DNA from: Lysinibacillus sp. 2017
GTDB lineage: Bacteria > Bacillota > Bacilli > Bacillales_A > Planococcaceae
DNA: 64,000 bases
Direction of reading: 5' to 3'
NCBI RefSeq assembly: GCF_003073375.1
Contig: NZ_CP029002.1
Coordinates: 1,040,001 to 1,104,000, forward strand
Part shown: positions 1 to 64,000 of the stretch, piece after piece
Numbering within the stretch: the stretch's first letter is position 1
How the letters are laid out: each line of letters begins with the position of its first letter
Notes under the pieces: generated by a model
Told to the model about the DNA's origin: nothing
The model's input: only the letters and a program-made list of their open reading frames with translations
Databases searched by the model: none
Program-made: the position numbers and the translations under genes

Positions 1-78
1 CCTGTATTTATACTGTATATGTACAGTGTATACAGTTAAGGATGAGTTGTCTACTAAAAATTCGGAAAATTCAATTTC

Positions 79-106
79 ACATGGGGAAGTTTAGATGCAT
101 ATAGTA
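79..106 (+). promoter_or_regulatory. Candidate sigma-K promoter for ymxH-dpaA-dpaB
   Basis: An AC dinucleotide at 79-80 is followed after 17 bases by CATATAGTA at 98-106, which fits the sigma-K -10 consensus CATANNNTA. The expected start point lies just before the ribosome binding site of the first gene. Sigma-K (mother cell) control of dipicolinate synthase is established in Bacillus subtilis. Assigning this site to it is inference from sequence. Confidence 0.55.
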
Positions 107-136
107 TTGATGAGCCTATTTAAAAGGAGGTTAGGA

Positions 137-403
137 ATGCTGTTATCAGAGCTTGCAGAAAAGGAATTAATTGAAATGGAAAAAGGGGTACGTTATGGCT
201 TTTTAGCGGAGACCGAATGTATTTTTGATCCAAAGACCGGTAAAATTCTAGGATTCGAAATGCCTGCGCAAATGGTGAAAATGCCGTTTCAAAGAAAGAA
301 AGCAGGTATGGTGAAATATATTCCGTGGGAAGAAATTTTGCTCATTGGTGAAGACCGTATTTTATTTCAAAAAACAACAACAACGATGCAAAATACATTA
401 TGA
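137..403 (+). CDS. ymxH: YlmC/YmxH family sporulation protein (PRC-barrel)
   Basis: Small soluble protein of 88 residues belonging to the YlmC/YmxH PRC-barrel family found in spore formers; its biochemical role is not established. The ATG at 137 is preferred over the upstream in-frame ATG at 95 because a strong Shine-Dalgarno (AAAGGAGG, 123-130) sits seven bases before it and a sigma-K-like promoter overlaps the earlier ATG. It overlaps dpaA by four bases (ATGA), so the two are translationally coupled. The order ymxH-dpaA-dpaB matches B. subtilis ymxH-spoVFA-spoVFB, which supports the name. Confidence 0.85.
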   Translation: MLLSELAEKELIEMEKGVRYGFLAETECIFDPKTGKILGFEMPAQMVKMPFQRKKAGMVKYIPWEEILLIGEDRILFQKTTTTMQNTL

Positions 404-1176
404 GTGAACGCTTTTTAATTATAGGTGAAGATGAGCGCATGAAGTTTTTAGCGAAAGAATTATCGAATGTTTATCCAAATGTCTATTATAAAAAAACAAA
501 CACTTGGGATGAAGCGTTGAATAAGGTTGTATTAGAGTTTCATCCAACGAAGATTGTCTTACCGATTCATCCGCTTGCCATTGAAGTGGATGAGTTACTT
601 GGCATTCGGCACGCAGAAATTTATGCAGGTCGTCTAAATGACAAGTGGGCACAACAATTGCAGCACATAAAGCAATATGATTATTTACAAGACGAACTAT
701 TTATTTGGAAAAATGCGGCACTAACTGCTGAAGGGTTACTCGCACATTTATATAAAGAACGTGTAAGTGTTCAACACAAAAAAATAATCATTACCGGTTT
801 TGGGCGTGTTAGTAAAATGCTCGCATTATTTTTAAGTCGCTTGCGAGCAAACGTACAAATTGCTGTTAGATCAGAAGCCCAAAACGCGGAGGCTATCGCA
901 TATGGATATGACGGAATTATTATAAATGAAGCGACTGTTCATGATGCAGATTTATTGATTAATACCATTCCAACGCCTTGGCTGACAAAAGAATTTTTAT
1001 CTTGGAGCACTTGTCCGATTTATGATGTGGCTTCAGCTCCAGGCTGTTTAAAAGATGTTGTACTTTCACAATATGAACTTTTGCCAGCATTACCTGGGAA
1101 ATACTTTCCACAGGCAGCAGCAAAGATTTTATTTGAAACGATTGTTGCGTTAGGGAAGGATGATGACAATACTTGA
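400..1176 (+). CDS. dpaA: Dipicolinate synthase subunit A
   Basis: Subunit A of the enzyme that makes dipicolinic acid from the dihydrodipicolinate branch of lysine synthesis, in the mother cell, for loading into the spore core. The protein (258 residues) has a Rossmann nucleotide-binding loop GFGRV at about 133-137 and a C-terminal stretch with LPALPGKYFPQAAA, similar to the SpoVFA ending. It is shorter than the roughly 297-residue B. subtilis protein, mainly in the N-terminal half. The start overlaps the ymxH stop, and the gene runs into dpaB with a 17-base overlap. Assignment is strong because dpaB follows and is unmistakable. Confidence 0.9.
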   Translation: MSERFLIIGEDERMKFLAKELSNVYPNVYYKKTNTWDEALNKVVLEFHPTKIVLPIHPLAIEVDELLGIRHAEIYAGRLNDKWAQQLQHIKQYDYLQDELFIWKNAALTAEGLLAHLYKERVSVQHKKIIITGFGRVSKMLALFLSRLRANVQIAVRSEAQNAEAIAYGYDGIIINEATVHDADLLINTIPTPWLTKEFLSWSTCPIYDVASAPGCLKDVVLSQYELLPALPGKYFPQAAAKILFETIVALGKDDDNT

Positions 1177-1759
1177 AGGAAAACGAATAGGTTTAGGCAT
1201 TACCGCATCGCATTGTACGTATGAGGATGTCGTCCCAAAAATTGCAAGTTTTCGAGAGGCTGGTGCGACAGTTGTACCAATTATTACACCTTCAGTACTC
1301 CACGCTGCAACGAGGTTCGGTACAGGGGAAGAATGGATAGAGAAAATTGAACAATTATCAGGTGAAAAGGTTGTTAGCTCAATCGTCGAAGCGGAGCCAT
1401 TCGGACCGAAAAATCCACTTGATTGCATGGTTATTGCACCGATGACTGGAAACTCCATTAGTAAGTTTGCGAATGCTGCAACGGATAGCCCAGTTCTTAT
1501 GGCGGCAAAGGCAACATTACGTAATGGTTCACCTGTTGTATTAGGTATTTCTACAAATGATGCACTCGGTTTGAATGGTATGAACATCATGAAATTACTC
1601 AACGCAAAAAATGTATATTTTATACCGTTTGGTCAAGATGATCCCATAAAAAAACCAACATCACTAATTTCGGATTTCACGAAAATGCTCGAAACGGTAT
1701 CATTTGCGCTCGCTCATAAAAAACAACTACAACCGATATTTATACAATATTTTAAATAA
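1160..1759 (+). CDS. dpaB: Dipicolinate synthase subunit B
   Basis: Flavoprotein-like subunit B of dipicolinate synthase, about 199 residues, the usual length. The N-terminus GKRIGLGITASHCTYE and the segments PLDCMVIAPMTGNS and LGISTNDALGLNG are the conserved flavoprotein/SpoVFB signature. Two adjacent ATGs (1160 and 1163) follow a GGGAAGG ribosome binding site inside the dpaA end; either could be used. It acts with DpaA in the mother cell, and expression probably depends on the sigma-K promoter before ymxH. No hairpin terminator is visible in the short gap to asd. Confidence 0.93.
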   Translation: MMTILEGKRIGLGITASHCTYEDVVPKIASFREAGATVVPIITPSVLHAATRFGTGEEWIEKIEQLSGEKVVSSIVEAEPFGPKNPLDCMVIAPMTGNSISKFANAATDSPVLMAAKATLRNGSPVVLGISTNDALGLNGMNIMKLLNAKNVYFIPFGQDDPIKKPTSLISDFTKMLETVSFALAHKKQLQPIFIQYFK

Positions 1760-1787
1760 TCAAATAATCTAACACATTTAAAAAAAA

Positions 1788-1816
1788 TTGTGATACAATA
1801 TCCAACATTATATACA
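1788..1816 (+). promoter_or_regulatory. Sigma-A type promoter for asd
   Basis: TTGTGA at 1788-1793 and TATACA at 1811-1816 are separated by 17 bases. This gives vegetative transcription to asd-dapA independently of the sporulation promoter. The gap is too short (85 bases) to hold a lysine riboswitch. Confidence 0.6.
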
Positions 1817-1844
1817 TAACAGATTACTTTAGGAGAGATGAAAA

Positions 1845-2885
1845 ATGACAAAACAATTGAATGTTGCAGTAGTAGGAGCAACAGGAGCAGTAGGATCAAA
1901 AATAATGGAGAAATTAGTAGAACGTAAATTTCCTATTGCCTCAATCAAATTTTTAGCATCGGCACGTTCAGCAGGAAATCCGATAGAATTCAATGGGAAA
2001 ACATATACAATCGAAGAAGCAACGCCAGAAAGTTTCGAAGGTGTAGACATTGCATTATTCTCAGCAGGTGGCTCTGTCTCAGCAGCATTAGCACCAGAAG
2101 CTGCAAAACGTGGGGCAGTTGTTATTGATAACACAAGCCATTTCCGCATGGACCCTGAAGTACCACTCGTTGTACCAGAAGTAAATCGACACGCATTAAA
2201 GGTTATTCCAAAAGGGATTATCGCTAACCCCAACTGTTCAACGATTCAAATGGTCGCTGCATTGCAACCGATTCGTGAAAAGTTTGGCTTAACAAAAATT
2301 GTCGTATCAACTTATCAAGCGGTATCAGGTTCAGGTATTGCGGCAATCAATGAATTACGTGAGCAAAGCACGCAGTGGGAGCAAGGTAAAAATGTGGAAG
2401 CAAACGTATTACCAGTTAAATCTGACGCTAAGCATTTCCCTATTGCACGTAACGTCATTCCACAAATTGATAAGTTCACAGACAATGGATTTACATATGA
2501 AGAAATGAAAATGATTAATGAAACGAAAAAAATTATGGAAGCACCTGACATGAACGTTGCAGCAACATGTGTACGTGTACCCGTTGTATCAGGCCATTCA
2601 GAATCTGTATATATCGAACTAGAACAAGAAGCCACAGTTCAAGCTATTTTCGATGTATTAAAAGACGCACCAAGCATTGTTTTACAAGATGATATTACAC
2701 AACAAATTTATCCTATGCCAATTTTTGCTGAAAATGAGGATCCGACATTTGTAGGCCGTATTCGCCAAGATTTAGATAACAAAAAAGGTTTCCACTTATG
2801 GATTGTTTCAGATAATTTATTAAAGGGAGCTGCACTTAACTCCATTCAAATCGCAGAAGCAATGTTAGAGGATAACCTACTATAA
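1845..2885 (+). CDS. asd: Aspartate-semialdehyde dehydrogenase
   Basis: NADPH-dependent reduction of aspartyl phosphate to L-aspartate semialdehyde, the branch point to lysine, diaminopimelate, dipicolinate, threonine and methionine. The 346-residue length is typical. The N-terminal nucleotide loop GATGAVGS lies at about 11-18, and the catalytic cysteine is in NPNCSTIQ (Cys131). Ribosome binding site AGGAGA precedes ATG 1845, and dapA follows after 14 bases, so the two are co-transcribed. The usual Bacillus aspartokinase gene dapG between asd and dapA is absent here. Aspartate semialdehyde is also the expected substrate of the EctB-like enzyme at 45.5 kb. Confidence 0.96.
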   Translation: MTKQLNVAVVGATGAVGSKIMEKLVERKFPIASIKFLASARSAGNPIEFNGKTYTIEEATPESFEGVDIALFSAGGSVSAALAPEAAKRGAVVIDNTSHFRMDPEVPLVVPEVNRHALKVIPKGIIANPNCSTIQMVAALQPIREKFGLTKIVVSTYQAVSGSGIAAINELREQSTQWEQGKNVEANVLPVKSDAKHFPIARNVIPQIDKFTDNGFTYEEMKMINETKKIMEAPDMNVAATCVRVPVVSGHSESVYIELEQEATVQAIFDVLKDAPSIVLQDDITQQIYPMPIFAENEDPTFVGRIRQDLDNKKGFHLWIVSDNLLKGAALNSIQIAEAMLEDNLL

Positions 2886-2899
2886 GAGGAGATGTATTC

Positions 2900-3811
2900 A
2901 TGGATTTCGGACGTATTGGGACAGCGATGATTACACCGTTTAAAAAAGACGGTACGATTAATTATCCTGAGTTAGAAAGAATTATTAACCATTTAATCGA
3001 TAACGGAACGGATGCGATTGTAGCGTGTGGGACGACATCAGAAAACCCAACGATGTCAACGGAGGAAAAAATTGAAGTTGTTCGTTTTACCGTCGAAAAA
3101 GTGGCAGGTCGTGTACCGGTTATCGCGGGTACAGGAGATAATGAAACAGCTTATTCCATTGCCATGACACATAAGGCTGAAGAAAACGGCGCAGATGGCA
3201 TTATGCTAGTAACACCGTATTATAATAAGCCAAACCAACGTGGAATGTATGCCCACTTTGAAACGATTGCAAAAGAAACTTCATTACCCGTTATGCTTTA
3301 TAATGTACCAGGTCGTACGGGAGCAAATATTTTAGCGGAAACGACCATTAAAATTAGTCGAGATGTTGAAAATATTACATGCATTAAAGAAGCGAGCGGT
3401 AATTTAGATCAAATGGGAGACATTATCGAAAATGTTGCATCCGACTTTTATGTATATTCAGGTGATGATGGGTTAACATTACCACTGCTTGCAATAGGGG
3501 GTCGCGGTATTATTTCGGTTGCCTCGCACGTTGTCGGCAAAGACATGCAACAAATGGTTCGTGCATTTGAAGAAGGACGTCATCAAGAAGCTGCTCAAAT
3601 TCACCGAGCGCTATTACCACTTGTTCGTGCTCTGTTTGCACAGCCAAACCCATCGCCAGTTAAGTACGCGATGACAAAACTAGGATTTGATACATTAGAT
3701 GTGCGTATGCCAATGATGGAAATGTTGCCAGAAGAAAAGCAAGCATTCGATAACATTTGGGATACGTATCAAGCAAAAGCTGAAAAATTCCGTGCCTTAC
3801 AAAATAGTTAA
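2900..3811 (+). CDS. dapA: 4-hydroxy-tetrahydrodipicolinate synthase
   Basis: Condenses pyruvate with aspartate semialdehyde, the first committed step to diaminopimelate, lysine and dipicolinate. The 303-residue protein has the Schiff-base lysine in CIKEAS (Lys163), the catalytic tyrosine in YNVPGRTG (Tyr134) and the YYNKPNQ segment. The usual GTTGESPT loop reads GTTSENPT here, a modest variant. Ribosome binding site AGAGGAG precedes the ATG. It is the last gene of the asd operon; a hairpin terminator follows. Confidence 0.95.
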   Translation: MDFGRIGTAMITPFKKDGTINYPELERIINHLIDNGTDAIVACGTTSENPTMSTEEKIEVVRFTVEKVAGRVPVIAGTGDNETAYSIAMTHKAEENGADGIMLVTPYYNKPNQRGMYAHFETIAKETSLPVMLYNVPGRTGANILAETTIKISRDVENITCIKEASGNLDQMGDIIENVASDFYVYSGDDGLTLPLLAIGGRGIISVASHVVGKDMQQMVRAFEEGRHQEAAQIHRALLPLVRALFAQPNPSPVKYAMTKLGFDTLDVRMPMMEMLPEEKQAFDNIWDTYQAKAEKFRALQNS

Positions 3812-3817
3812 AGATAT

Positions 3818-3858
3818 GACGGCCACCATCTATAAACCTTGGTGGTCGTTTTATTTTA
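3818..3858 (+). terminator. Intrinsic terminator after dapA
   Basis: Stem GACGGCCACC / GGTGGTCGTT with one G-U pair, followed by a T-rich run. Confidence 0.8.
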
Positions 3859-3936
3859 TATCGGTTCATAGAACAATAAAATTTTGTTGAATCCAAATGG
3901 TATTTTTTGATTCAGCTAGAAAATCACTTTTTTTAT

Positions 3937-3965
3937 TTGTACTAAATCCATTCTCCCCGTATAAT
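3937..3965 (+). promoter_or_regulatory. Sigma-A promoter for rnjB
   Basis: TTGTAC (3937-3942), a 17-base spacer and a perfect TATAAT (3960-3965), placed 45 bases before the chosen GTG start. Confidence 0.7.
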
Positions 3966-4010
3966 GAAATTTAAGTGGTTGCTGTTCGGAACATTTTAGG
4001 AGGAAACAAA

Positions 4011-5678
4011 GTGACAAAGACAAAAAATGAATTAATCCGTGTCATTCCGTTAGGCGGAGTTGGCGAAATCGGAAAATCAATGTATGTAATTGAAATTGAT
4101 GAAGAGCTGTTCGTAGTGGACAGTGGGTTGATGTTCCCAGAGGACGAAATGCTAGGAATTGATATCGTCATCCCTGATATTACGTATTTAGAAGAAAATA
4201 AAGATCGTGTAAAAGGGATTTTCTTAACTCACGGACATGAAGATGCGATTGGCTCAATTGCGTACGTGTTAAAGAAAATTAAAGCACCCGTTTACGGTTC
4301 AAAATTGACAATTGCTTTAGCAAAAGAACATTTGAAAGAATTACCTGCACCATACCAAGTGAAATTCTTCGAAGTAACAAACAACAGTCGTATGAATTTC
4401 AACTCAACGTATGTGACGTTCTTCCATACAACACATAGTATTCCAGATTCTTTAGGAATTGTGTTCCATACATCAGAAGGTGCGATTGTTCATACAGGTG
4501 AATTCAAGTTCGATCAATCTGCTACAGGTAAGTTCAAACCAGATTTAGCGAAAATGGCGATGCTTGGTGAAGAAGGCGTATTTATGCTGTTATCGGAATC
4601 AGTAGAAGCGGATCGTCCTGGTTACACAACGAGTGAATCGGTTATCGCAGAAGAATTGCAAAAAACGTTCCATTCGGCACCTGGTCGAATTATCGTAGCG
4701 CTTTATGCATCGAACTTTATTCGTATTCAACAAGTGTTCAAGCAAGCGGCTGCATCACACCGTAAAGTAGCAGTTGTAGGCAAATCATTAGAAAAAATCG
4801 TTGATATCGGTGTGAACTTAGGCTACTTAGAAGTCGACGAAGAAACTTTAGTACCAGTCAACGCAATCCATAAGTTTGCAGATGATGAAATTATTATTAT
4901 GGCAACAGGTAACAAAGGTGAACCACTTGATGCACTTGATAAAATTGTGCGTAAACACCACCGTGATGTCAAAATTAAAAATACCGATACAGTATTAATT
5001 ACATTTACACCATCTCCAAGCATGGAAGTGCAAATGTACAATACAATGAACCATTTATCAAAAGCTGGCGCGCATATTTTAACTTCTAACAAAAAAGTTC
5101 ACGTTTCAGGTCATGGTAGCGCGGAAGATTTAAAATTAATGCTAAACTTCATGAAGCCGAAGTATTTTGTGCCAATTCAAGGGGAATACCGCATGTTAAT
5201 TGCGCACTCGAAATTAGCACAACAAATAGGTTTACAAAAATCTCAAATTTTCATCGCAGATAAAGGCGATATTATCGAATACAAAAATGGTAAAATGCGC
5301 ATGACAGGTCGTGTACAAGCTGGTAACGTTTTAATCGATGGTATTGGTGTTGGTGATGTTGGTAACATCGTATTGCGTGACCGTAAACTACTTTCTCAAG
5401 ATGGTATTTTCATTGTTGTTGTTACACTTAATCGTGCACAAAAGAAAATTGCGTCAGGTCCAGAAATTTTATCACGCGGATTTGTTTATGTTCGTGAATC
5501 GGAGCAGTTAATGGAAGAAGCTTCGGTTATGGCACGTGAAGTCATCGAAAAGTATGTTGGTAAAGATACTTTTGAGTGGACAAACATTAAACAAGAAATT
5601 CGTGATACATTAAATCAATATTTATTCCAAAAAACGAAGCGCCGTCCTATGATTATTCCAATCATCATGGAATACTAA
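4011..5678 (+). CDS. rnjB: Ribonuclease J (J2-like)
   Basis: Metallo-beta-lactamase/beta-CASP ribonuclease of the RNase J family, 555 residues, for mRNA turnover and rRNA maturation, normally in complex with RNase J1. The start GTG 4011 is chosen because AGGAGG (3998-4003) precedes it with correct spacing; the upstream in-frame GTG at 3975 lacks one. The metal motif reads HGHEDA (74-79): the last histidine of the canonical HxHxDH is alanine, as expected for a J2-type paralogue with weak intrinsic activity. Position between dapA and the translocase gene matches B. subtilis rnjB (ymfA). It is monocistronic, flanked by terminators. Confidence 0.9.
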   Translation: MTKTKNELIRVIPLGGVGEIGKSMYVIEIDEELFVVDSGLMFPEDEMLGIDIVIPDITYLEENKDRVKGIFLTHGHEDAIGSIAYVLKKIKAPVYGSKLTIALAKEHLKELPAPYQVKFFEVTNNSRMNFNSTYVTFFHTTHSIPDSLGIVFHTSEGAIVHTGEFKFDQSATGKFKPDLAKMAMLGEEGVFMLLSESVEADRPGYTTSESVIAEELQKTFHSAPGRIIVALYASNFIRIQQVFKQAAASHRKVAVVGKSLEKIVDIGVNLGYLEVDEETLVPVNAIHKFADDEIIIMATGNKGEPLDALDKIVRKHHRDVKIKNTDTVLITFTPSPSMEVQMYNTMNHLSKAGAHILTSNKKVHVSGHGSAEDLKLMLNFMKPKYFVPIQGEYRMLIAHSKLAQQIGLQKSQIFIADKGDIIEYKNGKMRMTGRVQAGNVLIDGIGVGDVGNIVLRDRKLLSQDGIFIVVVTLNRAQKKIASGPEILSRGFVYVRESEQLMEEASVMAREVIEKYVGKDTFEWTNIKQEIRDTLNQYLFQKTKRRPMIIPIIMEY

Positions 5679-5693
5679 GCACTTCTAAAAATG

Positions 5694-5735
5694 AGGGTTT
5701 TCTTGCCGAACGGTGTGAGAAAACCCTTTTTTTCT
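5694..5735 (+). terminator. Intrinsic terminator after rnjB
   Basis: Ten-base-pair perfect stem AGGGTTTTCT / AGAAAACCCT followed by seven or more T. Confidence 0.85.
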
Positions 5736-5821
5736 CCTTAATTAGACAAAGTGGAGCCAAAAGGCAAGTTACGTCGTCTAAAAGGATGGCAAATATTTTT
5801 AAAAAGTAGGTGAACAAGCCA

Positions 5822-8119
5822 TTGGAACGCAAAACTAAAAACATCAAAGCAAAGTCAAAACCAAAGCCAAAAACGAAGGCCAAAAATAGCCAAAAGGAGC
5901 TTCATCCACTCGCATATGAAATTATCGGGTTACTATTAATTGCTTTTGCCATTATAGAATTCCTTGAATTGGGATTTGTTGGAAAGTGGACGCATTCTAT
6001 TACATTATTCTTATTAGGAAACTTACATTTCCTTGTCCCATTATTATGCTTTTTAATAGCAGGGATGCTGATGGTACGAAGAAGGGGGGTCGCCTTTAAA
6101 AGTCGCATTGTATATGGGGTACTATTTGTTGGTGCAAGTTTAACAATTTTTAGTCATAGTATGCTATTCGAGCAACTGTATGAAACAAATTCATTAATAT
6201 CGAATTCCGTGTTAAAAGAAACATGGCGCATCTTAATTAGTAATGATGGCATTACGAACCGCAGTAATGCTCTTGGTGGCGGGATGATCGGTGGATTATT
6301 ATTTAGTATTTTACATGTGCTTTTTGATTCCGCAGGGACAAAAATTGCGGCCACCGTCTTTTTAGCCATTGGTGCTATCCTAATTACAGGAAAAGCAATG
6401 GTCCCAATTCTGTTCGATAAAATGCCAAGTTTCAAAGGGAAAATAAAACGTAAAAAACGGGTATCAAAACCGGCACCAAAAGAGCCGAAAAATAACTCTC
6501 ATCGCTATCAAGGTGAGCAACAAGAAGAAGAAGCAGCAGATGAGGAGCAAATTATTATTACTGCTGCGACACAAAACGACGCACCTATTATTTCAAATTT
6601 TGTTGAGCAAGTAAAAAATGAAAAACAAAATGAAACAAAACAGGTAGTGGAAGATACACCGATTGAAGAGTTGAATTTAGCGAAAGCAGAAACAGAACAT
6701 CAATCAGAAAAGCCGTATTTATTACCATCCATTCAATTGTTGAAAGCACCTCCTGAACATGATCAAAGTGGCGAGTTTTCAGTTATTCAATCGAATGCGA
6801 AAAAGCTAGAGCAAACATTTGCAAGCTTCGGTGTAAAAGCGAAAGTAACACAAGTACACTTAGGCCCGGCTGTCACGAAATATGAAGTTATGCCAGATAC
6901 AGGGGTAAAGGTAAGCAAGATTGTTAGTTTACAGGACGATTTAGCATTAGCTCTTGCGGCGAAAGACATTCGAATTGAAGCACCCATTCCAGGGAAATCA
7001 GCTGTCGGAATTGAAGTTCCAAATAGTGAGGTCGCTATCGTCACATTACGAGAAGTAATAGAAGCAAACGATCAATATAAGCCGGATTCCAAACTACTTG
7101 TTAGTCTAGGTCGTGACGTAACGGGACAAGCTATTTCAGCCGAATTAAATAAAATGCCTCACTTACTTGTGGCAGGGTCTACTGGTAGTGGGAAAAGTGT
7201 ATGCATTAACGATATGATCGTGTCGCTTATTATGCGTGCCAAACCATCAGAAGTACGCATGATGATGATCGATCCAAAAATGGTCGAGCTAAGTGTTTAT
7301 AATGGGATTCCACATCTATTAGCTCCAGTTGTAACGGATGCGCGTAAAGCAGCTCAAGCCTTACAAAAAGTCGTTTCTGAAATGGAACGCCGCTATGATT
7401 TATTTTCAATGACTGGTACGCGTAATATTGAAGGCTATAATGAGCATATTATGATGCACAATGAAGACGCACAGGAAAAACAGCCGAAACTCCCTTATAT
7501 TGTTGTGATTGTAGATGAATTAGCCGATTTAATGATGGTAGCTTCCCATGAAGTAGAGGATGCCATTACAAGACTAGCCCAAATGGCACGAGCTGCAGGG
7601 ATTCATTTAATTATTGCTACGCAGCGTCCATCAGTAGATGTTATTACAGGTATTATTAAAGCAAACATTCCATCGCGTATTGCTTTTGCCGTTTCATCCG
7701 CTGTCGATTCACGAACAATTCTTGATATGGGTGGGGCTGAACGACTTTTAGGGCGCGGAGATATGTTATATTTACCTGCTGGTTCTTCAAAGCCAGTTCG
7801 TGTTCAAGGGGCATTTGTAAGTGATCATGAAGTAGAGAAGGTAATAGCAAGTGTTATTGAACAACAAAAAGCACAATATGAAGAGGAAATGATTCCAACA
7901 GATGAACCTGTAGTCGATCCTTTAGATGAAACAGATGAGCTATACGAAGATGCAGTCCAACTGGTATTGGAAATGCAAACAGCGTCAGTATCGTTATTGC
8001 AACGTCGATTCCGAATTGGTTATTCACGTGCTGCACGAATCGTTGATCAAATGGAACAAAGAGGGATTGTAGGTCCACCTGAAGGCAGTAAACCTAGACA
8101 AGTTCTTAATCGATTGTAA
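5822..8119 (+). CDS. DNA translocase FtsK/SpoIIIE family
   Basis: Septal double-stranded DNA pump. About 765 residues: a lysine-rich N-terminus, four to five membrane segments in the first 190 residues, a charged low-complexity linker, then the RecA-like motor with Walker A GSTGSGKS (about residue 450) and Walker [12 protein letters not shown] (about 561), and a C-terminal winged-helix gamma domain ([19 protein letters not shown]). Length and position resemble B. subtilis SpoIIIE (787 residues). The TTG at 5822 is favoured because AGGTGA (5808-5813) acts as its ribosome binding site; the in-frame GTG at 5810 would lie inside that site. B. subtilis tepA and ylzJ, normally just upstream, are absent. 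Confidence 0.9.
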
Positions 8120-8252
8120 AATTTAAATAATTCTAAATTAAATTACTATTCTGAATATATGAATTTCTATGAGTTTTTTAATAAATTCGCTCAAAATTCA
8201 CTTTTACATGACACATTTATATAAATATGTTTTCTTTTATCGCTGAAAGTGT

Positions 8253-8258
8253 TATATT
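8253..8258 (+). promoter_or_regulatory. Possible -10 element before ymfC
   Basis: TATATT at 8253-8258 in the 206-base gap between the translocase gene and the GntR gene. No good -35 is visible (TTTTCT at 17-base spacing). No clear terminator for the translocase gene is seen. Confidence 0.3.
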
Positions 8259-8286
8259 AATTCACGAATTAGTAGGAATGTTGTAC

Positions 8287-8300
8287 ATCAGATGTCTGAT
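8287..8300 (+). promoter_or_regulatory. Candidate operator palindrome before the GntR gene
   Basis: A perfect inverted repeat ATCAGA-TG-TCTGAT lies between the possible -10 element and the start codon of the GntR-family gene. GntR regulators bind short palindromes and often repress their own operon, so autoregulation is plausible. Binding is inferred. Confidence 0.4.
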
Positions 8301-8325
8301 CTCTATGTAATGGTGGTGATACTTA

Positions 8326-9054
8326 ATGTCAATTAAAGCGGATCATCGTCATTTATACCTACAAGTGATTGATAGATTAAAATCAGATATTGATAAAGGT
8401 ATCTATCGTGAGAACGAAAAATTACCATCTGAATTTGAACTTTCAAAAACACTTGGTGTAAGTCGTGCAACACTACGTGAGGCACTTCGACTATTAGAAG
8501 AGGAAAATATTATCGTCCGTCGTCATGGAGTCGGTACCTTCGTTAATCCAAAACCAGTATTTACATCTGGAATTGAGCAATTATCGAGTGTATCATCTAT
8601 GATTGAAAATGCTGGTATGCATCCTGGCTCAATTTTCATTAGTGCAAAGGAAGAAAAAGCTACGGAAGATGATGTGGAACGATTCCAAACTGACATTGAT
8701 GACAATATCGTCATGATTGAACGTGTAAGAACAGCAGATAATGAGCCGGTTGTTTACTGTGTAGACAAAGTACCGGCGAATCTTTTGCCAAACGAATTTA
8801 TAAGCAAACAAAATGTTTCAATTTTTTCAGCATTAGAGCAAACAGGCAATATTCGTGTCGCTTATGCAATCACTTATATTGATCCAATTGGATTCCACGA
8901 AGAAGTTTCACCAATCCTAAAATGTGGACCCGAAACAGCTTTACTTGTTTTGAAACAGCTACACTATGACGAAAATGATCGTGTAGTACTTTACTCGAAA
9001 AACTACTTTAGAGCTGACAAGTTCAGCTTTCATGTAGTACGAAAACGGGTGTAG
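8326..9054 (+). CDS. ymfC: GntR-family transcriptional regulator (YmfC-like)
   Basis: 242-residue HutC-type regulator. The N-terminal winged helix-turn-helix ([28 protein letters not shown]-type segment, about residues 32-60) is followed by a UTRA ligand-binding domain. Length and position match B. subtilis YmfC. It is directly followed, with no terminator and a 63-base gap, by the nucleoside-uptake lipoprotein gene. It therefore probably controls that transporter in response to a nucleoside-related or sugar ligand; this is inference. A palindrome just upstream is a candidate binding site. Confidence 0.85.
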
Positions 9055-9117
9055 AACAAATAATTTCTATTATTTTAATTCCTGCTAATCACAATTACCT
9101 TTGAGGGGGACTCATTA

Positions 9118-10212
9118 ATGAAAAAGCGTAAATTAGGTTTATTAATTTCAACTGTAGTAGCAACTGGTGCAATCTTAGCTGCATGTGGTAGCGACGAAGA
9201 AACAGAAAAAGACACTTCAAACAACAACACAGGTTCTGATGCAAACACAGAAGAAGCTGGTGACTTTTCACTAGCAATGGTAACTGACGTTGGTGGTGTT
9301 GATGACAAATCATTCAACCAATCAGCTTGGGAAGGCGTTCAAAAATTTGGCGCTGACAACGGTTTATCTCGTGGAGACGGTGGCTTTGATTACTTACAAT
9401 CTGCTTCTGACGCAGACTACAACACAAACTTAAACAACTTATTACGTCGTGACTTCGATTTAGTATTCGGCGTTGGTTTCATGATGGGTGACGCAATTAC
9501 TGAAGTATCTGCTGAAAATCCAAATTCAATGATCGCATTAATCGATGCAGAAGTGGATGCTCCAAACGTAGCAAACATTCTTTTCAAAGAGCAAGAAGGC
9601 GCATTCTTAGCTGGTGTAGTTGCAGCTGAAATGTCTCAATCAGGTAAAATTGGTTTCGTAGGTGGCGTTGATATCCCAGTTATCAACCGTTTCCACGCTG
9701 GTTTCGTTGCAGGTGCAAAAACAGTTAACCCTGATATCGAAATTCAAGTGAACTACACTGGTGCATTCGATGATGCTTCTAAAGGTAAAATCGCTGCAAA
9801 TGCTATGTACTCTTCTGGCGTAGATATTATCTTCCACGCTGCTGGTGGTACTGGTAACGGTGTATTCTCTGAAGCGAAAGAACGCAAAGCGAAAGACGCT
9901 AATGCGAACATTTGGGTAATCGGTGTAGATGCTGACCAATACGCTGAAGGTCAAGTAAATGATTCAACAAACATCACATTAACTTCAATGCTTAAAGGCG
10001 TGGATAACGCTGTAGTGGATATCGCTACAAAAGCGAAAAACGGTGAGTTCCCTGGTGGTAAAACAACTGTTTATGGCTTAGCTGAAGATGGTGTTGGTTT
10101 AGCAGATTCTCGTGGTGCAATTCCTGAAAATATCTTAAAAGATATTGAAGATTATAAAGCGAAAATTGCTGCTGGCGAAATTAAAGTTTCAGAAGAAAAA
10201 CCAAAAGAATAA
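9118..10212 (+). CDS. nupN: BMP/PnrA-family substrate-binding lipoprotein (nucleoside ABC transporter)
   Basis: Extracytoplasmic solute receptor anchored as a lipoprotein: signal peptide with lipobox LAAC (cysteine at residue 23), then an acidic, Asn/Thr-rich linker and the BMP domain beginning with MVTDVGGVDDKSFNQSAWEG. Family members bind purine nucleosides; B. subtilis NupN (YufN) serves guanosine uptake. It is 364 residues, of normal length. Strong ribosome binding site GAGGGGG. A terminator follows, but the ATPase and permease genes come next, the common arrangement in which the receptor gene is expressed above the rest. Confidence 0.9.
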   Translation: MKKRKLGLLISTVVATGAILAACGSDEETEKDTSNNNTGSDANTEEAGDFSLAMVTDVGGVDDKSFNQSAWEGVQKFGADNGLSRGDGGFDYLQSASDADYNTNLNNLLRRDFDLVFGVGFMMGDAITEVSAENPNSMIALIDAEVDAPNVANILFKEQEGAFLAGVVAAEMSQSGKIGFVGGVDIPVINRFHAGFVAGAKTVNPDIEIQVNYTGAFDDASKGKIAANAMYSSGVDIIFHAAGGTGNGVFSEAKERKAKDANANIWVIGVDADQYAEGQVNDSTNITLTSMLKGVDNAVVDIATKAKNGEFPGGKTTVYGLAEDGVGLADSRGAIPENILKDIEDYKAKIAAGEIKVSEEKPKE

Positions 10213-10233
10213 GTAATTATCTATGAAGCTTTT

Positions 10234-10271
10234 CATCATAGGGGACAAATGTCTCCTATGATGTTTTTGTA
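10234..10271 (+). terminator. Terminator or attenuator after the lipoprotein gene
   Basis: Stem CATCATAGGGGACA / TGTCTCCTATGATG (14 pairs, one G-U), three-base loop, then TTTTTG. It probably lowers read-through into the membrane and ATPase genes. Confidence 0.75.
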
Positions 10272-10362
10272 ATTGATGTGAGAATTCTTAAAATTCCGTT
10301 AATATAAATTCCAGTTCACTAGATTCATATAATTATTTGTTAATTAATGTGTTAAATTCCAA

Positions 10363-10376
10363 TGTAAGCGTTCTAT
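10363..10376 (+). promoter_or_regulatory. Candidate cre (CcpA) site
   Basis: TGTAAGCGTTCTAT matches the Bacillus cre consensus TGWAARCGYTWNCW at 12 of 14 positions, including the whole TGTAAGCGTT half. It lies eight bases before the -10 hexamer of the ATPase operon, a position suited to repression. Confidence 0.4.
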
Positions 10377-10384
10377 TTTTTTAG

Positions 10385-10390
10385 TATAAT
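10385..10390 (+). promoter_or_regulatory. -10 element for the nupOPQ transcript
   Basis: Perfect TATAAT; no convincing -35 hexamer (the best, TGTAAG, overlaps the cre-like site). A 12-base-pair hairpin (10448-10474) lies in the leader downstream. Confidence 0.45.
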
Positions 10391-10447
10391 AAAAAAAGGA
10401 TAATTCTAGGATTTGCCGAATAGGAATAATTGGAAGGAAGTTAATAG

Positions 10448-10474
10448 ATGAAAGATTTCAAGGGAAATCTTTCA
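10448..10474 (+). repeat. Perfect 12-bp hairpin in the nupO leader
   Basis: ATGAAAGATTTC and its exact inverse flank the loop AAGG. No T-run follows, so this is not a standard terminator. It may be an operator or a leader RNA structure. Confidence 0.6.
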
Positions 10475-10531
10475 TGTGTTAATTTTAGTAAAAAATAATT
10501 TAATTCATATTAGCCTAAAGGAGTGAATCGA

Positions 10532-12064
10532 GTGGAACATGTGATTGAGATGCTAGGAATCCGTAAAGAATTCGGAGGCTTCGTAGCAAATAACAATATC
10601 ACTCTCCAATTACAAAAAGGCGAAATTCATGCACTACTTGGTGAAAACGGTGCAGGTAAGTCGACTTTAATGAATGTGCTTTTTGGTCTTTATCAACCAG
10701 AAGCTGGTGAAATAAAAGTACGTGGAAAGTCAGTGAAGATTACGGACCCAAATAAAGCAAATGATTTGGGTATCGGGATGGTTCACCAACACTTTATGTT
10801 AGTGGAAAACTTCACAGTTACTGAAAATATCATTTTAGGCTGTGAACCAACAAAGTTTGGGGCTATTAATATTAAAGATGCAGCGAAAGACATTGCGGCT
10901 TTATCTAAAAAATATAATTTATCCGTAGATCCCTATGCGAAAATTGAAGATATTTCTGTTGGTATGCAGCAACGTGTAGAAATTTTAAAAACGTTATACC
11001 GTGGTGCGGAAATTTTAATTTTTGATGAACCTACAGCATCATTAACACCTCAAGAAATTATTGAGTTAATTGCTATTTTAAAACTTCTTATTAAAGAAGG
11101 AAAATCGATTATTATTATTACGCACAAATTAAAAGAAATTATGGAAGTTTCTGACCGTGTTACGATTATTCGTAAGGGAGAAGGAATTGGGACAGTTGTT
11201 ACAGCTGAAACAACTCCGAATGAGCTTGCAGAATTAATGGTTGGACGCCAAGTTGAATTTAAAACAGAAAAAACAGAAGCACATCCAGCAGAAGAAATTT
11301 TATCTATTGAGAATTTAGTTGTAACTGATTACCGTAATATCGAAAAAGTAAAAGGTTTAAACTTATCAGTTCGCCGTGGTGAAATCGTTGGTATCGCGGG
11401 TATCGATGGAAACGGTCAATCTGAATTAATCGAAGCAATTACAGGCTTACGCAAAGCGAAGAGCGGTAAAGTAATGTTAAGCGGTAAAGATATAACTGGC
11501 TTAAAACCGCGTGAAATTACAGAAACAGGCTTAGGTCATATTCCACAAGACCGACATAAACACGGACTTGTTTTAGACTTCCCAATTGGTCATAATATAG
11601 CACTTCAAACGTATTACAAAGCGCCAATTTCAAAAGGTTTTGTTATGAATTATAACGAAATCAATGAGAAAGCACGTCAAGTAATTGAAGAGTTCGATGT
11701 TCGTACAGGGAATGGTGAAATGACACTAGCCCGTGCATTATCTGGCGGTAACCAACAAAAAGCAATTATCGGCCGTGAAGTTGACCGAGATCCGGATTTA
11801 TTAATTGCTGCACTTCCTACTCGTGGTCTCGATGTTGGGGCGATTGAATTTATCCACTCACGATTAATCGAGCAACGAGATAAAGGTAAAGCGGTATTAT
11901 TAGTATCGTTTGAATTAGATGAAGTTATGAATGTTTCGGACCGAATTGCTGTAATTTACGACGGTACAATTGTTGATACAGTATATCCGAAAGAAACAAC
12001 AGAACAAGAATTGGGTCTATTAATGGCCGGCGAAACACGTATTGTTAAGGGAGGGAACGAATAA
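10532..12064 (+). CDS. nupO: Nucleoside ABC transporter ATP-binding protein (two-domain)
   Basis: Cytoplasmic ATPase with two nucleotide-binding domains, 510 residues. The first domain has Walker A GENGAGKST and Walker B LIFDEPTASLTP. The second has a modified Walker A-like GIDGNGQSE, the signature LSGGNQQKA, and LLIAALPTRGLD without the catalytic glutamate, as in the simple-sugar/nucleoside (RbsA/NupO) class. Start GTG 10532 follows AAAGGAG (10517-10523); the in-frame GTG at 10523 overlaps that site. It abuts the first permease gene with no gap. Works with the lipoprotein and two permeases below. Confidence 0.93.
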   Translation: MEHVIEMLGIRKEFGGFVANNNITLQLQKGEIHALLGENGAGKSTLMNVLFGLYQPEAGEIKVRGKSVKITDPNKANDLGIGMVHQHFMLVENFTVTENIILGCEPTKFGAINIKDAAKDIAALSKKYNLSVDPYAKIEDISVGMQQRVEILKTLYRGAEILIFDEPTASLTPQEIIELIAILKLLIKEGKSIIIITHKLKEIMEVSDRVTIIRKGEGIGTVVTAETTPNELAELMVGRQVEFKTEKTEAHPAEEILSIENLVVTDYRNIEKVKGLNLSVRRGEIVGIAGIDGNGQSELIEAITGLRKAKSGKVMLSGKDITGLKPREITETGLGHIPQDRHKHGLVLDFPIGHNIALQTYYKAPISKGFVMNYNEINEKARQVIEEFDVRTGNGEMTLARALSGGNQQKAIIGREVDRDPDLLIAALPTRGLDVGAIEFIHSRLIEQRDKGKAVLLVSFELDEVMNVSDRIAVIYDGTIVDTVYPKETTEQELGLLMAGETRIVKGGNE

Positions 12065-13114
12065 ATGTCAAGTCGTACAGTTAATATACTCGTTCCTGTC
12101 ATTTCCGTTATTCTAGGTTTATTAGTTGGTGGAATCGTGATGGTTGTCAGTGGTTATAACGCTATTGACGGCTACATCGCTTTATGGAACGGTATTTTTG
12201 GAGATGCGTATTCAATCGGTAATACAATTCGCCAAATTACACCATATATTTTATCAGGTCTGGCGGTAGCATTCGCCTTCCGTACAGGTTTATTTAACAT
12301 CGGGGTAGAGGGGCAGCTTTTAATGGGTTGGCTAGCAGCAGCTTATGTAGGGTATGCAATTGAAGGATTACCTCGAATTATTCACTTACCATTAGCATTA
12401 ATTGCTGCAGCTGCAGCAGGTGCTTTCTGGGCATTCATCGTAGGTTTCTTAAAGGCAAGACTACATGTACATGAAGTAATTGCTTCTATTATGTTAAACT
12501 ATACAGCGCTATATTTAACAAACGCTGCGATTAAATCATTATCTGATGGCGGCTTTAAAACGCCAACTGTTTTGGCTTCTGCAACATTACGTAACACATG
12601 GTTACGTGAAGTTACAGATAACTCAAGTCTTCACTTAGGTATTATTGTAGCGATACTTATGGTAATCCTTATGTGGTTCTTACTTGAAAAGACGACCCGT
12701 GGTTACGAGTTAAAGGCAGTAGGATTCAACAAAAATGCTGCTGAATATGCAGGTATGAGTGTAAACAAAAATATTATTTTAGCTATGACAATTTCAGGTG
12801 TTTTCGCTGGTCTTGCTGGTGCGATGGAAGCACTTGGTACATACCAAAATGCTTCTATTAAAGCCGTACAATCAGGTATTGGTTTTGACGGGATTGCCGT
12901 AGCCTTACTTGGTGCAAATAACCCAATCGGTGTCTTCTTCGGGGCATCATTATTCGGATCACTTAAGTACGGGGCATTAAATATGCCAAACGCGGCAGGA
13001 ATTCCAGAAGAAATTGTTTCAATTATTATTGCTGTAATTATTTTATTCGTAGCATCTGGTTATATATTACGTGTGGCTTTAAAGAAATTCAGTAAGAAAA
13101 AGGAGGGTCAATAA
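12065..13114 (+). CDS. nupP: Nucleoside ABC transporter permease (NupP-like)
   Basis: 349-residue inner membrane permease of the BPD_transp_2 / branched-chain amino acid-sugar type, with about nine hydrophobic segments. The motif AFRTGLFNIGVEGQLLMG and EYAGMSVNKNIILAMTISG are typical of YufP/NupP. Ribosome binding site GGGAGGG overlaps the end of the ATPase gene. Forms the channel with the next gene product. Confidence 0.92.
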   Translation: MSSRTVNILVPVISVILGLLVGGIVMVVSGYNAIDGYIALWNGIFGDAYSIGNTIRQITPYILSGLAVAFAFRTGLFNIGVEGQLLMGWLAAAYVGYAIEGLPRIIHLPLALIAAAAAGAFWAFIVGFLKARLHVHEVIASIMLNYTALYLTNAAIKSLSDGGFKTPTVLASATLRNTWLREVTDNSSLHLGIIVAILMVILMWFLLEKTTRGYELKAVGFNKNAAEYAGMSVNKNIILAMTISGVFAGLAGAMEALGTYQNASIKAVQSGIGFDGIAVALLGANNPIGVFFGASLFGSLKYGALNMPNAAGIPEEIVSIIIAVIILFVASGYILRVALKKFSKKKEGQ

Positions 13115-13115
13115 C

Positions 13116-14075
13116 ATGAGCTTTTTAGAAGTGTTATACTTTATCGTCCCTTCTGCTCTACTTTATGCAACACCGCTTATTTTAACTGGTACTGGCGCAT
13201 TATTTTCTGAGCGTGCTGGGGTAATTGGTCTTGGTGTTGAAGGTTTAATGGTTGTCGGTGCATTCACAGGGATTTATGTGAACTTAGAGTTTTATGATCA
13301 ATTTGGTACAAATGTTATTTGGGTAGCTTTACTTGCAGCATTAGTAGCTGGTGCAATTTTCTCACTAATCATTGCGGTTGCAGCTGTTACATTCCGTGCT
13401 GACCAAACAGTTACAGGAGTAGCAGTCAATATGTTAGCTGCTGCAATTACAGTATTCTTAGTCAAATTAATTTATCAAAAAGGTCAAACGGATATGATTC
13501 AAGCACCAATTCGTCGTTTTGAAATTCCATATTTAGCAGATATTCCGTTCTTCGGCAAGCTATTGTTCCATAATGTATATTCAACAACAATTATTGCATT
13601 AGTAGTCGCATTCGCTGCATGGTTCGTTTTATTTAAAACACCATTTGGTTTACGCTTACGCGCAGTTGGGGAACACCCAATGGCAGCAGATACGATGGGA
13701 ATTAACGTAGCCAAAATGCGTTATATCGGCGTTATGATTTCAGGAGCATTGGCTGGTGTCGGTGGTGCATCACTGGCAATGACGGTTTCAGGTGATTTCT
13801 CTGCTTCAACAATTGCAGGGCAAGGTTTCATCGCCATTGCAGCTATGATCTTTGGTAAGTGGCACCCACTTGGAACTTTAGGGGCAGCGTTATTCTTCGG
13901 ATTAGCACAAACATTAGGTATTGCTGGCGGAACCATCCCGTACGTTCAGAATATTCCATCTGTAATTTTACAAATTTTACCTTACGTCTTAACGATTTTA
14001 GCGTTAGCAGGCTTTATCGGTAAAGCAGTAGCGCCAAAAGCTTCAGGCGAACCTTATATTAAAGGGAAACGATAA
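13116..14075 (+). CDS. nupQ: Nucleoside ABC transporter permease (NupQ-like)
   Basis: 319-residue second permease, similar in fold to NupP: LTGTGALFSERAGVIGLGVEG near the N-terminus and GFIAIAAMIFGKWHPLG near the C-terminus are family signatures. It starts one base after the nupP stop, with GGAGG in the preceding gene's end. It closes the transporter operon before a strong terminator. Confidence 0.92.
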   Translation: MSFLEVLYFIVPSALLYATPLILTGTGALFSERAGVIGLGVEGLMVVGAFTGIYVNLEFYDQFGTNVIWVALLAALVAGAIFSLIIAVAAVTFRADQTVTGVAVNMLAAAITVFLVKLIYQKGQTDMIQAPIRRFEIPYLADIPFFGKLLFHNVYSTTIIALVVAFAAWFVLFKTPFGLRLRAVGEHPMAADTMGINVAKMRYIGVMISGALAGVGGASLAMTVSGDFSASTIAGQGFIAIAAMIFGKWHPLGTLGAALFFGLAQTLGIAGGTIPYVQNIPSVILQILPYVLTILALAGFIGKAVAPKASGEPYIKGKR

Positions 14076-14089
14076 GAAATAATAACATT

Positions 14090-14128
14090 CTGCCTACACA
14101 ATGCAACTATTTGTGTAGGCAGTTTTTT
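14090..14128 (+). terminator. Intrinsic terminator after nupQ
   Basis: Twelve-base-pair perfect stem CTGCCTACACAA / TTGTGTAGGCAG followed by six T. Confidence 0.9.
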
Positions 14129-14237
14129 CGTACTTATATTTTTTCATAATTGGGAAACGCTAATTACATAAAGTAAACTTTCAATGCGAGAAACTGCTAG
14201 TTATTACGGGATAAGAGACAATGGTTAAGGAATAATT

Positions 14238-14267
14238 TTGCATAAATGAAGTCAACACATGTATAGT
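14238..14267 (+). promoter_or_regulatory. Possible sigma-A promoter for ymfF
   Basis: TTGCAT (14238-14243), 18-base spacer, TATAGT (14262-14267). It lies just before structured element copy A, so the element would be in the transcribed leader of ymfF. Confidence 0.45.
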
Positions 14268-14286
14268 AGAAGAATAAGTATTTAAC

Positions 14287-14412
14287 TTCCTTCAATGGTG
14301 TCAGGGCACACATTGAAGGAAATTAAAGCCTTTGGCAGATGTCACGAATAAGGCAAGGAGTTCTTTGTGCAAACAAAGCCAAATTCGCATGTAATTATGC
14401 CGAGGCATAATT
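14287..14412 (+). repeat. Structured intergenic element, copy A
   Basis: About 126 bp. Hairpin 1: TTCCTTCAATG paired with CATTGAAGGAA. Then GCCTTTGGCAGATGTCA; a second stem CGAATaaGGC / GCCaaATTCG enclosing the hairpin CTTTGT-GCAA-ACAAAG; and finally AATTATGC-CGAG-GCATAATT. The core is about 80% identical to copy B at 57659-57785, and stems are kept where bases differ. It ends 12 bases before the ribosome binding site of ymfF. Function unknown: a cis-acting leader RNA or a mobile REP/MITE-like element are both possible. Confidence 0.75.
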
Positions 14413-14437
14413 AATTAGGTAGTCAGGAGGAGTTTTT

Positions 14438-15718
14438 TTGTTTTTAACGACACAAATAGCGAAAGGTGTTTCGCTTCATATACGACAAACGGCTCAATTT
14501 AAAACGGTAAACTTTTCAATTAAATGGAGAGCGCCTTTAAATGAAAAAGCTGCATCAGAGCGTACAGTATTAACAAACGTTTTACAGCACAGCAATGAAA
14601 AATTTCCAACATCAGCTGCCTTCCGTAGTTATTTAGATGACCTATTCGGCACAGTCCTTTACTTTGATACGACAAAACGTGGACAAGAACATACCGTATT
14701 ATTGAATGTCGAAACAGTAAATGATCAGTATTTGTCCCATGGTAATGTATTAAATGAGGTTATTTCACTTTTACAACAAGCGATTTTTAAGCCTAATTTT
14801 GAAAATGGCGTATTTAAAGAAGCTATTGTAGAACGTGAGAAAGAGATGGTCATCCAACGAATTCAGTCGATATTTGACGATAAATCTCGCTATGCGCAAA
14901 AACGTTTAATGGAAATTATGCGTCCAAATGATGCGGCTTCCATTTCAGCGAATGGGACAATTGAAGCAGTAAAAGCGATTACACCTGCATCATTAACGAA
15001 AACGTATGAAAACATGTTAGCAAATGATTTAATTGATATTTATGTGGTCGGTGATGTAGATACTGAAAAAATTACTGCACAATTACAAGAGGCATTATCA
15101 TTCACAGATCGCAAACAACATGAATGGAATGTTTCAAAGGACGCTTCAAATGAAATTGCACCTTATACGAAAGAAACACAAGAAATGAAACAAGGTAAGC
15201 TGCATATCGGCTACAATGCACACGTACGTTTTGGTGACGCAGATTTCGCTAAAATGCAAATTTTCAATGGTATTTTTGGTGGTTATGCTCATTCAAAATT
15301 ATTTATGAATGTACGTGAAAAAGAAAGCTTAGCTTACTATGCATCAAGCTCATATTCATCATACTATGGCTTACTATTTGTCGTATCAGGAATCGAACCA
15401 GCAAATGAACAAAAGGCACGTGAACTCATTGCGGAACAACTAACAGCAATTCAAAACGGTGAAATTTCAGATTTAGAATTAGCACAAACAAAAGCAATGC
15501 TTATTAACCAATTAAAAGAAGCATTAGATTCTTCACGTGGTCAAATTGAAATTTTTGACCAGTACAAAACGTTAGAAGAGCCATTTACATTAGATACATG
15601 GGCAACACGTTGGCAAGAAGTTACAAAAGAAGACGTACAGCAAATGGCGAAACTTATCGAGCTAGAAGCGACGTATTTCTTATGCGGTAAGGAGGACGAA
15701 TCGCGTGAAAACAATTGA
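14438..15718 (+). CDS. ymfF: YmfF-like M16 peptidase-family protein (non-catalytic)
   Basis: 426 residues, similar in length to B. subtilis YmfF. It has the M16 (pitrilysin/processing peptidase) fold: DDLFGTVLYFDTTKRGQ and LFMNVREKESLAYYASSSYSSYYGLLFV are typical. The zinc-binding HxxEH is absent, so it is probably the inactive partner of YmfH. Start TTG 14438 follows AGGAGG (14425-14430) with seven-base spacing. It overlaps ymfH by 14 bases. Substrate is unknown; processing of peptides or signals has been proposed for the family. Confidence 0.88.
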   Translation: MFLTTQIAKGVSLHIRQTAQFKTVNFSIKWRAPLNEKAASERTVLTNVLQHSNEKFPTSAAFRSYLDDLFGTVLYFDTTKRGQEHTVLLNVETVNDQYLSHGNVLNEVISLLQQAIFKPNFENGVFKEAIVEREKEMVIQRIQSIFDDKSRYAQKRLMEIMRPNDAASISANGTIEAVKAITPASLTKTYENMLANDLIDIYVVGDVDTEKITAQLQEALSFTDRKQHEWNVSKDASNEIAPYTKETQEMKQGKLHIGYNAHVRFGDADFAKMQIFNGIFGGYAHSKLFMNVREKESLAYYASSSYSSYYGLLFVVSGIEPANEQKARELIAEQLTAIQNGEISDLELAQTKAMLINQLKEALDSSRGQIEIFDQYKTLEEPFTLDTWATRWQEVTKEDVQQMAKLIELEATYFLCGKEDESRENN

Positions 15719-17006
15719 ATTTAAACAACTAGATGAAACTTTATATTATAAACAGCTTGAAAACGGCTTAGATGTATATATTTTACCGAAAAAAGGATTT
15801 TCAAAAACATTTGTAACGTTTACAACAAAGTATGGTTCGATTGACCGTACATTTGTACCAATTGGTGAAAAAGAGCCGATAACTGTTCCGGATGGTATTG
15901 CACACTTTTTAGAGCATAAAATGTTTGAAAAAGAAGATGGCGACGTATTCCAAAAATTTAGTGAGGTTGGCGCACAAGCGAATGCGTTCACTTCATTTAC
16001 ACGGACAGCGTATTTATTTTCTGCAACAGACCATATCTATAAAAGTACGGAAACATTATTAAATTTCGTACAAGAGCCATACTTTACAGAAGAAACGGTC
16101 AATAAGGAAAAAGGTATCATTGGACAAGAAATTACGATGTATGATGACCAACCAGATTGGCGTTTATATTTTGGTACGATTGAAAATATGTATCAAAATC
16201 ATCCAGTGAAAATTGATATCGCAGGTACAATTGAGTCAATTGACGGTATTACAGCAGATCATTTATATACGTGTTACAACACATTCTACCACCCATCAAA
16301 CATGCTATTATTTGTAATTGGCGCGGTGGACCCAGTAGAAATGATGGCTTTTATTGAAGACAATCAAGGTAAAAAGGAATTTCCAGAAGCAGCGCCAATT
16401 GAGCGCCTATTCGAAGAAGAACCGACAAAAGTTGATGTAACGGATCGTGTACTTCATATGGACGTTCAAAAACCAAAAGTATACGTGGGTTTAAAGGCAA
16501 AAGAAACAGAATTAAGCGGAGAAGCTATGTTAAAACATGAACTATCCGTTCAAATTGCGCTTGAGTGCTTATTTGGTCGTGCATCGGCGTTTTATACGGA
16601 CATTTATGAAAACGGGTTAATTGATGAATCGTACGGTTATGATTTCTCATTAGAAAAAGGCTATGGCTTTGCAATGATTGGTTCAGATACCGAGCAACCA
16701 GAAAAACTTGTGTCAGTTATTAAAGAAAAGCTTGTTCAAGCAGAGAATGAAAAGGTATTTACGACAGAAGATGTTGAACGTATTAAACGTAAAAAAATTG
16801 GTTTCTTCTTACGTGCGTTAAATTCAATTGAGTTTATTGCAAATCAATTCACACGTTACAAATTTAACGATATGAACTTATTCGATGCTGTACCTGTTTT
16901 AGAAACAATAACAGTAGAAGATATTACTCAAGCGTTTAAAACTATTCAAGGTATTGATCAACAAACCGTATTTACGATTTTGCCAATAAGTGAGCGAAAA
17001 GCGTAA
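15705..17006 (+). CDS. ymfH: YmfH-like M16 zinc peptidase
   Basis: 433-residue M16 metallopeptidase with the inverted zinc motif HFLEH at 67-71 and a downstream acidic helix, so it is the catalytic member of the YmfF/YmfH pair. GLDVYILPKKGFSK and GEKEPITVPDGIAHFLEHKM-type sequence resemble B. subtilis YmfH. Ribosome binding site AAGGAGG lies inside the end of ymfF, indicating translational coupling. The next gene starts on its stop codon (TAATG). Confidence 0.9.
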   Translation: MKTIEFKQLDETLYYKQLENGLDVYILPKKGFSKTFVTFTTKYGSIDRTFVPIGEKEPITVPDGIAHFLEHKMFEKEDGDVFQKFSEVGAQANAFTSFTRTAYLFSATDHIYKSTETLLNFVQEPYFTEETVNKEKGIIGQEITMYDDQPDWRLYFGTIENMYQNHPVKIDIAGTIESIDGITADHLYTCYNTFYHPSNMLLFVIGAVDPVEMMAFIEDNQGKKEFPEAAPIERLFEEEPTKVDVTDRVLHMDVQKPKVYVGLKAKETELSGEAMLKHELSVQIALECLFGRASAFYTDIYENGLIDESYGYDFSLEKGYGFAMIGSDTEQPEKLVSVIKEKLVQAENEKVFTTEDVERIKRKKIGFFLRALNSIEFIANQFTRYKFNDMNLFDAVPVLETITVEDITQAFKTIQGIDQQTVFTILPISERKA

Positions 17007-17734
17007 TGAAAAAGTTTGCATTAGTTTGTGGGGCTTCGGGTGCGATTGGTCAAGCAACAAGTGAACAATTAGCACGCGATGGTTGGTCGCTCTATTTACA
17101 CTACAATAGTGGGAAAGAAGCGGTACACAAATTAGTTAATCAGTTTACGGAACAATATCCTGAACAAGAATTTTTAAGTGTGCAGGCTGATTTTAGTGAA
17201 GCGGATGGCGCGGAGAAATTAGAGAGTCAAATTTTCTCCTTACAAGCCATCATTTTCGCGAATGGCCATGCATACTATGGATTATTAGAAGACACTTCAG
17301 CTATTGAAATGAATAAACTGTGGTGTGTACACGTTCAAAATCCAATGCGAGCTACAGCATTATTGGCACGTAAATTACGTAGCAATCCGATAAGCTACGT
17401 ACTGGTCATCGGTTCTATTTGGGGTGAGGTTGGTGCAGCAGGGGAAGTCGTTTACTCAGCAGTTAAAGGTGCTCAACATAGCTTTGTAAAGGCCTATGCA
17501 CAAGAAGCGGCATATAATGGCATTCGTGTAAATGCAATTGCTCCTGGTATTATTGATACGAGTATGAATAGCAAGTTGAATGAAGAAGAGCGTGAAGAGC
17601 TAGCAAGTCAAATTCCTTTGCAAGTTTTTGGTGAGGCACGTGATATTGCCAATATGGCAGCTTTTTACGTCAGTGGTCAGGCAGATTATGTAACAGGTCA
17701 AATAATTCGAGTAAATGGCGGTTGGTACATATAA
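17006..17734 (+). CDS. ymfI: Short-chain dehydrogenase/reductase (YmfI-like)
   Basis: 242-residue Rossmann-fold oxidoreductase: GASGAIG near residue 9 for NAD(P), the catalytic serine in IGSIWG and the YSAVK Tyr-Lys pair, and a C-terminal FabG-like ending YVTGQIIRVNGGW. Annotated as FabG-like in many genomes, but as the ymfI position is conserved next to ymfFH the true substrate is unknown. It overlaps ymfH by one base. Confidence 0.88.
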   Translation: MKKFALVCGASGAIGQATSEQLARDGWSLYLHYNSGKEAVHKLVNQFTEQYPEQEFLSVQADFSEADGAEKLESQIFSLQAIIFANGHAYYGLLEDTSAIEMNKLWCVHVQNPMRATALLARKLRSNPISYVLVIGSIWGEVGAAGEVVYSAVKGAQHSFVKAYAQEAAYNGIRVNAIAPGIIDTSMNSKLNEEEREELASQIPLQVFGEARDIANMAAFYVSGQADYVTGQIIRVNGGWYI

Positions 17735-17777
17735 TTTCTTCTTTTGCACATACTAATTGTGCGAGAGGAGGGGTAAT

Positions 17778-18035
17778 ATGGGAGTATTGCAAAATTGGGA
17801 GCAATGGACGAGCTTTTTAGGACAACAAGTATCCGAAGCTAAAGATAGTGGCATGCCGAAAAAAGTAATTGAACAGGCAGCTGTTCACATTGGCGAATAT
17901 TTAGCAAAAAATGTTGATCCTCAAAATGAGCAAGAACGTGTGCTTTCGGATTTATGGTCAGTTGCCGAAAAAGATGAAAAGCAAGCCATTGCAAGTTGTG
18001 TGATGAAATTAGTACAACATAAAACGACGAATTAG
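17778..18035 (+). CDS. ymfJ: DUF3243 protein YmfJ
   Basis: Small 85-residue acidic, helical protein of the DUF3243 family, function unknown, conserved in Bacillales between ymfI and ymfK. ATG 17778 is chosen because GAGGAGGGG (17765-17773) precedes it; an upstream in-frame TTG at 17757 lacks one. Last gene before a terminator. Confidence 0.85.
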   Translation: MGVLQNWEQWTSFLGQQVSEAKDSGMPKKVIEQAAVHIGEYLAKNVDPQNEQERVLSDLWSVAEKDEKQAIASCVMKLVQHKTTN

Positions 18036-18044
18036 AGTGAACAC

Positions 18045-18086
18045 AAAAAGATGTCACTTACGCATAGCGTGAGCGACATCTTTTTT
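18045..18086 (+). terminator. Intrinsic terminator after ymfJ
   Basis: Stem AAAAGATGTC / GACATCTTTT with an inner CTTACGC / GCGTGAG helix, then T-run. It may work in both orientations. Confidence 0.85.
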
Positions 18087-18221
18087 ATGAAGTAATTGTT
18101 GAATTTTCCAGTAATTCGTTATAACTGATTGTCAAAACACCAATATTTTTTCAGGATAAAAATTTTTCTGGAGATTTTGATGAAAATATGCAAAAAACGT
18201 GGTATTCGAACTTTTCAATGC

Positions 18222-18252
18222 TTGTAAAATCAGCTATCATGGAACATATAAG
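18222..18252 (+). promoter_or_regulatory. Weak promoter candidate before ymfK
   Basis: TTGTAA and TATAAG are 19 bases apart, longer than ideal, ending 36 bases before the ATG. It is the best candidate in the 250-base gap. Confidence 0.3.
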
Positions 18253-18288
18253 AATTAAATACGTTTCTATTATAAGGGGACAGATAAT

Positions 18289-19086
18289 ATGGGCGAATGG
18301 TATTTTGAATACGAGATTCAAGTGAACCGACCAGGATTACTTGGGGATATTGCTTCATTACTCGGTATGTTGCGTGTTAATATTGTCTCTATCAACGGTG
18401 TGGCCGAGGATCGACGAGGAATGCTTTTATCGACAGACAATGAAGAATCCATCCAACGATTTATTTCCATTGTTTCTACTATGGAAAATATTAATGTTAC
18501 GAGATTTCGTCAACCAAAATTACGAGATCGCTTAGCCCTTCGTCATGGTCATTACATTCCAAAAGATGCAGATGAAAAAAATACATTTCGTTTTGTTCGA
18601 GATGAGTTGGGGATTTTAGTTGATTTCATGGCTGAACTTTTTAAAAAAGAAGGGCATAGATTAATTGGAATTCGGGGAATGCCTCGAGTTGGTAAAACCG
18701 AATCGATTGTTGCTGCAAGTGTAAGTGCAAACAAACGCTGGCTTTTTATTTCATCGACTATGATAAAGCAAACTGTGCGGAGTTCTTTAATGGGAGACGA
18801 ATTTAGTGGCAATAATATATTCATTTTGGATGGTGCGGTAACTCGAAGATCTTCAGATGAACGTCATCAACAACTTGTCCGAGAAATGATGGGAATGCCG
18901 ACGATTAAAGTGATTGAACATCCAGATATATTTGTGCAGCATTCACCTTATAAAATAGAAGATTTTGATTATATTATTGAACTTAGAAATCATCCAGATG
19001 AAGAGATTACGTATGAAATTATTGAAAAAAATAATATGATGTCTACATCTGATGGCTTTGGTGGTTTTGGAGGATTTAATTTTTAA
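18289..19086 (+). CDS. ymfK: YmfK-like protein (DUF3388, ACT-like plus P-loop)
   Basis: 265 residues. The first 75 resemble an ACT-type ligand domain (QVNRPGLLGDIASLLGMLRVNIVSINGVAEDRRG). The centre has a P-loop-like GMPRVGKTES (about 128-137), and the tail is Gly/Phe-rich (GFGGFGGFNF). The family is conserved beside ymfJ and rodZ in Bacillales, with no known function. Ribosome binding site AAGGGGA. Whether the P-loop binds nucleotide is inference. Confidence 0.85.
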   Translation: MGEWYFEYEIQVNRPGLLGDIASLLGMLRVNIVSINGVAEDRRGMLLSTDNEESIQRFISIVSTMENINVTRFRQPKLRDRLALRHGHYIPKDADEKNTFRFVRDELGILVDFMAELFKKEGHRLIGIRGMPRVGKTESIVAASVSANKRWLFISSTMIKQTVRSSLMGDEFSGNNIFILDGAVTRRSSDERHQQLVREMMGMPTIKVIEHPDIFVQHSPYKIEDFDYIIELRNHPDEEITYEIIEKNNMMSTSDGFGGFGGFNF

Positions 19087-19156
19087 CAAATAACGTATTT
19101 CAACTAATCTACTAGTTGAACTAAATAATTGAATATATTAAAAGTGGGTGTTTTTT

Positions 19157-20047
19157 TTGACGGAATTAGGAACTCGCCTAAAAGAAGCGAGATTAGCGAA
19201 AGGTTATAGCTTAGAAGATTTACAGGAAATCACGAAAATTCAAAAGCGCTATTTAATGGGGATTGAAGAAGGAAACTATTCAATCATGCCAGGCTCTTTT
19301 TATGTTCGTGCATTCATTAAGCAATATGCAGAGGCAGTAGGATTGGATTCGGATGAAATTTTAACAGAATATCGTAAAGATGTGCCTGAAGTTCAAAAAG
19401 AAGAAGTGGCACAATCTTTTACCAAAAGCCCAAGTCGTCGTAAAATGGCGTCATCTTCAAGCAATAAATTGATGGAGGCTATGCCAAAACTAATCGTAGG
19501 GTTATTTGCAATTGTTATTATTGTCGTTATTTCTACATTATACTTACAAAAGATCGGTAATGTTTCGAATGTCGCAGAAGAAGATAATAAACCAATTGAA
19601 TATGAACAAAATCCAAAATCTGACCAAACTAATAAGCCAGCTGTAACAGAAGACGGTGAAGATCAAGATTCTGAAACTACAGAGCCAACAGAGCCGGTTC
19701 AAACAGAGCCTGTAATAGAGCAAGAAATCAGTACAGGTACAGTAGATGGAGAAAATACTACGTACGAAGTGACAGGTACAGATGCTTTAAAAGTACGAGT
19801 TGAAGTTTCTGGTGATACATGGGTTGGTATTCGAAATGAATTACGTGATGAGCAAGTAACCGCTAAAGTATACAACGCTGGTCAAATTGTTGAGTTTGAT
19901 TCAACTGAAGATAGTTATGCACGTATCCGTTTAGGAAACTCAAAAGTGGCAAAAATATACGTAAATGATGTAGAATTACAATATACGCAAGATCGAGTTG
20001 CGCAAAATATTATTTTAAAATTAGTTCAAGAACAACAAGCAGAGTAG
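19157..20047 (+). CDS. rodZ: RodZ-like membrane helix-turn-helix protein (YmfM)
   Basis: About 296 residues. A cytoplasmic Cro/CI-type helix-turn-helix (LKEARLAKGYSLEDLQEITKIQ onward) contains ITKIQKRYLMGIEEGNY and MPGSFYVRAFIKQYAEAVG. Then come a basic linker, one membrane segment (LIVGLFAIVIIVVISTLYL, about 115-135), a Glu/Thr/Pro-rich stalk and a C-terminal DUF4115 beta domain. RodZ links MreB to the cell-wall elongation machinery. TTG 19157 is favoured (GGGTG eight bases earlier) over GTG 19148, which lies in that site. Confidence 0.87.
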   Translation: MTELGTRLKEARLAKGYSLEDLQEITKIQKRYLMGIEEGNYSIMPGSFYVRAFIKQYAEAVGLDSDEILTEYRKDVPEVQKEEVAQSFTKSPSRRKMASSSSNKLMEAMPKLIVGLFAIVIIVVISTLYLQKIGNVSNVAEEDNKPIEYEQNPKSDQTNKPAVTEDGEDQDSETTEPTEPVQTEPVIEQEISTGTVDGENTTYEVTGTDALKVRVEVSGDTWVGIRNELRDEQVTAKVYNAGQIVEFDSTEDSYARIRLGNSKVAKIYVNDVELQYTQDRVAQNIILKLVQEQQAE

Positions 20048-20074
20048 TCATCTGAGGGGATGACTTTCTTCTTC
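20046..20074 (+). terminator. Weak terminator/attenuator between rodZ and pgsA
   Basis: Short stem AGTCATC / GATGACT overlapping the rodZ stop, followed by a TTTCTTCTT tract. Confidence 0.4.
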
Positions 20075-20094
20075 CAAACGAAAGGTGTTAACAA

Positions 20095-20673
20095 ATGAAC
20101 ATTCCAAATAAGATTACAGTCTCACGCATCTTATTAATTCCTATTTTTGTAGTAATTATGATGTTTGATTTTGGCTGGGGGAATATGACGCTATTTGGCG
20201 CCGAAATGCAAGTCAACTATTTCGTAGGTGCGCTTATTTTCATTTTTGCATCAGCTACAGATTGGGTAGATGGCTTTTATGCACGTAAATACAATTTAGT
20301 TACGAATTTTGGGAAATTTTTAGACCCTCTTGCTGATAAATTACTTGTTTCAGCAGCGTTTATTTTACTAGTTGAAATGGAACTAGCGCCAGCATGGGTT
20401 GTCATTATTATTATTTCTCGTGAGTTTGCCGTAACAGGCTTACGTTTAATTTTAGCTGGGCAAGGAGAAGTTGTGGCAGCAAACCAATTGGGGAAAATTA
20501 AAACATGGGCTCAAATTGTTGCGATTTCAGCGTTGATTTTGCATAATACGATTTTCACATTAATCGGTATTCCTTTCGATACGATAATGCTATATATAGC
20601 ATTATTCTTTACACTATGGTCTGGTTGGGATTATTTCTATTTAAATCGTCGCGTATTACTTGATTCAAAATAA
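20095..20673 (+). CDS. pgsA: CDP-diacylglycerol-glycerol-3-phosphate 3-phosphatidyltransferase
   Basis: Membrane enzyme of phosphatidylglycerol synthesis: CDP-diacylglycerol + glycerol 3-phosphate to phosphatidylglycerol phosphate. The 192-residue protein has the CDP-alcohol phosphotransferase motif spread over DWVDGFYARKY...GKFLDPLADK (the D-x2-D-G-x2-A-R-x8-G-x3-D-x3-D pattern) and four to six hydrophobic segments. Ribosome binding site GAAAGGTG. It follows rodZ as in B. subtilis. Confidence 0.95.
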   Translation: MNIPNKITVSRILLIPIFVVIMMFDFGWGNMTLFGAEMQVNYFVGALIFIFASATDWVDGFYARKYNLVTNFGKFLDPLADKLLVSAAFILLVEMELAPAWVVIIIISREFAVTGLRLILAGQGEVVAANQLGKIKTWAQIVAISALILHNTIFTLIGIPFDTIMLYIALFFTLWSGWDYFYLNRRVLLDSK

Positions 20674-20685
20674 TAAAAGTATGGT

Positions 20686-20806
20686 AAAACTAGGTAGGAG
20701 TTTTCTTGGTAGATAAAAACCAATAAGATATCGAGGAAATCCACATAAGAAATAACATCAACTCGCGCTATTAAGGCGCGAGTTGTGTTTTTCTAACCTA
20801 GTTTTA
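20686..20806 (+). repeat. Nested inverted-repeat structure between pgsA and cinA
   Basis: The gap is enclosed by TAAAACTAGGT (20685-20695) and its exact inverse ACCTAGTTTTA (20796-20806). Inside lie a small TTGGT/ACCAA hairpin and a strong CAACTCGCGC / GCGCGAGTTG hairpin. The layout is a closing helix with internal hairpins, more than a plain terminator needs. Confidence 0.55.
20759..20792 (+). terminator. Intrinsic terminator after pgsA
   Basis: Ten-base-pair GC-rich stem CAACTCGCGC / GCGCGAGTTG followed by TGTTTTT. Confidence 0.8.
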
Positions 20807-20828
20807 TTTTTAATTTTGGGGGATTATT

Positions 20829-22094
20829 ATGAATGCAGAAATTATAGCGGTAGGATCTGAGTTATTATTAGGACAAATAGCGAACACGAATGCAAAATTT
20901 ATTTCAAACCAACTATCAGAACTTGGGATTAATGTTTTTTTTCATACGGTGGTAGGAGATAATCAATTGAGATTGTTAGATGCAATTGAAATTGCCGAGA
21001 AACGCGCGGATTTAATAATTTTTTCAGGCGGACTTGGACCAACGAAAGATGATTTAACGAAAGAAACGATTGCAAAACATTTAGGTAAAGAGCTTGTCAG
21101 CGACGACACTGCATTACACTATATCGAGCAATTCTTTGCAAAACAAAATCGACTGATGACGGATAATAATCGAAAGCAGGCACTTGTATTAGAGGGCTGT
21201 GACGTTTTAGCAAATCATCACGGGATGGCGCCTGGGATGTTTTTAAAACAGAATGAACGGATATATATCTTATTACCAGGTCCTCCTAAAGAGCTTGAGC
21301 CGATGTTCCAATTCGAAACAAAAACAAAATTAGCTGCTGTTTTACAAGATGGTGGTGTAATTTTATCGCATGTATTACGTTTTTATGGTATTGGGGAAGC
21401 TGAATTAGAAGTGCGTATACAGCGCATTTTGGAAGAACAAACAAATCCGACAGTTGCACCACTTGCTTCAGATGGTGAAGTGACATTACGTATTACGGCT
21501 AAAGCAGCAAATGAAGAGCAAGCAATGCACTTAATCAACATAAAAGCAAAAGAAATCTTAGATATTGTTGGGGAATATCATTATGGTGTAAACGATGATT
21601 CCCTTGCCTCTAAATTGGTGGAAATGTTACTTGAGAACGATTTAACGATTGCAGCAGCAGAAAGTTTAACGGCTGGTTTGTTTCAATCTGAACTTGCGGA
21701 AATTTCAGGGGTGAGCGGTGCGCTTATTGGCGGTGTTGTAACCTATACTGAACAAGCAAAAATAGAACAACTTGGAATTTCAGAACAACTTATCGAGACC
21801 TATAGTGTCGTGAGTAGTGAATGTGCAGCAGAAATGGCCTTAAAAGTACGTGAAAAATTTAAAACGAATATTGGGGTTGGCTTAACTGGAGCAGCAGGAC
21901 CAGCCAGTCATGCTGGTCAACCTGCGGGGACAATTTGGGTAGCAATTTGTATTGATGAACAAGCGCCGATTACGTACAAACTTCAGCTATCTGGTTCGCG
22001 CAATACAAACCGCTTACGTGCTGTGAAATTTACGTATAGCTTCTTAATGCGTGAACTTGTAAAGCAAGGATATAAAAGGATAAATTCAATTTAA
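20829..22094 (+). CDS. cinA: CinA-family protein (competence/damage-inducible)
   Basis: 421 residues with the usual two domains: an N-terminal molybdopterin-binding-like domain (AVGSELLLGQ, GGLGPTKDDLT, LPGPPKEL) and a C-terminal nicotinamide-nucleotide amidohydrolase-type CinA domain (AESLTAGL, GVVTYTEQAK, GLTGAAGP). Such proteins act in pyridine nucleotide salvage/repair and are linked to competence. Ribosome binding site GGGGGA. Followed by recA, as in B. subtilis, after a 159-base gap with an SOS-type promoter. Confidence 0.93.
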   Translation: MNAEIIAVGSELLLGQIANTNAKFISNQLSELGINVFFHTVVGDNQLRLLDAIEIAEKRADLIIFSGGLGPTKDDLTKETIAKHLGKELVSDDTALHYIEQFFAKQNRLMTDNNRKQALVLEGCDVLANHHGMAPGMFLKQNERIYILLPGPPKELEPMFQFETKTKLAAVLQDGGVILSHVLRFYGIGEAELEVRIQRILEEQTNPTVAPLASDGEVTLRITAKAANEEQAMHLINIKAKEILDIVGEYHYGVNDDSLASKLVEMLLENDLTIAAAESLTAGLFQSELAEISGVSGALIGGVVTYTEQAKIEQLGISEQLIETYSVVSSECAAEMALKVREKFKTNIGVGLTGAAGPASHAGQPAGTIWVAICIDEQAPITYKLQLSGSRNTNRLRAVKFTYSFLMRELVKQGYKRINSI

Positions 22095-22159
22095 AAAGTA
22101 CATGAAATGGATATTTCTAGCTTGAAAAATGGGCGAATTAAAATCTTTTAAAGAAAAAC

Positions 22160-22173
22160 CGAAAATATGTTCG
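22160..22173 (+). promoter_or_regulatory. LexA (SOS) box upstream of recA
   Basis: CGAAAATATGTTCG matches the Gram-positive SOS box CGAAC-N4-GTTCG with one mismatch in the left half. It ends eight bases before the -35 hexamer. Confidence 0.8.
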
Positions 22174-22181
22174 CTTTTTTC

Positions 22182-22210
22182 TTGAATGTTATCTCATTAG
22201 CAAGTATAAT
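22182..22210 (+). promoter_or_regulatory. Sigma-A promoter of recA
   Basis: TTGAAT, 17-base spacer, perfect TATAAT; the SOS box sits directly upstream. Confidence 0.85.
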
Positions 22211-22253
22211 AGAGACATAAAACAATAAAGTTTTTTCTTAAGGAGGAAATAGC

Positions 22254-23318
22254 TTGAGCGATCGTAAAGCAGCATTAGATATGGCGTTAAAACAAATTGA
22301 AAAACAATTTGGTAAAGGTTCGGTTATGAAGTTAGGTGAAAATTCAAATCGTAAAATGGAAACATCTTCATCAGGATCAATTGCAATTGATGCAGCATTA
22401 GGAGTTGGCGGTTACCCACGTGGACGTATTGTGGAAGTATATGGACCAGAATCTTCTGGTAAAACAACTGTAACGTTACATGCCATTGCAGAAATTCAAA
22501 AAAACGGTGGTACAGCAGCGTTTATCGATGCTGAGCATGCGTTAGATCCTTTATATGCACAAAAATTAGGTGTAAACATTGATGAATTATTATTAGCTCA
22601 ACCAGATACAGGTGAACAAGCACTTGAAATCGCTGAAGCATTAGTACGCTCTGGTGCGGTTGATATTATCGTTATTGACTCAGTAGCAGCATTAGTACCA
22701 AAAGCAGAGATTGAGGGCGAAATGGGTGACTCTCACATGGGTCTACAAGCGCGTTTAATGTCTCAAGCATTACGTAAATTATCAGGTGTTATTAATAAAT
22801 CTAATACACTTGCCATCTTCATCAACCAAATTCGTGAAAAAATTGGTGTTATGTTCGGTAACCCAGAAACAACTACAGGTGGACGTGCGTTAAAATTCTA
22901 TTCATCAATCCGTTTAGAAGTACGTCGTGGTGAAGCAATTAAGCAAGGTACAGAAATCGTTGGTAACAAAACGAAAATTAAAGTTGTAAAAAATAAAGTG
23001 GCACCACCATTCCGTACAGCAGAAGTTGATATTATGTATGGTGAAGGGATTTCTAAAGAAGGCGAAATCGTTGATATTGGTGCTGAATTAGACATTATTC
23101 AAAAAAGCGGATCTTGGTATTCGTACAATAACGATCGTATTGGACAAGGTCGTGAAAATGTAAAACAATATTTAAAAGAAAATCCAGCTACTCGCGACGA
23201 AGTTTCTGAAAAAATTCGTGAACATTTCGGTATTGGTGAGATTGGTTACACAATCGGTGCCCATGACAATCAAGCAGAAGAAGAAGAAGAAGTAGAGTTA
23301 TTCGAAGAGAAAGAATAA
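22254..23318 (+). CDS. recA: Recombinase RecA
   Basis: 354-residue DNA strand-exchange ATPase of homologous recombination and SOS induction. Walker [10 protein letters not shown] at about 64-72, [20 protein letters not shown] and the DNA-binding loop segment [16 protein letters not shown] are all canonical; the C-terminus is acidic ([13 protein letters not shown]). TTG start with AGGAGG (22241-22246), eight bases upstream. The box and promoter upstream indicate LexA control. Single-gene transcript ending at a hairpin. Confidence 0.98.
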
Positions 23319-23327
23319 TCTTCAACG

Positions 23328-23360
23328 ACCCAAGTGGAGTAATCCATTTGGGTTTTTTTG
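23328..23360 (+). terminator. Intrinsic terminator after recA
   Basis: ACCCAAGTGGA / TCCATTTGGGT stem with a G-U pair, then seven T. Confidence 0.85.
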
Positions 23361-23555
23361 AAATTAAAACAATCTATTATAATTATTAAGCCGAACGAAA
23401 AGTTAAAATGACATTTACAATAATTACTGTAAAATTATATAATGATTGGGATAATGCATTTCATCATTTATTGAAATAAGAGCTTAAAGGAAAATAAGAA
23501 TGATATGTATGAATCAAGTATTAAGATATAATAAGGTATGGGCAAATGGCTATTC

Positions 23556-23584
23556 TTGACATACCCAAATTGGAACTATACAAT
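23556..23584 (+). promoter_or_regulatory. Sigma-A promoter of rny
   Basis: Consensus TTGACA (23556-23561), 17-base spacer, TACAAT (23579-23584). The leader is roughly 110 bases and contains the hairpin AGTATGTT / AACATACT (23623-23648). B. subtilis pbpX, which lies between recA and rny there, is absent; the rest of the gap after recA shows no gene. Confidence 0.8.
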
Positions 23585-23700
23585 TAAAATGTATAATTTC
23601 TAAATTTTGAAATGAAATAGGCAGTATGTTTTTCTCTATGAACATACTCAGCCGACTACAAACAAGAACATCAGACATATCGGCATAGGAGGAGAAATCT

Positions 23701-25257
23701 ATGATGGAATCAGTACTCCCTGCTTTGTTTGGATTTGCTGTCGGTGTCGCTGTTATCTATTTTTACATGAAACAAGTGAATGAATCAAAAGTAACTGGTG
23801 CAAAGCATGTTGCATCGCAAATCGTTGATGAAGCGAAGCGTGAAGCAGATGCTCTGAAAAAAGAAGCACTACTTGAAGCGAAGGATGAAACTCACAAATT
23901 TCGTACTGAAGCAGAAAATGACATTCGTGAACGTCGTGGAGAGCTTCAGAAACAAGAGAACCGTTTATTGCAAAGAGAAGAAAATCTTGACCGCAAAGAT
24001 GAAACTCTGAATAAAAGAGAGACAGGCTTAGAGCGTAAGGAAGAAGCTCTATCAAGCAGACAACAGCATATTGAACAGATGGAAAGCAAAGTGGAAGAAC
24101 TTGTTGCAAGTCAAAAAACAGAGCTTGAACGTGTTGCAGGACTGACTCGTGAAGAAGCGAAAGAGGTTATTCTGAAGGAAGTTGAAAATGAACTGACAAC
24201 AGATATCTCAGTAATGACAAAAGAAGCAGAAACACGTGCGAAAGAAGAGTCAGACAAAAAGGCTCGTGAGATTTTATCACTTGCATTACAACGCTTTGCA
24301 GCAGACCATGTTGCAGAAACAACAGTGTCCGTTGTAAACTTACCAAATGATGAGATGAAAGGTCGTATCATTGGACGTGAAGGTCGAAACATTCGAACAT
24401 TGGAAACGCTTACGGGTATCGATTTAATTATTGATGATACACCTGAAGCAGTTATTTTATCTGGCTTCGATCCAATTCGTCGTGAAACAGCTCGTCTAGC
24501 ATTAGAAAAATTAGTACAAGATGGTCGTATTCACCCAGCGCGTATTGAAGAAATGGTTGAAAAATCTCGCCGTGAAGTGGATGAACAAATCCGCGAAACA
24601 GGTGAGCAAACTTCATTTGATGTAGGTATTCATAATTTACATCCAGATTTAATGAAAATTCTAGGTCGTATGAAGTATCGTACAAGTTATGGTCAAAACG
24701 TATTAAAGCACTCAGTAGAAGTTGCGCATTTAGCGGGATTACTTGCTGCAGAGCTTGGCGAAGACGTGACATTAGCGCGTCGTGCAGGTTTACTGCATGA
24801 TATCGGTAAAGCAATTGACCATGAAGTAGAAGGAAGCCACGTGGAAATTGGTGTAGAATTAGCAACGAAGTATAAAGAACACCCAGTTGTTATTAACTCA
24901 ATTGCCTCTCACCATGGTGATACAGAAGCCACTTCAGTTATCGCAGTACTTGTTGCAGCAGCCGATGCATTATCAGCAGCGCGTCCAGGTGCTCGTAGCG
25001 AAACACTTGAAAACTACATTCGTCGCCTAGAAAAACTCGAAGAAATTTCTGAAAGTTATGACGGCGTCGAAAAATCATTTGCAATTCAAGCAGGTCGTGA
25101 AGTCCGTATTATTGTTCAGCCTGAGAAGATTGATGATCTTACTTCACATCGATTAGCGCGAGATATTCGTAAGCGAATTGAAGAAGAACTTGATTATCCA
25201 GGTCATATTAAAGTAACGGTTATTCGTGAAACTCGAGCAGTTGAATACGCAAAATAA
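23701..25257 (+). CDS. rny: Ribonuclease Y
   Basis: Membrane-anchored endoribonuclease that starts mRNA decay, 518 residues. One N-terminal membrane segment ([15 protein letters not shown]), a long charged coiled coil to about residue 200, a KH RNA-binding domain ([21 protein letters not shown], split here at its centre around residue 225) and an HD phosphohydrolase domain with [10 protein letters not shown] and [20 protein letters not shown] ribosome binding site; two tandem ATGs (23701, 23704). Promoter and leader are clear. Confidence 0.97.
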
Positions 25258-25270
25258 CAGTATTACTAAA

Positions 25271-25305
25271 TCCTAAAAGTATTCGTACTTTTAGGGTTTT
25301 TCTCT
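25271..25305 (+). terminator. Intrinsic terminator after rny
   Basis: CCTAAAAGTA / TACTTTTAGG stem followed by GTTTTTCT. Confidence 0.8.
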
Positions 25306-25387
25306 TTGTATAACGAAGTGTCGTTTGCATCAAACTATTGTACAGTGCTAAAATGGAGTGTAGTAGATAGAAAGTGTGGTTATTTAA

Positions 25388-26185
25388 ATGAAGGTTTTAT
25401 TTATCGGTGATATCGTTGGTTCGATTGGCCGTGACGCAGTAGAGAAGTACTTACCGCGTTTAAAGAAAAAATATGCAATCGATGTTGTCATTGCAAATGG
25501 TGAAAATGCTGCGGCAGGTCGTGGTATTACACATAGCATTTATAATGACCTATTACAAATGGGTGTTGATGTCATTACAATGGGTAACCATACGTGGGAC
25601 AACAAAGATATTTTTGAATTTATCGATGATGCGGAATATTTAATCCGTCCAGCAAACTTCTCAGAGGATGCACCAGGTAAAGGCATGGTGCAAATTTCGA
25701 AAAATGGTACGACTTTAACGGTGATTAACTTGCACGGTCGTGTCTTCTTACCCCCACATGAAGATCCATTTAAAATGGCTGAAGAAATGGTAGCAGAAGC
25801 GCGCAAAACGTCTCCTTTAGTATTTGTCGATTTCCACGCAGAAGCAACTTCTGAAAAAATCGCTTTAGGTTGGCACCTAGATGGTAAGGCATCAGTTGTT
25901 GTAGGTACACATACACATGTACAAACAGCGGACAACCGCATTTACCCAGGTGGAACAGCCTATATTACAGATGTAGGTATGACGGGTCCTTACGATGAAA
26001 TCCTTGGCATGGGGAAAGAAAATGTACTTTACAAATTCCAAACAAATATGCCAGCACGTTATGAAGTACCGAAAAAGGGTCGTGAAGTATTAAGTGGCTT
26101 CTTTGTCGAATTAGATGACAAAACGGGAAAAGCATTACGTCATGAACGCGTGTATATTAATGAAGATAATCCATTTAAAGCATAA
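25388..26185 (+). CDS. ymdB: YmdB-family phosphodiesterase
   Basis: 265-residue calcineurin-like (TIGR00282) metallophosphodiesterase. Metal-binding motifs: FIGDIVGSIGRD, NGENAAAGRG, MGNHTWDN and VDFHAEATSEK, VGTHTHVQTADNR. In B. subtilis YmdB hydrolyses cyclic nucleotides and affects the choice between motility and biofilm. Here the polysaccharide island begins directly downstream; in B. subtilis spoVS is the next gene. No strong promoter was identified in the 130-base gap after rny. Confidence 0.93.
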   Translation: MKVLFIGDIVGSIGRDAVEKYLPRLKKKYAIDVVIANGENAAAGRGITHSIYNDLLQMGVDVITMGNHTWDNKDIFEFIDDAEYLIRPANFSEDAPGKGMVQISKNGTTLTVINLHGRVFLPPHEDPFKMAEEMVAEARKTSPLVFVDFHAEATSEKIALGWHLDGKASVVVGTHTHVQTADNRIYPGGTAYITDVGMTGPYDEILGMGKENVLYKFQTNMPARYEVPKKGREVLSGFFVELDDKTGKALRHERVYINEDNPFKA

Positions 26186-26212
26186 TAAAAATTAAAATAG
26201 TAAACAAAATGA

Positions 26213-26273
26213 AACACCTATCGTTGAATAGAATGGGCAATCCCTTTCAATTCAGCAGATAGGTGTTTTTTAC
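26213..26273 (+). terminator. Intrinsic terminator after ymdB
   Basis: ACACCTATC / GATAGGTGT with an inner TTGAAT/ATTCA helix and a T-run on the + side. It separates the backbone from the polysaccharide island. The rest of the gap to 26482 is AT-rich with no clear feature. Confidence 0.8.
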
Positions 26274-26482
26274 TTTTAGTAAAAGCAAAGATGTTATTGA
26301 ATCATGTATACCTTGGTTAATAGAGAGTAGAAAAGCGTCCACCTTTACAAAGAAACTTTAAAATAACTAACATAATAAATATGTAAAAGGTATTTTTTAT
26401 AAAATGTGGAATTATAGGTAATACTATTAAATATAAATAGATAATGGTTCAATTTGAATAATTAATAATAGAGGTGGAAATT

Positions 26483-27250
26483 ATGGTTGATATGCATTGT
26501 CATATATTATGGAATGAAGATGATGGACCTACTTCAAAGGCAGAAACGATGAAACTGATTGAACAGGCGGTAAAGGAAGGAATCACGACAATTATTTCCA
26601 CATCACATAGCAATCATCCCCTATATGATGTGGAATATAATGTAGTTACAAATCAAGTAGGTATTTTACAAAACGAACTCATAAACAATAATATCCCTCT
26701 CACTCTATATACCGGTCATGAAGTACGGTTATCCGAAAAAATCATTCCACTCTATCAAACAAAACAAATTCACACATTGGCAAACTCACAATATCTTCTA
26801 TTAGAATTACCAGCCTACACCGTACCGAATTATACAAAACATATCATTCATGCGCTATTGATGGAAGGGATTACGCCAATAATTGCACATCCTGAACGCA
26901 ATAAAGCAATTGCTGAGAAACCAGATCGTCTAGTGGAGCTTATCCGCCAAGGGGCACTTTCACAAATAACAGCAGGCAGTTTAATCGGTCATTTTGGTCG
27001 TGCTGTGCAAAAGCTGTCCCTTGATTTAGTGAAGGCCAATTTAGTGCATGTCTATGGTTCCGATGCGCATAATTTACTCACGCGACCATTTCTTTTTGAT
27101 GAAGGTCTATGTTATTTGGAGAAGAAAAAAGAATTAGATACAGTAGATATCCTCCTTGAAAATAATGAGAGAATTATTCAAAACAAACCATTTCTTATAA
27201 AAGAACCAGAAGAAATGGATACGGCGAAGTGGTGGAAAATTTTTAGTTAG
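26483..27250 (+). CDS. cpsB: PHP-type tyrosine-protein phosphatase (CpsB/YwqE family)
   Basis: 255-residue manganese-dependent phosphotyrosine phosphatase that reverses BY-kinase phosphorylation in capsule/EPS control. PHP metal motifs are visible: MHCHILWNEDDGP, STSHSNHP, GHEVR, IAHPERNKAI and GSDAHN. AQITSGSL-like SQITAGSLIGHFG is a YwqE/CpsB signature. ATG 26483 follows GAGGTGG (26471-26477); GTG 26474 lies in that site. Its kinase partner is encoded 30 kb away at the other end of the island (56320). Confidence 0.92.
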   Translation: MVDMHCHILWNEDDGPTSKAETMKLIEQAVKEGITTIISTSHSNHPLYDVEYNVVTNQVGILQNELINNNIPLTLYTGHEVRLSEKIIPLYQTKQIHTLANSQYLLLELPAYTVPNYTKHIIHALLMEGITPIIAHPERNKAIAEKPDRLVELIRQGALSQITAGSLIGHFGRAVQKLSLDLVKANLVHVYGSDAHNLLTRPFLFDEGLCYLEKKKELDTVDILLENNERIIQNKPFLIKEPEEMDTAKWWKIFS

Positions 27251-27309
27251 CAATTACTAGCACAAGTAGCAAATTTCGAAGTTGACTAGAACTAAAAGGA
27301 GAACTATTA

Positions 27310-28230
27310 ATGAAAAAAATATGGAAGTGGGTAGTCGGCATTGCCCTTGTTTTATGTATTGCAAGCGTAGCCTTCTTGATAAATGTATATGGTGATATAA
27401 AGAGTACAGCAGATGAAATCTATTCCCCTATTAATGATGAAATACCAATACCAGCTATTCGATCCGAACCCGTCGACATTACATCAAAAAAAGAGCCATT
27501 CTCTGCTCTTATTTTAGGTGTAGATGAACGAGAGGATGATACCGGACGCTCCGACACAATGATTGTATTGACGGTAAATCCTTCACTTCAAACGACGAAA
27601 ATGCTTAGTATACCAAGAGATACGTATACGGAAATGGTGGGTAAAGGCTATAAAGACAAGATTAATCATGCCTATGCATTTGGCGGAGTAGAAATGTCGA
27701 TGAAAACCGTTGAAAATTTATTAGAGATTCCGATTGATTATGTTTCGCAAGTCAATATGGAGAGCTTTGTCGATATTATTGAAATCGTAGGTGGCATTAC
27801 AGTTGATAATACATTAGATTTTAACTTTGATGGGGAGCATTTTTCAATTGGTGAACTGTCATTAGATGGAGAAGAGGCTCTAAAATATGTGCGAATGCGT
27901 TACGAAGATCCAGCAGGTGATTTTGGTCGACAAAATCGACAAAAACAAGTTATTCAGGGAGTTTTAAAAGAGAGTTTGTCGCTTAATACCCTATGGAATT
28001 ATAAATCAATTTTCAAAACACTAGAAGAGAATGTTGAAATGAATGTTTCCTTTGATGATCTTCTTAGTATACGGAAAAACTACGGTAATAGTTTTAAAAC
28101 GATAGAGCAACTTTATCTGAATAATGGTACAGGCACGATGATGAATGGAATTTATTACTATATGCCAAATGAAAGTGAATTACATGATATTCAAGAAAAT
28201 CTAAAACAACATATGGAGATTAAGGAATAA
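27310..28230 (+). CDS. LytR-CpsA-Psr (LCP) family cell-wall attachment enzyme
   Basis: 306-residue membrane enzyme that transfers lipid-linked polymers onto peptidoglycan. One N-terminal membrane helix (VVGIALVLCIASVAFLI), then the LCP domain with GVDEREDDTGRSDTMIV, SIPRDTY, KINHAYAFGG and LKYVRMRY...GDFGRQNRQK, the conserved pyrophosphate-binding Arg/Asp positions. Ribosome binding site AAAGGAG. In this context it probably anchors the island's polysaccharide to the wall. A degraded partial copy lies at 28942-29042. Confidence 0.9.
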   Translation: MKKIWKWVVGIALVLCIASVAFLINVYGDIKSTADEIYSPINDEIPIPAIRSEPVDITSKKEPFSALILGVDEREDDTGRSDTMIVLTVNPSLQTTKMLSIPRDTYTEMVGKGYKDKINHAYAFGGVEMSMKTVENLLEIPIDYVSQVNMESFVDIIEIVGGITVDNTLDFNFDGEHFSIGELSLDGEEALKYVRMRYEDPAGDFGRQNRQKQVIQGVLKESLSLNTLWNYKSIFKTLEENVEMNVSFDDLLSIRKNYGNSFKTIEQLYLNNGTGTMMNGIYYYMPNESELHDIQENLKQHMEIKE

Positions 28231-28322
28231 ATTAAAGCTACATTGAACAGTATAAATCGAGAGTTGCAATGAGACTTTATTTTAATTCTTTAGTAGGTCG
28301 TGTTATATGCGGCTTTCGGTGA

Positions 28323-28829
28323 ATGAGGTGGAAACAGTCTGAAATGGTAAAATCACTTTCTTGGATAAGTGTCATTTTATTGATGATACTTATCTTTTAT
28401 TTTTCTCAACAGCCAGTAATTATTTCGAATGACCTAAGCACAGGTATAACAGAACGTATTATTGTGACTGTAGAAATGGTTGCACCTATCCAAGGTAGTG
28501 TACCTATCGATACCATTAATCACATAGTTAGGAAAAGTGCCCACTTTTTTATTTATTTTTTCCTTGGCATTTTTGTACTAATCGCATTAAAGAAAAGTGG
28601 TGTTAATAGATACCGCAGCGCAAGGCTCGCTCTCTTCTTTTGTATGGCTTACGCTGTTTCTGATGAAACTCATCAATTTTTTGTCACGGGTAGGGGTGCT
28701 CAAGTAAAAGACGTACTGATCGATAGTACGGGTGCTGCTACCGGAATTTTTATAGCAACAATAATCGCTTCGCTAATAAAAAATAGAACCGCTCGTTCTA
28801 AAAAACTACCTAGTAAAAAGCCCCTGTAA
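28323..28829 (+). CDS. VanZ-like membrane protein
   Basis: 168 residues with four hydrophobic segments; VRKSAHFFIYFFLGI and AYAVSDETHQFFVTGRGAQVKDVLIDSTGA are the VanZ-family motifs. Function in polysaccharide clusters is unknown, and no antibiotic resistance role is implied. The start is uncertain: ATG 28323 has no good ribosome binding site, while ATG 28344 has GAGGTGG about 12 bases before it. Confidence 0.8.
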   Translation: MRWKQSEMVKSLSWISVILLMILIFYFSQQPVIISNDLSTGITERIIVTVEMVAPIQGSVPIDTINHIVRKSAHFFIYFFLGIFVLIALKKSGVNRYRSARLALFFCMAYAVSDETHQFFVTGRGAQVKDVLIDSTGAATGIFIATIIASLIKNRTARSKKLPSKKPL

Positions 28830-28834
28830 AATTT

Positions 28835-28878
28835 AAAAATCTCTTATTGCCTTGTAATTGGGGGATAAGGGGTTTTTT
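28835..28878 (+). terminator. Intrinsic terminator after the VanZ-like gene
   Basis: AAATCTCTTAT pairs with ATAAGGGGTTT through three G-U pairs, followed by a T-run. Confidence 0.65.
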
Positions 28879-29231
28879 TATTTTACCTAAACTATAAATT
28901 TTTTAGGTTATACGAACAATACTCATAAAAAAGCACCATCATTCAACGTTTACAGAAAGAGTTTTTTGCAAAATACTTTATGGAATCAAAAGTCGATTTT
29001 TCAAACATTAGTAAAGATGTTGGAGTAAATATGGAAATGTAATATATGAACGAGGATAGAATTTTGTCGATTACGAGATTCTACTCTCTTTTTTTGGCGT
29101 ATATGTATAGTATTGTTTTTTGGTGAATATGCTAGTTCTTAGAATCAAATATTTGAGGCTATTGATTCATTATTTTTCTATATATTAACAATAGCCACTA
29201 ATATCTAAGGAGTAGCAGAGGGGGAACACCT
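28879..29231. other. Gap between the VanZ-like gene and galE
   Basis: About 350 AT-rich bases. Apart from the LCP remnant, no gene is seen. A purine-rich tract AAGGAG...GAGGGGG (29207-29224) at its end provides the ribosome binding site for galE. Confidence 0.5.
28942..29042 (+). pseudogene. Remnant of an LCP-family gene
   Basis: One frame reads SFLQNTLWNQKSIFQTL and, after a frameshift near 29010, another reads KDVGVNMEM. This aligns with SLSLNTLWNYKSIFKTL-EENVEMNV of the intact LCP protein at 27310. It has no start and is a fragment only. It implies a former second LCP gene or a partial duplication. Confidence 0.65.
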
Positions 29232-30251
29232 ACGAATATTTTAGTAACTGGCGGTGCAGGATATATCGGCACACATACATGTTTAGCATTAATTGAAGCA
29301 GGACATTCAGTGGTTGTAGCAGATAATCTTAGCAACAGTAAAAGAGACTTTATTAAGAATATCCAAAGTATAACAAATAAAGATATTCCTTTTTATGAGA
29401 TTAATGTTTGTGATGTACAAGCAGTTGAGAACATTTTTAAAAATAATAGTATTGATGGAGTAATCCATTTTGCTGGATTTAAAGCTGTCGGTGAATCAGT
29501 AGAGAAACCTGCTTTATATTATGAAAATAATCTTGTCAGTACTCTTGTGTTGGCGAATGCTTGTTTGAAGTTTGGAATAAATCGATTTGTATTTAGTTCC
29601 TCCGCTACCGTGTACGGAGAAAACCAGGTGCCATTTGTTGAGACTATGGAATTATTACCTACTACGAATCCCTATGGTGAGACAAAGGCAATGTGTGAGC
29701 GAATTTTAAGAGATATTGCTAAAGCAAATCCGTCATTTTCAGTTTCATTACTTCGTTATTTTAATCCTGTGGGTGCACATGAAAGTGGATTGATTGGTGA
29801 AGCGCCAAATGGTAGCCCAAATAATTTAATGCCCTATGTAACAGAAGTAGCTAGAGGAAAACGAGAATATTTAAGCGTGTTTGGTAAAGATTATCCAACG
29901 ATTGATGGAACGGGTGTACGTGACTATATTCATGTGATGGATTTGGCAGAGGGGCATGTTGCAGCCTTAACTAATGTTACAGAGGGAGTCCATATTTATA
30001 ATCTAGGCACGGGTCAAGGAACAAGTGTTTTGCAATTAGTAAAAGTTTTTGAAGCTGTAAATGGAGTTACAATACCCTATAAAATCGTCGATCGTAGACC
30101 AGGGGATATTGCCACCTGTTATGCTGACGTAAATAAAGCTAAACGAGAACTAGGTTGGATAGCAAAACGAGATATTGTTACTATGTGCAGGGATACATGG
30201 GGATTTAAACAAGATTATAATTACAAAGTATTAAATTTTGAACACATTTGA
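29232..30251 (+). CDS. galE: UDP-glucose 4-epimerase with apparent ACG start
   Basis: Interconverts UDP-glucose/UDP-galactose (or the GlcNAc forms). Read from ACG 29232, the protein has 339 residues, the same length as B. subtilis GalE. It begins NILVTGGAGYIGTHT, with the NAD loop, then SSSATVYG and NPYGETK (catalytic Ser, Tyr, Lys). No ATG, GTG or TTG lies in frame between the upstream stop (29199) and GTG 29310. Starting at 29310 would remove the NAD loop. GAGGGGG stands seven bases before the ACG, where an ATG would be expected. So the start is a rare ACG, a recent mutation, or a sequencing error. Confidence 0.8.
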   Translation, partial: TNILVTGGAGYIGTHTCLALIEAGHSVVVADNLSNSKRDFIKNIQSITNKDIPFYEINVCDVQAVENIFKNNSIDGVIHFAGFKAVGESVEKPALYYENNLVSTLVLANACLKFGINRFVFSSSATVYGENQVPFVETMELLPTTNPYGETKAMCERILRDIAKANPSFSVSLLRYFNPVGAHESGLIGEAPNGSPNNLMPYVTEVARGKREYLSVFGKDYPTIDGTGVRDYIHVMDLAEGHVAALTNVTEGVHIYNLGTGQGTSVLQLVKVFEAVNGVTIPYKIVDRRPGDIATCYADVNKAKRELGWIAKRDIVTMCRDTWGFKQDYNYKVLNFEHI

Positions 30252-30388
30252 ATCTTATCTTTTGAGAAAAGTCCTTAAAATTTTACAATAAAAAAACTTC
30301 AATAATTGGAATAGAGCTTTGATATATAATCATATAATTAAAATTACGTATTATAATACTTTGAATTATTATTTTTAGGGGGTAAACG

Positions 30389-32212
30389 GTGAATTATACC
30401 GCTAGATATACTTTGTTTTCTATATTAGATTCAATCATTGTTTTATCAGCCATTTTTATCAGCTATTTTTTATTACATCCCACATGGAATGCTTATGATT
30501 CATTAATCGTTATAAGTTCTATTACTTTGCTAATTAGTCATCATATAATGGCCTATTTCTTTCAATTATATAATCGAATCTGGAGTTTAGCCTCCGTAAG
30601 AGAATTATTGGCAATAGGTTATGCTGTAACTATTTCTGTTTTCACGGCAAGTGTCATGCAATTTATAATTAAGGGGGACGTTTATTTTCGTGTAATGGTT
30701 ATTACATGGCTATTACATATTGTATTAATTGGGGGCTCACGTTTCTTCCTTAGAATATTACATGATGTATCTTCTTTTAAACCTAATGGAAATTTAAAAC
30801 GGGTTTTAATAATAGGAGCTGGTGAAGCGGGTACAATGCTTCTACGTGGTATAAAGAGAAATCAATCCGAATATGAAGTAGTGGGCTTTATAGATGATAA
30901 TCTAAATAAAAAAAACTTGAAATTAATGGGTGTTAAAGTGTATGGAACAACGAAAGATATTCCACGAATTGTACAGGAAAAAGGAATTGAAGAGATTTTT
31001 TTGGCAATTCCGTCTCTTAGTAAAAGGAAAATTCAAGATATTTATGCACATTGTTTAGAAACAAAAGTAACAATTAAAATAATGCCGAAAATGGAGGACT
31101 TTATGTCTGGAAAAATTTCCGTGAATGATATGCGCGAAATTAAAATCGAAGACCTTCTTGGACGCGAAGAAATAAAACTGAATTTTTTGTCTCCTTCAAA
31201 TAATATAACAAACAAAGTTATCCTCGTAACAGGTGCTGGTGGATCGATCGGTTCAGAAATCTGTCGACAAGTAGCACAATTCCAACCAACTCAAATAATA
31301 CTACTAGGCCATGGCGAAAACTCAATTTATAATATCCACTTAGAATTATCTGAAAAAAATGAATATAAAAACATAGACTTCGTTCCAATTATTGCAGATG
31401 TACAGGATAGAGAACGGATTTTTGAAGTGGTCAGTAAATTTCAACCTGATGTAATATATCATGCCGCAGCTCATAAGCATGTTCCATTGATGGAATATAA
31501 TTCACGTGAGGCAGTGAAAAATAATATTTTTGGGACAAAAAATGTAGCAGAGGCTGCACATACATTTGATGTCTCAAACTTTGTCATGATTTCAACTGAT
31601 AAAGCGGTTAACCCAACAAATGTAATGGGGGCAACGAAACGTATTGCTGAAATGGTGATTCAAAATTTAGCTAAAAATAGTCATACAAACTTTGCTGCGG
31701 TTCGTTTTGGCAATGTACTAGGGTCAAGAGGAAGTGTAATACCTAGATTTAAAGCGCAAATTGCAGCAGGTGGACCTGTCACTGTCACACACCCAGAAAT
31801 GACTCGCTATTTTATGACTATCCCTGAAGCATCTCGATTGGTGCTACAGGCTGGGGCACTTGCGCAAGGTGGGGAAGTATTTGTACTCGATATGGGTGAA
31901 CCAATGAAAATTGCTAACCTAGCAAAAAATCTAATTCGCTTATCGGGTTATACAGAAGAAGAGATTGGTATTGAATTCTCTGGTATCCGTCCCGGTGAAA
32001 AAATGTTTGAGGAACTGTTAAATGCAGCAGAAATACAGGAAGAACATATTTATCCTAAAATCCACGTAGGTAAAGCGAATTGTATGGATGAATATTTATT
32101 ATCTGCTGTGCTGATTGAATTAGAAGAATGTGATCTAGAGCAATTAAAAATAAAACTAGTTGATATCGCTAACGGTAAATGGACTTTAGAAAAGGAAAAA
32201 ACTGTGGGTTAA
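30389..32212 (+). CDS. epsC: Membrane nucleotide-sugar 4,6-dehydratase (EpsC/CapD/PglF type)
   Basis: 607 residues: four N-terminal membrane helices, a CoA-binding-like Rossmann domain (VLIIGAGEAGTML, about 138-150), and a C-terminal SDR domain with VTGAGGSIGSEI (about 280) and STDKAVNPTNVMGATKR. Methionine replaces the usual SDR tyrosine, as in PglF/FlaA1-type UDP-GlcNAc C4,6-dehydratases. It probably makes UDP-2-acetamido-4-keto-6-deoxyhexose for the first sugar. GTG start with TAGGGGG upstream; a TATAAT at 30352-30357 may drive local transcription. Confidence 0.92.
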   Translation: MNYTARYTLFSILDSIIVLSAIFISYFLLHPTWNAYDSLIVISSITLLISHHIMAYFFQLYNRIWSLASVRELLAIGYAVTISVFTASVMQFIIKGDVYFRVMVITWLLHIVLIGGSRFFLRILHDVSSFKPNGNLKRVLIIGAGEAGTMLLRGIKRNQSEYEVVGFIDDNLNKKNLKLMGVKVYGTTKDIPRIVQEKGIEEIFLAIPSLSKRKIQDIYAHCLETKVTIKIMPKMEDFMSGKISVNDMREIKIEDLLGREEIKLNFLSPSNNITNKVILVTGAGGSIGSEICRQVAQFQPTQIILLGHGENSIYNIHLELSEKNEYKNIDFVPIIADVQDRERIFEVVSKFQPDVIYHAAAHKHVPLMEYNSREAVKNNIFGTKNVAEAAHTFDVSNFVMISTDKAVNPTNVMGATKRIAEMVIQNLAKNSHTNFAAVRFGNVLGSRGSVIPRFKAQIAAGGPVTVTHPEMTRYFMTIPEASRLVLQAGALAQGGEVFVLDMGEPMKIANLAKNLIRLSGYTEEEIGIEFSGIRPGEKMFEELLNAAEIQEEHIYPKIHVGKANCMDEYLLSAVLIELEECDLEQLKIKLVDIANGKWTLEKEKTVG

Positions 32213-32275
32213 CTAATAATAAATTTCCTAGTAGCTAGCTATTTAATAAATGAAAATCAAGGAGTTGTAACCCCC

Positions 32276-32884
32276 TTGTATATGATTGTAAAAAGATTGA
32301 TCGATATCATACTCTCTTTCACTGCATTAATTTTACTATCACCTTTATTTTTACTATTGATTTCTATGATCAAACTAGATTCGAAAGGTCCGGTACTGTT
32401 TAAACAAAAAAGAGTAGGTATTCATAAAAGCCATTTTACTATTTTAAAGTTCCGAACGATGAGAATCGATACGCCTAAGGATACAGCAACCCACTTATTA
32501 GAAGACCCTGAACAATATCTAACTAAAATAGGCAAGATCTTAAGAAAAACCAGTTTAGATGAATTACCTCAAATTTGGAATATTCTTATGGGACATATTA
32601 GTTTCATCGGACCTAGACCTGCATTATGGAATCAGTATGATTTAATTGTTGAACGTGATAAATACGGTGCTAATGGAGTGCCACCAGGGTTAACAGGGTG
32701 GGCTCAAATTAATGGTAGAGATGAGCTGACAATTGAAGATAAGGCAAAGCTAGATGGAGAATACGTAATAAAAATAGGATTATGGATGGATATTAAGTGT
32801 TTCTTTGGTACTATCATCAGAATATTTACAACAGATGGAGTTGTTGAAGGAGGCACAGGAGCTATTAAATCTAAAGGCAGTTAG
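32276..32884 (+). CDS. Initiating undecaprenyl-phosphate sugar transferase
   Basis: 202-residue membrane enzyme of the bacterial sugar transferase family (WcaJ-C-terminal/PglC/EpsL size class). One N-terminal membrane segment (IDIILSFTALILLSPLFLLL), then KFRTMRID, LRKTSLDELPQIWNIL, GHISFIGPRPAL and GLTGWAQINGRDELT. It loads the first sugar phosphate onto undecaprenyl phosphate. Its neighbours suggest a 2-acetamido-2,6-dideoxyhexose. TTG 32276 is preferred: AAGGAG (32259-32264) is 11 bases away, against 17 for ATG 32282. Confidence 0.9.
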   Translation: MYMIVKRLIDIILSFTALILLSPLFLLLISMIKLDSKGPVLFKQKRVGIHKSHFTILKFRTMRIDTPKDTATHLLEDPEQYLTKIGKILRKTSLDELPQIWNILMGHISFIGPRPALWNQYDLIVERDKYGANGVPPGLTGWAQINGRDELTIEDKAKLDGEYVIKIGLWMDIKCFFGTIIRIFTTDGVVEGGTGAIKSKGS

Positions 32885-32932
32885 AAGAATAATTAAACTA
32901 CAGTTGCGCTTAAGTCGGAGGTTAATTTCAAT

Positions 32933-34120
32933 ATGAAAATACTTGTTATCTGCCAGTATTACTATCCTGAGCCTTTTCGTATTTCAGATATTTGCGAATC
33001 ACTAGTAGAAAAAGGTCATAATGTGACAGTACTAACAGGACTCCCAAATTATCCAGAGGGAAAAGTACTTAATGATTACCGTTATGGGAAAAAAAGAGAA
33101 GAAGTTATAAATGGTGTAAAAATAATAAGAAGTTTTGAAATTGGGCGAGGAAGTAATAAGTTAACCCTTTTCTTAAATTATTTTAGTTTTGCACTTTCTG
33201 CTTCATTTAAGGCCCTCTTTATGAAGGAAAAGTTTGATACGGTCTTGGTAAATCAACTTTCGCCAATAATTATGGGCGTTCCGGGAATGGTTTATAAAAA
33301 GAAACATAAGAAAAAGATGTTACTTTATTGCCTTGATATTTGGCCAGCCAGTTTAACTGCTGGTGGTATAAAAGAAGGTTCAATAATTTATAAGGTATTT
33401 TTTTATATTTCAAAGTGGATTTATAATTCTGCAGACTATGTAGCCGTTAGTTCAAGTATGTTTATAAACTATCTTAGAGAAACGATAGGTTTAAATACTG
33501 AATCTATTCTTTATCTACCGCAATATGCTGAAGAATTATTTACAGAGAAAGTAGAAGTAGATAGATATAACGAACTTAATTTTGTATTTGCTGGAAATAT
33601 AGGGGAAATGCAAAGTGTTCATACGATAGTAAAGGCCGCAAATGAATTACGTAGTCATACTAACATTACTATTCACATAGTTGGAGATGGTTCCAAATTA
33701 GAAGAATGTAAGCTTCTTAGTAAAAGTTTAGGACTTCACAATATTATTTTCTATGGAAGAAAACAGCTAATTGATATGCCAAAATATTACGGTATGGCAG
33801 ATGCGATGTTAATTACATTAAAAGGTGATAAAACTATTTCGTCTACAATACCTGGTAAAGTCCAGTCATATATGGCCTCAGGGAAACCAATAATAGGGGC
33901 AATTAATGGTGAAACAAACCAAATAATTAAAAAAGCACAATGTGGATTATGTTGTGAGGCAGAAAATTATAAAGAGTTGGCAAATATAATATTGCAGTTT
34001 TGTGGAAGTAGTGAAAAGGATCAAATGGCAATAAATTCATATGACTACTACTGTAAAAATTATAGTAAAGAACGATTTTTATCGGTGCTAGAAGAAGCTC
34101 TTATTAAAATGGAGGTCTGA
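32933..34120 (+). CDS. Glycosyltransferase family 4, CapL/WbuB-like
   Basis: 395-residue retaining glycosyltransferase. MKILVICQYYYPEPFRISDICESL-type N-terminus, then LTGLPNYPEGKV and LDIWPASL, resemble WbuB/CapL enzymes that add N-acetyl-L-fucosamine. C-terminal half has GAFAGNIG-like FVFAGNIGEMQ and the nucleotide-sugar region PGKVQSYMASGKPIIG. The UDP-L-FucNAc synthesis genes follow immediately, which supports L-FucNAc as donor. Ribosome binding site GGAGG. It ends one base before capE. Confidence 0.85.
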   Translation: MKILVICQYYYPEPFRISDICESLVEKGHNVTVLTGLPNYPEGKVLNDYRYGKKREEVINGVKIIRSFEIGRGSNKLTLFLNYFSFALSASFKALFMKEKFDTVLVNQLSPIIMGVPGMVYKKKHKKKMLLYCLDIWPASLTAGGIKEGSIIYKVFFYISKWIYNSADYVAVSSSMFINYLRETIGLNTESILYLPQYAEELFTEKVEVDRYNELNFVFAGNIGEMQSVHTIVKAANELRSHTNITIHIVGDGSKLEECKLLSKSLGLHNIIFYGRKQLIDMPKYYGMADAMLITLKGDKTISSTIPGKVQSYMASGKPIIGAINGETNQIIKKAQCGLCCEAENYKELANIILQFCGSSEKDQMAINSYDYYCKNYSKERFLSVLEEALIKMEV

Positions 34121-34121
34121 T

Positions 34122-35159
34122 ATGTTTCAGGATAAAACTTTAATGATTACAGGTGGTACGGGTTCTTTCGGAAATGCTGTGATGGAAAGATTTTTAGATA
34201 CAGATATAAAAGAAATAAGAATTTTTTCTCGGGATGAAAAGAAACAAGATGATATGCGGAAAAAATATAACAACGATAAACTAAAATTCTATCTTGGAGA
34301 TGTCCGTAATATAGATAGTTTAAAAAATTCTATGTACGGTGTTGATTATATATTCCATGCAGCGGCCTTAAAGCAAGTCCCATCATGTGAATTTTTCCCC
34401 CTTGAAGCTGTAAAAACAAACATTTTAGGAACAGAAAATGTATTAAATGCTGCAATTGCATATGGCGTAAAAAAGGTCATTTGCTTATCTACGGATAAAG
34501 CAGCTTATCCAATCAATGCAATGGGTATTTCAAAGGCGATGATGGAAAAGGTTTTTGTCGCAAAATCAAAAACAGTTTCACCAGAACAAACATTAATTTG
34601 TGGAACAAGGTATGGCAATGTAATGGCCTCACGTGGTTCAGTGATTCCTTTATTTATTGAACAAATTAAAAATGGATTGCCATTAACGATAACAGATCCT
34701 CATATGACAAGGTTTCTTATGAGTTTAGAAGAGGCAGTAGAGTTAGTATTATTTGCTTTTAAATATGCTGAAGCAGGAGATATTATGGTACAAAAATCAC
34801 CAGCTAGTACGATTGGTGACCTAGCTCAAGCAATTAAGGAAATATTCAATGTTGATAATGAAATAAAAATTATCGGTACAAGACATGGAGAAAAAAGGTA
34901 CGAAACACTCCTTACAAAAGAGGAATATGCTGTGGCGGAGGACTTAGGTGGATTCTTTAAAGTTCCTGCTGATCAAAGAGACCTCAACTATAATAAATAC
35001 TTTGAAAATGGTGACCTAAAACTAACAAATGTTAAAGAATACAATTCTGATAATACACAAATTTTAACTATAGAAAAAGTTAAAGAAACACTACTCCAGT
35101 TAGACTATATTCAAGCTGAATTGAAACAATGGAATAAAAATGTTCATATTATGAACTAA
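34122..35159 (+). CDS. capE: UDP-GlcNAc 4,6-dehydratase/5-epimerase (CapE/FnlA)
   Basis: 345-residue SDR enzyme, first step from UDP-GlcNAc toward UDP-L-FucNAc. MITGGTGSFGNAV at the N-terminus binds NADP; STDKAAYPINAMGISKAMMEK contains the Met-Lys replacing Tyr-Lys, typical of this inverting dehydratase class. Ribosome binding site GGAGG inside the previous gene's end. Followed by capF and capG in pathway order. Confidence 0.93.
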   Translation: MFQDKTLMITGGTGSFGNAVMERFLDTDIKEIRIFSRDEKKQDDMRKKYNNDKLKFYLGDVRNIDSLKNSMYGVDYIFHAAALKQVPSCEFFPLEAVKTNILGTENVLNAAIAYGVKKVICLSTDKAAYPINAMGISKAMMEKVFVAKSKTVSPEQTLICGTRYGNVMASRGSVIPLFIEQIKNGLPLTITDPHMTRFLMSLEEAVELVLFAFKYAEAGDIMVQKSPASTIGDLAQAIKEIFNVDNEIKIIGTRHGEKRYETLLTKEEYAVAEDLGGFFKVPADQRDLNYNKYFENGDLKLTNVKEYNSDNTQILTIEKVKETLLQLDYIQAELKQWNKNVHIMN

Positions 35160-35177
35160 TAAAGGTGGAGTGGATAG

Positions 35178-36287
35178 ATGAAGATTCTTGTAACAGGTGC
35201 AAAAGGATTCATAGGGAAAAATCTAATAGTAGAACTTAAAAATAGAGGATTTAGTCAAATATATGAGTTTACGAGAGATAGCGATCCTGCACTTCTCGAA
35301 AATTATGCAAATGAGTGTGACTTTGTATTTCATTTAGCTGGGGTAAACAGACCTCAAAGTGAAAATGATTTTATGGAAGGAAATTATGAATTTACTTCTC
35401 AGTTACTAGAATTGTTAAAGAAAAGCCGAAAGAAAGCGCCTTTTGTAACTACTTCATCTATCCAAGCGGAATTAGATAATCCTTATGGAAACAGCAAAAA
35501 GGCAATGGAAGATTTAGTGTTTCAATATCAAGAAGAAACAGGTGCAAAAGTTTATGTTTATCGATTACCAAATGTGTTTGGTAAATGGAGTAAGCCTAAT
35601 TATAACAGTGTGGTTTCTACCTATTGCTATAACATTGCACGAAATTTAGATATTCAAATAAACAATCCTGATGCTAAGCTGACACTTTGTTATATCGATG
35701 ACGTTATAGAAGAATTTTTACGGACGATAAGTGGGTTGCCAACAGTACACGGAGATTACTATGTTGTGCCTACAACACATATTATTACACTCAGCGAATT
35801 AGCAAACCTAATAACAAATTTCAGGGATAGCCGAATGAATTTGGAAATTCTGAATATGGAAGATGCTCTCACGAAAAAGCTATATAGTACGTATTTAAGC
35901 TTTTTACCGATTGATCAATTTGCCTATGATCTTAGGATGAATCTTGACAGTAGAGGCTCTTTTACTGAATTTATTCGAACACCTGATAGAGGTCAAGTTT
36001 CCGTTAATGTATCAAAGCCAGGTATTACAAAAGGAAATCACTGGCATCACACGAAAAATGAGAAGTTTTTAGTTGTTAGTGGTGAAGGCCTAATACGATT
36101 CAGAAAATTAGACTCCAATGACATTATTGAATACAGGGTGAATGGAGAAAAGCTACAGGTTGTTGATATTCCTACAGGCTATACACATTCCATCGTTAAT
36201 GTAGGAAATACAGATCTTGTGACCGTTATGTGGGTAAATGAATGCTTCGATCCAGTAAAGCCGGATACGTTCTATTTGGAGGTATAA
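35178..36287 (+). CDS. capF: CapF/FnlB reductase with cupin domain
   Basis: 369 residues: an N-terminal SDR (VTGAKGFIGKNL; SSIQAELDNPYGNSKKAME) and a C-terminal cupin (GITKGNHWHHTKNEKFLVVSGEG with metal-binding histidines). CapF epimerises and reduces the CapE product at C3/C4 on the way to UDP-N-acetyl-L-talosamine, the precursor of UDP-L-FucNAc. Ribosome binding site AAGGTGGAG. Three bases separate it from capG. Confidence 0.93.
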   Translation: MKILVTGAKGFIGKNLIVELKNRGFSQIYEFTRDSDPALLENYANECDFVFHLAGVNRPQSENDFMEGNYEFTSQLLELLKKSRKKAPFVTTSSIQAELDNPYGNSKKAMEDLVFQYQEETGAKVYVYRLPNVFGKWSKPNYNSVVSTYCYNIARNLDIQINNPDAKLTLCYIDDVIEEFLRTISGLPTVHGDYYVVPTTHIITLSELANLITNFRDSRMNLEILNMEDALTKKLYSTYLSFLPIDQFAYDLRMNLDSRGSFTEFIRTPDRGQVSVNVSKPGITKGNHWHHTKNEKFLVVSGEGLIRFRKLDSNDIIEYRVNGEKLQVVDIPTGYTHSIVNVGNTDLVTVMWVNECFDPVKPDTFYLEV

Positions 36288-36290
36288 CAC

Positions 36291-37421
36291 TTGAAAAAAC
36301 TAAAAGTAATGACAGTAGTAGGGACTCGACCAGAAATTATTCGCTTGTCTGCCGTAATAAATAAGTTAGAACAATCGAATGTAATTGAACACACACTTGT
36401 TCATACAGGGCAAAATTATGATTACGAATTGAATGAAGTTTTCTTTAAAGATTTCCATTTAAAAAAGCCAGATTTTTTCCTGAATGCGGCTACTGGGACA
36501 GCAACTGTAACAATAGGTAACATTTTAAATAAAATCGATCCTGTATTAGAGGAAGTGCAGCCTGATGCATTTTTAGTATTAGGAGATACGAACAGCTGCT
36601 TATGTGCAATTGCTGCGAAGAGAAGGCAGATACCGATTTTCCATATGGAAGCAGGTAATCGATGCTTCGATCAACGTGTACCCGAAGAAACAAATCGGAA
36701 AATTGTCGATCATATTTCAGATATTAATTTAACATACAGCGATATTGCTAGAGAATATCTCTTAAGAGAGGGTTTTTCAGCAGACCGAATTATTAAGACA
36801 GGAAGTCCAATGTTTGAAGTACTTAACTCGAAAAAAATAGATATTGAAAAATCGGATGTGTTACAAAGATTAGTGCTTGAAGAAGGTAAGTATTTTGTTG
36901 TTTCTGCGCACCGGGAAGAAAATATTAATTCTATGGTAAATTTTCTTGATTTGGTGGAAAGCTTGAATGCAGTTGCAGAAAAGTATCAGTTCCCTGTCAT
37001 CGTAAGTACACACCCAAGAACACTGAAAATGATAGAGAGTAAGGGAATTGAATTTAATACATTAATAAAAATAATGAAGCCTTTAGGGTTTAACGATTAT
37101 GTAAAACTACAAATGAAATCAAAAGCAGTTCTTAGTGATAGTGGAACAATTAGTGAGGAGTCATCCATTCTTGGTTTTAAAGCACTCAATATTCGGCAAG
37201 CTCATGAAAGACCGGAAGCAATGGAAGAAGCTTCGGTTATGATGGTAGGGCTTGAGAAGGACCGGATTTTACAAGGGTTGGAGATTTTAGAAACACAGCA
37301 AGCAGACACGTTAAGACTTGTGGAAGATTACCAGATGACGAATGTGTCGGACAAAGTATTGAGGATTATCTTGTCGTATACACATTATGTAAATCGCGTT
37401 GTGTGGGGGCTGGTGAATTGA
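36291..37421 (+). CDS. capG: UDP-N-acetyl-L-talosamine 2-epimerase (CapG/FnlC)
   Basis: 376-residue member of the UDP-GlcNAc 2-epimerase family (VVGTRPEIIRLSAVI; HTGQNYDYELNEVFF; HMEAGNRCFDQRVPEETNR). Together with capE and capF it gives UDP-L-FucNAc. TTG start after TTGGAGG. Its TGA stop overlaps the ATG of the next gene. Confidence 0.92.
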   Translation: MKKLKVMTVVGTRPEIIRLSAVINKLEQSNVIEHTLVHTGQNYDYELNEVFFKDFHLKKPDFFLNAATGTATVTIGNILNKIDPVLEEVQPDAFLVLGDTNSCLCAIAAKRRQIPIFHMEAGNRCFDQRVPEETNRKIVDHISDINLTYSDIAREYLLREGFSADRIIKTGSPMFEVLNSKKIDIEKSDVLQRLVLEEGKYFVVSAHREENINSMVNFLDLVESLNAVAEKYQFPVIVSTHPRTLKMIESKGIEFNTLIKIMKPLGFNDYVKLQMKSKAVLSDSGTISEESSILGFKALNIRQAHERPEAMEEASVMMVGLEKDRILQGLEILETQQADTLRLVEDYQMTNVSDKVLRIILSYTHYVNRVVWGLVN

Positions 37422-38467
37422 TGAGAATCGCTCTAATTTGTCCATCGAATATGCTGTATATGCCATATGTTAAAAATTACGAACATATATTAGTTGAACA
37501 AAATATAGATTATGACATTATCAATTGGGATAGGTTTCAGATGGAGGAAATAAAAGAGAATACCTATAGAGATAAAAAAAAAGGTCACCAAAGAAATTTC
37601 CTTGATTATTTAAAATACAAGAAATTTTTGATGAATAGATTGAATTCAAGCCATTATGACAAAATAATAGTGTTTGGTATTCAGTTAAGTTACTTCCTAA
37701 AAAAGATTATAAAAAGTAAATATAAAGAAAAGTGCATTATTGATATTAGAGATCATAATAAAATCTTGAATTTCTTCAATTTAGGAGAATTAATAGAATG
37801 CTCAGCATCCACAATTTTATCTTCACCAGGATATAAAGAATGGCTCCCTAAAAGCAATAAATATGTAATTAATCATAATACACAAGTTACTAGCATAAAT
37901 GAATTAAAAGACATAAATATCTTTAATAAAGACAAAGTATATATAGCAAATATAGGAGCAATTAGAGATTTAAAGGTAAATAAAGATTTTATAAATAATA
38001 TTAAAGATAATGAAAAGTTTGAACTTAAGTTCCACGGTGAAAGTGATGAAAATAATAAATTGAAATTATATATAAATAGTAATCATATAAACAATGTTTT
38101 AATAACTGGAAGATATAAAAAAGAAGATGAAGAAGGTTTTTATAATCAAAGCGATTTAATAAATGTGCTTAGATATAGGGATGGAATTAATAATAAAACA
38201 TCACTTCCCAATCGATTATATAATGCAGTATTACATGGTAAACCTTTGCTTACTTATGAAGGAACCGCATTGGCGAAAGAAATACGAAAGTATAATCTGG
38301 GGCTAATTTTATCATCGATGAATAATTTGGAAAGTGAAATGATTAAGTATTTAAATGAGTTTGATTATGAAGTTTATAAAAAAGGTAGGATTTCCTTTCT
38401 TTACTCTGTAACCAAAGATAATAAAAATTTTTATTTAAAGGTAAAAGAATTTTTATTTAAGGAGTAG
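37421..38467 (+). CDS. Probable glycosyltransferase (GT-B, family uncertain)
   Basis: 348 residues, rich in Lys, Asn and Ile and encoded by visibly more AT-rich DNA than the backbone. N-terminus MRIALICPSNMLYMPYV; the C-terminal NKTSLPNRLYNAVLHGKPLLT and EIRKYNLGLIL look like the donor-binding half of GT4-type enzymes. No membrane segment. ATG 37421 overlaps the capG stop (TGATG). The specific sugar cannot be predicted. Confidence 0.7.
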   Translation: MRIALICPSNMLYMPYVKNYEHILVEQNIDYDIINWDRFQMEEIKENTYRDKKKGHQRNFLDYLKYKKFLMNRLNSSHYDKIIVFGIQLSYFLKKIIKSKYKEKCIIDIRDHNKILNFFNLGELIECSASTILSSPGYKEWLPKSNKYVINHNTQVTSINELKDINIFNKDKVYIANIGAIRDLKVNKDFINNIKDNEKFELKFHGESDENNKLKLYINSNHINNVLITGRYKKEDEEGFYNQSDLINVLRYRDGINNKTSLPNRLYNAVLHGKPLLTYEGTALAKEIRKYNLGLILSSMNNLESEMIKYLNEFDYEVYKKGRISFLYSVTKDNKNFYLKVKEFLFKE

Positions 38468-39726
38468 TGAGAATAACATTGAAAATATTATACGTTTCAT
38501 CTTTATGCTCAGATACGTATTTCCAACATATATATGAAAATAGCAGAATAAAACCGCAGCAACAGGCTCAAAAGTTCCACAGTTTACTAAGTAAAGGGTT
38601 AATGGATTTAAAGCAAAATTTATATGTGCTTTCTAGACCACCTACTCAACAATTGAATAAAAAGTTGAAAAATATAAAGACTAAAGAATCTAACTTTAAT
38701 GAGTCGAATAGTTTTGTAACATATAATCACTTAAAAATAGTTAATTTTTCGATGTTTAAACATATTTATTTATTTATTACTTGCTTTTTCAATGCTCTGC
38801 AATGGAATTTTAAAAATAGAAAGTATGAAAGAGCTATAATATCTGACCCTCTAAATCTTAGTGTTTCCATGGCTGCATTATTAATAGCAAAAATTTTTAA
38901 AGTAAAGAGTACCGCAATTATTACAGATATACCTGCTTACATGGAGTATACCACGATAAAGAAGGAGTCATTTCCTCGCAAATTATTTTTAAACTGTTAT
39001 TCAGGAATATGTAATTTCTTTATGCAAAGGTATGATTCTTACATTTTTTTAACTGAGCAAATGAACGATTTAATCAATCCTTCTAACAGACCTTATGTAG
39101 TAATTGAAGGATTGGTAGATGTTAATATGAGAAATACCCCAAACATACTGGAAGATAAATACAAAGAAAAAATCGTGATATATGCAGGGGCTCTTTATGA
39201 AAAGTATGGTGTGAAAAAATTATTACAAGCTTTTATGGCGTTAAAGGAAAGTAATACGAAACTTTGGATATATGGTGCAGGGGAAATGGAAGAGTATATA
39301 AAAAAATGTGAAATTGAAGATAACAGAATAAAATTCTTTGGTGTAATGCCAAATGAACATATAGTCAATGAACAATTAAAAGCAACGGTCTTAGTAAACC
39401 CTAGACCATCTTATGAAGAATTTACAAAGTATTCATTTCCATCAAAGAATATGGAGTATATGGTTTCGGGTACTCCTGTTTTAACGACACCACTTCAAGG
39501 TATGCCTTATGAATATAACGATTATGTTTATTTATTTGAGGATGAAACTTTAGCCGGAATAACAAGGACACTTGAAAATATATTAGGGAAAAAAAGAGAA
39601 GAATTGCATGAAAAAGGAGTTAAGGCTAAAGAGTTTGTAATAAGGGAAAAAAATAATCAAATTCAAGCAAATAAAATAATTTGTCTAATAAAAAGTAGTA
39701 AGCAAGCTAGACTTCAAATTAATTAA
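38467..39726 (+). CDS. Glycosyltransferase family 4
   Basis: About 419 residues. N-terminal half with KILYVSSLCSD, and a C-terminal donor-binding half with IYAGALYEKYGVKKLLQAF, LWIYGAGEMEEYI and FTKYSFPSKNMEYMVSGTPVL. The start is uncertain: GTG 38467 is too close to AAGGAG (38459-38464), and TTG 38479 is rather far from it (14 bases). AT-rich like its neighbours. It acts on the lipid-linked oligosaccharide; the sugar is unknown. Confidence 0.82.
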   Translation: MRITLKILYVSSLCSDTYFQHIYENSRIKPQQQAQKFHSLLSKGLMDLKQNLYVLSRPPTQQLNKKLKNIKTKESNFNESNSFVTYNHLKIVNFSMFKHIYLFITCFFNALQWNFKNRKYERAIISDPLNLSVSMAALLIAKIFKVKSTAIITDIPAYMEYTTIKKESFPRKLFLNCYSGICNFFMQRYDSYIFLTEQMNDLINPSNRPYVVIEGLVDVNMRNTPNILEDKYKEKIVIYAGALYEKYGVKKLLQAFMALKESNTKLWIYGAGEMEEYIKKCEIEDNRIKFFGVMPNEHIVNEQLKATVLVNPRPSYEEFTKYSFPSKNMEYMVSGTPVLTTPLQGMPYEYNDYVYLFEDETLAGITRTLENILGKKREELHEKGVKAKEFVIREKNNQIQANKIICLIKSSKQARLQIN

Positions 39727-39760
39727 TTTTTTGAAACTAAATCCAAATAAGGATGATTTT

Positions 39761-41101
39761 ATGGATAAAATAGAATACAAATTAAATCAAGTAGCAGTAA
39801 TTCTAATAACTATGTGGATAGCTATTCCACTTTTTAGGGTAAGAGTGGGCGTGATTTTTTTTATTCTACTATTTTTTTTATGGCTCATAACAAGTGATAC
39901 AAAGTGGCTTATTCAAAAATTGTCTTGGAGTTTGTTATTTGTCCTAACATTTTTCATTACATTCATACCTTATGTAATTGTTGGAAAATTACAATATGGA
40001 GCAGCCGGTGTAAATATAATCATAGTTAATTTCCCTCTTTTTTTTGTCGGCTTATTTATAAATCACTATTATATGTTTTATAAAAAAGATTATAAAACAT
40101 TAGGGAAAATCGCTTTTTATTTTCTCTTATTTTTTACAATCGGCGCATTACAAACATACTTTGGATTATTAACATACCCAATGGCTTCAAGGCAGCTTGC
40201 TACAGGGTTGCCAGAGTTTTCAGAAATGTACAATCGTATGGGTATTGGAGGATTTGGATTTATATACAGCGGAACATTTTTATTGTTGGCAATCTTATAC
40301 ATGTTCTTAATGAAAAGAAATTTATTCTCATTAAAATATAAAATTTTAATCGTATTATCAATTGTTATAATTTCCCTCATGTTATTAAAGGCATCGTTTG
40401 CAACGTCTATATTAATTACTTTTTGTGGAGTATTATTAATTCTTTTTGTTCGAAGTAAATTAACATTAGTAATTACGGTGTTATTTACAGTGATATCCAT
40501 AACATTTATTTCTGAGTCTTTAATCGCAAAGTTTTTTCTTGGAATAGCCAATTATTTTAGTGAAGATCCAATATTAAAGGAAAAATTCACAGATTTAGCT
40601 TCTACATTCCTTTATAGTTCATTAGATGGTCAGACAGGAAATAGATTTGATTTATATGTAAGTTCCCTCAAAGTATTTTTGGGAAATCCTTTTTTTGGTA
40701 TATATGGACCCTTTGGTGATCAAAATGCGAGTTTAGTTGGTGGCCATTCAGGATGGTTCGATTTACTAGCTTATTATGGGTTATTTACAAGCATTCCTCT
40801 GTTTATAGCGCTTTATTATAATTTTAAAATCCATTTTAGCTTATTAAAGAAAATGAAGTTTCATGTTTATTTAACGATACTCTATTTTTTGATTTTTGTA
40901 TTCGGTCTTATTAACCCGATTCTTTATGTCTATGAAATAGGATTTGTTTTATTTTGTATAATTCCAGCAATTCCTTTTATTCCATATGCATTTAAAACAA
41001 ACGCTCTTGCAGAAACCAAAAAGGAAAAGAGTGATCAAACGAATGAAGATATTATGGCTCGTCAATATTCCCCTGCCCGAAGTATGTCGACTAATGGATG
41101 A
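39761..41101 (+). CDS. wzy: O-antigen/EPS polymerase (Wzy-like)
   Basis: 446-residue polytopic membrane protein with about eleven hydrophobic segments and a large outside loop (around SEDPILKEKFTDLASTFLY...GQTGNRFDLYVSSLKVFLGNPFFGIYG), the pattern of Wzy/WaaL polymerases. ATG 39761 is chosen over TTG 39731 because AAGGATGA lies before it. The last 20 residues overlap the next gene by 59 bases and are not membrane-like, so the end may have shifted by mutation. Polymerises repeat units outside the membrane. Confidence 0.8.
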   Translation: MDKIEYKLNQVAVILITMWIAIPLFRVRVGVIFFILLFFLWLITSDTKWLIQKLSWSLLFVLTFFITFIPYVIVGKLQYGAAGVNIIIVNFPLFFVGLFINHYYMFYKKDYKTLGKIAFYFLLFFTIGALQTYFGLLTYPMASRQLATGLPEFSEMYNRMGIGGFGFIYSGTFLLLAILYMFLMKRNLFSLKYKILIVLSIVIISLMLLKASFATSILITFCGVLLILFVRSKLTLVITVLFTVISITFISESLIAKFFLGIANYFSEDPILKEKFTDLASTFLYSSLDGQTGNRFDLYVSSLKVFLGNPFFGIYGPFGDQNASLVGGHSGWFDLLAYYGLFTSIPLFIALYYNFKIHFSLLKKMKFHVYLTILYFLIFVFGLINPILYVYEIGFVLFCIIPAIPFIPYAFKTNALAETKKEKSDQTNEDIMARQYSPARSMSTNG

Positions 41102-42320
41102 GAAATCAACTCCATTTGGGGGTTGGTTAATTAATGCATCTAAATATTTAGCTGCTCAGGATAATATTACCCTCTCTATTGCTTTTCCAAAATTAAAAAG
41201 TAAGAATGTAATGGAATTTAGAGGAGAGAAAATAGATTATTTTGCTTTTCCACATTTAGATATTAATGATAATAAGTTAATTAAAGACAATGGTTATTTA
41301 AAACTGATATTAAAAAAAGCTCAACCAGATATAGTGCATATATTTGGGACAGAGTTTGCGCATTCATTAGCAATGGTAAATGCTTGTAATGAGTTAGGAA
41401 TTAAGACAGTAATAAATATTCAAGGTTTAGTTTCAGTTATAGAAAAGCACTATTTGGCGAACTTGCCGACGAATGTTCAAAAAAGATTTACATTCAGAGA
41501 CTTTGTTAAACAAGATAATATTCTTCAGCAAAAGAAGGAATTTAAAAAAAGAGGATTAATGGAGATTGAAGCAATTCGAAAAACAGAGCATGTTATTGGA
41601 AGAACTACTTGGGATTTGGCGTGTGCCTCTCAAATAAATCCTAATGTGAACTACCATTTTTGTAATGAAACATTAAGAGAGGAGTTTTACAAAAATGAGT
41701 GGTTACTAAAAAAATGTGAGAAGTACACAATATTTTTGAGTCAGGCATCGTATCCAGTAAAAGGATTACATTATGTACTAGAAGCGTTACCGATGGTATT
41801 AAAAAAATTCCCGAAAACAAAGCTTTATATTGCGGGTTATGATATTACTGGGAACGAGACAGTTAAGGAAAAGCTTAAGTTTTCTTCATATGCTAAATAC
41901 ATTAAAGAAATGATTAGAAATTTAAATATTAGTAATTGTGTTGTTTTTACAGGTGTTTTAGATGAAAAGCAAATGTGCGAAAGATATTTAAAATCCAATT
42001 TATTTGTGTGTCCTTCAACCATCGAAAACAGTCCTAACTCATTAGGTGAAGCAATGTTATTAGGTGCACCTTGCATTGCTTCTAATGTAGGAGGTGTTTC
42101 TGATATGTTAAAACACAAAGAAGAAGGTTATGTTTATCAAGCAGATGCACCTTATATGTTAGCTCATTACATTTGTGAACTGTTTGAAAATGAAGAGTTA
42201 ACTTTAAAATTTTCTAAGAATGGTAGAAAACGTGCATTTCAAACGCATGATTCTACAAAAAATACAAAACGTATAATGGAGATATATGAAAATATTTCAC
42301 AAAGTAAGGTGAAAATATAA
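41043..42320 (+). CDS. Glycosyltransferase family 4
   Basis: 425 residues. MKILWLVNIPLPEVCRLM...STPFGGWLINASKYL at the N-terminus, HIFGTEFAHSLAMV and, in the donor half, IFLSQASYPVKGLHYVLEALP, TGVLDEKQMCERYLKSNLFVCPSTIENSPNSLGEAMLLGAPCIAS, the GT4 E-x7-E region. ATG 41043 lies within the end of the polymerase gene (59-base overlap) with a poor ribosome binding site, so translation may depend on coupling. Confidence 0.85.
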   Translation: MKILWLVNIPLPEVCRLMDEKSTPFGGWLINASKYLAAQDNITLSIAFPKLKSKNVMEFRGEKIDYFAFPHLDINDNKLIKDNGYLKLILKKAQPDIVHIFGTEFAHSLAMVNACNELGIKTVINIQGLVSVIEKHYLANLPTNVQKRFTFRDFVKQDNILQQKKEFKKRGLMEIEAIRKTEHVIGRTTWDLACASQINPNVNYHFCNETLREEFYKNEWLLKKCEKYTIFLSQASYPVKGLHYVLEALPMVLKKFPKTKLYIAGYDITGNETVKEKLKFSSYAKYIKEMIRNLNISNCVVFTGVLDEKQMCERYLKSNLFVCPSTIENSPNSLGEAMLLGAPCIASNVGGVSDMLKHKEEGYVYQADAPYMLAHYICELFENEELTLKFSKNGRKRAFQTHDSTKNTKRIMEIYENISQSKVKI

Positions 42321-42351
42321 AATTTGGTTATTAAAATAAAGGGGTTTTTAT

Positions 42352-43338
42352 ATGACTAATGAAATAATGGTTAGTATATGTTGCATAACTTATAATCATG
42401 AAGATTATATTGCAGATGCAATCGAAGGATTTATAAAGCAAAAGACTAACTTTAAATACGAAATTATAATTCATGATGATGCTTCTACTGACAGAACAGC
42501 GGAAATTATTAGAGAGTATGAAAATAGGTTTCCTGACATTATTAAACCGATTTATCAAATAGAAAATCAGTATTCAAAAGGAGTAAGTGTAAGCGCTCTT
42601 GTTAGAAAAAAGCAGAGAGGAAAATATATAGCGTTATGTGAAGGTGACGATTATTGGACTGATGAATATAAGCTTCAAAAGCAAGTGAGCTACATGGAGG
42701 AAAACCCAGAATGTACATTTTGTTTTAGCAACGCTCATGTTGAGGATCAAAATAATAAAGGTAGAAATCGCCTAGTAATCCCCTGGTTAACTGAAAATAA
42801 GAATTACTTCAATAATAGAAGTAGAAGGTATTCTGCTGGTGAATTACAATTACTAGGGTTCATTCCACCTATGTCCTTTCTCTATCCTAAAAGAGTTTTA
42901 GATAACTTACCAAACTGGTATTTTGATGCTCCTGTAGGAGATAACGCCGTGAAGCTAATAGCAACTAGTTATGGATATGCATACTACATGAATGAATCTA
43001 TGTGCATTTATAGGTTTAATGTACCTGGATCTGTTACAACAAATTGGAAAAAGGAAAATACCGAACAAATAGTACAACGATGTAATGGCTTCATTACAAT
43101 GCTAGAAAATTTTAATGAATATACAAACAAAAAATATGATAGTGAAATTGAACTTTCAAAATTAACTTGGGAAATACAACGGCTTAGATTGATGGGAGAT
43201 TATAAGAGACTTAAAGATAAGAAATTTAATAGTTATTTAAATCTTCTGAGTGGACCTGAAAAAATTAAAAGTTACATTTCCTTTAAATTTCCTTCAGCTG
43301 TTGAGTACAGGAAAAAAATCAAATCCATTTTTCAATAA
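42352..43338 (+). CDS. Glycosyltransferase family 2
   Basis: 328 residues, GT-A fold: VSICCITYNHEDYIADAIEG, IIIHDDASTDRT (UDP-binding Asp residues) and CEGDDYWTDEYKLQKQV (the DxD-like and catalytic region). No membrane segments. Ribosome binding site AAAGGGG. Last glycosyltransferase before a hairpin and the flippase gene. Confidence 0.88.
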   Translation: MTNEIMVSICCITYNHEDYIADAIEGFIKQKTNFKYEIIIHDDASTDRTAEIIREYENRFPDIIKPIYQIENQYSKGVSVSALVRKKQRGKYIALCEGDDYWTDEYKLQKQVSYMEENPECTFCFSNAHVEDQNNKGRNRLVIPWLTENKNYFNNRSRRYSAGELQLLGFIPPMSFLYPKRVLDNLPNWYFDAPVGDNAVKLIATSYGYAYYMNESMCIYRFNVPGSVTTNWKKENTEQIVQRCNGFITMLENFNEYTNKKYDSEIELSKLTWEIQRLRLMGDYKRLKDKKFNSYLNLLSGPEKIKSYISFKFPSAVEYRKKIKSIFQ

Positions 43339-43359
43339 GATTACATTGAGGAGAGTAAG

Positions 43360-43419
43360 CGCCAAATAATGTTCCCCTTTTTATTAGACTGGGTGAATAT
43401 TATTTGGCGTATACTTTTA
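43360..43419 (+). terminator. Terminator-like hairpin inside the island
   Basis: Perfect CGCCAAATAAT (43360-43370) / ATTATTTGGCG (43399-43409) stem with a 28-base loop, then an AT-rich TATACTTTTATTATT tail. It may attenuate transcription before the flippase gene. Confidence 0.5.
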
Positions 43420-43511
43420 TTATTAGAAATATGTTTATAATAATAATGATTTTAACAGGGAGATTACATTAAAAATAGTTTGTTGAACATTGTAATAAGG
43501 AGATGGATTAA

Positions 43512-44987
43512 GTGAGCAATGAGATAACAAAATCTAAAATAATTTCTTCATTATTATGGAAGTTTATGGAACGTGGGGGAACGCAAGGTATTCAATTTAT
43601 AGTTATGATTATACTGGCCCGAATACTTCTACCAGAAGAATTCGGCTTAATTATTTTAGTATCAATTTTTATAACTATTGCTGGAGTAATCGCTCAAAGT
43701 GGGTTTAATACAGCACTTATTCAGAAGAAAAAAGTTGATGAAATAGATTTTTCCTCGGTCTTTTATCTAAACTTATTCGTTACAACCATACTATATATAT
43801 TACTGTTTATCACAGCGCCTTATATAGCATTATTTTTTGACCATCCTCAACTCACCCTTATTTTAAGAATTCTCTCTTTAACATTATTTTTAGGCGCTTT
43901 TAATTTAATTCAAAATGCAGTTATTGCAAGAAATATGGAATTTAAAAAACTCTTTTTTAGTAGTTTAGGAGGAGTTGTAATATCTGGAGTTGTCGGAATA
44001 GTAATGGCATACGCCAATTTTGGAATTTGGTCTTTAGTAGTCCAGCAATTAACGAATCAGTTAATTGTTACATTAACTTTGTGGTATACAGTAAAATGGA
44101 AACCTAAATTATTCTTTTCTATAGAAAGACTGGTTAGTTTATTTTCATTTGGCTGGAAGCTACTAGCGGCTGCATTGATTGATACTATATATTCGAATAT
44201 TCGAAGCCTTATTATAGGTAAAATGTTCAGTCCAGCAATTTTAGGATTTTACAATAGGGGAGAACAGTTCCCTAGTTTACTTATTTATAACATAAACGGT
44301 TCCATTCAATCAGTTATTTTTCCTGCGTTATCTTCTCAACAAGATAACAAGCAAAGAATAAAAGAAATGGTACGAAGATCAATTGTAACAAGCTCATTTA
44401 TTGTCTTTCCAATGATGATTGGTCTAGCTGTTATTGCAGAGCCTTTGGTGAAGATATTGTTAACGGAAAAATGGCTCCCAGCCGTTCTATTTTTACAAAT
44501 TTTTTGTGCTGTATATGCGTTATGGCCAATTCATACAGCCAATTTACAAGCAATAAATGCATTAGGTCGTAGTGATATTTTTTTAAAACTTGAAATTGTA
44601 AAAAAAATAATTGGTATAACTATTTTAATTATTAGTATACCTTTAGGTGTTCATGCAATGGCTATAGGTTCATTTGTGGGTGGAGTTTTAGCTGCGATTA
44701 TTAATGCTTATCCAAATTTAACATTACTCAATTATAGTGTAAAGGAGCAGTTAAAAGATATTCTGCCCTCTTTATTAATAGCGTTAATAATGGGTGCTAT
44801 TGTATATAGCATTCAATGGCTGGGACTATCAGATATGGTAACAATCACTATGCAAATCTTTACTGGCGTAGCGATATATATTGGGCTAGCTAAAATATTT
44901 AGATTAGAATGTTTTATTTATTTAGTCATGACGTTGAAAGAAATATTTAAAAGGAATAAGAAAGTCCCAACTGAAGAGATTTATTAA
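43512..44987 (+). CDS. wzx: Polysaccharide flippase (Wzx-like, MOP superfamily)
   Basis: 491-residue membrane protein with 12-14 hydrophobic segments. The start KSKIISSLLWKFMERGGTQGIQFIVMIILARILLPEEFGLI-type region shows the typical ERGGTQ...LARLLxPEEFG pattern of the WzxC/lipopolysaccharide exporter group. Moves lipid-linked repeat units across the membrane before Wzy polymerisation. GTG start with AAGGAG upstream. Followed by an IS remnant. Confidence 0.9.
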   Translation: MSNEITKSKIISSLLWKFMERGGTQGIQFIVMIILARILLPEEFGLIILVSIFITIAGVIAQSGFNTALIQKKKVDEIDFSSVFYLNLFVTTILYILLFITAPYIALFFDHPQLTLILRILSLTLFLGAFNLIQNAVIARNMEFKKLFFSSLGGVVISGVVGIVMAYANFGIWSLVVQQLTNQLIVTLTLWYTVKWKPKLFFSIERLVSLFSFGWKLLAAALIDTIYSNIRSLIIGKMFSPAILGFYNRGEQFPSLLIYNINGSIQSVIFPALSSQQDNKQRIKEMVRRSIVTSSFIVFPMMIGLAVIAEPLVKILLTEKWLPAVLFLQIFCAVYALWPIHTANLQAINALGRSDIFLKLEIVKKIIGITILIISIPLGVHAMAIGSFVGGVLAAIINAYPNLTLLNYSVKEQLKDILPSLLIALIMGAIVYSIQWLGLSDMVTITMQIFTGVAIYIGLAKIFRLECFIYLVMTLKEIFKRNKKVPTEEIY

Positions 44988-45022
44988 AAGAGTTATGTAA
45001 GTGTTGGAAGTGGTAAGAACGG

Positions 45023-45216
45023 GCTGAAGCAACGTTTAAGGTATTTAAAACGAAATTCGCTAATCAAGCCCACTTCATCTCCCTTTCTCTTGAACTTGGG
45101 GATTACGTCCACTGGTTCAACAACCTACGAATTCACGGAACACTAGGTTATATAACTCCTATGGAATTTAAGCAACAGCCCCTATAATTTTTGTCTAGTT
45201 TAGTGTTGACATTCCA
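45023..45216 (+). mobile_element. IS3-family transposase remnant with right end
   Basis: The frame ending at 45187 translates to AEATFKVFKTKF and GDYVHWFNNLRIHGTLGYITPMEFKQ, the C-terminal end of an IS3-type (IS150 group) transposase, with a small deletion in the middle. It is followed by TTGTCTAGTTTAGTGTTGAC and ATTCCA (45191-45216), resembling an IS3-family terminal repeat. The rest of the element is missing, so it is inactive. Confidence 0.75.
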
Positions 45217-45453
45217 TATAAAGCTCTTCTTCGTTGAAGGGTTAGTAATCGTAGCTTAATTACCAACACATGGAAAACAATGAGTGTTATTTGCTTATTC
45301 TGTTAATAGAGAATATGTATAAAAACACCTACTTTTCTATCTATTGAATAGAGGAATTTTAATTATATGCAAAAGTTCTATGTAGTCATAATTGTATAAT
45401 TCCTTGAATACATTAATTGTATGATAATAGTAAATTTTATGGGGGTTATAAGA
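45217..45453. other. Gap between IS remnant and EctB-like gene
   Basis: AT-rich, no convincing gene. A TATAAT at 45395-45400 may be a -10 element for the EctB-like/ATP-grasp transcript, but no matching -35 was found. Confidence 0.35.
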
Positions 45454-46737
45454 ATGGATATTTTTGAAAACTATGAATCCGTAGTGCGTTCCTATTGCAG
45501 ACAATATACGGATGTTTTTTATAAAGCTAAAAATGAATTAATTTATTCTGAAGAGGGTAAAGAATATCTAGACTTTTTCGCTGGAGCAGGTGCACTAAAT
45601 TACGGACATAATAATGAATATATTAAAAAATGTTTATTGGATTATATTGAAAACGATGGTATTACGCACGGTTTAGATATGTATACAAATGCAAAGCGAA
45701 ATTTTATTAATGAATTTGTTGAAAATATACTAAAACCTAGAAACTTAGATTATAAAATTCAGTTTTGTGGTCCTACAGGAACTAATGCTGTAGAAGCGGC
45801 ATTAAAATTAGCAAGAAAGACTAAAAAAAGAAGTAATATATTTGCCTTTATGGGTGGCTTTCATGGTATGTCATTAGGAAGTTTAGCTACAACAAGTAAT
45901 CTTTCTTCTAGAGAAGGTGCTGGAATGCCGCTTTCTAACGTAACTTTTATGCCGTATCCAGATGGTTCGTTAAATATTGATACGCTAGATTATATGGAAA
46001 AGATTTTGGAAGATGATCACTCCGGAATTGAAAAACCTGCTGCTATTATTTTAGAAACTATACAAGCAGAAGGTGGCGTTAATGTTGCTTCAAATGAATG
46101 GTTACAGGGAGTAGCGAGTATATGCAAAAAACACGATATTTTATTAATATGTGATGATATACAAGTTGGGTGTGGAAGAACAGGGGACTTCTTTTCATTT
46201 GAAAGGGCTAATATTGTTCCTGATATGGTTGTATTGTCTAAATCTATAAGTGGTTATGGCTTACCAATGTCAATATTACTAATGAAACCGAAACTTGATA
46301 TTTGGAAACCGGGTGAACATAATGGTACTTTTAGAGGCAATCAACTAGCATTTGTAGCTTCAGTAGCATCATTAAAATTACGTGATAAGTTAGATTTAGA
46401 TAATAGTGTTTGCAGTAAAGCGAGTTATATTAAAGACTTTTTAGAAAATCGAGTTTGTACTATAGATTCAAGGATTGAAATAAGAGGAATGGGTATGATT
46501 TGGGGCATTGATTTTAGTAAGTTAGAAGATTCGAGCATCTGCTCAAAGATTATCAAGGAATGTTTCAATAGGGGATTAATAATTGAAAAGGCAGGAAGAA
46601 ACGGTTCTGTTATAAAGCTCATACCACCTCTAACAATTACAGAAGAAAATCTTCAAAGGGGCTTAGAAATTTTAGAGGAAGTATTACGGGAGATTGTGCC
46701 TTATAGGTCATTATTACAAGAAACTTCATTCGTTTGA
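45454..46737 (+). CDS. EctB-like diaminobutyrate-2-oxoglutarate transaminase
   Basis: 427-residue class III PLP aminotransferase. Segments DFFAGAGALNYGHNN, DGITHGLDMYTNAKR, LKPRNLDYKIQFCGPTGTNAVEAALKLAR and VLSKSISGYGLP (PLP lysine about 263) are close to EctB, which makes L-2,4-diaminobutyrate from aspartate semialdehyde and glutamate. ATG 45454 is chosen (length equals EctB; GGGGGTTA upstream) over ATG 45421. There is no ectA or ectC nearby, so this is not an ectoine operon. Three ATP-grasp genes follow, suggesting that diaminobutyrate or a similar amine is ligated to a sugar or peptide. Confidence 0.85.
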   Translation: MDIFENYESVVRSYCRQYTDVFYKAKNELIYSEEGKEYLDFFAGAGALNYGHNNEYIKKCLLDYIENDGITHGLDMYTNAKRNFINEFVENILKPRNLDYKIQFCGPTGTNAVEAALKLARKTKKRSNIFAFMGGFHGMSLGSLATTSNLSSREGAGMPLSNVTFMPYPDGSLNIDTLDYMEKILEDDHSGIEKPAAIILETIQAEGGVNVASNEWLQGVASICKKHDILLICDDIQVGCGRTGDFFSFERANIVPDMVVLSKSISGYGLPMSILLMKPKLDIWKPGEHNGTFRGNQLAFVASVASLKLRDKLDLDNSVCSKASYIKDFLENRVCTIDSRIEIRGMGMIWGIDFSKLEDSSICSKIIKECFNRGLIIEKAGRNGSVIKLIPPLTITEENLQRGLEILEEVLREIVPYRSLLQETSFV

Positions 46738-46786
46738 GTCGTGCTTATGTAAAATGAAAATGGAATCTAACTAAGAGGTATAAAAG

Positions 46787-48007
46787 ATGAAAAAACTATT
46801 AATGCTTGGTGGTTCACCAGCTCAAGTTGTCGCAATAAAGAAAGCGAAAGAGCTGGGGTATTATGTTGTAACTGCTGACTATTTAGAGAATAATCCAGGA
46901 CATCAATTTTCTGACGAGTACCATAATGTTAGTACAACGGACAAAGAAGCTATTTTAAAATTAGCAAAGTCATTACACATTGATGGTGTTGTTTGTTATA
47001 TCTCAGATCCCGGAGTCCCAACGGCTGCCTATGTTGCTGAAAAATTAAATTTACCTTCTTTTCCATATAAATCGGTAGAAATATTATCTAATAAAGATAT
47101 GTTTAGATTCTTTTTGAAGGAAAATAATTTTAATGTACCACAAGCAAAAGGGTACGCCACATTAGGTGAAGCTAAAGTAGATTTTCATACTTTTACAATG
47201 CCGATAATGGTCAAGCCGATTGATTCTTCTGGCAGTAGGGGTGTATCAAAAATTAACTCAATAGAACTCTTGCCAGAGAAAGTGGAGTATGCTTTATCTT
47301 TTTCAAGAGAAAAACGTTTTATTATCGAGGAATATATTGAAAGACAGGGATATCAAATTGGCGGTGAATGTTTTTTTGTAAATGGGAAGCTTGCATTTTC
47401 AAGACTAGTTAATATCCATTTTGAAACAAAATCTTTTAATCCATTTCTACCAACAGGTGAGAGCTGGCCGTGCAATCTACCTGCACACTTACAAGGAAAA
47501 ATCCATGCTGAAATTCAAAGGTTAGTGAATTTATTAAATATGAAAACTGGTCCATTAATTTTTGAGGTTCTAGTTGATTATAAAGAAGATGTATATATTT
47601 TAGATATCGGTGTTCGAAATAGTGGTGACCTAACTCAAGTTATAGAACATGTAGAAGGTATTGATTTGATTGGATATACAATTAAGGTTGCATTAGCTGA
47701 AGATTGTAGTGATTTAGAGATAGTTGAACCAAGTGGATATTGGGCTATTTATACAATAATTAGTGAGCAATCTGGAGTATTTAAAGGTATAGAGATTAAG
47801 AAGGAGTTTCAAAAATATCTAATAAAATATAATTCTGAGCTTCCTTCTGGATACGTAATAAAAATGAACGAAAGTGTCGGAACGCTTTTGTTAAATTTTT
47901 CATCAATGTATGAAATGCTAGAAAGTATGGATAGTATTAGTAGCTGGGTGAAGGTAAATATACAGGAGAAAAATATCGATGTTGAAGTATCAAATGTTTT
48001 CCTCTGA
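46787..48007 (+). CDS. ATP-grasp ligase paralogue 1 (diverged)
   Basis: 406 residues. N-terminal pre-ATP-grasp domain MKKLLMLGGSPAQ, VSTTDKEAIL, then an ATP-grasp fold (IMVKPIDSSGSRGVSKI, FIIEEYIERQGYQIGG). It is one of three tandem paralogues. At the metal-binding strand it reads LDIGVRNSGDLTQV: residue 273 is Asp where copies 2 and 3 have Glu, the NGG is NSG, and one residue is missing before QV. Activity may be altered or lost. The family forms amide or similar bonds between a carboxylate and an amine using ATP; the substrates here are unknown. GAGGTA ribosome binding site. Confidence 0.85.
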   Translation: MKKLLMLGGSPAQVVAIKKAKELGYYVVTADYLENNPGHQFSDEYHNVSTTDKEAILKLAKSLHIDGVVCYISDPGVPTAAYVAEKLNLPSFPYKSVEILSNKDMFRFFLKENNFNVPQAKGYATLGEAKVDFHTFTMPIMVKPIDSSGSRGVSKINSIELLPEKVEYALSFSREKRFIIEEYIERQGYQIGGECFFVNGKLAFSRLVNIHFETKSFNPFLPTGESWPCNLPAHLQGKIHAEIQRLVNLLNMKTGPLIFEVLVDYKEDVYILDIGVRNSGDLTQVIEHVEGIDLIGYTIKVALAEDCSDLEIVEPSGYWAIYTIISEQSGVFKGIEIKKEFQKYLIKYNSELPSGYVIKMNESVGTLLLNFSSMYEMLESMDSISSWVKVNIQEKNIDVEVSNVFL

Positions 48008-48036
48008 TTACTCAAAAAAATAAATGAGGTGTATAT

Positions 48037-49254
48037 ATGAAAAAGTTATTAATGTTAGGTGGCGCTCAAACTCAAGTTCCAGCGATTAAAGCTGCTAAAG
48101 AACTGGGAGTTTATGTTATTGTTACTGACTATTTAGAAGATAATCCGGGACAACATTTTGCTCATGAATCTTATAGTGTCAGTACTACTGATAAAGAAGG
48201 AGTTTTAGCCCTAGCTAAGTCATTAGAAATAGATGGTATTGTTTCTTATGCCTCAGATTATGGAGCACCAACAGCTGCTTATGTTGCTGGAAAGTTAGGT
48301 CTTCCAACAAGCCCTTATAAATCAGTTGAGATTTTAACTAGGAAGGACCTGTTTAAAGCGTTTTTAAAAGAAAATAATTTTAAAGTACCTAAAGCAAAAG
48401 GATATAACTCTTTTGAAGAAGCTAATGCGGATTTTTACAATTTTAACATGCCAGTGATGATTAAACCAGTTGATTGTTGTGGTAGTAGAGGGGTCTCAAA
48501 AATTGAATCAATTGAGCAATTACAGGAAAAAGTTGAGGATGCATTAAGTTATTCAAAAATTAATCGTTTTATTATTGAAGAATATATTGAAAAAAGTGGC
48601 TATCAAGTTGGTGGTGATGGCTTTTCTGTAAATGGTAAATTAGTTTTCCGATGCTTCTCGAATGAACACTTCTCTTCTACTTCTATTAATCCATTTGTAC
48701 CAGTTGGATACAGTTTCCCAAGCAACTTGCCTGATCATATACAGGATAAAATCCATAATGAAATTCAAAGAGTTTTGGATTTACTAAATATGCAAACTGG
48801 TGCTTATAATTTCGATATTTTGGTTGATAAAAATGAAGATGTATACCTAATAGAACTAGCCGCACGAAATGGCGGGGACTGGATACCTCAAGTAGCGAAA
48901 TATGCAACAGATATCGATATGGTTGAATTCACCATTAAAGGAGCGCTAGGTGAAGACTGTAGTGATTTAATATTTACTAAGCCAAAAGGTTTTTGGGCGG
49001 GTTATGCGGTTAATAGTTTGAATAGTGGAATTTTTAAGGGAGTAGAATTCCACAAAGAATTAAAAGAAAACAATCTAGTAGAGTATGAAATAACAGCAAA
49101 AAATGGTGATCCTATTTACGCTTTTTCTGGGTCTCATTTGAAGATAGGAACGTTAGTACTTAAGTATTCTTCGATGGAAGAAATGTTAGAGAAGATGGAT
49201 AATATGCCTAATTGGCTTCAAATCATTGTAGATGATTCTTTAATAAAGAATTAA
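48037..49254 (+). CDS. ATP-grasp ligase paralogue 2
   Basis: 405 residues, closely related to the flanking paralogues. MKKLLMLGGAQTQVPAIKAAKELG, YLEDNPGQHFAHE; ATP-grasp lysine in PVMIKPVDCCGSRGVSK; EEYIEKSGYQVGGDGFSV; and the metal strand YLIELAARNGGDW with Glu273 and Asn278 intact. It lies 29 bases after copy 1, with a GAGGTG ribosome binding site. Probably an active carboxylate-amine ligase; substrates unpredicted. Confidence 0.87.
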   Translation: MKKLLMLGGAQTQVPAIKAAKELGVYVIVTDYLEDNPGQHFAHESYSVSTTDKEGVLALAKSLEIDGIVSYASDYGAPTAAYVAGKLGLPTSPYKSVEILTRKDLFKAFLKENNFKVPKAKGYNSFEEANADFYNFNMPVMIKPVDCCGSRGVSKIESIEQLQEKVEDALSYSKINRFIIEEYIEKSGYQVGGDGFSVNGKLVFRCFSNEHFSSTSINPFVPVGYSFPSNLPDHIQDKIHNEIQRVLDLLNMQTGAYNFDILVDKNEDVYLIELAARNGGDWIPQVAKYATDIDMVEFTIKGALGEDCSDLIFTKPKGFWAGYAVNSLNSGIFKGVEFHKELKENNLVEYEITAKNGDPIYAFSGSHLKIGTLVLKYSSMEEMLEKMDNMPNWLQIIVDDSLIKN

Positions 49255-49440
49255 GTAAAAGCATTCATTAGATTACATTACATGTGGCTAGCTACCCGAT
49301 TAGTACAAAGGAATACCTTCGAACTTTGAAGGAGTATTTATGGGATATTAATTTAAGGCTTAGTTACAAATGAACAAGCCTATTTATAAGTTAAATTAAT
49401 ATCGATTCTTACTCAAAAATAATAAGCGAGGTATAAATAA

Positions 49441-50655
49441 ATGAAAAAATTATTAATGCTCGGTGGAGCTCATTCTCAAATTCCAGTTATTAAAGCAGCA
49501 AGAGATTTAGGGCATTACGTTGTAACCTGTGATTATTTAGAAGATAATCCAGGTCATAAATATGCACATGAATATTACAATGTCAGTACAACTGATAAAG
49601 AAGCTGTCTTATCTTTAGCGAGTACATTAAAAATAGATGGAATTGTATGTTATGCATCCGATCCTGCAGCACCAACAGCAGCTTATGTTGCTGAAAAGTT
49701 AGGATTGCCTTCAAATCCCTATCAATCGGTGGAGATACTGTCGAATAAAGATAGGTTTAGAGAGTTTCTGAAGCAAAATAACTTTAATGTGCCAAAAGCG
49801 AAAGGATATTCTTCGATTGAAGAAGCTGAAGCTGAATTTCATAGCTTCAAAATGCCTGTGATGGTAAAGCCAGTTGATTCATCAGGGAGTAAAGGAGTTT
49901 CAAAAATTGATTCAATAGATCTTCTTAGAGAAAAAGTAAAAGATGCATTAAGTTATTCAAGAATTAAACGTTTTATTATAGAAGAGTATATTGAAAAATC
50001 CGGTTATCATATTGGGGGAGATGGATTTTCTGTAGATGGGAAATTTGTATTTCGGTGTTTAGCCAATGAACATTTCCCAGATTCCCAAATTAATCCGTTT
50101 GTCCCAATAAGCGCTAGTTGGCCATGTGCTTTGCCAGAGCGTATTCAAGATAAAATTCATCATGAAATCCAAAGAGCACTAAATTTATTAAATATGAAAA
50201 CAGGTGCTTACAATTTTGATATAAGAATTGACGATAAAGAAGATATTTATTTTATTGAGATGGGTGCAAGAAATGGTGGTGACTTGTATCCACAGGTAAT
50301 AAACTATGCAACTGGAATTGATATGGTTGAATATACGATTAAAGCCGCATTAGGAGAGAACTGTAGTGATTTAACAATGGTTGAACCAAAAGGATACTGG
50401 GCTGTTTATTTACTGAATAGCCAGAATAGTGGAATATTTAAAGGCGTTGATATTCATGAAGAAATTCAAAAAAATATTATCGAATGTGAACTACTGGTAA
50501 ATCAGGGTGAGAAAATTTCAGCACTAACAGGAGCCCATGCGAAGGTGGGAATAATGATTTTGCAGTTCTCCTCAATGGATGAAATGTTGGATAAGGTGGA
50601 GAATATGACAAAATGGGTGAAGGTGAATATTGATAATTCATTAGTGGGAAAATAA
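49441..50655 (+). CDS. ATP-grasp ligase paralogue 3
   Basis: 404 residues. MKKLLMLGGAHSQIPVIKAARDLG; VMVKPVDSSGSKGVSKI; EEYIEKSGYHIGGDGFSVDG; metal strand FIEMGARNGGDLYPQV with Glu273 and Asn278. The leader TTACTCAAAAATAATAAGCG-AGGTATAAATAA closely matches the leader of copy 2, so gene and upstream sequence were duplicated together. The 186-base gap before it contains no gene. It is followed after 21 bases by the sugar aminotransferase gene, suggesting one transcript. Confidence 0.87.
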   Translation: MKKLLMLGGAHSQIPVIKAARDLGHYVVTCDYLEDNPGHKYAHEYYNVSTTDKEAVLSLASTLKIDGIVCYASDPAAPTAAYVAEKLGLPSNPYQSVEILSNKDRFREFLKQNNFNVPKAKGYSSIEEAEAEFHSFKMPVMVKPVDSSGSKGVSKIDSIDLLREKVKDALSYSRIKRFIIEEYIEKSGYHIGGDGFSVDGKFVFRCLANEHFPDSQINPFVPISASWPCALPERIQDKIHHEIQRALNLLNMKTGAYNFDIRIDDKEDIYFIEMGARNGGDLYPQVINYATGIDMVEYTIKAALGENCSDLTMVEPKGYWAVYLLNSQNSGIFKGVDIHEEIQKNIIECELLVNQGEKISALTGAHAKVGIMILQFSSMDEMLDKVENMTKWVKVNIDNSLVGK

Positions 50656-50676
50656 CTGAGGTTAAAGGGTGACACA

Positions 50677-51807
50677 ATGAAACCAATACAAGTAACGCAA
50701 TCATCTATGCCAAAGTTTGAAGAGTTTTCTGAGGAAATTAGGAGTTTATGGGATAGTCAATGGCTAACTAACATGGGTGTAAAACATAATCAATTAGAAA
50801 AAAACTTGGAGTCTTTTCTTAAAACGCCTCATGTTTCGCTATTTTCTAATGGGCATCTAGCCTTAGAATACGCAATTGCAGCCTTAAATTTAACTGGGGA
50901 GGTTATCACTACTCCCTTTACATTTGCATCTACAACTCATGCAATTGTAAGAAACGGTTTAACCCCAATCTTCTGCGACATTAATCCAGATGATTATACC
51001 CTGAACACGGAAATGCTTGAGAATTTAATAACACATAAAACATCAGCCATTATACCGGTTCATGTATATGGTAATATTTGCAATGTAAATGAGATTGAAA
51101 GAATAGCAAAAAAGTATAATCTTAAGGTAATATACGATGCTGCGCATGCTTTTGGGGTCACTATAGATGGTAAAGGTGTAGCAAGCTTTGGTGATGCTTC
51201 CATGTTCAGTTTTCATGCAACAAAAGTATTTAATACGATTGAAGGCGGAGCATTAACTTTCAATGATCCTAGTTTGAAAAATTTATTTAATGCTTATAAA
51301 AACTTTGGTATTACTGGACAAGAAACTATAGATTATGTTGGTGGAAATGCTAAAATGAATGAATTTCAAGCTGCTATGGGCATTTGTAATCTTAGACATG
51401 TAAATCAAGAAATTCAAAAGAGAAGGCAAGTATTTGAGCGATATATGGAACATCTTGGAGATATTAAAGGCATCAAATTACCTCGTCCACAAGTAGGAGT
51501 AAGCAATAATTATGCTTACTTTCCAGTTGTATTTGATGGCTTTCAACTTTCCAGAGATGAGGTTCTTGAAGAATTAAAGAAACACAATATTTTTGCTAGA
51601 AGGTATTTTTATCCACTAACAAATGACTTAGATTGTTATCGAGATAGATTTACTTCTGATTTGACGCCAGTTGCCAAATATATATCAGAAAGAGTCTTGA
51701 CGCTCCCACTGTATGCAGGTTTAAGACTAGAAGAAATTGATAGAATTTGTGGAATTATTAAGTCAAAAAGTATTAGCTTCCAAAGTTATGGAATTACCAA
51801 GAATTAG
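50677..51807 (+). CDS. DegT-family sugar aminotransferase (VioA-like)
   Basis: 376-residue PLP-dependent nucleotide-sugar aminotransferase. [46 protein letters not shown] and [15 protein letters not shown] (PLP lysine) resemble enzymes that aminate dTDP-4-keto-6-deoxyglucose at C4 (VioA type, giving dTDP-Qui4N). RmlA and RmlB, which make that keto sugar, follow directly. AAGGGTGA ribosome binding site. The position of amination is inference from similarity. Confidence 0.85.
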
Positions 51808-51820
51808 AGGTGTTTATCCG

Positions 51821-52687
51821 ATGAAAGGAATTATTTTAGCTGGAGGTTCAGGAACTAGACTGTATCCTCTGACGAAATCTATTTCTAAACAAATGTTACC
51901 TATATACGATAAACCGATGATTTATTATCCGCTTTCTGTATTAATGCTTGCTGGTATAAAAGAAATCCTGATTATTTCTACTTCTCGAGATATTGAAGGG
52001 TTTAAAGAACTTTTAGGAGACGGCAGTAAGTTAGGAATAACTTTTAAATATGCTGTGCAAGAAAATCCTAATGGCCTTGCAGAAGCTTTTATAATTGGAG
52101 AACAGTTTATTAATAATTCGTCAGTCGCATTAGTTTTAGGTGATAATATTTTCTATGGTTCTAATTGGAGTAATTGTTTAAAAGAAGCTGCGTCTTTGTC
52201 GACAGGTGGCATTATTTTTGGTTGTTATGTCAATGATCCTAGAGCCTATGGTGTAGTAGAGGTAGATGAGCAACAGAATGCTATATCTATAGAAGAAAAG
52301 CCTGAAAATCCTAAATCTTCCTACGCAGTTCCGGGTTTATATTTTTTTGATAATAAGGTAGTTGATATTGCCAAAAACGTAAAGCCTTCAGCACGGGGTG
52401 AAGTGGAGATTACTTCTATTCTAAATGAATACCTTCAAAGAGGTGAATTAAAAGTAGAACTGACTGGTAGGGGCTTGGCTTGGTTAGATACGGGAACGCA
52501 TGAGTCATTACTAGAGGCTTCAAATTTTGTAGAGGCTATACAAAAAAGGCAGGGATTATATATTGCTTGCATTGAAGAAATAGCATTTAGAAGAGGATAT
52601 ATAACAAAGGAACAGTTACTAAATCTTGCCGAGCCTCTTTTGAAGACGGAATATGGTAAATATTTGGTGGAAATTTCATATTCATAA
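51821..52687 (+). CDS. rmlA: Glucose-1-phosphate thymidylyltransferase
   Basis: 288 residues, the usual RmlA length: [33 protein letters not shown] is split here into [18 protein letters not shown] and [16 protein letters not shown], with LGDNIFYG and [15 protein letters not shown]. Makes dTDP-glucose from glucose 1-phosphate and dTTP. ATG 51821 is chosen with AGAGGTG upstream; the in-frame ATG at 51737 lies inside the aminotransferase gene. A hairpin terminator follows. Confidence 0.95.
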
Positions 52688-52689
52688 AC

Positions 52690-52719
52690 AACTCTCATGT
52701 GACAATGTAGAGTTTTTTT
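52690..52719 (+). terminator. Terminator between rmlA and rmlB
   Basis: AACTCT / AGAGTT stem with inner CAT/ATG pairs, then seven T. It may only attenuate, because rmlB lies just downstream. Confidence 0.6.
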
Positions 52720-52754
52720 ATTTCGGTTGAACAAATTCAAAAGAGGTGAGTAGG

Positions 52755-53762
52755 ATGAAAAAGAAAAAAATTATGGTTACTGGTGGAGCGGGGTTTATTG
52801 GAGGTAACTTTATTCAATATATGGTCGAAAAGTACTCTGAGTATGAAATATATAATGTTGACGTATTAACGTATGCAGGTGACTTAACCAAACATCGGGC
52901 TATAGAAAAACAAGAAAATTATCATTTTGTTAAAGCAGATATTGTGGATCATGATGTAATTCTTTCTCTTTTTGAAAAAGAACAATTTGATTTTGTCGTC
53001 CACTTTGCCGCTGAAAGTCATGTGGATCGTTCCATTACAGATCCCAGTATTTTCGTGCAAACAAATGTTTTAGGTACACAAGTTTTATTAGAAGCAGCAA
53101 GGAGTGTAGGCATTACAAAATTTGTTCATGTATCAACAGATGAAGTATATGGGGAATTGGATTTTGACCCAACAACTTTTTTTACAGAAGAAACACCATT
53201 AAAACCAAATAGTCCATATAGTGCAAGTAAAGCATCTTCAGATTTGTTAGTACATGCTTATCATCATACTTATGGAGTACCGATGAATATTACACGCTGT
53301 TCTAATAACTATGGTCCTTATCAATTTCCAGAAAAGTTAATTCCTTTAACTATTTCTCGTGTATTAAATAATGAAAGGATTCCTGTATATGGAGATGGTC
53401 AAAATATTCGGGACTGGTTACATGTGTTCGATCATTGTACGGCTATTGATTTAGTATTACACGAAGGTGTGAATGGAGCGGTATACAATATAGGTGGCCA
53501 TAATGAGCGCACGAATTTACAAGTGGTGAAAACAATTATTCAAACATTAGGTAAATCTGAAGAACTAATCGAATTTGTCGAGGATCGTTTAGGTCATGAT
53601 AAACGTTATGCTATTGATCCGACTAAGATGGAGCAATTAGGCTGGAGGCCAATATATACATTTGAATCAGGCATTCGCCAAACGATTCGGTGGAGTGTCG
53701 AAAATATGAATTGGTTGAAGAATGTTAGTGGAGAAAAAAATACGGAGTATATAGAAAAGTAA
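52755..53762 (+). CDS. rmlB: dTDP-glucose 4,6-dehydratase
   Basis: 335-residue SDR enzyme making dTDP-4-keto-6-deoxyglucose. VTGGAGFIGGNF, HFAAESHVDRSI, STDEVYGEL, PYSASKASSD (Tyr-Lys) and RCSNNYGPYQFPEKLIPL are canonical. ATG 52755 is preferred: GAGGTGAG (52743-52750) is its ribosome binding site and overlaps the alternative GTG 52746. No rmlC or rmlD is present in the window, so the product likely feeds the VioA-like aminotransferase, not rhamnose. Confidence 0.95.
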   Translation: MKKKKIMVTGGAGFIGGNFIQYMVEKYSEYEIYNVDVLTYAGDLTKHRAIEKQENYHFVKADIVDHDVILSLFEKEQFDFVVHFAAESHVDRSITDPSIFVQTNVLGTQVLLEAARSVGITKFVHVSTDEVYGELDFDPTTFFTEETPLKPNSPYSASKASSDLLVHAYHHTYGVPMNITRCSNNYGPYQFPEKLIPLTISRVLNNERIPVYGDGQNIRDWLHVFDHCTAIDLVLHEGVNGAVYNIGGHNERTNLQVVKTIIQTLGKSEELIEFVEDRLGHDKRYAIDPTKMEQLGWRPIYTFESGIRQTIRWSVENMNWLKNVSGEKNTEYIEK

Positions 53763-53781
53763 TCTCAAATAAATGGATAAG

Positions 53782-53820
53782 TGGACTGGATTCTATATAT
53801 TGGGATTCAGTTTTTTATTT
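53782..53820 (+). terminator. Terminator after rmlB
   Basis: ACTGGATTCT / GGGATTCAGT stem with G-U pairs, then TTTTTTATTTT. The remaining 260 bases to pgi are AT-rich with no clear gene. Confidence 0.6.
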
Positions 53821-54079
53821 TCTAATTGTGTAGTCGGAAAACAGTGAAATAGCGCCCTTTATGTCTAAAAACTGCTTTTGTTATTTGTCAGTAATTTTTA
53901 AGGGAAGCAAAACATATATTAGAGAAGTTTAATTTTATATAAAATGCATATTCATTCTATTAATTTACTCCTGCAACAAATGTATGTTTATAGCAATTTA
54001 CTTTCATTACTTCTTTGTAAACTAACAATCGTGAGATATGGAAGTATTTCCTTAATAAAATGTGAAATGAGGAAAACTG

Positions 54080-55369
54080 ATGATTCAATTACTCCAAACC
54101 GGTATTTTAAATGAATCCTTAATTCAAATTGAGTGGGGAGAATATACTGAATCGGTAGCAGCAATTCATCGCTATTTAGAAGAAACAAATACTGAAATGA
54201 CAGGCTGGCTCAATTCCCCAATAGAAAATAATGTTGAGATGGTGAAATCAATTCAACGTATCGCAAATGAAATTAAAATGTTGGCGGATGTATTAGTAGT
54301 TATAGGTGTAGGGGGCTCATTTTTAGGCGCAAAAGCTATTCAAGATGCGTTAACGCCATACTTTGGTGATTGTGCAAATGGGATTGAAGTTGTCTATGTT
54401 GGTCAAAATATGAGTGGTGCTTATATACGACAGCTGTTAGGTAGTCTTGAACATAAAGAAATATATGTAAATGTTATTTCGAAATCTGGTACAACAATGG
54501 AGCCTGCATTAGCCTTTCGTGTATTCCGAAAATACATGGAAAAGCGGTACGGGGATGAAGCACACAATCGGATTATCGTGACAACGGATGCTGAAAAGGG
54601 ATTATTAAAGAAAATTGCAGAGAATTCTGGTTATCGTCAATTTGTAATTCCAGCGAATATTGGGGGCCGCTATTCTGTATTAACACCAGTAGGACTGTTA
54701 CCAATTGCTGTTGCAGGTGTTGATATTGAAAAGTTACTAGAAGGAGCAAAAAAAGCTGCAACTTTGCTAAAGAATGAAAACCTCGAACAAAACGAAGCTT
54801 ATCGTTATGCGGTTATACGACACGCGCTCTACAAAAAGGGCTATCAAGTTGAGCTGTTAGCCTCTTTTGAACCAAGTCTTACAAAACTTCATGAATGGTG
54901 GAGGCAATTATTTGGTGAAAGTGAAGGAAAGGAAAAAAGGGGATTGTTTCCTGCTACAGTTAGTTATTCAACCGACTTACATGCAATAGGACAGTTCATA
55001 CAAGATGGTAACCCGATTATTTTTGAAACATTACTTCATTTCAAGGAGATTCTGGATGATTATCAGGTACCATATGATGATCGAAACGATGATCAACTAA
55101 ATTATTTATCAAACCGTAGTTTTAACGAAATCAATGCAATTTCTAAACAAGGTACAGCTATGGCTCATGCGGATGGAGGCGTACCTATTATTCAACTAGA
55201 ACTTGAGTGTCTAGATGCCTATCATTTAGGCTATCTTTTATATTTTTTCATGAAAGCATGTGCAATGAGTGCGTACTTATTACAGGTCAATCCTTTTGAT
55301 CAGCCAGGTGTTGAAGGCTATAAAAATAAAATGCTTCAATTATTACAAGAAGAGAACGTTTATAAATAA
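54080..55369 (+). CDS. pgi: Glucose-6-phosphate isomerase (short form)
   Basis: 429 residues. VVIGVGGSFLGAKA, NVISKSGTTMEPALAFR, IGGRYSVLTPVGLLPIAVAG, LFGESEGKEKRG and NPFDQPGVEGYK are the PGI signatures. It is about 20 residues shorter than usual bacterial forms, at both ends. Its place inside the polysaccharide island suggests it supplies hexose phosphates for nucleotide sugars, and it may be a second copy; the rest of the genome is needed to tell. ATGAGGAAA before the ATG is the ribosome binding site. Confidence 0.92.
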   Translation: MIQLLQTGILNESLIQIEWGEYTESVAAIHRYLEETNTEMTGWLNSPIENNVEMVKSIQRIANEIKMLADVLVVIGVGGSFLGAKAIQDALTPYFGDCANGIEVVYVGQNMSGAYIRQLLGSLEHKEIYVNVISKSGTTMEPALAFRVFRKYMEKRYGDEAHNRIIVTTDAEKGLLKKIAENSGYRQFVIPANIGGRYSVLTPVGLLPIAVAGVDIEKLLEGAKKAATLLKNENLEQNEAYRYAVIRHALYKKGYQVELLASFEPSLTKLHEWWRQLFGESEGKEKRGLFPATVSYSTDLHAIGQFIQDGNPIIFETLLHFKEILDDYQVPYDDRNDDQLNYLSNRSFNEINAISKQGTAMAHADGGVPIIQLELECLDAYHLGYLLYFFMKACAMSAYLLQVNPFDQPGVEGYKNKMLQLLQEENVYK

Positions 55370-55401
55370 TGTTCAGAATGAAAAAAGAGTTATAAAAGGA
55401 C

Positions 55402-55437
55402 ATTCTAAAGTATAGTTCTTACTTTAGAATTTTTTTG
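55402..55437 (+). terminator. Intrinsic terminator after pgi
   Basis: ATTCTAAAGTA / TACTTTAGAAT perfect stem followed by seven T. Confidence 0.85.
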
Positions 55438-55540
55438 CATAGAAAATTGCTATTATAGGAATATTTCTACTTTTCGTCTCATACCATAATAGGTGAGAAT
55501 ACTAGTTATTACTTTAATTATATAAAACGATAAGTTAGTA

Positions 55541-55566
55541 ATTAATATTTACTAGTAAATATTAAT
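55541..55566 (+). promoter_or_regulatory. 26-bp perfect palindrome upstream of the Wzz/BY-kinase genes
   Basis: ATTAATATTTA-CTAG-TAAATATTAAT is identical to its own reverse complement over all 26 bases. It lies 26 bases before the TTG start of the chain-length regulator gene and downstream of a TATAAA at 55521. Candidate operator or leader hairpin; no T-run follows. Confidence 0.6.
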
Positions 55567-55592
55567 AACCATGGTTCAAGGGGGCACTATAA

Positions 55593-56327
55593 TTGGAAGA
55601 AACTATCAGCTTACAAGAAATCGCAAAAATAATACGAAAACGATTATTACTAATTATTATCCTAATGGTTATCAGTGTTGGAATAAGTGCTGGTATTAGT
55701 TTTTATGTATTAACCCCAATCTATCAAGCGCAAACGCAAATTTTAGTAAATCAAAATAGTAATCCTGAGGAAGCATATTCATGGAATTCAACAGAAACAG
55801 ATTTACGATTAATTAATACTTACAATGTCATCATAACAAGTCCGGTTATTTTAACTCCGGTCATAGAAGAACTTGAGTTAGATGTAACGCCGGGACAATT
55901 AATGAGCCAAATATCAGTGTCAAATGAAAGTGGCTCGAAAGTTGTAAACATCAGCGTGTTGGATGCCAATCCGTTACAGGCTGTTGAAATTTCCAATACA
56001 GTGGCAGAAGTGTTTAAAAAACAAATTCCGAAGCTCATGAGTGTTGATAATATTACGATTTTATCAGCCGCAAAACTAAGTGATACCCCAAGTCCAGTAA
56101 AACCAAATAAGAGGTTGAATATTGCAATTGCGGCAGTTATTGGTCTTATGTTAGGTGTAGGGATTGCATTTCTAATGGAACTTTTAGATACAACGATAAA
56201 GAATGAAAAGGATATTGAAGAGATTTTAGGTTTACCAGTTATAGGCGTAGTAGGTTCAATTGTTGAAGAGAAGGAAAAAAGATCTTCCCTTATTTCACGT
56301 AGAGCTAGGAGGAACTATAATGTTTAG
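55593..56327 (+). CDS. Wzz/CapA-like chain-length regulator and kinase activator
   Basis: 244 residues with two membrane helices (LLLIIILMVISVGISAGISFYVL near 15-37; IAIAAVIGLMLGVGIAFLMELL near 178-200) flanking an extracytoplasmic domain, the layout of Wzz/CpsC/EpsA proteins. PSPVKPNKRLNIAIA is a typical Pro-rich motif before the second helix. It activates the BY-kinase encoded next. TTG start with AAGGGGG upstream. It overlaps the kinase gene by eight bases. Confidence 0.9.
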   Translation: MEETISLQEIAKIIRKRLLLIIILMVISVGISAGISFYVLTPIYQAQTQILVNQNSNPEEAYSWNSTETDLRLINTYNVIITSPVILTPVIEELELDVTPGQLMSQISVSNESGSKVVNISVLDANPLQAVEISNTVAEVFKKQIPKLMSVDNITILSAAKLSDTPSPVKPNKRLNIAIAAVIGLMLGVGIAFLMELLDTTIKNEKDIEEILGLPVIGVVGSIVEEKEKRSSLISRRARRNYNV

Positions 56328-57039
56328 ACTGAGTAGAAAAAAGAAAAACAAGTTAGAAAGTTCAAAAGTAGCTCGAAAGCTTGTCACGATTTCTGAAACA
56401 AAATCATTCATTTTAGAGCAATTTCGTACGATTCGTACAAACATCACATTTTCAATGCCTGACCAAGAATTAAAAACAATTTTAGTTACCTCGTCTACAC
56501 CAGGGGAAGGGAAATCTACGAATGCGGCTAATCTTGGGGTAGTATTTGCCCAGGAAGGGAAAAGAGTCTTAATTATTGATGCAGATATGCGAAAACCTAC
56601 TTTGCATCAAACATTTAAAACCTTCAATAAAGTAGGTTTATCCAATGTAATTGCAAAAAAGGCAGCTTTTTATGAGGCTATACAAGAGACATTTATAGTT
56701 GGACTTTATGTCATAACAAGTGGCCCCATTCCACCAAATCCATCTGAATTACTTTCTTCAAAAGCGATGGATGCATTACTCCTTGATGTTAAGAAAGATT
56801 TTGACATCATTATTATCGACTCACCACCATTATTATCTGTATCGGATTCACAAATATTGGCAAATAAATGTGATGGCACGATATTAGTTGTAAATGCTGG
56901 TGTTGTCGAAAAGAGCGCTGTCCAAAAAGCGACAGCAATTTTGTCTACTTCTCAGTCGAAAATTTTAGGGGTTGTATTAAATAATTATGTAACACCCGGG
57001 CATCAGAAATATTATGAAGAGTACAATTTTGTTGAGTAA
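56320..57039 (+). CDS. cpsD: BY-type tyrosine kinase (CpsD/CapB/EpsB family)
   Basis: 239-residue bacterial tyrosine kinase. EQFRTIRTNITFS, Walker A TPGEGKST (about 58-65), Walker A' LIIDADMRKP, and Walker B DIIIIDSPPL. The C-terminus (YVTPGHQKYYEEYNF) has four tyrosines, fewer than many homologues. AGGAGG (56308-56313) sits before ATG 56320; the upstream in-frame ATG at 56260 lies within the activator gene. Counteracted by the phosphatase at 26483. Confidence 0.93.
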   Translation: MFRLSRKKKNKLESSKVARKLVTISETKSFILEQFRTIRTNITFSMPDQELKTILVTSSTPGEGKSTNAANLGVVFAQEGKRVLIIDADMRKPTLHQTFKTFNKVGLSNVIAKKAAFYEAIQETFIVGLYVITSGPIPPNPSELLSSKAMDALLLDVKKDFDIIIIDSPPLLSVSDSQILANKCDGTILVVNAGVVEKSAVQKATAILSTSQSKILGVVLNNYVTPGHQKYYEEYNFVE

Positions 57040-57156
57040 TTCACTTAAATAGTTACAATTTTCGAATTCTATTTCAGAATCGTAGCGCATACAATGACGT
57101 ACAGGCAATAAATTTTTGTCTAACAAAGAAGTAGTACTAGTTGAGGAGGAATAGCT

Positions 57157-57423
57157 GTGGATTCATTAAAAGTATCATCTCGTTCTAATCCCAATTCTGT
57201 TGCAGGGGCACTCGTGGCAGTTATACGAGATCAAGGATATGCAGAAATGCAGGCAGTAGGTGCTGGGGCACTCAATCAAGCGATTAAAGCGGTAGCCATT
57301 GCTCGTGGATTTGTTGCACCTAGTGGGACGGATTTAATTTGCGCACCCGCTTTCGCAGATATCGTTATCGCTGGTGAAGATCGTACGGCATTAAAACTAC
57401 TCGTTGAAAAAAGAACACGTTAA
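57157..57423 (+). CDS. spoVS: Stage V sporulation protein S
   Basis: 88-residue Alba-like protein needed for late sporulation in Bacillus. LKVSSRSNPNSVAGALVAVI, GAGALNQAIKAVAIARGFVAPSG and DLICAPAFADI are near-invariant in SpoVS. GTG start with GAGGAGG upstream. In B. subtilis it follows ymdB directly; here the 30-kb island separates them. Confidence 0.96.
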   Translation: MDSLKVSSRSNPNSVAGALVAVIRDQGYAEMQAVGAGALNQAIKAVAIARGFVAPSGTDLICAPAFADIVIAGEDRTALKLLVEKRTR

Positions 57424-57440
57424 TAATTTGAATAAATTTG

Positions 57441-57486
57441 AACACTTATACAAATGATAATTAAATCATTTGTATAAGTGTTTTTT
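57441..57486 (+). terminator. Intrinsic terminator after spoVS
   Basis: Eighteen-base-pair perfect stem (57441-57458 / 57465-57482) with a six-base loop and T-run. Confidence 0.92.
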
Positions 57487-57658
57487 CGTATTTGTGGGAA
57501 CGTTTCTAAAAGATTGCCGTTCCTATTATATAAGGAAAAATCCATGTTGTTGAACATTGTGTAAAAAACTTTCCGTCAAAGGTCTGATTTTTTGTCTCAA
57601 TATGACATTTGCAATAGAACCCTTACACACTTCATGTTAAACTAATGTAGGAATTTAT

Positions 57659-57785
57659 ATCCTTTCAACAGGTAACCAAACACCTGCTGAAAGGATTTGC
57701 CTCTGGCGGATGTCATGAATTTGGTATGGAGTTCTTTGTGCAAGCACAAAGCCTAATTCGTACGCAATTATGCGGAGGCATAATT
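57659..57785 (+). repeat. Structured intergenic element, copy B
   Basis: About 127 bp, homologous to copy A (14287-14412). Hairpin 1: ATCCTTTCA-CAGGT paired with ACCTG-TGAAAGGAT, different in sequence from copy A but again paired. Core GCCTCTGGCGGATGTCA; stem GAATT / AATTC around hairpin CTTTGTGC-AA-GCACAAAG; last hairpin AATTATGC-GGAG-GCATAATT. It lies in the 400-base gap before korA, 101 bases from its start codon. The gap before it (57487-57658) shows only a weak extended -10 (TGTTAAACT, 57635-57643). Confidence 0.75.
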
Positions 57786-57886
57786 GATCTCTAACTAGCT
57801 GTTTTTTACACGGCTAACGTAAAAAATAAAGCTTTTTGTTAAGGCTTTATTCACTATATAAAAAGCAATCTTAAGGAGATGTTGAC

Positions 57887-59620
57887 ATGTTACATCAGCT
57901 TTCATGGAAAGTCGGTGGGCAACAAGGTGAAGGGATCGAGAGTACTGGTGAAATTTTCTCGATGGCAATGAATCGTTTAGGTTATTTCCTATACGGTTAT
58001 CGTCATTTCTCTTCTCGTATTAAAGGTGGCCATACGAATAATAAAATTACGGTTCGTCCAACCGAAGTACGTTCGATTGCGGACGATTTAGATATTTTAG
58101 TGGCGTTCGATCAAGAAACAATCGACGTAAACTATAAAGAATTAACACCATCGAGTATTATTTTAGCGGATGCAAAGTTTAATCCAAAAAATCCTGAAGA
58201 CTCAGTGGCACCACTTTATGCAGTGCCATTTACTGAAATCGCTGCAGAACTAGGTACTTCATTAATGAAGAACATGGTTGCAATTGGAGCAACAGCAGCT
58301 CTTATAAATTTAGATGAATCGGTTTTCCAAAGTGTTGTAGACGAAATTTTCGGCCGTAAAGGCGAAGAAGTTGTTGCGAAAAACATCGAAGCTATTGAAC
58401 GCGGTCGCGCAGCAATCGCAGAACAAATTGGAGAACGTGTTGGCGCATGGCAATTAGTCCCGGCAGACGGTAAACACCGCATGTTCATGATTGGAAATGA
58501 TGCAGTAGCACTAGGTGCACTTGCAGCAGGTTCTCGTTTCATGGCAGCATATCCAATTACACCAGCTTCTGAAATCATGGAATACATGATTAAAAAGCTT
58601 CCTTTAGTAGGTGGCGCGGTTATTCAAACAGAAGATGAAATCGCAGCTGCAACAATGGCGATTGGTGCAAACTATGGTGGTGTTCGTGCATTTACAGCCT
58701 CAGCTGGTCCTGGTCTTTCATTAATGATGGAAGCAATCGGTCTTTCAGGCATGACAGAGCAACCGCTTGTTATCTTTGATACGCAGCGTGGTGGCCCATC
58801 AACAGGTTTACCAACAAAGCAAGAGCAATCGGATTTAATGGCCATGATCTATGGTACACACGGTGAAATCCCGAAAGTTGTAATCGCACCTTCAACAATG
58901 GAAGAAGCGTTTTACGATACGATTCAAGCGTTTAATATCGCAGAAGAATTACAGTTACCAGTTATCGTTATGACCGATTTACAATTAGCATTAGGTAAGC
59001 AAACTGTAGAACCATTTGATTACAGCAAAATTGAAATTCGCCGCGGTAAAATTGTGAATTCAGTTGAAGATGAAGAAACAAAAGATTACTTCAAGCGCTT
59101 TGAAAATACAGAAGACGGTGTTTCACCACGTATTTTACCCGGAACAAAAGGTGGTATTCACCATGTAACTGGTGTTGAACATGATGAAACTGGGAAGCCA
59201 TCAGAAGCAACAGGTAATCGTCGTACGCAAATGGATAAACGTATGCGTAAATTACAAGCATTAAACTTTAAAAATGCTGTATATACGAATGCACCACATG
59301 ATGAGGCAGACGTATTATTAGTAGGCTTTAACTCTACACGCGGTGCATTAGAAGAAGCGCAAGAAGCATTAAATGCAGAAGGTGTAAAAGTGAACCATGC
59401 ACATATTAAATTAGTTCACCCATTCCCTGCTGAAGAAATGTCTGCATTAATGGATAAAGCGAAAAAAGTCATCGTCGTTGAAAATAACGCAACAGGTCAA
59501 TTAGCAAAAATCATAAAAATGAGCATTGGCGGTCACGCGAAGATGAAATCAATTTTAAAATACGATGGCACACCATTCTTACCTCGTGAATTAACAAACT
59601 TAGTGAAGGAGGAAATTTAA
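57887..59620 (+). CDS. korA: 2-oxoacid:ferredoxin oxidoreductase alpha subunit (gamma-alpha fusion)
   Basis: 577 residues: an N-terminal gamma domain (GGQQGEGIESTGEIFS, SRIKGGHTNNKI) fused to the alpha pyrimidine-binding domain (AAYPITPASEIMEYM, GPGLSLMMEAIGL, GGPSTGLPTKQEQSD) and a transketolase C-terminal domain. With KorB it oxidatively decarboxylates 2-oxoacids (probably 2-oxoglutarate) to the acyl-CoA, reducing ferredoxin. AAGGAGATG ribosome binding site. Common in Bacillales next to spoVS/ymdB. Confidence 0.93.
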   Translation: MLHQLSWKVGGQQGEGIESTGEIFSMAMNRLGYFLYGYRHFSSRIKGGHTNNKITVRPTEVRSIADDLDILVAFDQETIDVNYKELTPSSIILADAKFNPKNPEDSVAPLYAVPFTEIAAELGTSLMKNMVAIGATAALINLDESVFQSVVDEIFGRKGEEVVAKNIEAIERGRAAIAEQIGERVGAWQLVPADGKHRMFMIGNDAVALGALAAGSRFMAAYPITPASEIMEYMIKKLPLVGGAVIQTEDEIAAATMAIGANYGGVRAFTASAGPGLSLMMEAIGLSGMTEQPLVIFDTQRGGPSTGLPTKQEQSDLMAMIYGTHGEIPKVVIAPSTMEEAFYDTIQAFNIAEELQLPVIVMTDLQLALGKQTVEPFDYSKIEIRRGKIVNSVEDEETKDYFKRFENTEDGVSPRILPGTKGGIHHVTGVEHDETGKPSEATGNRRTQMDKRMRKLQALNFKNAVYTNAPHDEADVLLVGFNSTRGALEEAQEALNAEGVKVNHAHIKLVHPFPAEEMSALMDKAKKVIVVENNATGQLAKIIKMSIGGHAKMKSILKYDGTPFLPRELTNLVKEEI

Positions 59621-59622
59621 TC

Positions 59623-60489
59623 ATGGCAACATTTAAAGATTTCCGAAATTCCGTAAAACCGAACTGGTGCCCAGGTTGTGGTGACTTCTCCGTTCAAGCT
59701 GCGATCCAACGTGCTGCAGCAAACGTAGGCTATGAGCCGAATGAATTAGCGGTTATCTCAGGTATCGGCTGTTCAGGTCGTATTTCTGGATATATTAACT
59801 CTTATGGTTTCCACGGCATTCACGGTCGTGCATTACCAATCGCACAAGGCTTAAAAATGGCCAACAAAGATTTAAAAGTTATCGCTTCAGGTGGTGACGG
59901 TGATGGTTTTGCAATCGGTATGGGTCACACAATCCATGCAATTCGTCGTAATATTGATATCACTTACGTTGTTATGGATAACCAAATTTACGGTTTAACA
60001 AAAGGGCAAACATCTCCACGTTCGGCAGCTGGTTTCATTACGAAATCAACGCCAGGTGGTGCGATTGAGCCGTCTTTAAAACCGTTAGAAGTGGCATTAA
60101 CAAGCGGAGCTACATTTGTTGCACAAAGCTTCTCAACTGATATTAAAGAATTAACAGCGATTATCGAAGCTGGTTTAAATCATAAAGGTTTCTCATTCAT
60201 TAACGTATTCTCACCATGTGTCACATACAACAAAGTCAATACGTATGAATGGTTTAAAGAAAACTTAACGAAACTATCCGATATCGAAGGTTACGACAAT
60301 ACAAATCGTGAGCTAGCAATGCAAACGGTCATGAAGAATGAAGGATTAGTAACAGGAATTATTTATCACGATCAAGAAACGACTTCTTATCAAGATAAAG
60401 TTAAAGGTTACTCTGAGCTTCCATTAACAGATATCGATATTAGCTTATCAGAAGCACAATTCGATCAATTAATTAAAGAGTTTATGTAA
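59623..60489 (+). CDS. korB: 2-oxoacid:ferredoxin oxidoreductase beta subunit
   Basis: 288 residues; thiamine diphosphate and [4Fe-4S]-binding subunit. WCPGCGDFSVQAAI and GIGCSGRI contain the cluster cysteines; GGDGDGFAIGMGH...MDNQIYGLTKGQTSPRS is the TPP-Mg motif (GDG...N). Two bases after korA, with GGAGG in the korA end. A terminator follows. Confidence 0.94.
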   Translation: MATFKDFRNSVKPNWCPGCGDFSVQAAIQRAAANVGYEPNELAVISGIGCSGRISGYINSYGFHGIHGRALPIAQGLKMANKDLKVIASGGDGDGFAIGMGHTIHAIRRNIDITYVVMDNQIYGLTKGQTSPRSAAGFITKSTPGGAIEPSLKPLEVALTSGATFVAQSFSTDIKELTAIIEAGLNHKGFSFINVFSPCVTYNKVNTYEWFKENLTKLSDIEGYDNTNRELAMQTVMKNEGLVTGIIYHDQETTSYQDKVKGYSELPLTDIDISLSEAQFDQLIKEFM

Positions 60490-60499
60490 TTTTAACTAT

Positions 60500-60540
60500 A
60501 CTGTACTCGTAAGTGACAAACTTACAAGTGCAGTTTTTTT
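60500..60540 (+). terminator. Intrinsic terminator after korB
   Basis: Imperfect 15-base stem around ACTGTACTCGTAAGT / ACTTACAAGTGCAGT (one wobble, one mismatch), then seven T. Confidence 0.8.
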
Positions 60541-61088
60541 ATGGAAATTTATAGCCTAAATAGTTTTGGGCATAGATTTATAATAAGTTCCTTAAATAAT
60601 CCATTAAAATTGACGAAATTGTGTCTTAAGAGGGAATTTTTTGATTTGTTTTCATTTTTAAATTTCCAGTAATAATTGTTATTATTTTGATTTAATGTAA
60701 AATAGTAAAAAATAAAAGCCCCATTTTTTAATAAAAAAAATAAAAAAGCACCATTTCAAAGAGAATTAACACTTAATTTGTTAATAAAAATACTTTTATG
60801 TTAAAAAAAGTAATGGTATAAATTGCTTAATTTTCAATTTAAAATGTTAAGAATTTTTTCAAAAATGACACTTTTATTAAAATATTGACTGTAGTACAAT
60901 ATGGGTAACGAATAATTACATGCATTAGTAATTACTGAGAATTAGTAGATATAGAGAAAAATATGCTTGTATTTAACCGTTAAATAGATAAATTTGATAA
61001 TTTTTCAATTTAGGGAAATGCGTAATGGTGTTAAATGTGTTCTAAATACAATTCAAAACGAATTAACTTCAGTTAGGGGATGGATTTT
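60541..61088. other. AT-rich intergenic region after korB
   Basis: About 550 bases, very AT-rich, without a supported gene. It holds possible promoter parts (TTGACT at 60885, TACAAT at 60895) that are badly spaced. It marks the switch from the ymdB-spoVS-korAB neighbourhood to hemW-hrcA-grpE. Confidence 0.45.
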
Positions 61089-61415
61089 ATGAATAATCAA
61101 ATTCAACTTATTGTGCCAGAGTGGTTTATTTTAGATGAACTACATATTATTGAGACCATTGTTAGCGAGAACTCTGCTAATGTAGGAATCGTCGTAGCGG
61201 GGGAAAATTTTGATGCATCAAAATACTGCTGCCCAACTGTAAGGCTTTATATGATCCGTTTAGTTGACAATCAATACGAACTAATGAAAGAATTAGACTC
61301 ATTCCAATTCCGAACAGTGGAAGAAGCAAAGGCTTTCTCAGCAAAATTACCAAAATTAAATGCCATTGACTTAATTATGATGGTCAATAAAGAAGAACCG
61401 ATTTTCTCAATGTAA
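61089..61415 (+). CDS. Small hypothetical protein
   Basis: 108 residues, not recognised. MNNQIQLIVPEWFILDELHIIE...NVGIVVAGENFDAS, then CCPTVRLYMIRLVDNQYELM and FRTVEEAKAFSAKLP. No signal peptide or membrane segment; predicted mixed alpha/beta and acidic. ATG 61089 is preferred (AGGGGA about nine bases earlier) over ATG 61080. It is a single gene between two terminators, so it has its own transcript. The adjacent cysteines (CC) are the only unusual residues. Confidence 0.65.
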   Translation: MNNQIQLIVPEWFILDELHIIETIVSENSANVGIVVAGENFDASKYCCPTVRLYMIRLVDNQYELMKELDSFQFRTVEEAKAFSAKLPKLNAIDLIMMVNKEEPIFSM

Positions 61416-61424
61416 TAATCGCTC

Positions 61425-61453
61425 CCGTACTCTAACTTGAGTACGGTTTTTTT
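61425..61453 (+). terminator. Intrinsic terminator after the small gene
   Basis: CCGTACTC / GAGTACGG perfect stem, then seven T. Confidence 0.88.
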
Positions 61454-61454
61454 G

Positions 61455-61487
61455 TTTCTTCGTATTAATTGTATTTTAACGAAGAAA
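61455..61487 (+). repeat. Inverted repeat upstream of hemW
   Basis: TTTCTTCGT and ACGAAGAAA, exact inverses 15 bases apart, 49 bases before the hemW start. It could be an operator or a leader hairpin. Confidence 0.45.
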
Positions 61488-61536
61488 AGATAAAATGAAT
61501 AAGAACATTGAATTATATATAAAGGAAGTGATTGAA

Positions 61537-62679
61537 ATGGCTAGAGGTGTATATATTCACATTCCTTTTTGTCATCAAATTTGTAATTACTGCGATTTTA
61601 ATAAAGTGTTTTTTAAAAATCAGCCTGTAGATGAATATATCGAAGCGCTTGGACGTGAAATGGAGATGACCGTCAACAAGATGCCTGAAGCATTTACTAA
61701 TGTGGAAACGATTTTTCTAGGCGGCGGAACTCCAACCGCACTTTCAGCAGTACAAATTGAAAAATTATTACAGCTTATTGCGAAACATATTCCTATGTCT
61801 AACGTAAAAGAATTTAGTAGTGAAGCAAATCCAGATGAGCTAACGATTGAAAAACTGCAAGCACTTTATAACGGCGGTGTGAATCGCTTAAGTATGGGTG
61901 TCCAATCGTTTGATCAAGCATTATTAACGAAAATAGGGCGTACTCATTCGAATGAACATGTATACGAAACGATTAAAAATGCTAAAAAAGTTGGATTTGA
62001 AAATATAAGCATCGATTTAATGTACGGTTTACCAGGACAATCAATGGAGCAATGGAAAGAAACATTACAAAAAGCGTTTGAATTAAAGTTGCCTCATTAT
62101 TCAGCGTATTCGTTAATTGTCGAGCCAAAAACGATTTTTTATATTCAACACGCAAAGGGTAAGTTAAATTTACCGACAGAAGATTTAGAAGCCAATATGT
62201 ACGGTGTATTGATGGAAGAAATGGAAGCACACGGATTACATCAATACGAAATAAGTAACTTTGCGCATAAAGGTTACGAGTCCACACATAATAAAATTTA
62301 TTGGGATAATGATGAGTACGCTGGCTTTGGTGCAGGTGCACATGGTTATCTTGAAGGAATTCGTTATTCTAATGTTGCCCCAATTAAAAAGTACATTGAA
62401 ACAGTTATGGCAGGAGAACGTCCTTTATTGCAAGAACACGAGGTAACTAAGGAAGAAAAAATAGAAGAGCAAATGTTTTTGGGTTTACGAAAAGTGGAAG
62501 GTGTGTCTTACCAATCATTTGAAAATAAGTTCCATGAACCCATGCAAAGTTATTTTGAAGAGATTATTCAAGAATTGAAAAACAGAAAGTTACTGGATGT
62601 AGACGAATTAGGAATTCGTTTGACTCGTCAAGGGCGATTCGTTGGTAATGAAGTATTTCTACGCTTTTTGATGGAATAA
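61537..62679 (+). CDS. hemW: Radical SAM heme chaperone HemW
   Basis: 380 residues. IHIPFCHQICNYCDF holds the CxxxCxxC cluster site (Cys12, 16, 19), without the extra cysteine of true coproporphyrinogen dehydrogenase HemN. GGGTPTAL, MGVQSFDQALLTKIGR and YGLPGQSMEQW follow. HemW binds heme and delivers it to respiratory proteins. ATG 61537 is chosen with AAGGAAG upstream; the ATG at 61495 would add 14 residues. Order hemW-hrcA-grpE is standard, but lepA, usually before hemW, is not in the window. Confidence 0.93.
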   Translation: MARGVYIHIPFCHQICNYCDFNKVFFKNQPVDEYIEALGREMEMTVNKMPEAFTNVETIFLGGGTPTALSAVQIEKLLQLIAKHIPMSNVKEFSSEANPDELTIEKLQALYNGGVNRLSMGVQSFDQALLTKIGRTHSNEHVYETIKNAKKVGFENISIDLMYGLPGQSMEQWKETLQKAFELKLPHYSAYSLIVEPKTIFYIQHAKGKLNLPTEDLEANMYGVLMEEMEAHGLHQYEISNFAHKGYESTHNKIYWDNDEYAGFGAGAHGYLEGIRYSNVAPIKKYIETVMAGERPLLQEHEVTKEEKIEEQMFLGLRKVEGVSYQSFENKFHEPMQSYFEEIIQELKNRKLLDVDELGIRLTRQGRFVGNEVFLRFLME

Positions 62680-62720
62680 TGACATAAAAAAAAGATTCTT
62701 AAAAAAATGATGCGAATTCA

Positions 62721-62749
62721 TTGACATCAATTTAGAGATTTGCTAATTT
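62721..62749 (+). promoter_or_regulatory. Sigma-A promoter of the hrcA-grpE operon
   Basis: Consensus TTGACA (62721-62726), 17-base spacer, and TAATTT with an extended TGC (62741-62743). Confidence 0.65.
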
Positions 62750-62759
62750 ATATAATATA

Positions 62760-62786
62760 TTAGCACTCCACTTAAATGAGTGCTAA
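62760..62786 (+). promoter_or_regulatory. CIRCE operator
   Basis: TTAGCACTC-N9-GAGTGCTAA, a perfect match to the CIRCE element bound by HrcA, near the expected transcription start. Confidence 0.98.
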
Positions 62787-62800
62787 CAGAGGTGAAAAAG

Positions 62801-63820
62801 ATGTTAACAAATCGGCAGTTACAAATATTACAAGTAATCGTAGATGATTTTGTGATGTCTGCTCAGCCTGTTGGTTCGCGTCAATTATCTAAAAAGGAAG
62901 GCATTACGTATAGTGCAGCAACAATTCGAAATGAGATGGCGGATTTAGAGGAGTTGGGCTTTTTAGAAAAAACGCATACTTCTTCAGGACGAGTCCCATC
63001 AGAAAAGGGGTATCGTTTTTACGTCGACCATTTATTACAACCTCAAGTCATTAAGCCTGGAGAGGTCGAACAAATCCATACTTTATTTGAAAAACAAATT
63101 TTCGAAGCCGAGCAGCTTATAAGAGAGTCCGCTAATATTTTATCGGAACTTACTACTTATACAACTATTTTACTCGGACCGGATGTGCAAAAGCATCGCG
63201 TAAAAAAATTCCAAATCGTTCCACTTACGGAACAAACGGCTGTAGCCATTATCGTTACAGATAATGGACATGTCGAAAATAGACCACTAACATTACCACC
63301 TGGGATTAGTCCAACCGATATTGAAAAGATGGTAAATATATTAAATGATCGTTTAGTCGGTATTCCGCTTCATGACTTACCAAGAAAATTAGAAACTGAA
63401 GCGTTATCAGTACTTAAACAACATGTGAGTGCATCCGAAACGATTATTAAGTCATTCCTTTCAATTCCATCTGTACAGTCTGAAGGTAAGGTTTATTATG
63501 GTGGTAAATCCAATATGTTAAACCAACCAGAATTTCATGATTTTAATAAAATGCGTATGTTTTTAGATCTCATCGACAAAGAGAGCCAAGTGCAAGCATT
63601 ATTTGATCAGCCAAATCAAGATATTCAAATTCGAATTGGCTCAGAAAATAATCATTTAGCAATGGAAGATTGTAGCGTCATTACCGCTTCATTTTTAGTA
63701 GGTGAAGAGCAACAAGGAGCAATCGCGATTATCGGTCCAACTCGAATGGATTATAAGCGAGTTGTCACATTGTTAGATGTAATGCGTCGCAGCTTATCTC
63801 AAGCCTTTTTCAAAGGATAA
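62801..63820 (+). CDS. hrcA: Heat-inducible transcription repressor HrcA
   Basis: 339 residues; N-terminal winged helix (LTNRQLQILQVIVDDFV, GSRQLSKKEGITYSAATIRNEMADLEELGFLEKTHTSSGR in part) and a C-terminal GAF-like domain ending GPTRMDYKRVVTLLDVM. Represses hrcA-grpE-dnaK-dnaJ and groESL through CIRCE, which is present just upstream, so it is self-regulated. ATG 62801 with AGAGGTG; the ATG at 62780 overlaps the operator. Confidence 0.97.
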   Translation: MLTNRQLQILQVIVDDFVMSAQPVGSRQLSKKEGITYSAATIRNEMADLEELGFLEKTHTSSGRVPSEKGYRFYVDHLLQPQVIKPGEVEQIHTLFEKQIFEAEQLIRESANILSELTTYTTILLGPDVQKHRVKKFQIVPLTEQTAVAIIVTDNGHVENRPLTLPPGISPTDIEKMVNILNDRLVGIPLHDLPRKLETEALSVLKQHVSASETIIKSFLSIPSVQSEGKVYYGGKSNMLNQPEFHDFNKMRMFLDLIDKESQVQALFDQPNQDIQIRIGSENNHLAMEDCSVITASFLVGEEQQGAIAIIGPTRMDYKRVVTLLDVMRRSLSQAFFKG

Positions 63821-63848
63821 ACATGAGATGTAATAAGGAGGAAATCAA

Positions 63849-64000
63849 GTGACTGAAACGACTAAGACGAACGAAGAATTAGAACAAGCAACTACGGAAG
63901 AAACACCTGTAGAAACTGTGGAGACAGAAGAAGTAGTGCTAGATGAAAAAGAACAAAAAATCGCTGAATTAGAAGCAAAGGTAGCAGAGGAAGAAACACG
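63849..64000 (+). CDS. grpE: Nucleotide exchange factor GrpE (partial, N-terminus)
   Basis: GTG 63849 with AAGGAGG seven bases before it. The frame stays open to the window edge and gives an acidic N-terminus (MTETTKTNEELEQATTEET, then KEQKIAELEAKVAEEE), matching the disordered and coiled-coil start of GrpE. It follows hrcA as usual. GrpE exchanges ADP on DnaK. Confidence 0.85.
   Translation, partial: MTETTKTNEELEQATTEETPVETVETEEVVLDEKEQKIAELEAKVAEEET

Follow-up and report, generated by a model that had tools for sequence, protein, structure and literature searches.

Gene layout of the cassette and its island

What would be made by a diaminobutyrate transaminase, three paralogous ATP-grasp ligases and the genes for an amino sugar that lie together in a polysaccharide island? 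We asked this of a 64,000-nt stretch of Lysinibacillus sp. 2017 (NZ_CP029002.1, 1,040,001-1,104,000; hereafter the window), whose internal positions serve as coordinates throughout (Table 1). The initial annotation had described seven adjacent same-strand genes, and all seven are indeed open, intact and adjacent on the + strand (45454-53762): EctB, the ATP-grasp paralogues AG1-AG3, a VioA/DesI-like aminotransferase, RmlA and RmlB. The surrounding island carries FnlA/WbjC/WecB-type genes (UDP-L-FucNAc), glycosyltransferases, a Wzx flippase, a Wzz-like protein, a tyrosine kinase and an LCP protein. Our answer, which we regard as fairly probable, is that the AGs use amino acids, L-2,4-diaminobutyrate (DAB) among them, to N-acylate dTDP-4-amino-4,6-dideoxyglucose (dTDP-Qui4N) for modification of the capsule.

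Table 1. Features of the cassette and its immediate surroundings (window positions)
Feature	Position	Strand	Basis
GT2 glycosyltransferase directly 5' of Wzx	42352..43338	+	PF00535
Wzx flippase travelling with the cassette	43512..44987	+	PF13440/PF01943; 85% identity to G157
EctB-type diaminobutyrate--2-oxoglutarate transaminase	45454..46737	+	TIGR02407, tree, separating columns
AG1, ATP-grasp ligase	46787..48007	+	PF13535, motif table, clade, model
AG2, ATP-grasp ligase	48037..49254	+	PF13535, tree
AG3, ATP-grasp ligase, adjoins VioA	49441..50655	+	PF13535
VioA/DesI-like PLP sugar aminotransferase, predicted dTDP-Qui4N maker	50677..51807	+	PF01041, DesI model below cut-off, 2po3
RmlA, glucose-1-phosphate thymidylyltransferase	51824..52687	+	TIGR01207 above cut-off
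RmlB, dTDP-glucose 4,6-dehydratase	52746..53762	+	TIGR01181 above cut-off
Terminator-like hairpin directly 3' of rmlB	53783..53813	+	consensus scan, 13 pairs; says nothing on function

A GT2 gene directly before Wzx is frequent in islands with AG or VioA, as in L003-L008, L067, L070, L071 and L077-L079, and the GT2 of the window is a candidate for adding the acylated Qui4N. Among 20 island proteins scanned, there was no match to a uronate dehydrogenase and there were no FemAB-like or ornithine cyclodeaminase-like genes. An Rfam scan of 26000-58000 gave no match at gathering scores, and scans for promoters (46 sites versus 68.1 in shuffles, i.e. fewer) and terminators (13 versus 5.9) say nothing for the pathway.

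A predicted source of free diaminobutyrate

The EctB passes the TIGR02407 equivalog cut-off (596.4 versus 552.2 bits) and, over the 102 columns that do not vary among 30 other EctBs, departs only at Y18, at S303 and in a single gap column. The initial annotation had also held that this gene stands without ectA and ectC, and the whole genome bears this out: EctC had no match in a search that was positive in 19 relatives and in 0/14 control genomes, and EctA had only two matches of 25-28 bits (cut-off = 120.6) and none at 1e-20. In a class-wide EctB search, EctA and EctC both adjoined EctB in 16/16 loci checked (L110-L125). Within the family, EctB matches of at least 434 bits occur in 21 of 261 genomes, a count that excludes six weaker EctB-like matches (38-39% identity, ~275 bits), and EctA and EctC lie alongside in 19 of these; the exceptions are the window genome and a second genome, G157.

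In the EctB tree, a branch with 100/100 support separates NRPS-type from ectoine EctBs; the window protein groups with 13 EctBs on the NRPS side, and it has the NRPS-type residue at 8/8 columns that separate the two types. NRPS genes lie near 11 of these 13 loci, as judged by BLAST in nine (five only at 84-99 bits) and by Pfam in five representatives, two of them new; L135 and L138 were covered by BLAST alone. The window genome itself has no match to an NRPS condensation domain or to a PF00282 decarboxylase, in whole-genome searches that were positive in control genomes, so both were rejected as consumers of DAB. Ectoine synthesis was rejected because EctC is missing, EctA is below its cut-off and EctB falls outside the ectoine side of the tree. 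The broader explanation, that ordinary ectoine or siderophore metabolism sits by chance beside capsule genes, can point to membership of the EctB family but is already largely contradicted and seems highly improbable to us, given the same findings, the missing condensation domain and the movement of EctB with capsule genes described below. These data suggest that the window EctB is a predicted source of free DAB, like the EctBs of lipopeptide (NRPS) clusters.

Predicted genes for a 4-amino sugar

Both RmlA (TIGR01207, 467.6 versus 360.65 bits) and RmlB (TIGR01181, 481.4 versus 365.1 bits) pass their cut-offs. As had been claimed, they stand without RmlC and RmlD: in the whole genome RmlC had no match, and none of 10 RmlD matches, the best of which is RmlB itself, was above the cut-off, so rhamnose synthesis from RmlA/RmlB was rejected. 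The VioA-like aminotransferase belongs to PF01041 (327 bits) and lies below all NCBIfam cut-offs, its best model being DesI (293.6 versus 650); its best PDB sequence match is 2po3, which we take to be DesI. From this context, the product of the enzyme is predicted to be dTDP-Qui4N.

Three ATP-grasp ligases

AG1, AG2 and AG3 are all above the PF13535 cut-off of 27 (34.2, 57.1 and 40.4 bits, respectively), and identity to AG3 is 60% for AG1 and 65% for AG2. The ATP-grasp fold spans their whole length according to Pfam and structure-model comparison; the AG3 model is closest to the L-amino-acid ligase 3vot, and the AG1 model has a pLDDT of 89.2. The LAL_C2 domain was seen in AG3 only, at 21.9 bits versus a cut-off of 29.4. 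All three conserve K143, E181, R277 and two acidic positions, the second of which is Asp in AG1; K143, the acidic pair and R277 are presumably the ATP lysine, the metal-site pair and the phosphate arginine. AG1 is a member of a five-genome subclade (100/100) with Asp for Glu at this second position, each genome of which also carries another AG, and the same Asp occurs in the single-AG islands L009 and L085. The AG2 lineage has two members, seen only in the two EctB genomes, in a 62-row tree that required E 1e-35 and 330 residues and left out more distant matches. A tblastn search against plasmids returned 242 records, the best being a Brachyspira AG (57.4%); for two regions from this search, diaminobutyrate transaminase is absent from the gene tables, which are incomplete.

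Distribution of AG cassettes in the family

AGs were found in 26 of 261 family genomes. Among loci L010-L036 (27), 20 have an AG of at least 250 bits. Alignment A2 omits L018, whose translation has a stop, and by choice L014, L017, L019, L020, L023, L025, L027 and L029-L036; alignment A3 has 18 rows. EctB together with three AGs is confined to 2/261, the window genome and G157. The earlier description of such a route as unusual in a Bacillales capsule thus fits the rare EctB version but not AG cassettes as such, which are fairly common. A 4-amino-sugar gene set is present in 26/26 AG islands (RmlA-RmlB-VioA in 17, PglF-like plus PglE-like in 9), and VioA matches occur in 18/26 AG genomes versus 38/235 others (Fisher p = 3.3e-8). 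Most genes in these island tallies were labelled by BLAST against proteins of the window or reference proteins scanned with Pfam. FemAB matches occur in 12 of the 26 AG genomes and there is none in the window island. Some relatives' islands also seem to hold UDP-sugar dehydrogenase genes, judged from sequence starts alone.

From the 38 AG-less VioA genomes, 12 islands were fetched and 11 viewed (L160, of G139, was tallied only). A GNAT acyltransferase-like gene adjoins VioA in 5 of these 12, and in four of the five, those of the four AG-less VioA genomes of this genus, it occupies the slot that the AGs fill between Wzx and VioA; Pfam confirmed the GNAT domain in L149 and L152. Two further AG-less VioA islands have a PylC-like ATP-grasp in this slot. 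These patterns bear on whether the AGs form amides elsewhere, on a uronic acid carboxylate or in a free dipeptide of the bacilysin kind, instead of at the amine of Qui4N. The closest solved AG relatives do include free L-amino-acid ligases, and the apparent dehydrogenase genes would fit a uronate. However, the scan of 20 island proteins found no uronate dehydrogenase, every AG island has amino-sugar genes, GNAT-like genes fill the AG slot and the AGs are co-inherited with a flippase, so we consider amides elsewhere quite unlikely.

Evidence for co-transfer of a Wzx-to-VioA block

Synonymous divergence (dS) to G157 is 0.48 for Wzx, 0.41 for EctB, 0.27 for AG1, 0.52 for AG2, 0.42 for AG3 and 0.55 for VioA; for the other genes it is 2.65 (FnlA), 3.13 (WbjC), 1.79 (WecB), 1.94 (GT2), 1.04 (RmlB) and 1.19 (Wzz). 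Because the synonymous divergence of the first group is low, the sequences indicate that Wzx-EctB-AG-AG-AG-VioA moved as a unit, in one transferred block.

All three AGs are intact in both genomes, and dN/dS across the block is 0.14-0.35, with AG1 highest. The altered acidic pair of AG1, its dN/dS and the prevalence of single-AG islands, the commonest type (14/26), would suit an arrangement in which one AG alone is a working sugar acylase and its two paralogues are duplicates that are redundant or in decay. Yet the dN/dS values are well below 1, the AG1 subclade is retained in five genomes, always beside another AG, and the altered residue is also that of L009 and L085, where the only AG has it; we judge such redundancy improbable.

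An alternative that we find unlikely, if somewhat less so, is that the AGs put ordinary amino acids on Qui4N while DAB is converted or used elsewhere, giving an aminoacyl-Qui4N polymer that lacks DAB. EctB is absent from 24/26 AG cassettes, and AG chemistry therefore needs no DAB. Against this, EctB lies directly 5' of the AGs in both EctB genomes at equally low dS, and EctA, EctC, an NRPS condensation domain and a PF00282 consumer were not found in the genome.

Proposed pathway

In the acylation pathway that we favor, RmlA and RmlB would produce dTDP-4-keto-6-deoxyglucose, which the VioA/DesI-like enzyme would aminate at C4 to dTDP-Qui4N, and EctB would convert aspartate semialdehyde to free DAB. 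AG1-AG3 would turn amino-acid carboxylates into acyl phosphates and then into amide bonds; at least one AG would acylate the Qui4N amine, at least one would take DAB, and the remaining AGs may either add further residues, giving a di- or tripeptide, or use other amino acids. The acylated sugar would be joined to the repeat unit and then flipped by the co-inherited Wzx. Family-level assignments of EctB, RmlA, RmlB and the ATP-grasp fold are supported by sequence; the Qui4N product, an amide at its amino group, the use of DAB by a ligase and the sequence of reactions we infer from gene context, and an AG may also couple one amino acid to another. The initial annotation had likewise combined a dTDP-Qui4N amine, free DAB and ATP-grasp ligation, a proposal that is partly supported, with comparative genomics in its favor (the 26/26 islands, the GNAT exchange, the NRPS-type EctB and co-transfer) and an aminotransferase under all NCBIfam cut-offs.

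More tentatively, as a reading that we hold to be less likely than not, the product would be a cationic peptidyl sugar of the capsule: the three tandem AGs, acting one after another, would assemble a di- or tripeptide that contains DAB at the 4-amine of dTDP-Qui4N, with no need of a ribosome, tRNA or NRPS. The DAB transaminase would have come from lipopeptide clusters, and the cassette would belong to a diversifying family in which the AGs have varied amino-acid enzymes as partners, among them decarboxylases of Orn/DAP type, class I aminotransferases, and octopine dehydrogenase-like and FemAB-like proteins.

The predicted capsule decoration uses an amino acid of lipopeptide antibiotics and could give the cell coat a positive charge, and the cassette is a testable genetic route to aminoacyl- or peptidyl-amino sugars. 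If the proposal is true, an AG in another island would point to such a sugar there (26 of the 261 family genomes have an AG), and the AGs would be possible tools for making aminoacylated nucleotide sugars.

Comparison with known systems

Searches of open-licence literature, in which absence is weak evidence, found no report for ATP-grasp with viosamine or for capsular polysaccharide with aminotransferase and amide, only unrelated text in the excerpts for DAB with capsular polysaccharide or repeating unit, and nothing relevant among the matches listed for amino-acyl Qui4N terms. For ATP-grasp with Qui4N/O-antigen or exopolysaccharide/amidoligase, a report on Clostridioides difficile alone was relevant among the matches listed. 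According to excerpts of two reports, the type B flagellin genes CDR20291_0244-0247 of C. difficile form a four-gene group that includes genes for an ATP-grasp (Pfam 13535) and for a sugar aminotransferase of DegT type; the flagellin bears a sulfonated peptidylamido-glycan with Fuc3N under a peptide-like cap, and the terminal peptidylamido-sugar is missing when the ATP-grasp gene is mutated (PMC5207246, PMC5207245). In both that system and the window cassette, a gene group combines an ATP-grasp with a DegT sugar aminotransferase, CDR20291_0245 being likened to the AGs by domain family and gene context alone. The C. difficile system differs in that its glycan is on flagellin, its sugar is Fuc3N rather than Qui4N and its cap consists of taurine, alanine and glycine; it has one ATP-grasp with FemAB-like and ornithine cyclodeaminase-like genes, and the excerpts name no EctB.

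As for the product, N-acetyl-D-alanyl-, N-acetylglycyl- and hydroxybutyryl-L-alanyl-Qui4N are known in polysaccharides of Gram-negative marine bacteria and, like the proposed product, have an amino acid amide-linked to 4-amino-4,6-dideoxyglucose; these are N-capped neutral amino acids, however, and the excerpted review does not mention diaminobutyrate (PMC3210612). In Paenibacillus lipopeptide clusters, the polymyxin EctB and the pelgipeptin PlpA are proposed or stated, in the excerpts, to supply free DAB (PMC4454717, PMC3479019). There the DAB goes to an NRPS, whereas the window genome has no condensation domain match. The L-amino acid ligases BL00235 (3vot), BacD/YwfE and RizA match the AGs in fold over the whole length and in the conserved Lys, acidic and Arg columns, but identity is ~20% and the predicted AG substrates include a sugar amine. 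Aminoacyl-Qui4N and peptidyl-amino sugars are thus known kinds of structure; a DAB-dedicated version with three ligases would be new.

The cassette and its sugar branch

The seven genes named in the initial annotation are real, open, contiguous and all on the plus strand. The three ATP-grasp (AG) ligases are paralogues, with AG1 and AG2 sharing 60% and 65% identity with AG3. For the aminotransferase, referred to here as VioA, the top named model is DesI with a score far below the DesI cut-off, and its closest solved relative by sequence is 2po3, which we take to be DesI.

Genes of the capsule-island cassette
Feature	Coordinates	Strand	Assignment
EctB	45454-46737	+	above curated equivalog cut-off
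AG1	start 46787	+	ATP-grasp protein
AG2	start 48037	+	ATP-grasp protein
AG3	start 49441	+	ATP-grasp protein
VioA	50677-51807	+	DegT/DnrJ/EryC1/StrS class
RmlA	51824-52687	+	above curated equivalog cut-off
RmlB	52746-53762	+	above curated equivalog cut-off

Across the genome, a single 3.74 Mb contig, RmlC had no match and nothing scored above the cut-off for RmlD, as the proposal of RmlA and RmlB without RmlC or RmlD had implied, so the product of RmlA and RmlB should pass to the aminotransferase. This predicts dTDP-4-amino-4,6-dideoxyglucose (dTDP-Qui4N), for which we infer both the choice of epimer and the position aminated.

The surrounding island carries FnlA/WbjC/WecB-type genes, glycosyltransferases, Wzx, a Wzz-like protein, a tyrosine kinase and an LCP protein. 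At 30389-32884, a PglF/FlaA1-like 4,6-dehydratase gene is directly followed by one for a PglC-like sugar-phosphate transferase; the PglE-like aminotransferase gene that separates the same pair in another family genome (G151, locus L089) is missing between them. Two island proteins (37403-38467 and 39731-41101) had no Pfam match at 0.01 and by position are perhaps a glycosyltransferase and a polymerase. A 19-pair inverted repeat at 57440-57483, after the tyrosine-kinase gene, is terminator-like on both strands.

The slot between Wzx and VioA

Of the comparisons made, the most informative concerns the slot that separates the Wzx flippase gene from VioA. This slot holds the AG genes in the window and a GNAT-like gene in all four genus members that have VioA but no AG (G150, G161, G162 and G164, two of them with a Pfam-confirmed GNAT domain), while G163 has both an AG and a GNAT-like gene. 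The islands of G199 and G138, from two other genera, have a PylC-like ATP-grasp in the slot, a GNAT-like gene also adjoins VioA in G065, and the slot is empty in G015, G081, G110 and G095. That the slot next to an amino-sugar aminotransferase gene holds now an acyltransferase, now a ligase is in keeping with the predicted N-acylation of the sugar amine.

At L158:10650-11678 and L159:10637-11698, the PylC-like ATP-grasp (PF21360) in the AG slot adjoins VioA-RmlA-RmlB. A recurrent protein of ~320 aa (L070:11782-12750, L149:7609-8568), with no Pfam match in either copy scanned, was also matched in the L012, L015, L019, L071, L077, L153 and G060 loci and often adjoins AG, GNAT-like or VioA genes.

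Association of the ligases with amino-sugar genes

AG relatives, counted at E ≤ 1e−60, occur in 26 of the 261 family genomes, and all 26 islands contain a 4-amino-sugar gene set, either RmlA, RmlB and VioA (17) or PglF-like and PglE-like genes (9). VioA was matched in 18/26 AG genomes versus 38/235 others (Fisher p = 3.3e−8); among the 18, the match in G246 is weaker and lies ~0.5 Mb from the AGs, which sit in a PglF/PglE-type island. In G236, VioA is close to an NDP-hexose 2,3-dehydratase gene and ~11 kb away from the AG. Outside the family the association has weaker support: VioA was found at 12/20 AG loci and the RmlA-RmlB-VioA set at 4/20, several contigs being short, and three loci (L016, L022 and L033) had no VioA on about 21 kb.

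Accessory genes differ among the other AG islands and, with representatives checked by Pfam, encode FemAB-like proteins (12/26), Orn/DAP-type decarboxylases (7/26), and WbqC-like and formyltransferase-like proteins (5/26 each); AG loci from gut metagenomes have class I aminotransferases and an octopine dehydrogenase-like gene. The Orn/DAP-type PLP decarboxylases near AG (L009, L078-L082 and L085; Pfam-confirmed in L009 and L078) suggest that different amino acids or amines serve as substrates in other AG cassettes. On a Brachyspira hyodysenteriae plasmid region (L087), an AG relative (57% identity) is flanked by radical SAM/SPASM and 'ATP-grasp fold amidoligase' genes, with two further such amidoligase genes downstream, possibly another multi-ligase glycan modification locus.

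EctB as a predicted source of diaminobutyrate

EctB-like matches at E ≤ 1e−80 occur in 27/261 family genomes. By coordinates, EctA and EctC lie beside EctB in 19 of the 21 with EctB ≥ 434 bits; the two exceptions, in line with the claim of an EctB without ectA/ectC, are the window genome and its congener G157, and both have EctB in a capsule island. A class-wide sample of 398 genomes gave 62 hits, of which thirteen EctBs share 60-68% identity with the window protein and the others, the window itself aside, at most 55%; EctA and EctC were present at all 16 inspected loci of the latter group. In a 32-row tree, one 100/100 branch separates 17 ectABC rows from a group comprising the window, G157 and the thirteen, the window has the NRPS-group residue at 8/8 columns separating NRPS and ectABC groups, and 11 of the thirteen have NRPS genes nearby. 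EctBs of this family have been described as the source of L-2,4-diaminobutyrate (DAB) for polymyxin and pelgipeptin (PMC4454717, PMC3479019). Given this tree placement, the residues, the NRPS neighbours and these descriptions, the capsule EctB is best read, from sequence, as a maker of free DAB. Neither an NRPS condensation domain nor a PF00282 decarboxylase was matched in the genome, which thus has none of the tested DAB consumers.

Probable exchange of the cassette between islands

The suggested search for EctB, ATP-grasp and VioA genes co-occurring without ectA/ectC also recovered the set in G157, which likewise has three AGs. Between the two genomes, the stretch Wzx-EctB-AG1-AG2-AG3-VioA shows low synonymous divergence (0.27-0.55), which rises to 0.78 for RmlA and 1.04 for RmlB. 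For FnlA, WbjC, WecB and a GT2 gene it reaches 1.8-3.1, a range that is approximate because it approaches saturation. Among the other island genes, WcaI (0.48) and FlaA1 (0.95) depart from this pattern. Since divergence is higher in most other island genes, the block was probably exchanged as one unit between islands otherwise differing in genes. Its dN/dS of 0.14-0.35, highest for AG1, indicates purifying selection.

Comparison with known systems

Aminoacyl- and peptidyl-amino-sugars are a known kind. Chemically, Qui4N is known to occur with an N-acetyl-D-alanyl, N-acetylglycyl or hydroxybutyryl-L-alanyl substituent (PMC3210612), and C. difficile type B flagellin carries a peptidylamido-sugar in which an ATP-grasp is implicated genetically; its authors described amino-acid substituents in 2016 as previously unseen on glycans of Gram-positive pathogens (PMC5207246, PMC5207245). 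Among the literature matches listed, none was a Gram-positive capsule cassette combining a dedicated DAB synthase with three ligases. By gene-set test the window cassette is not a member of the type B flagellin system, although the two may work similarly.
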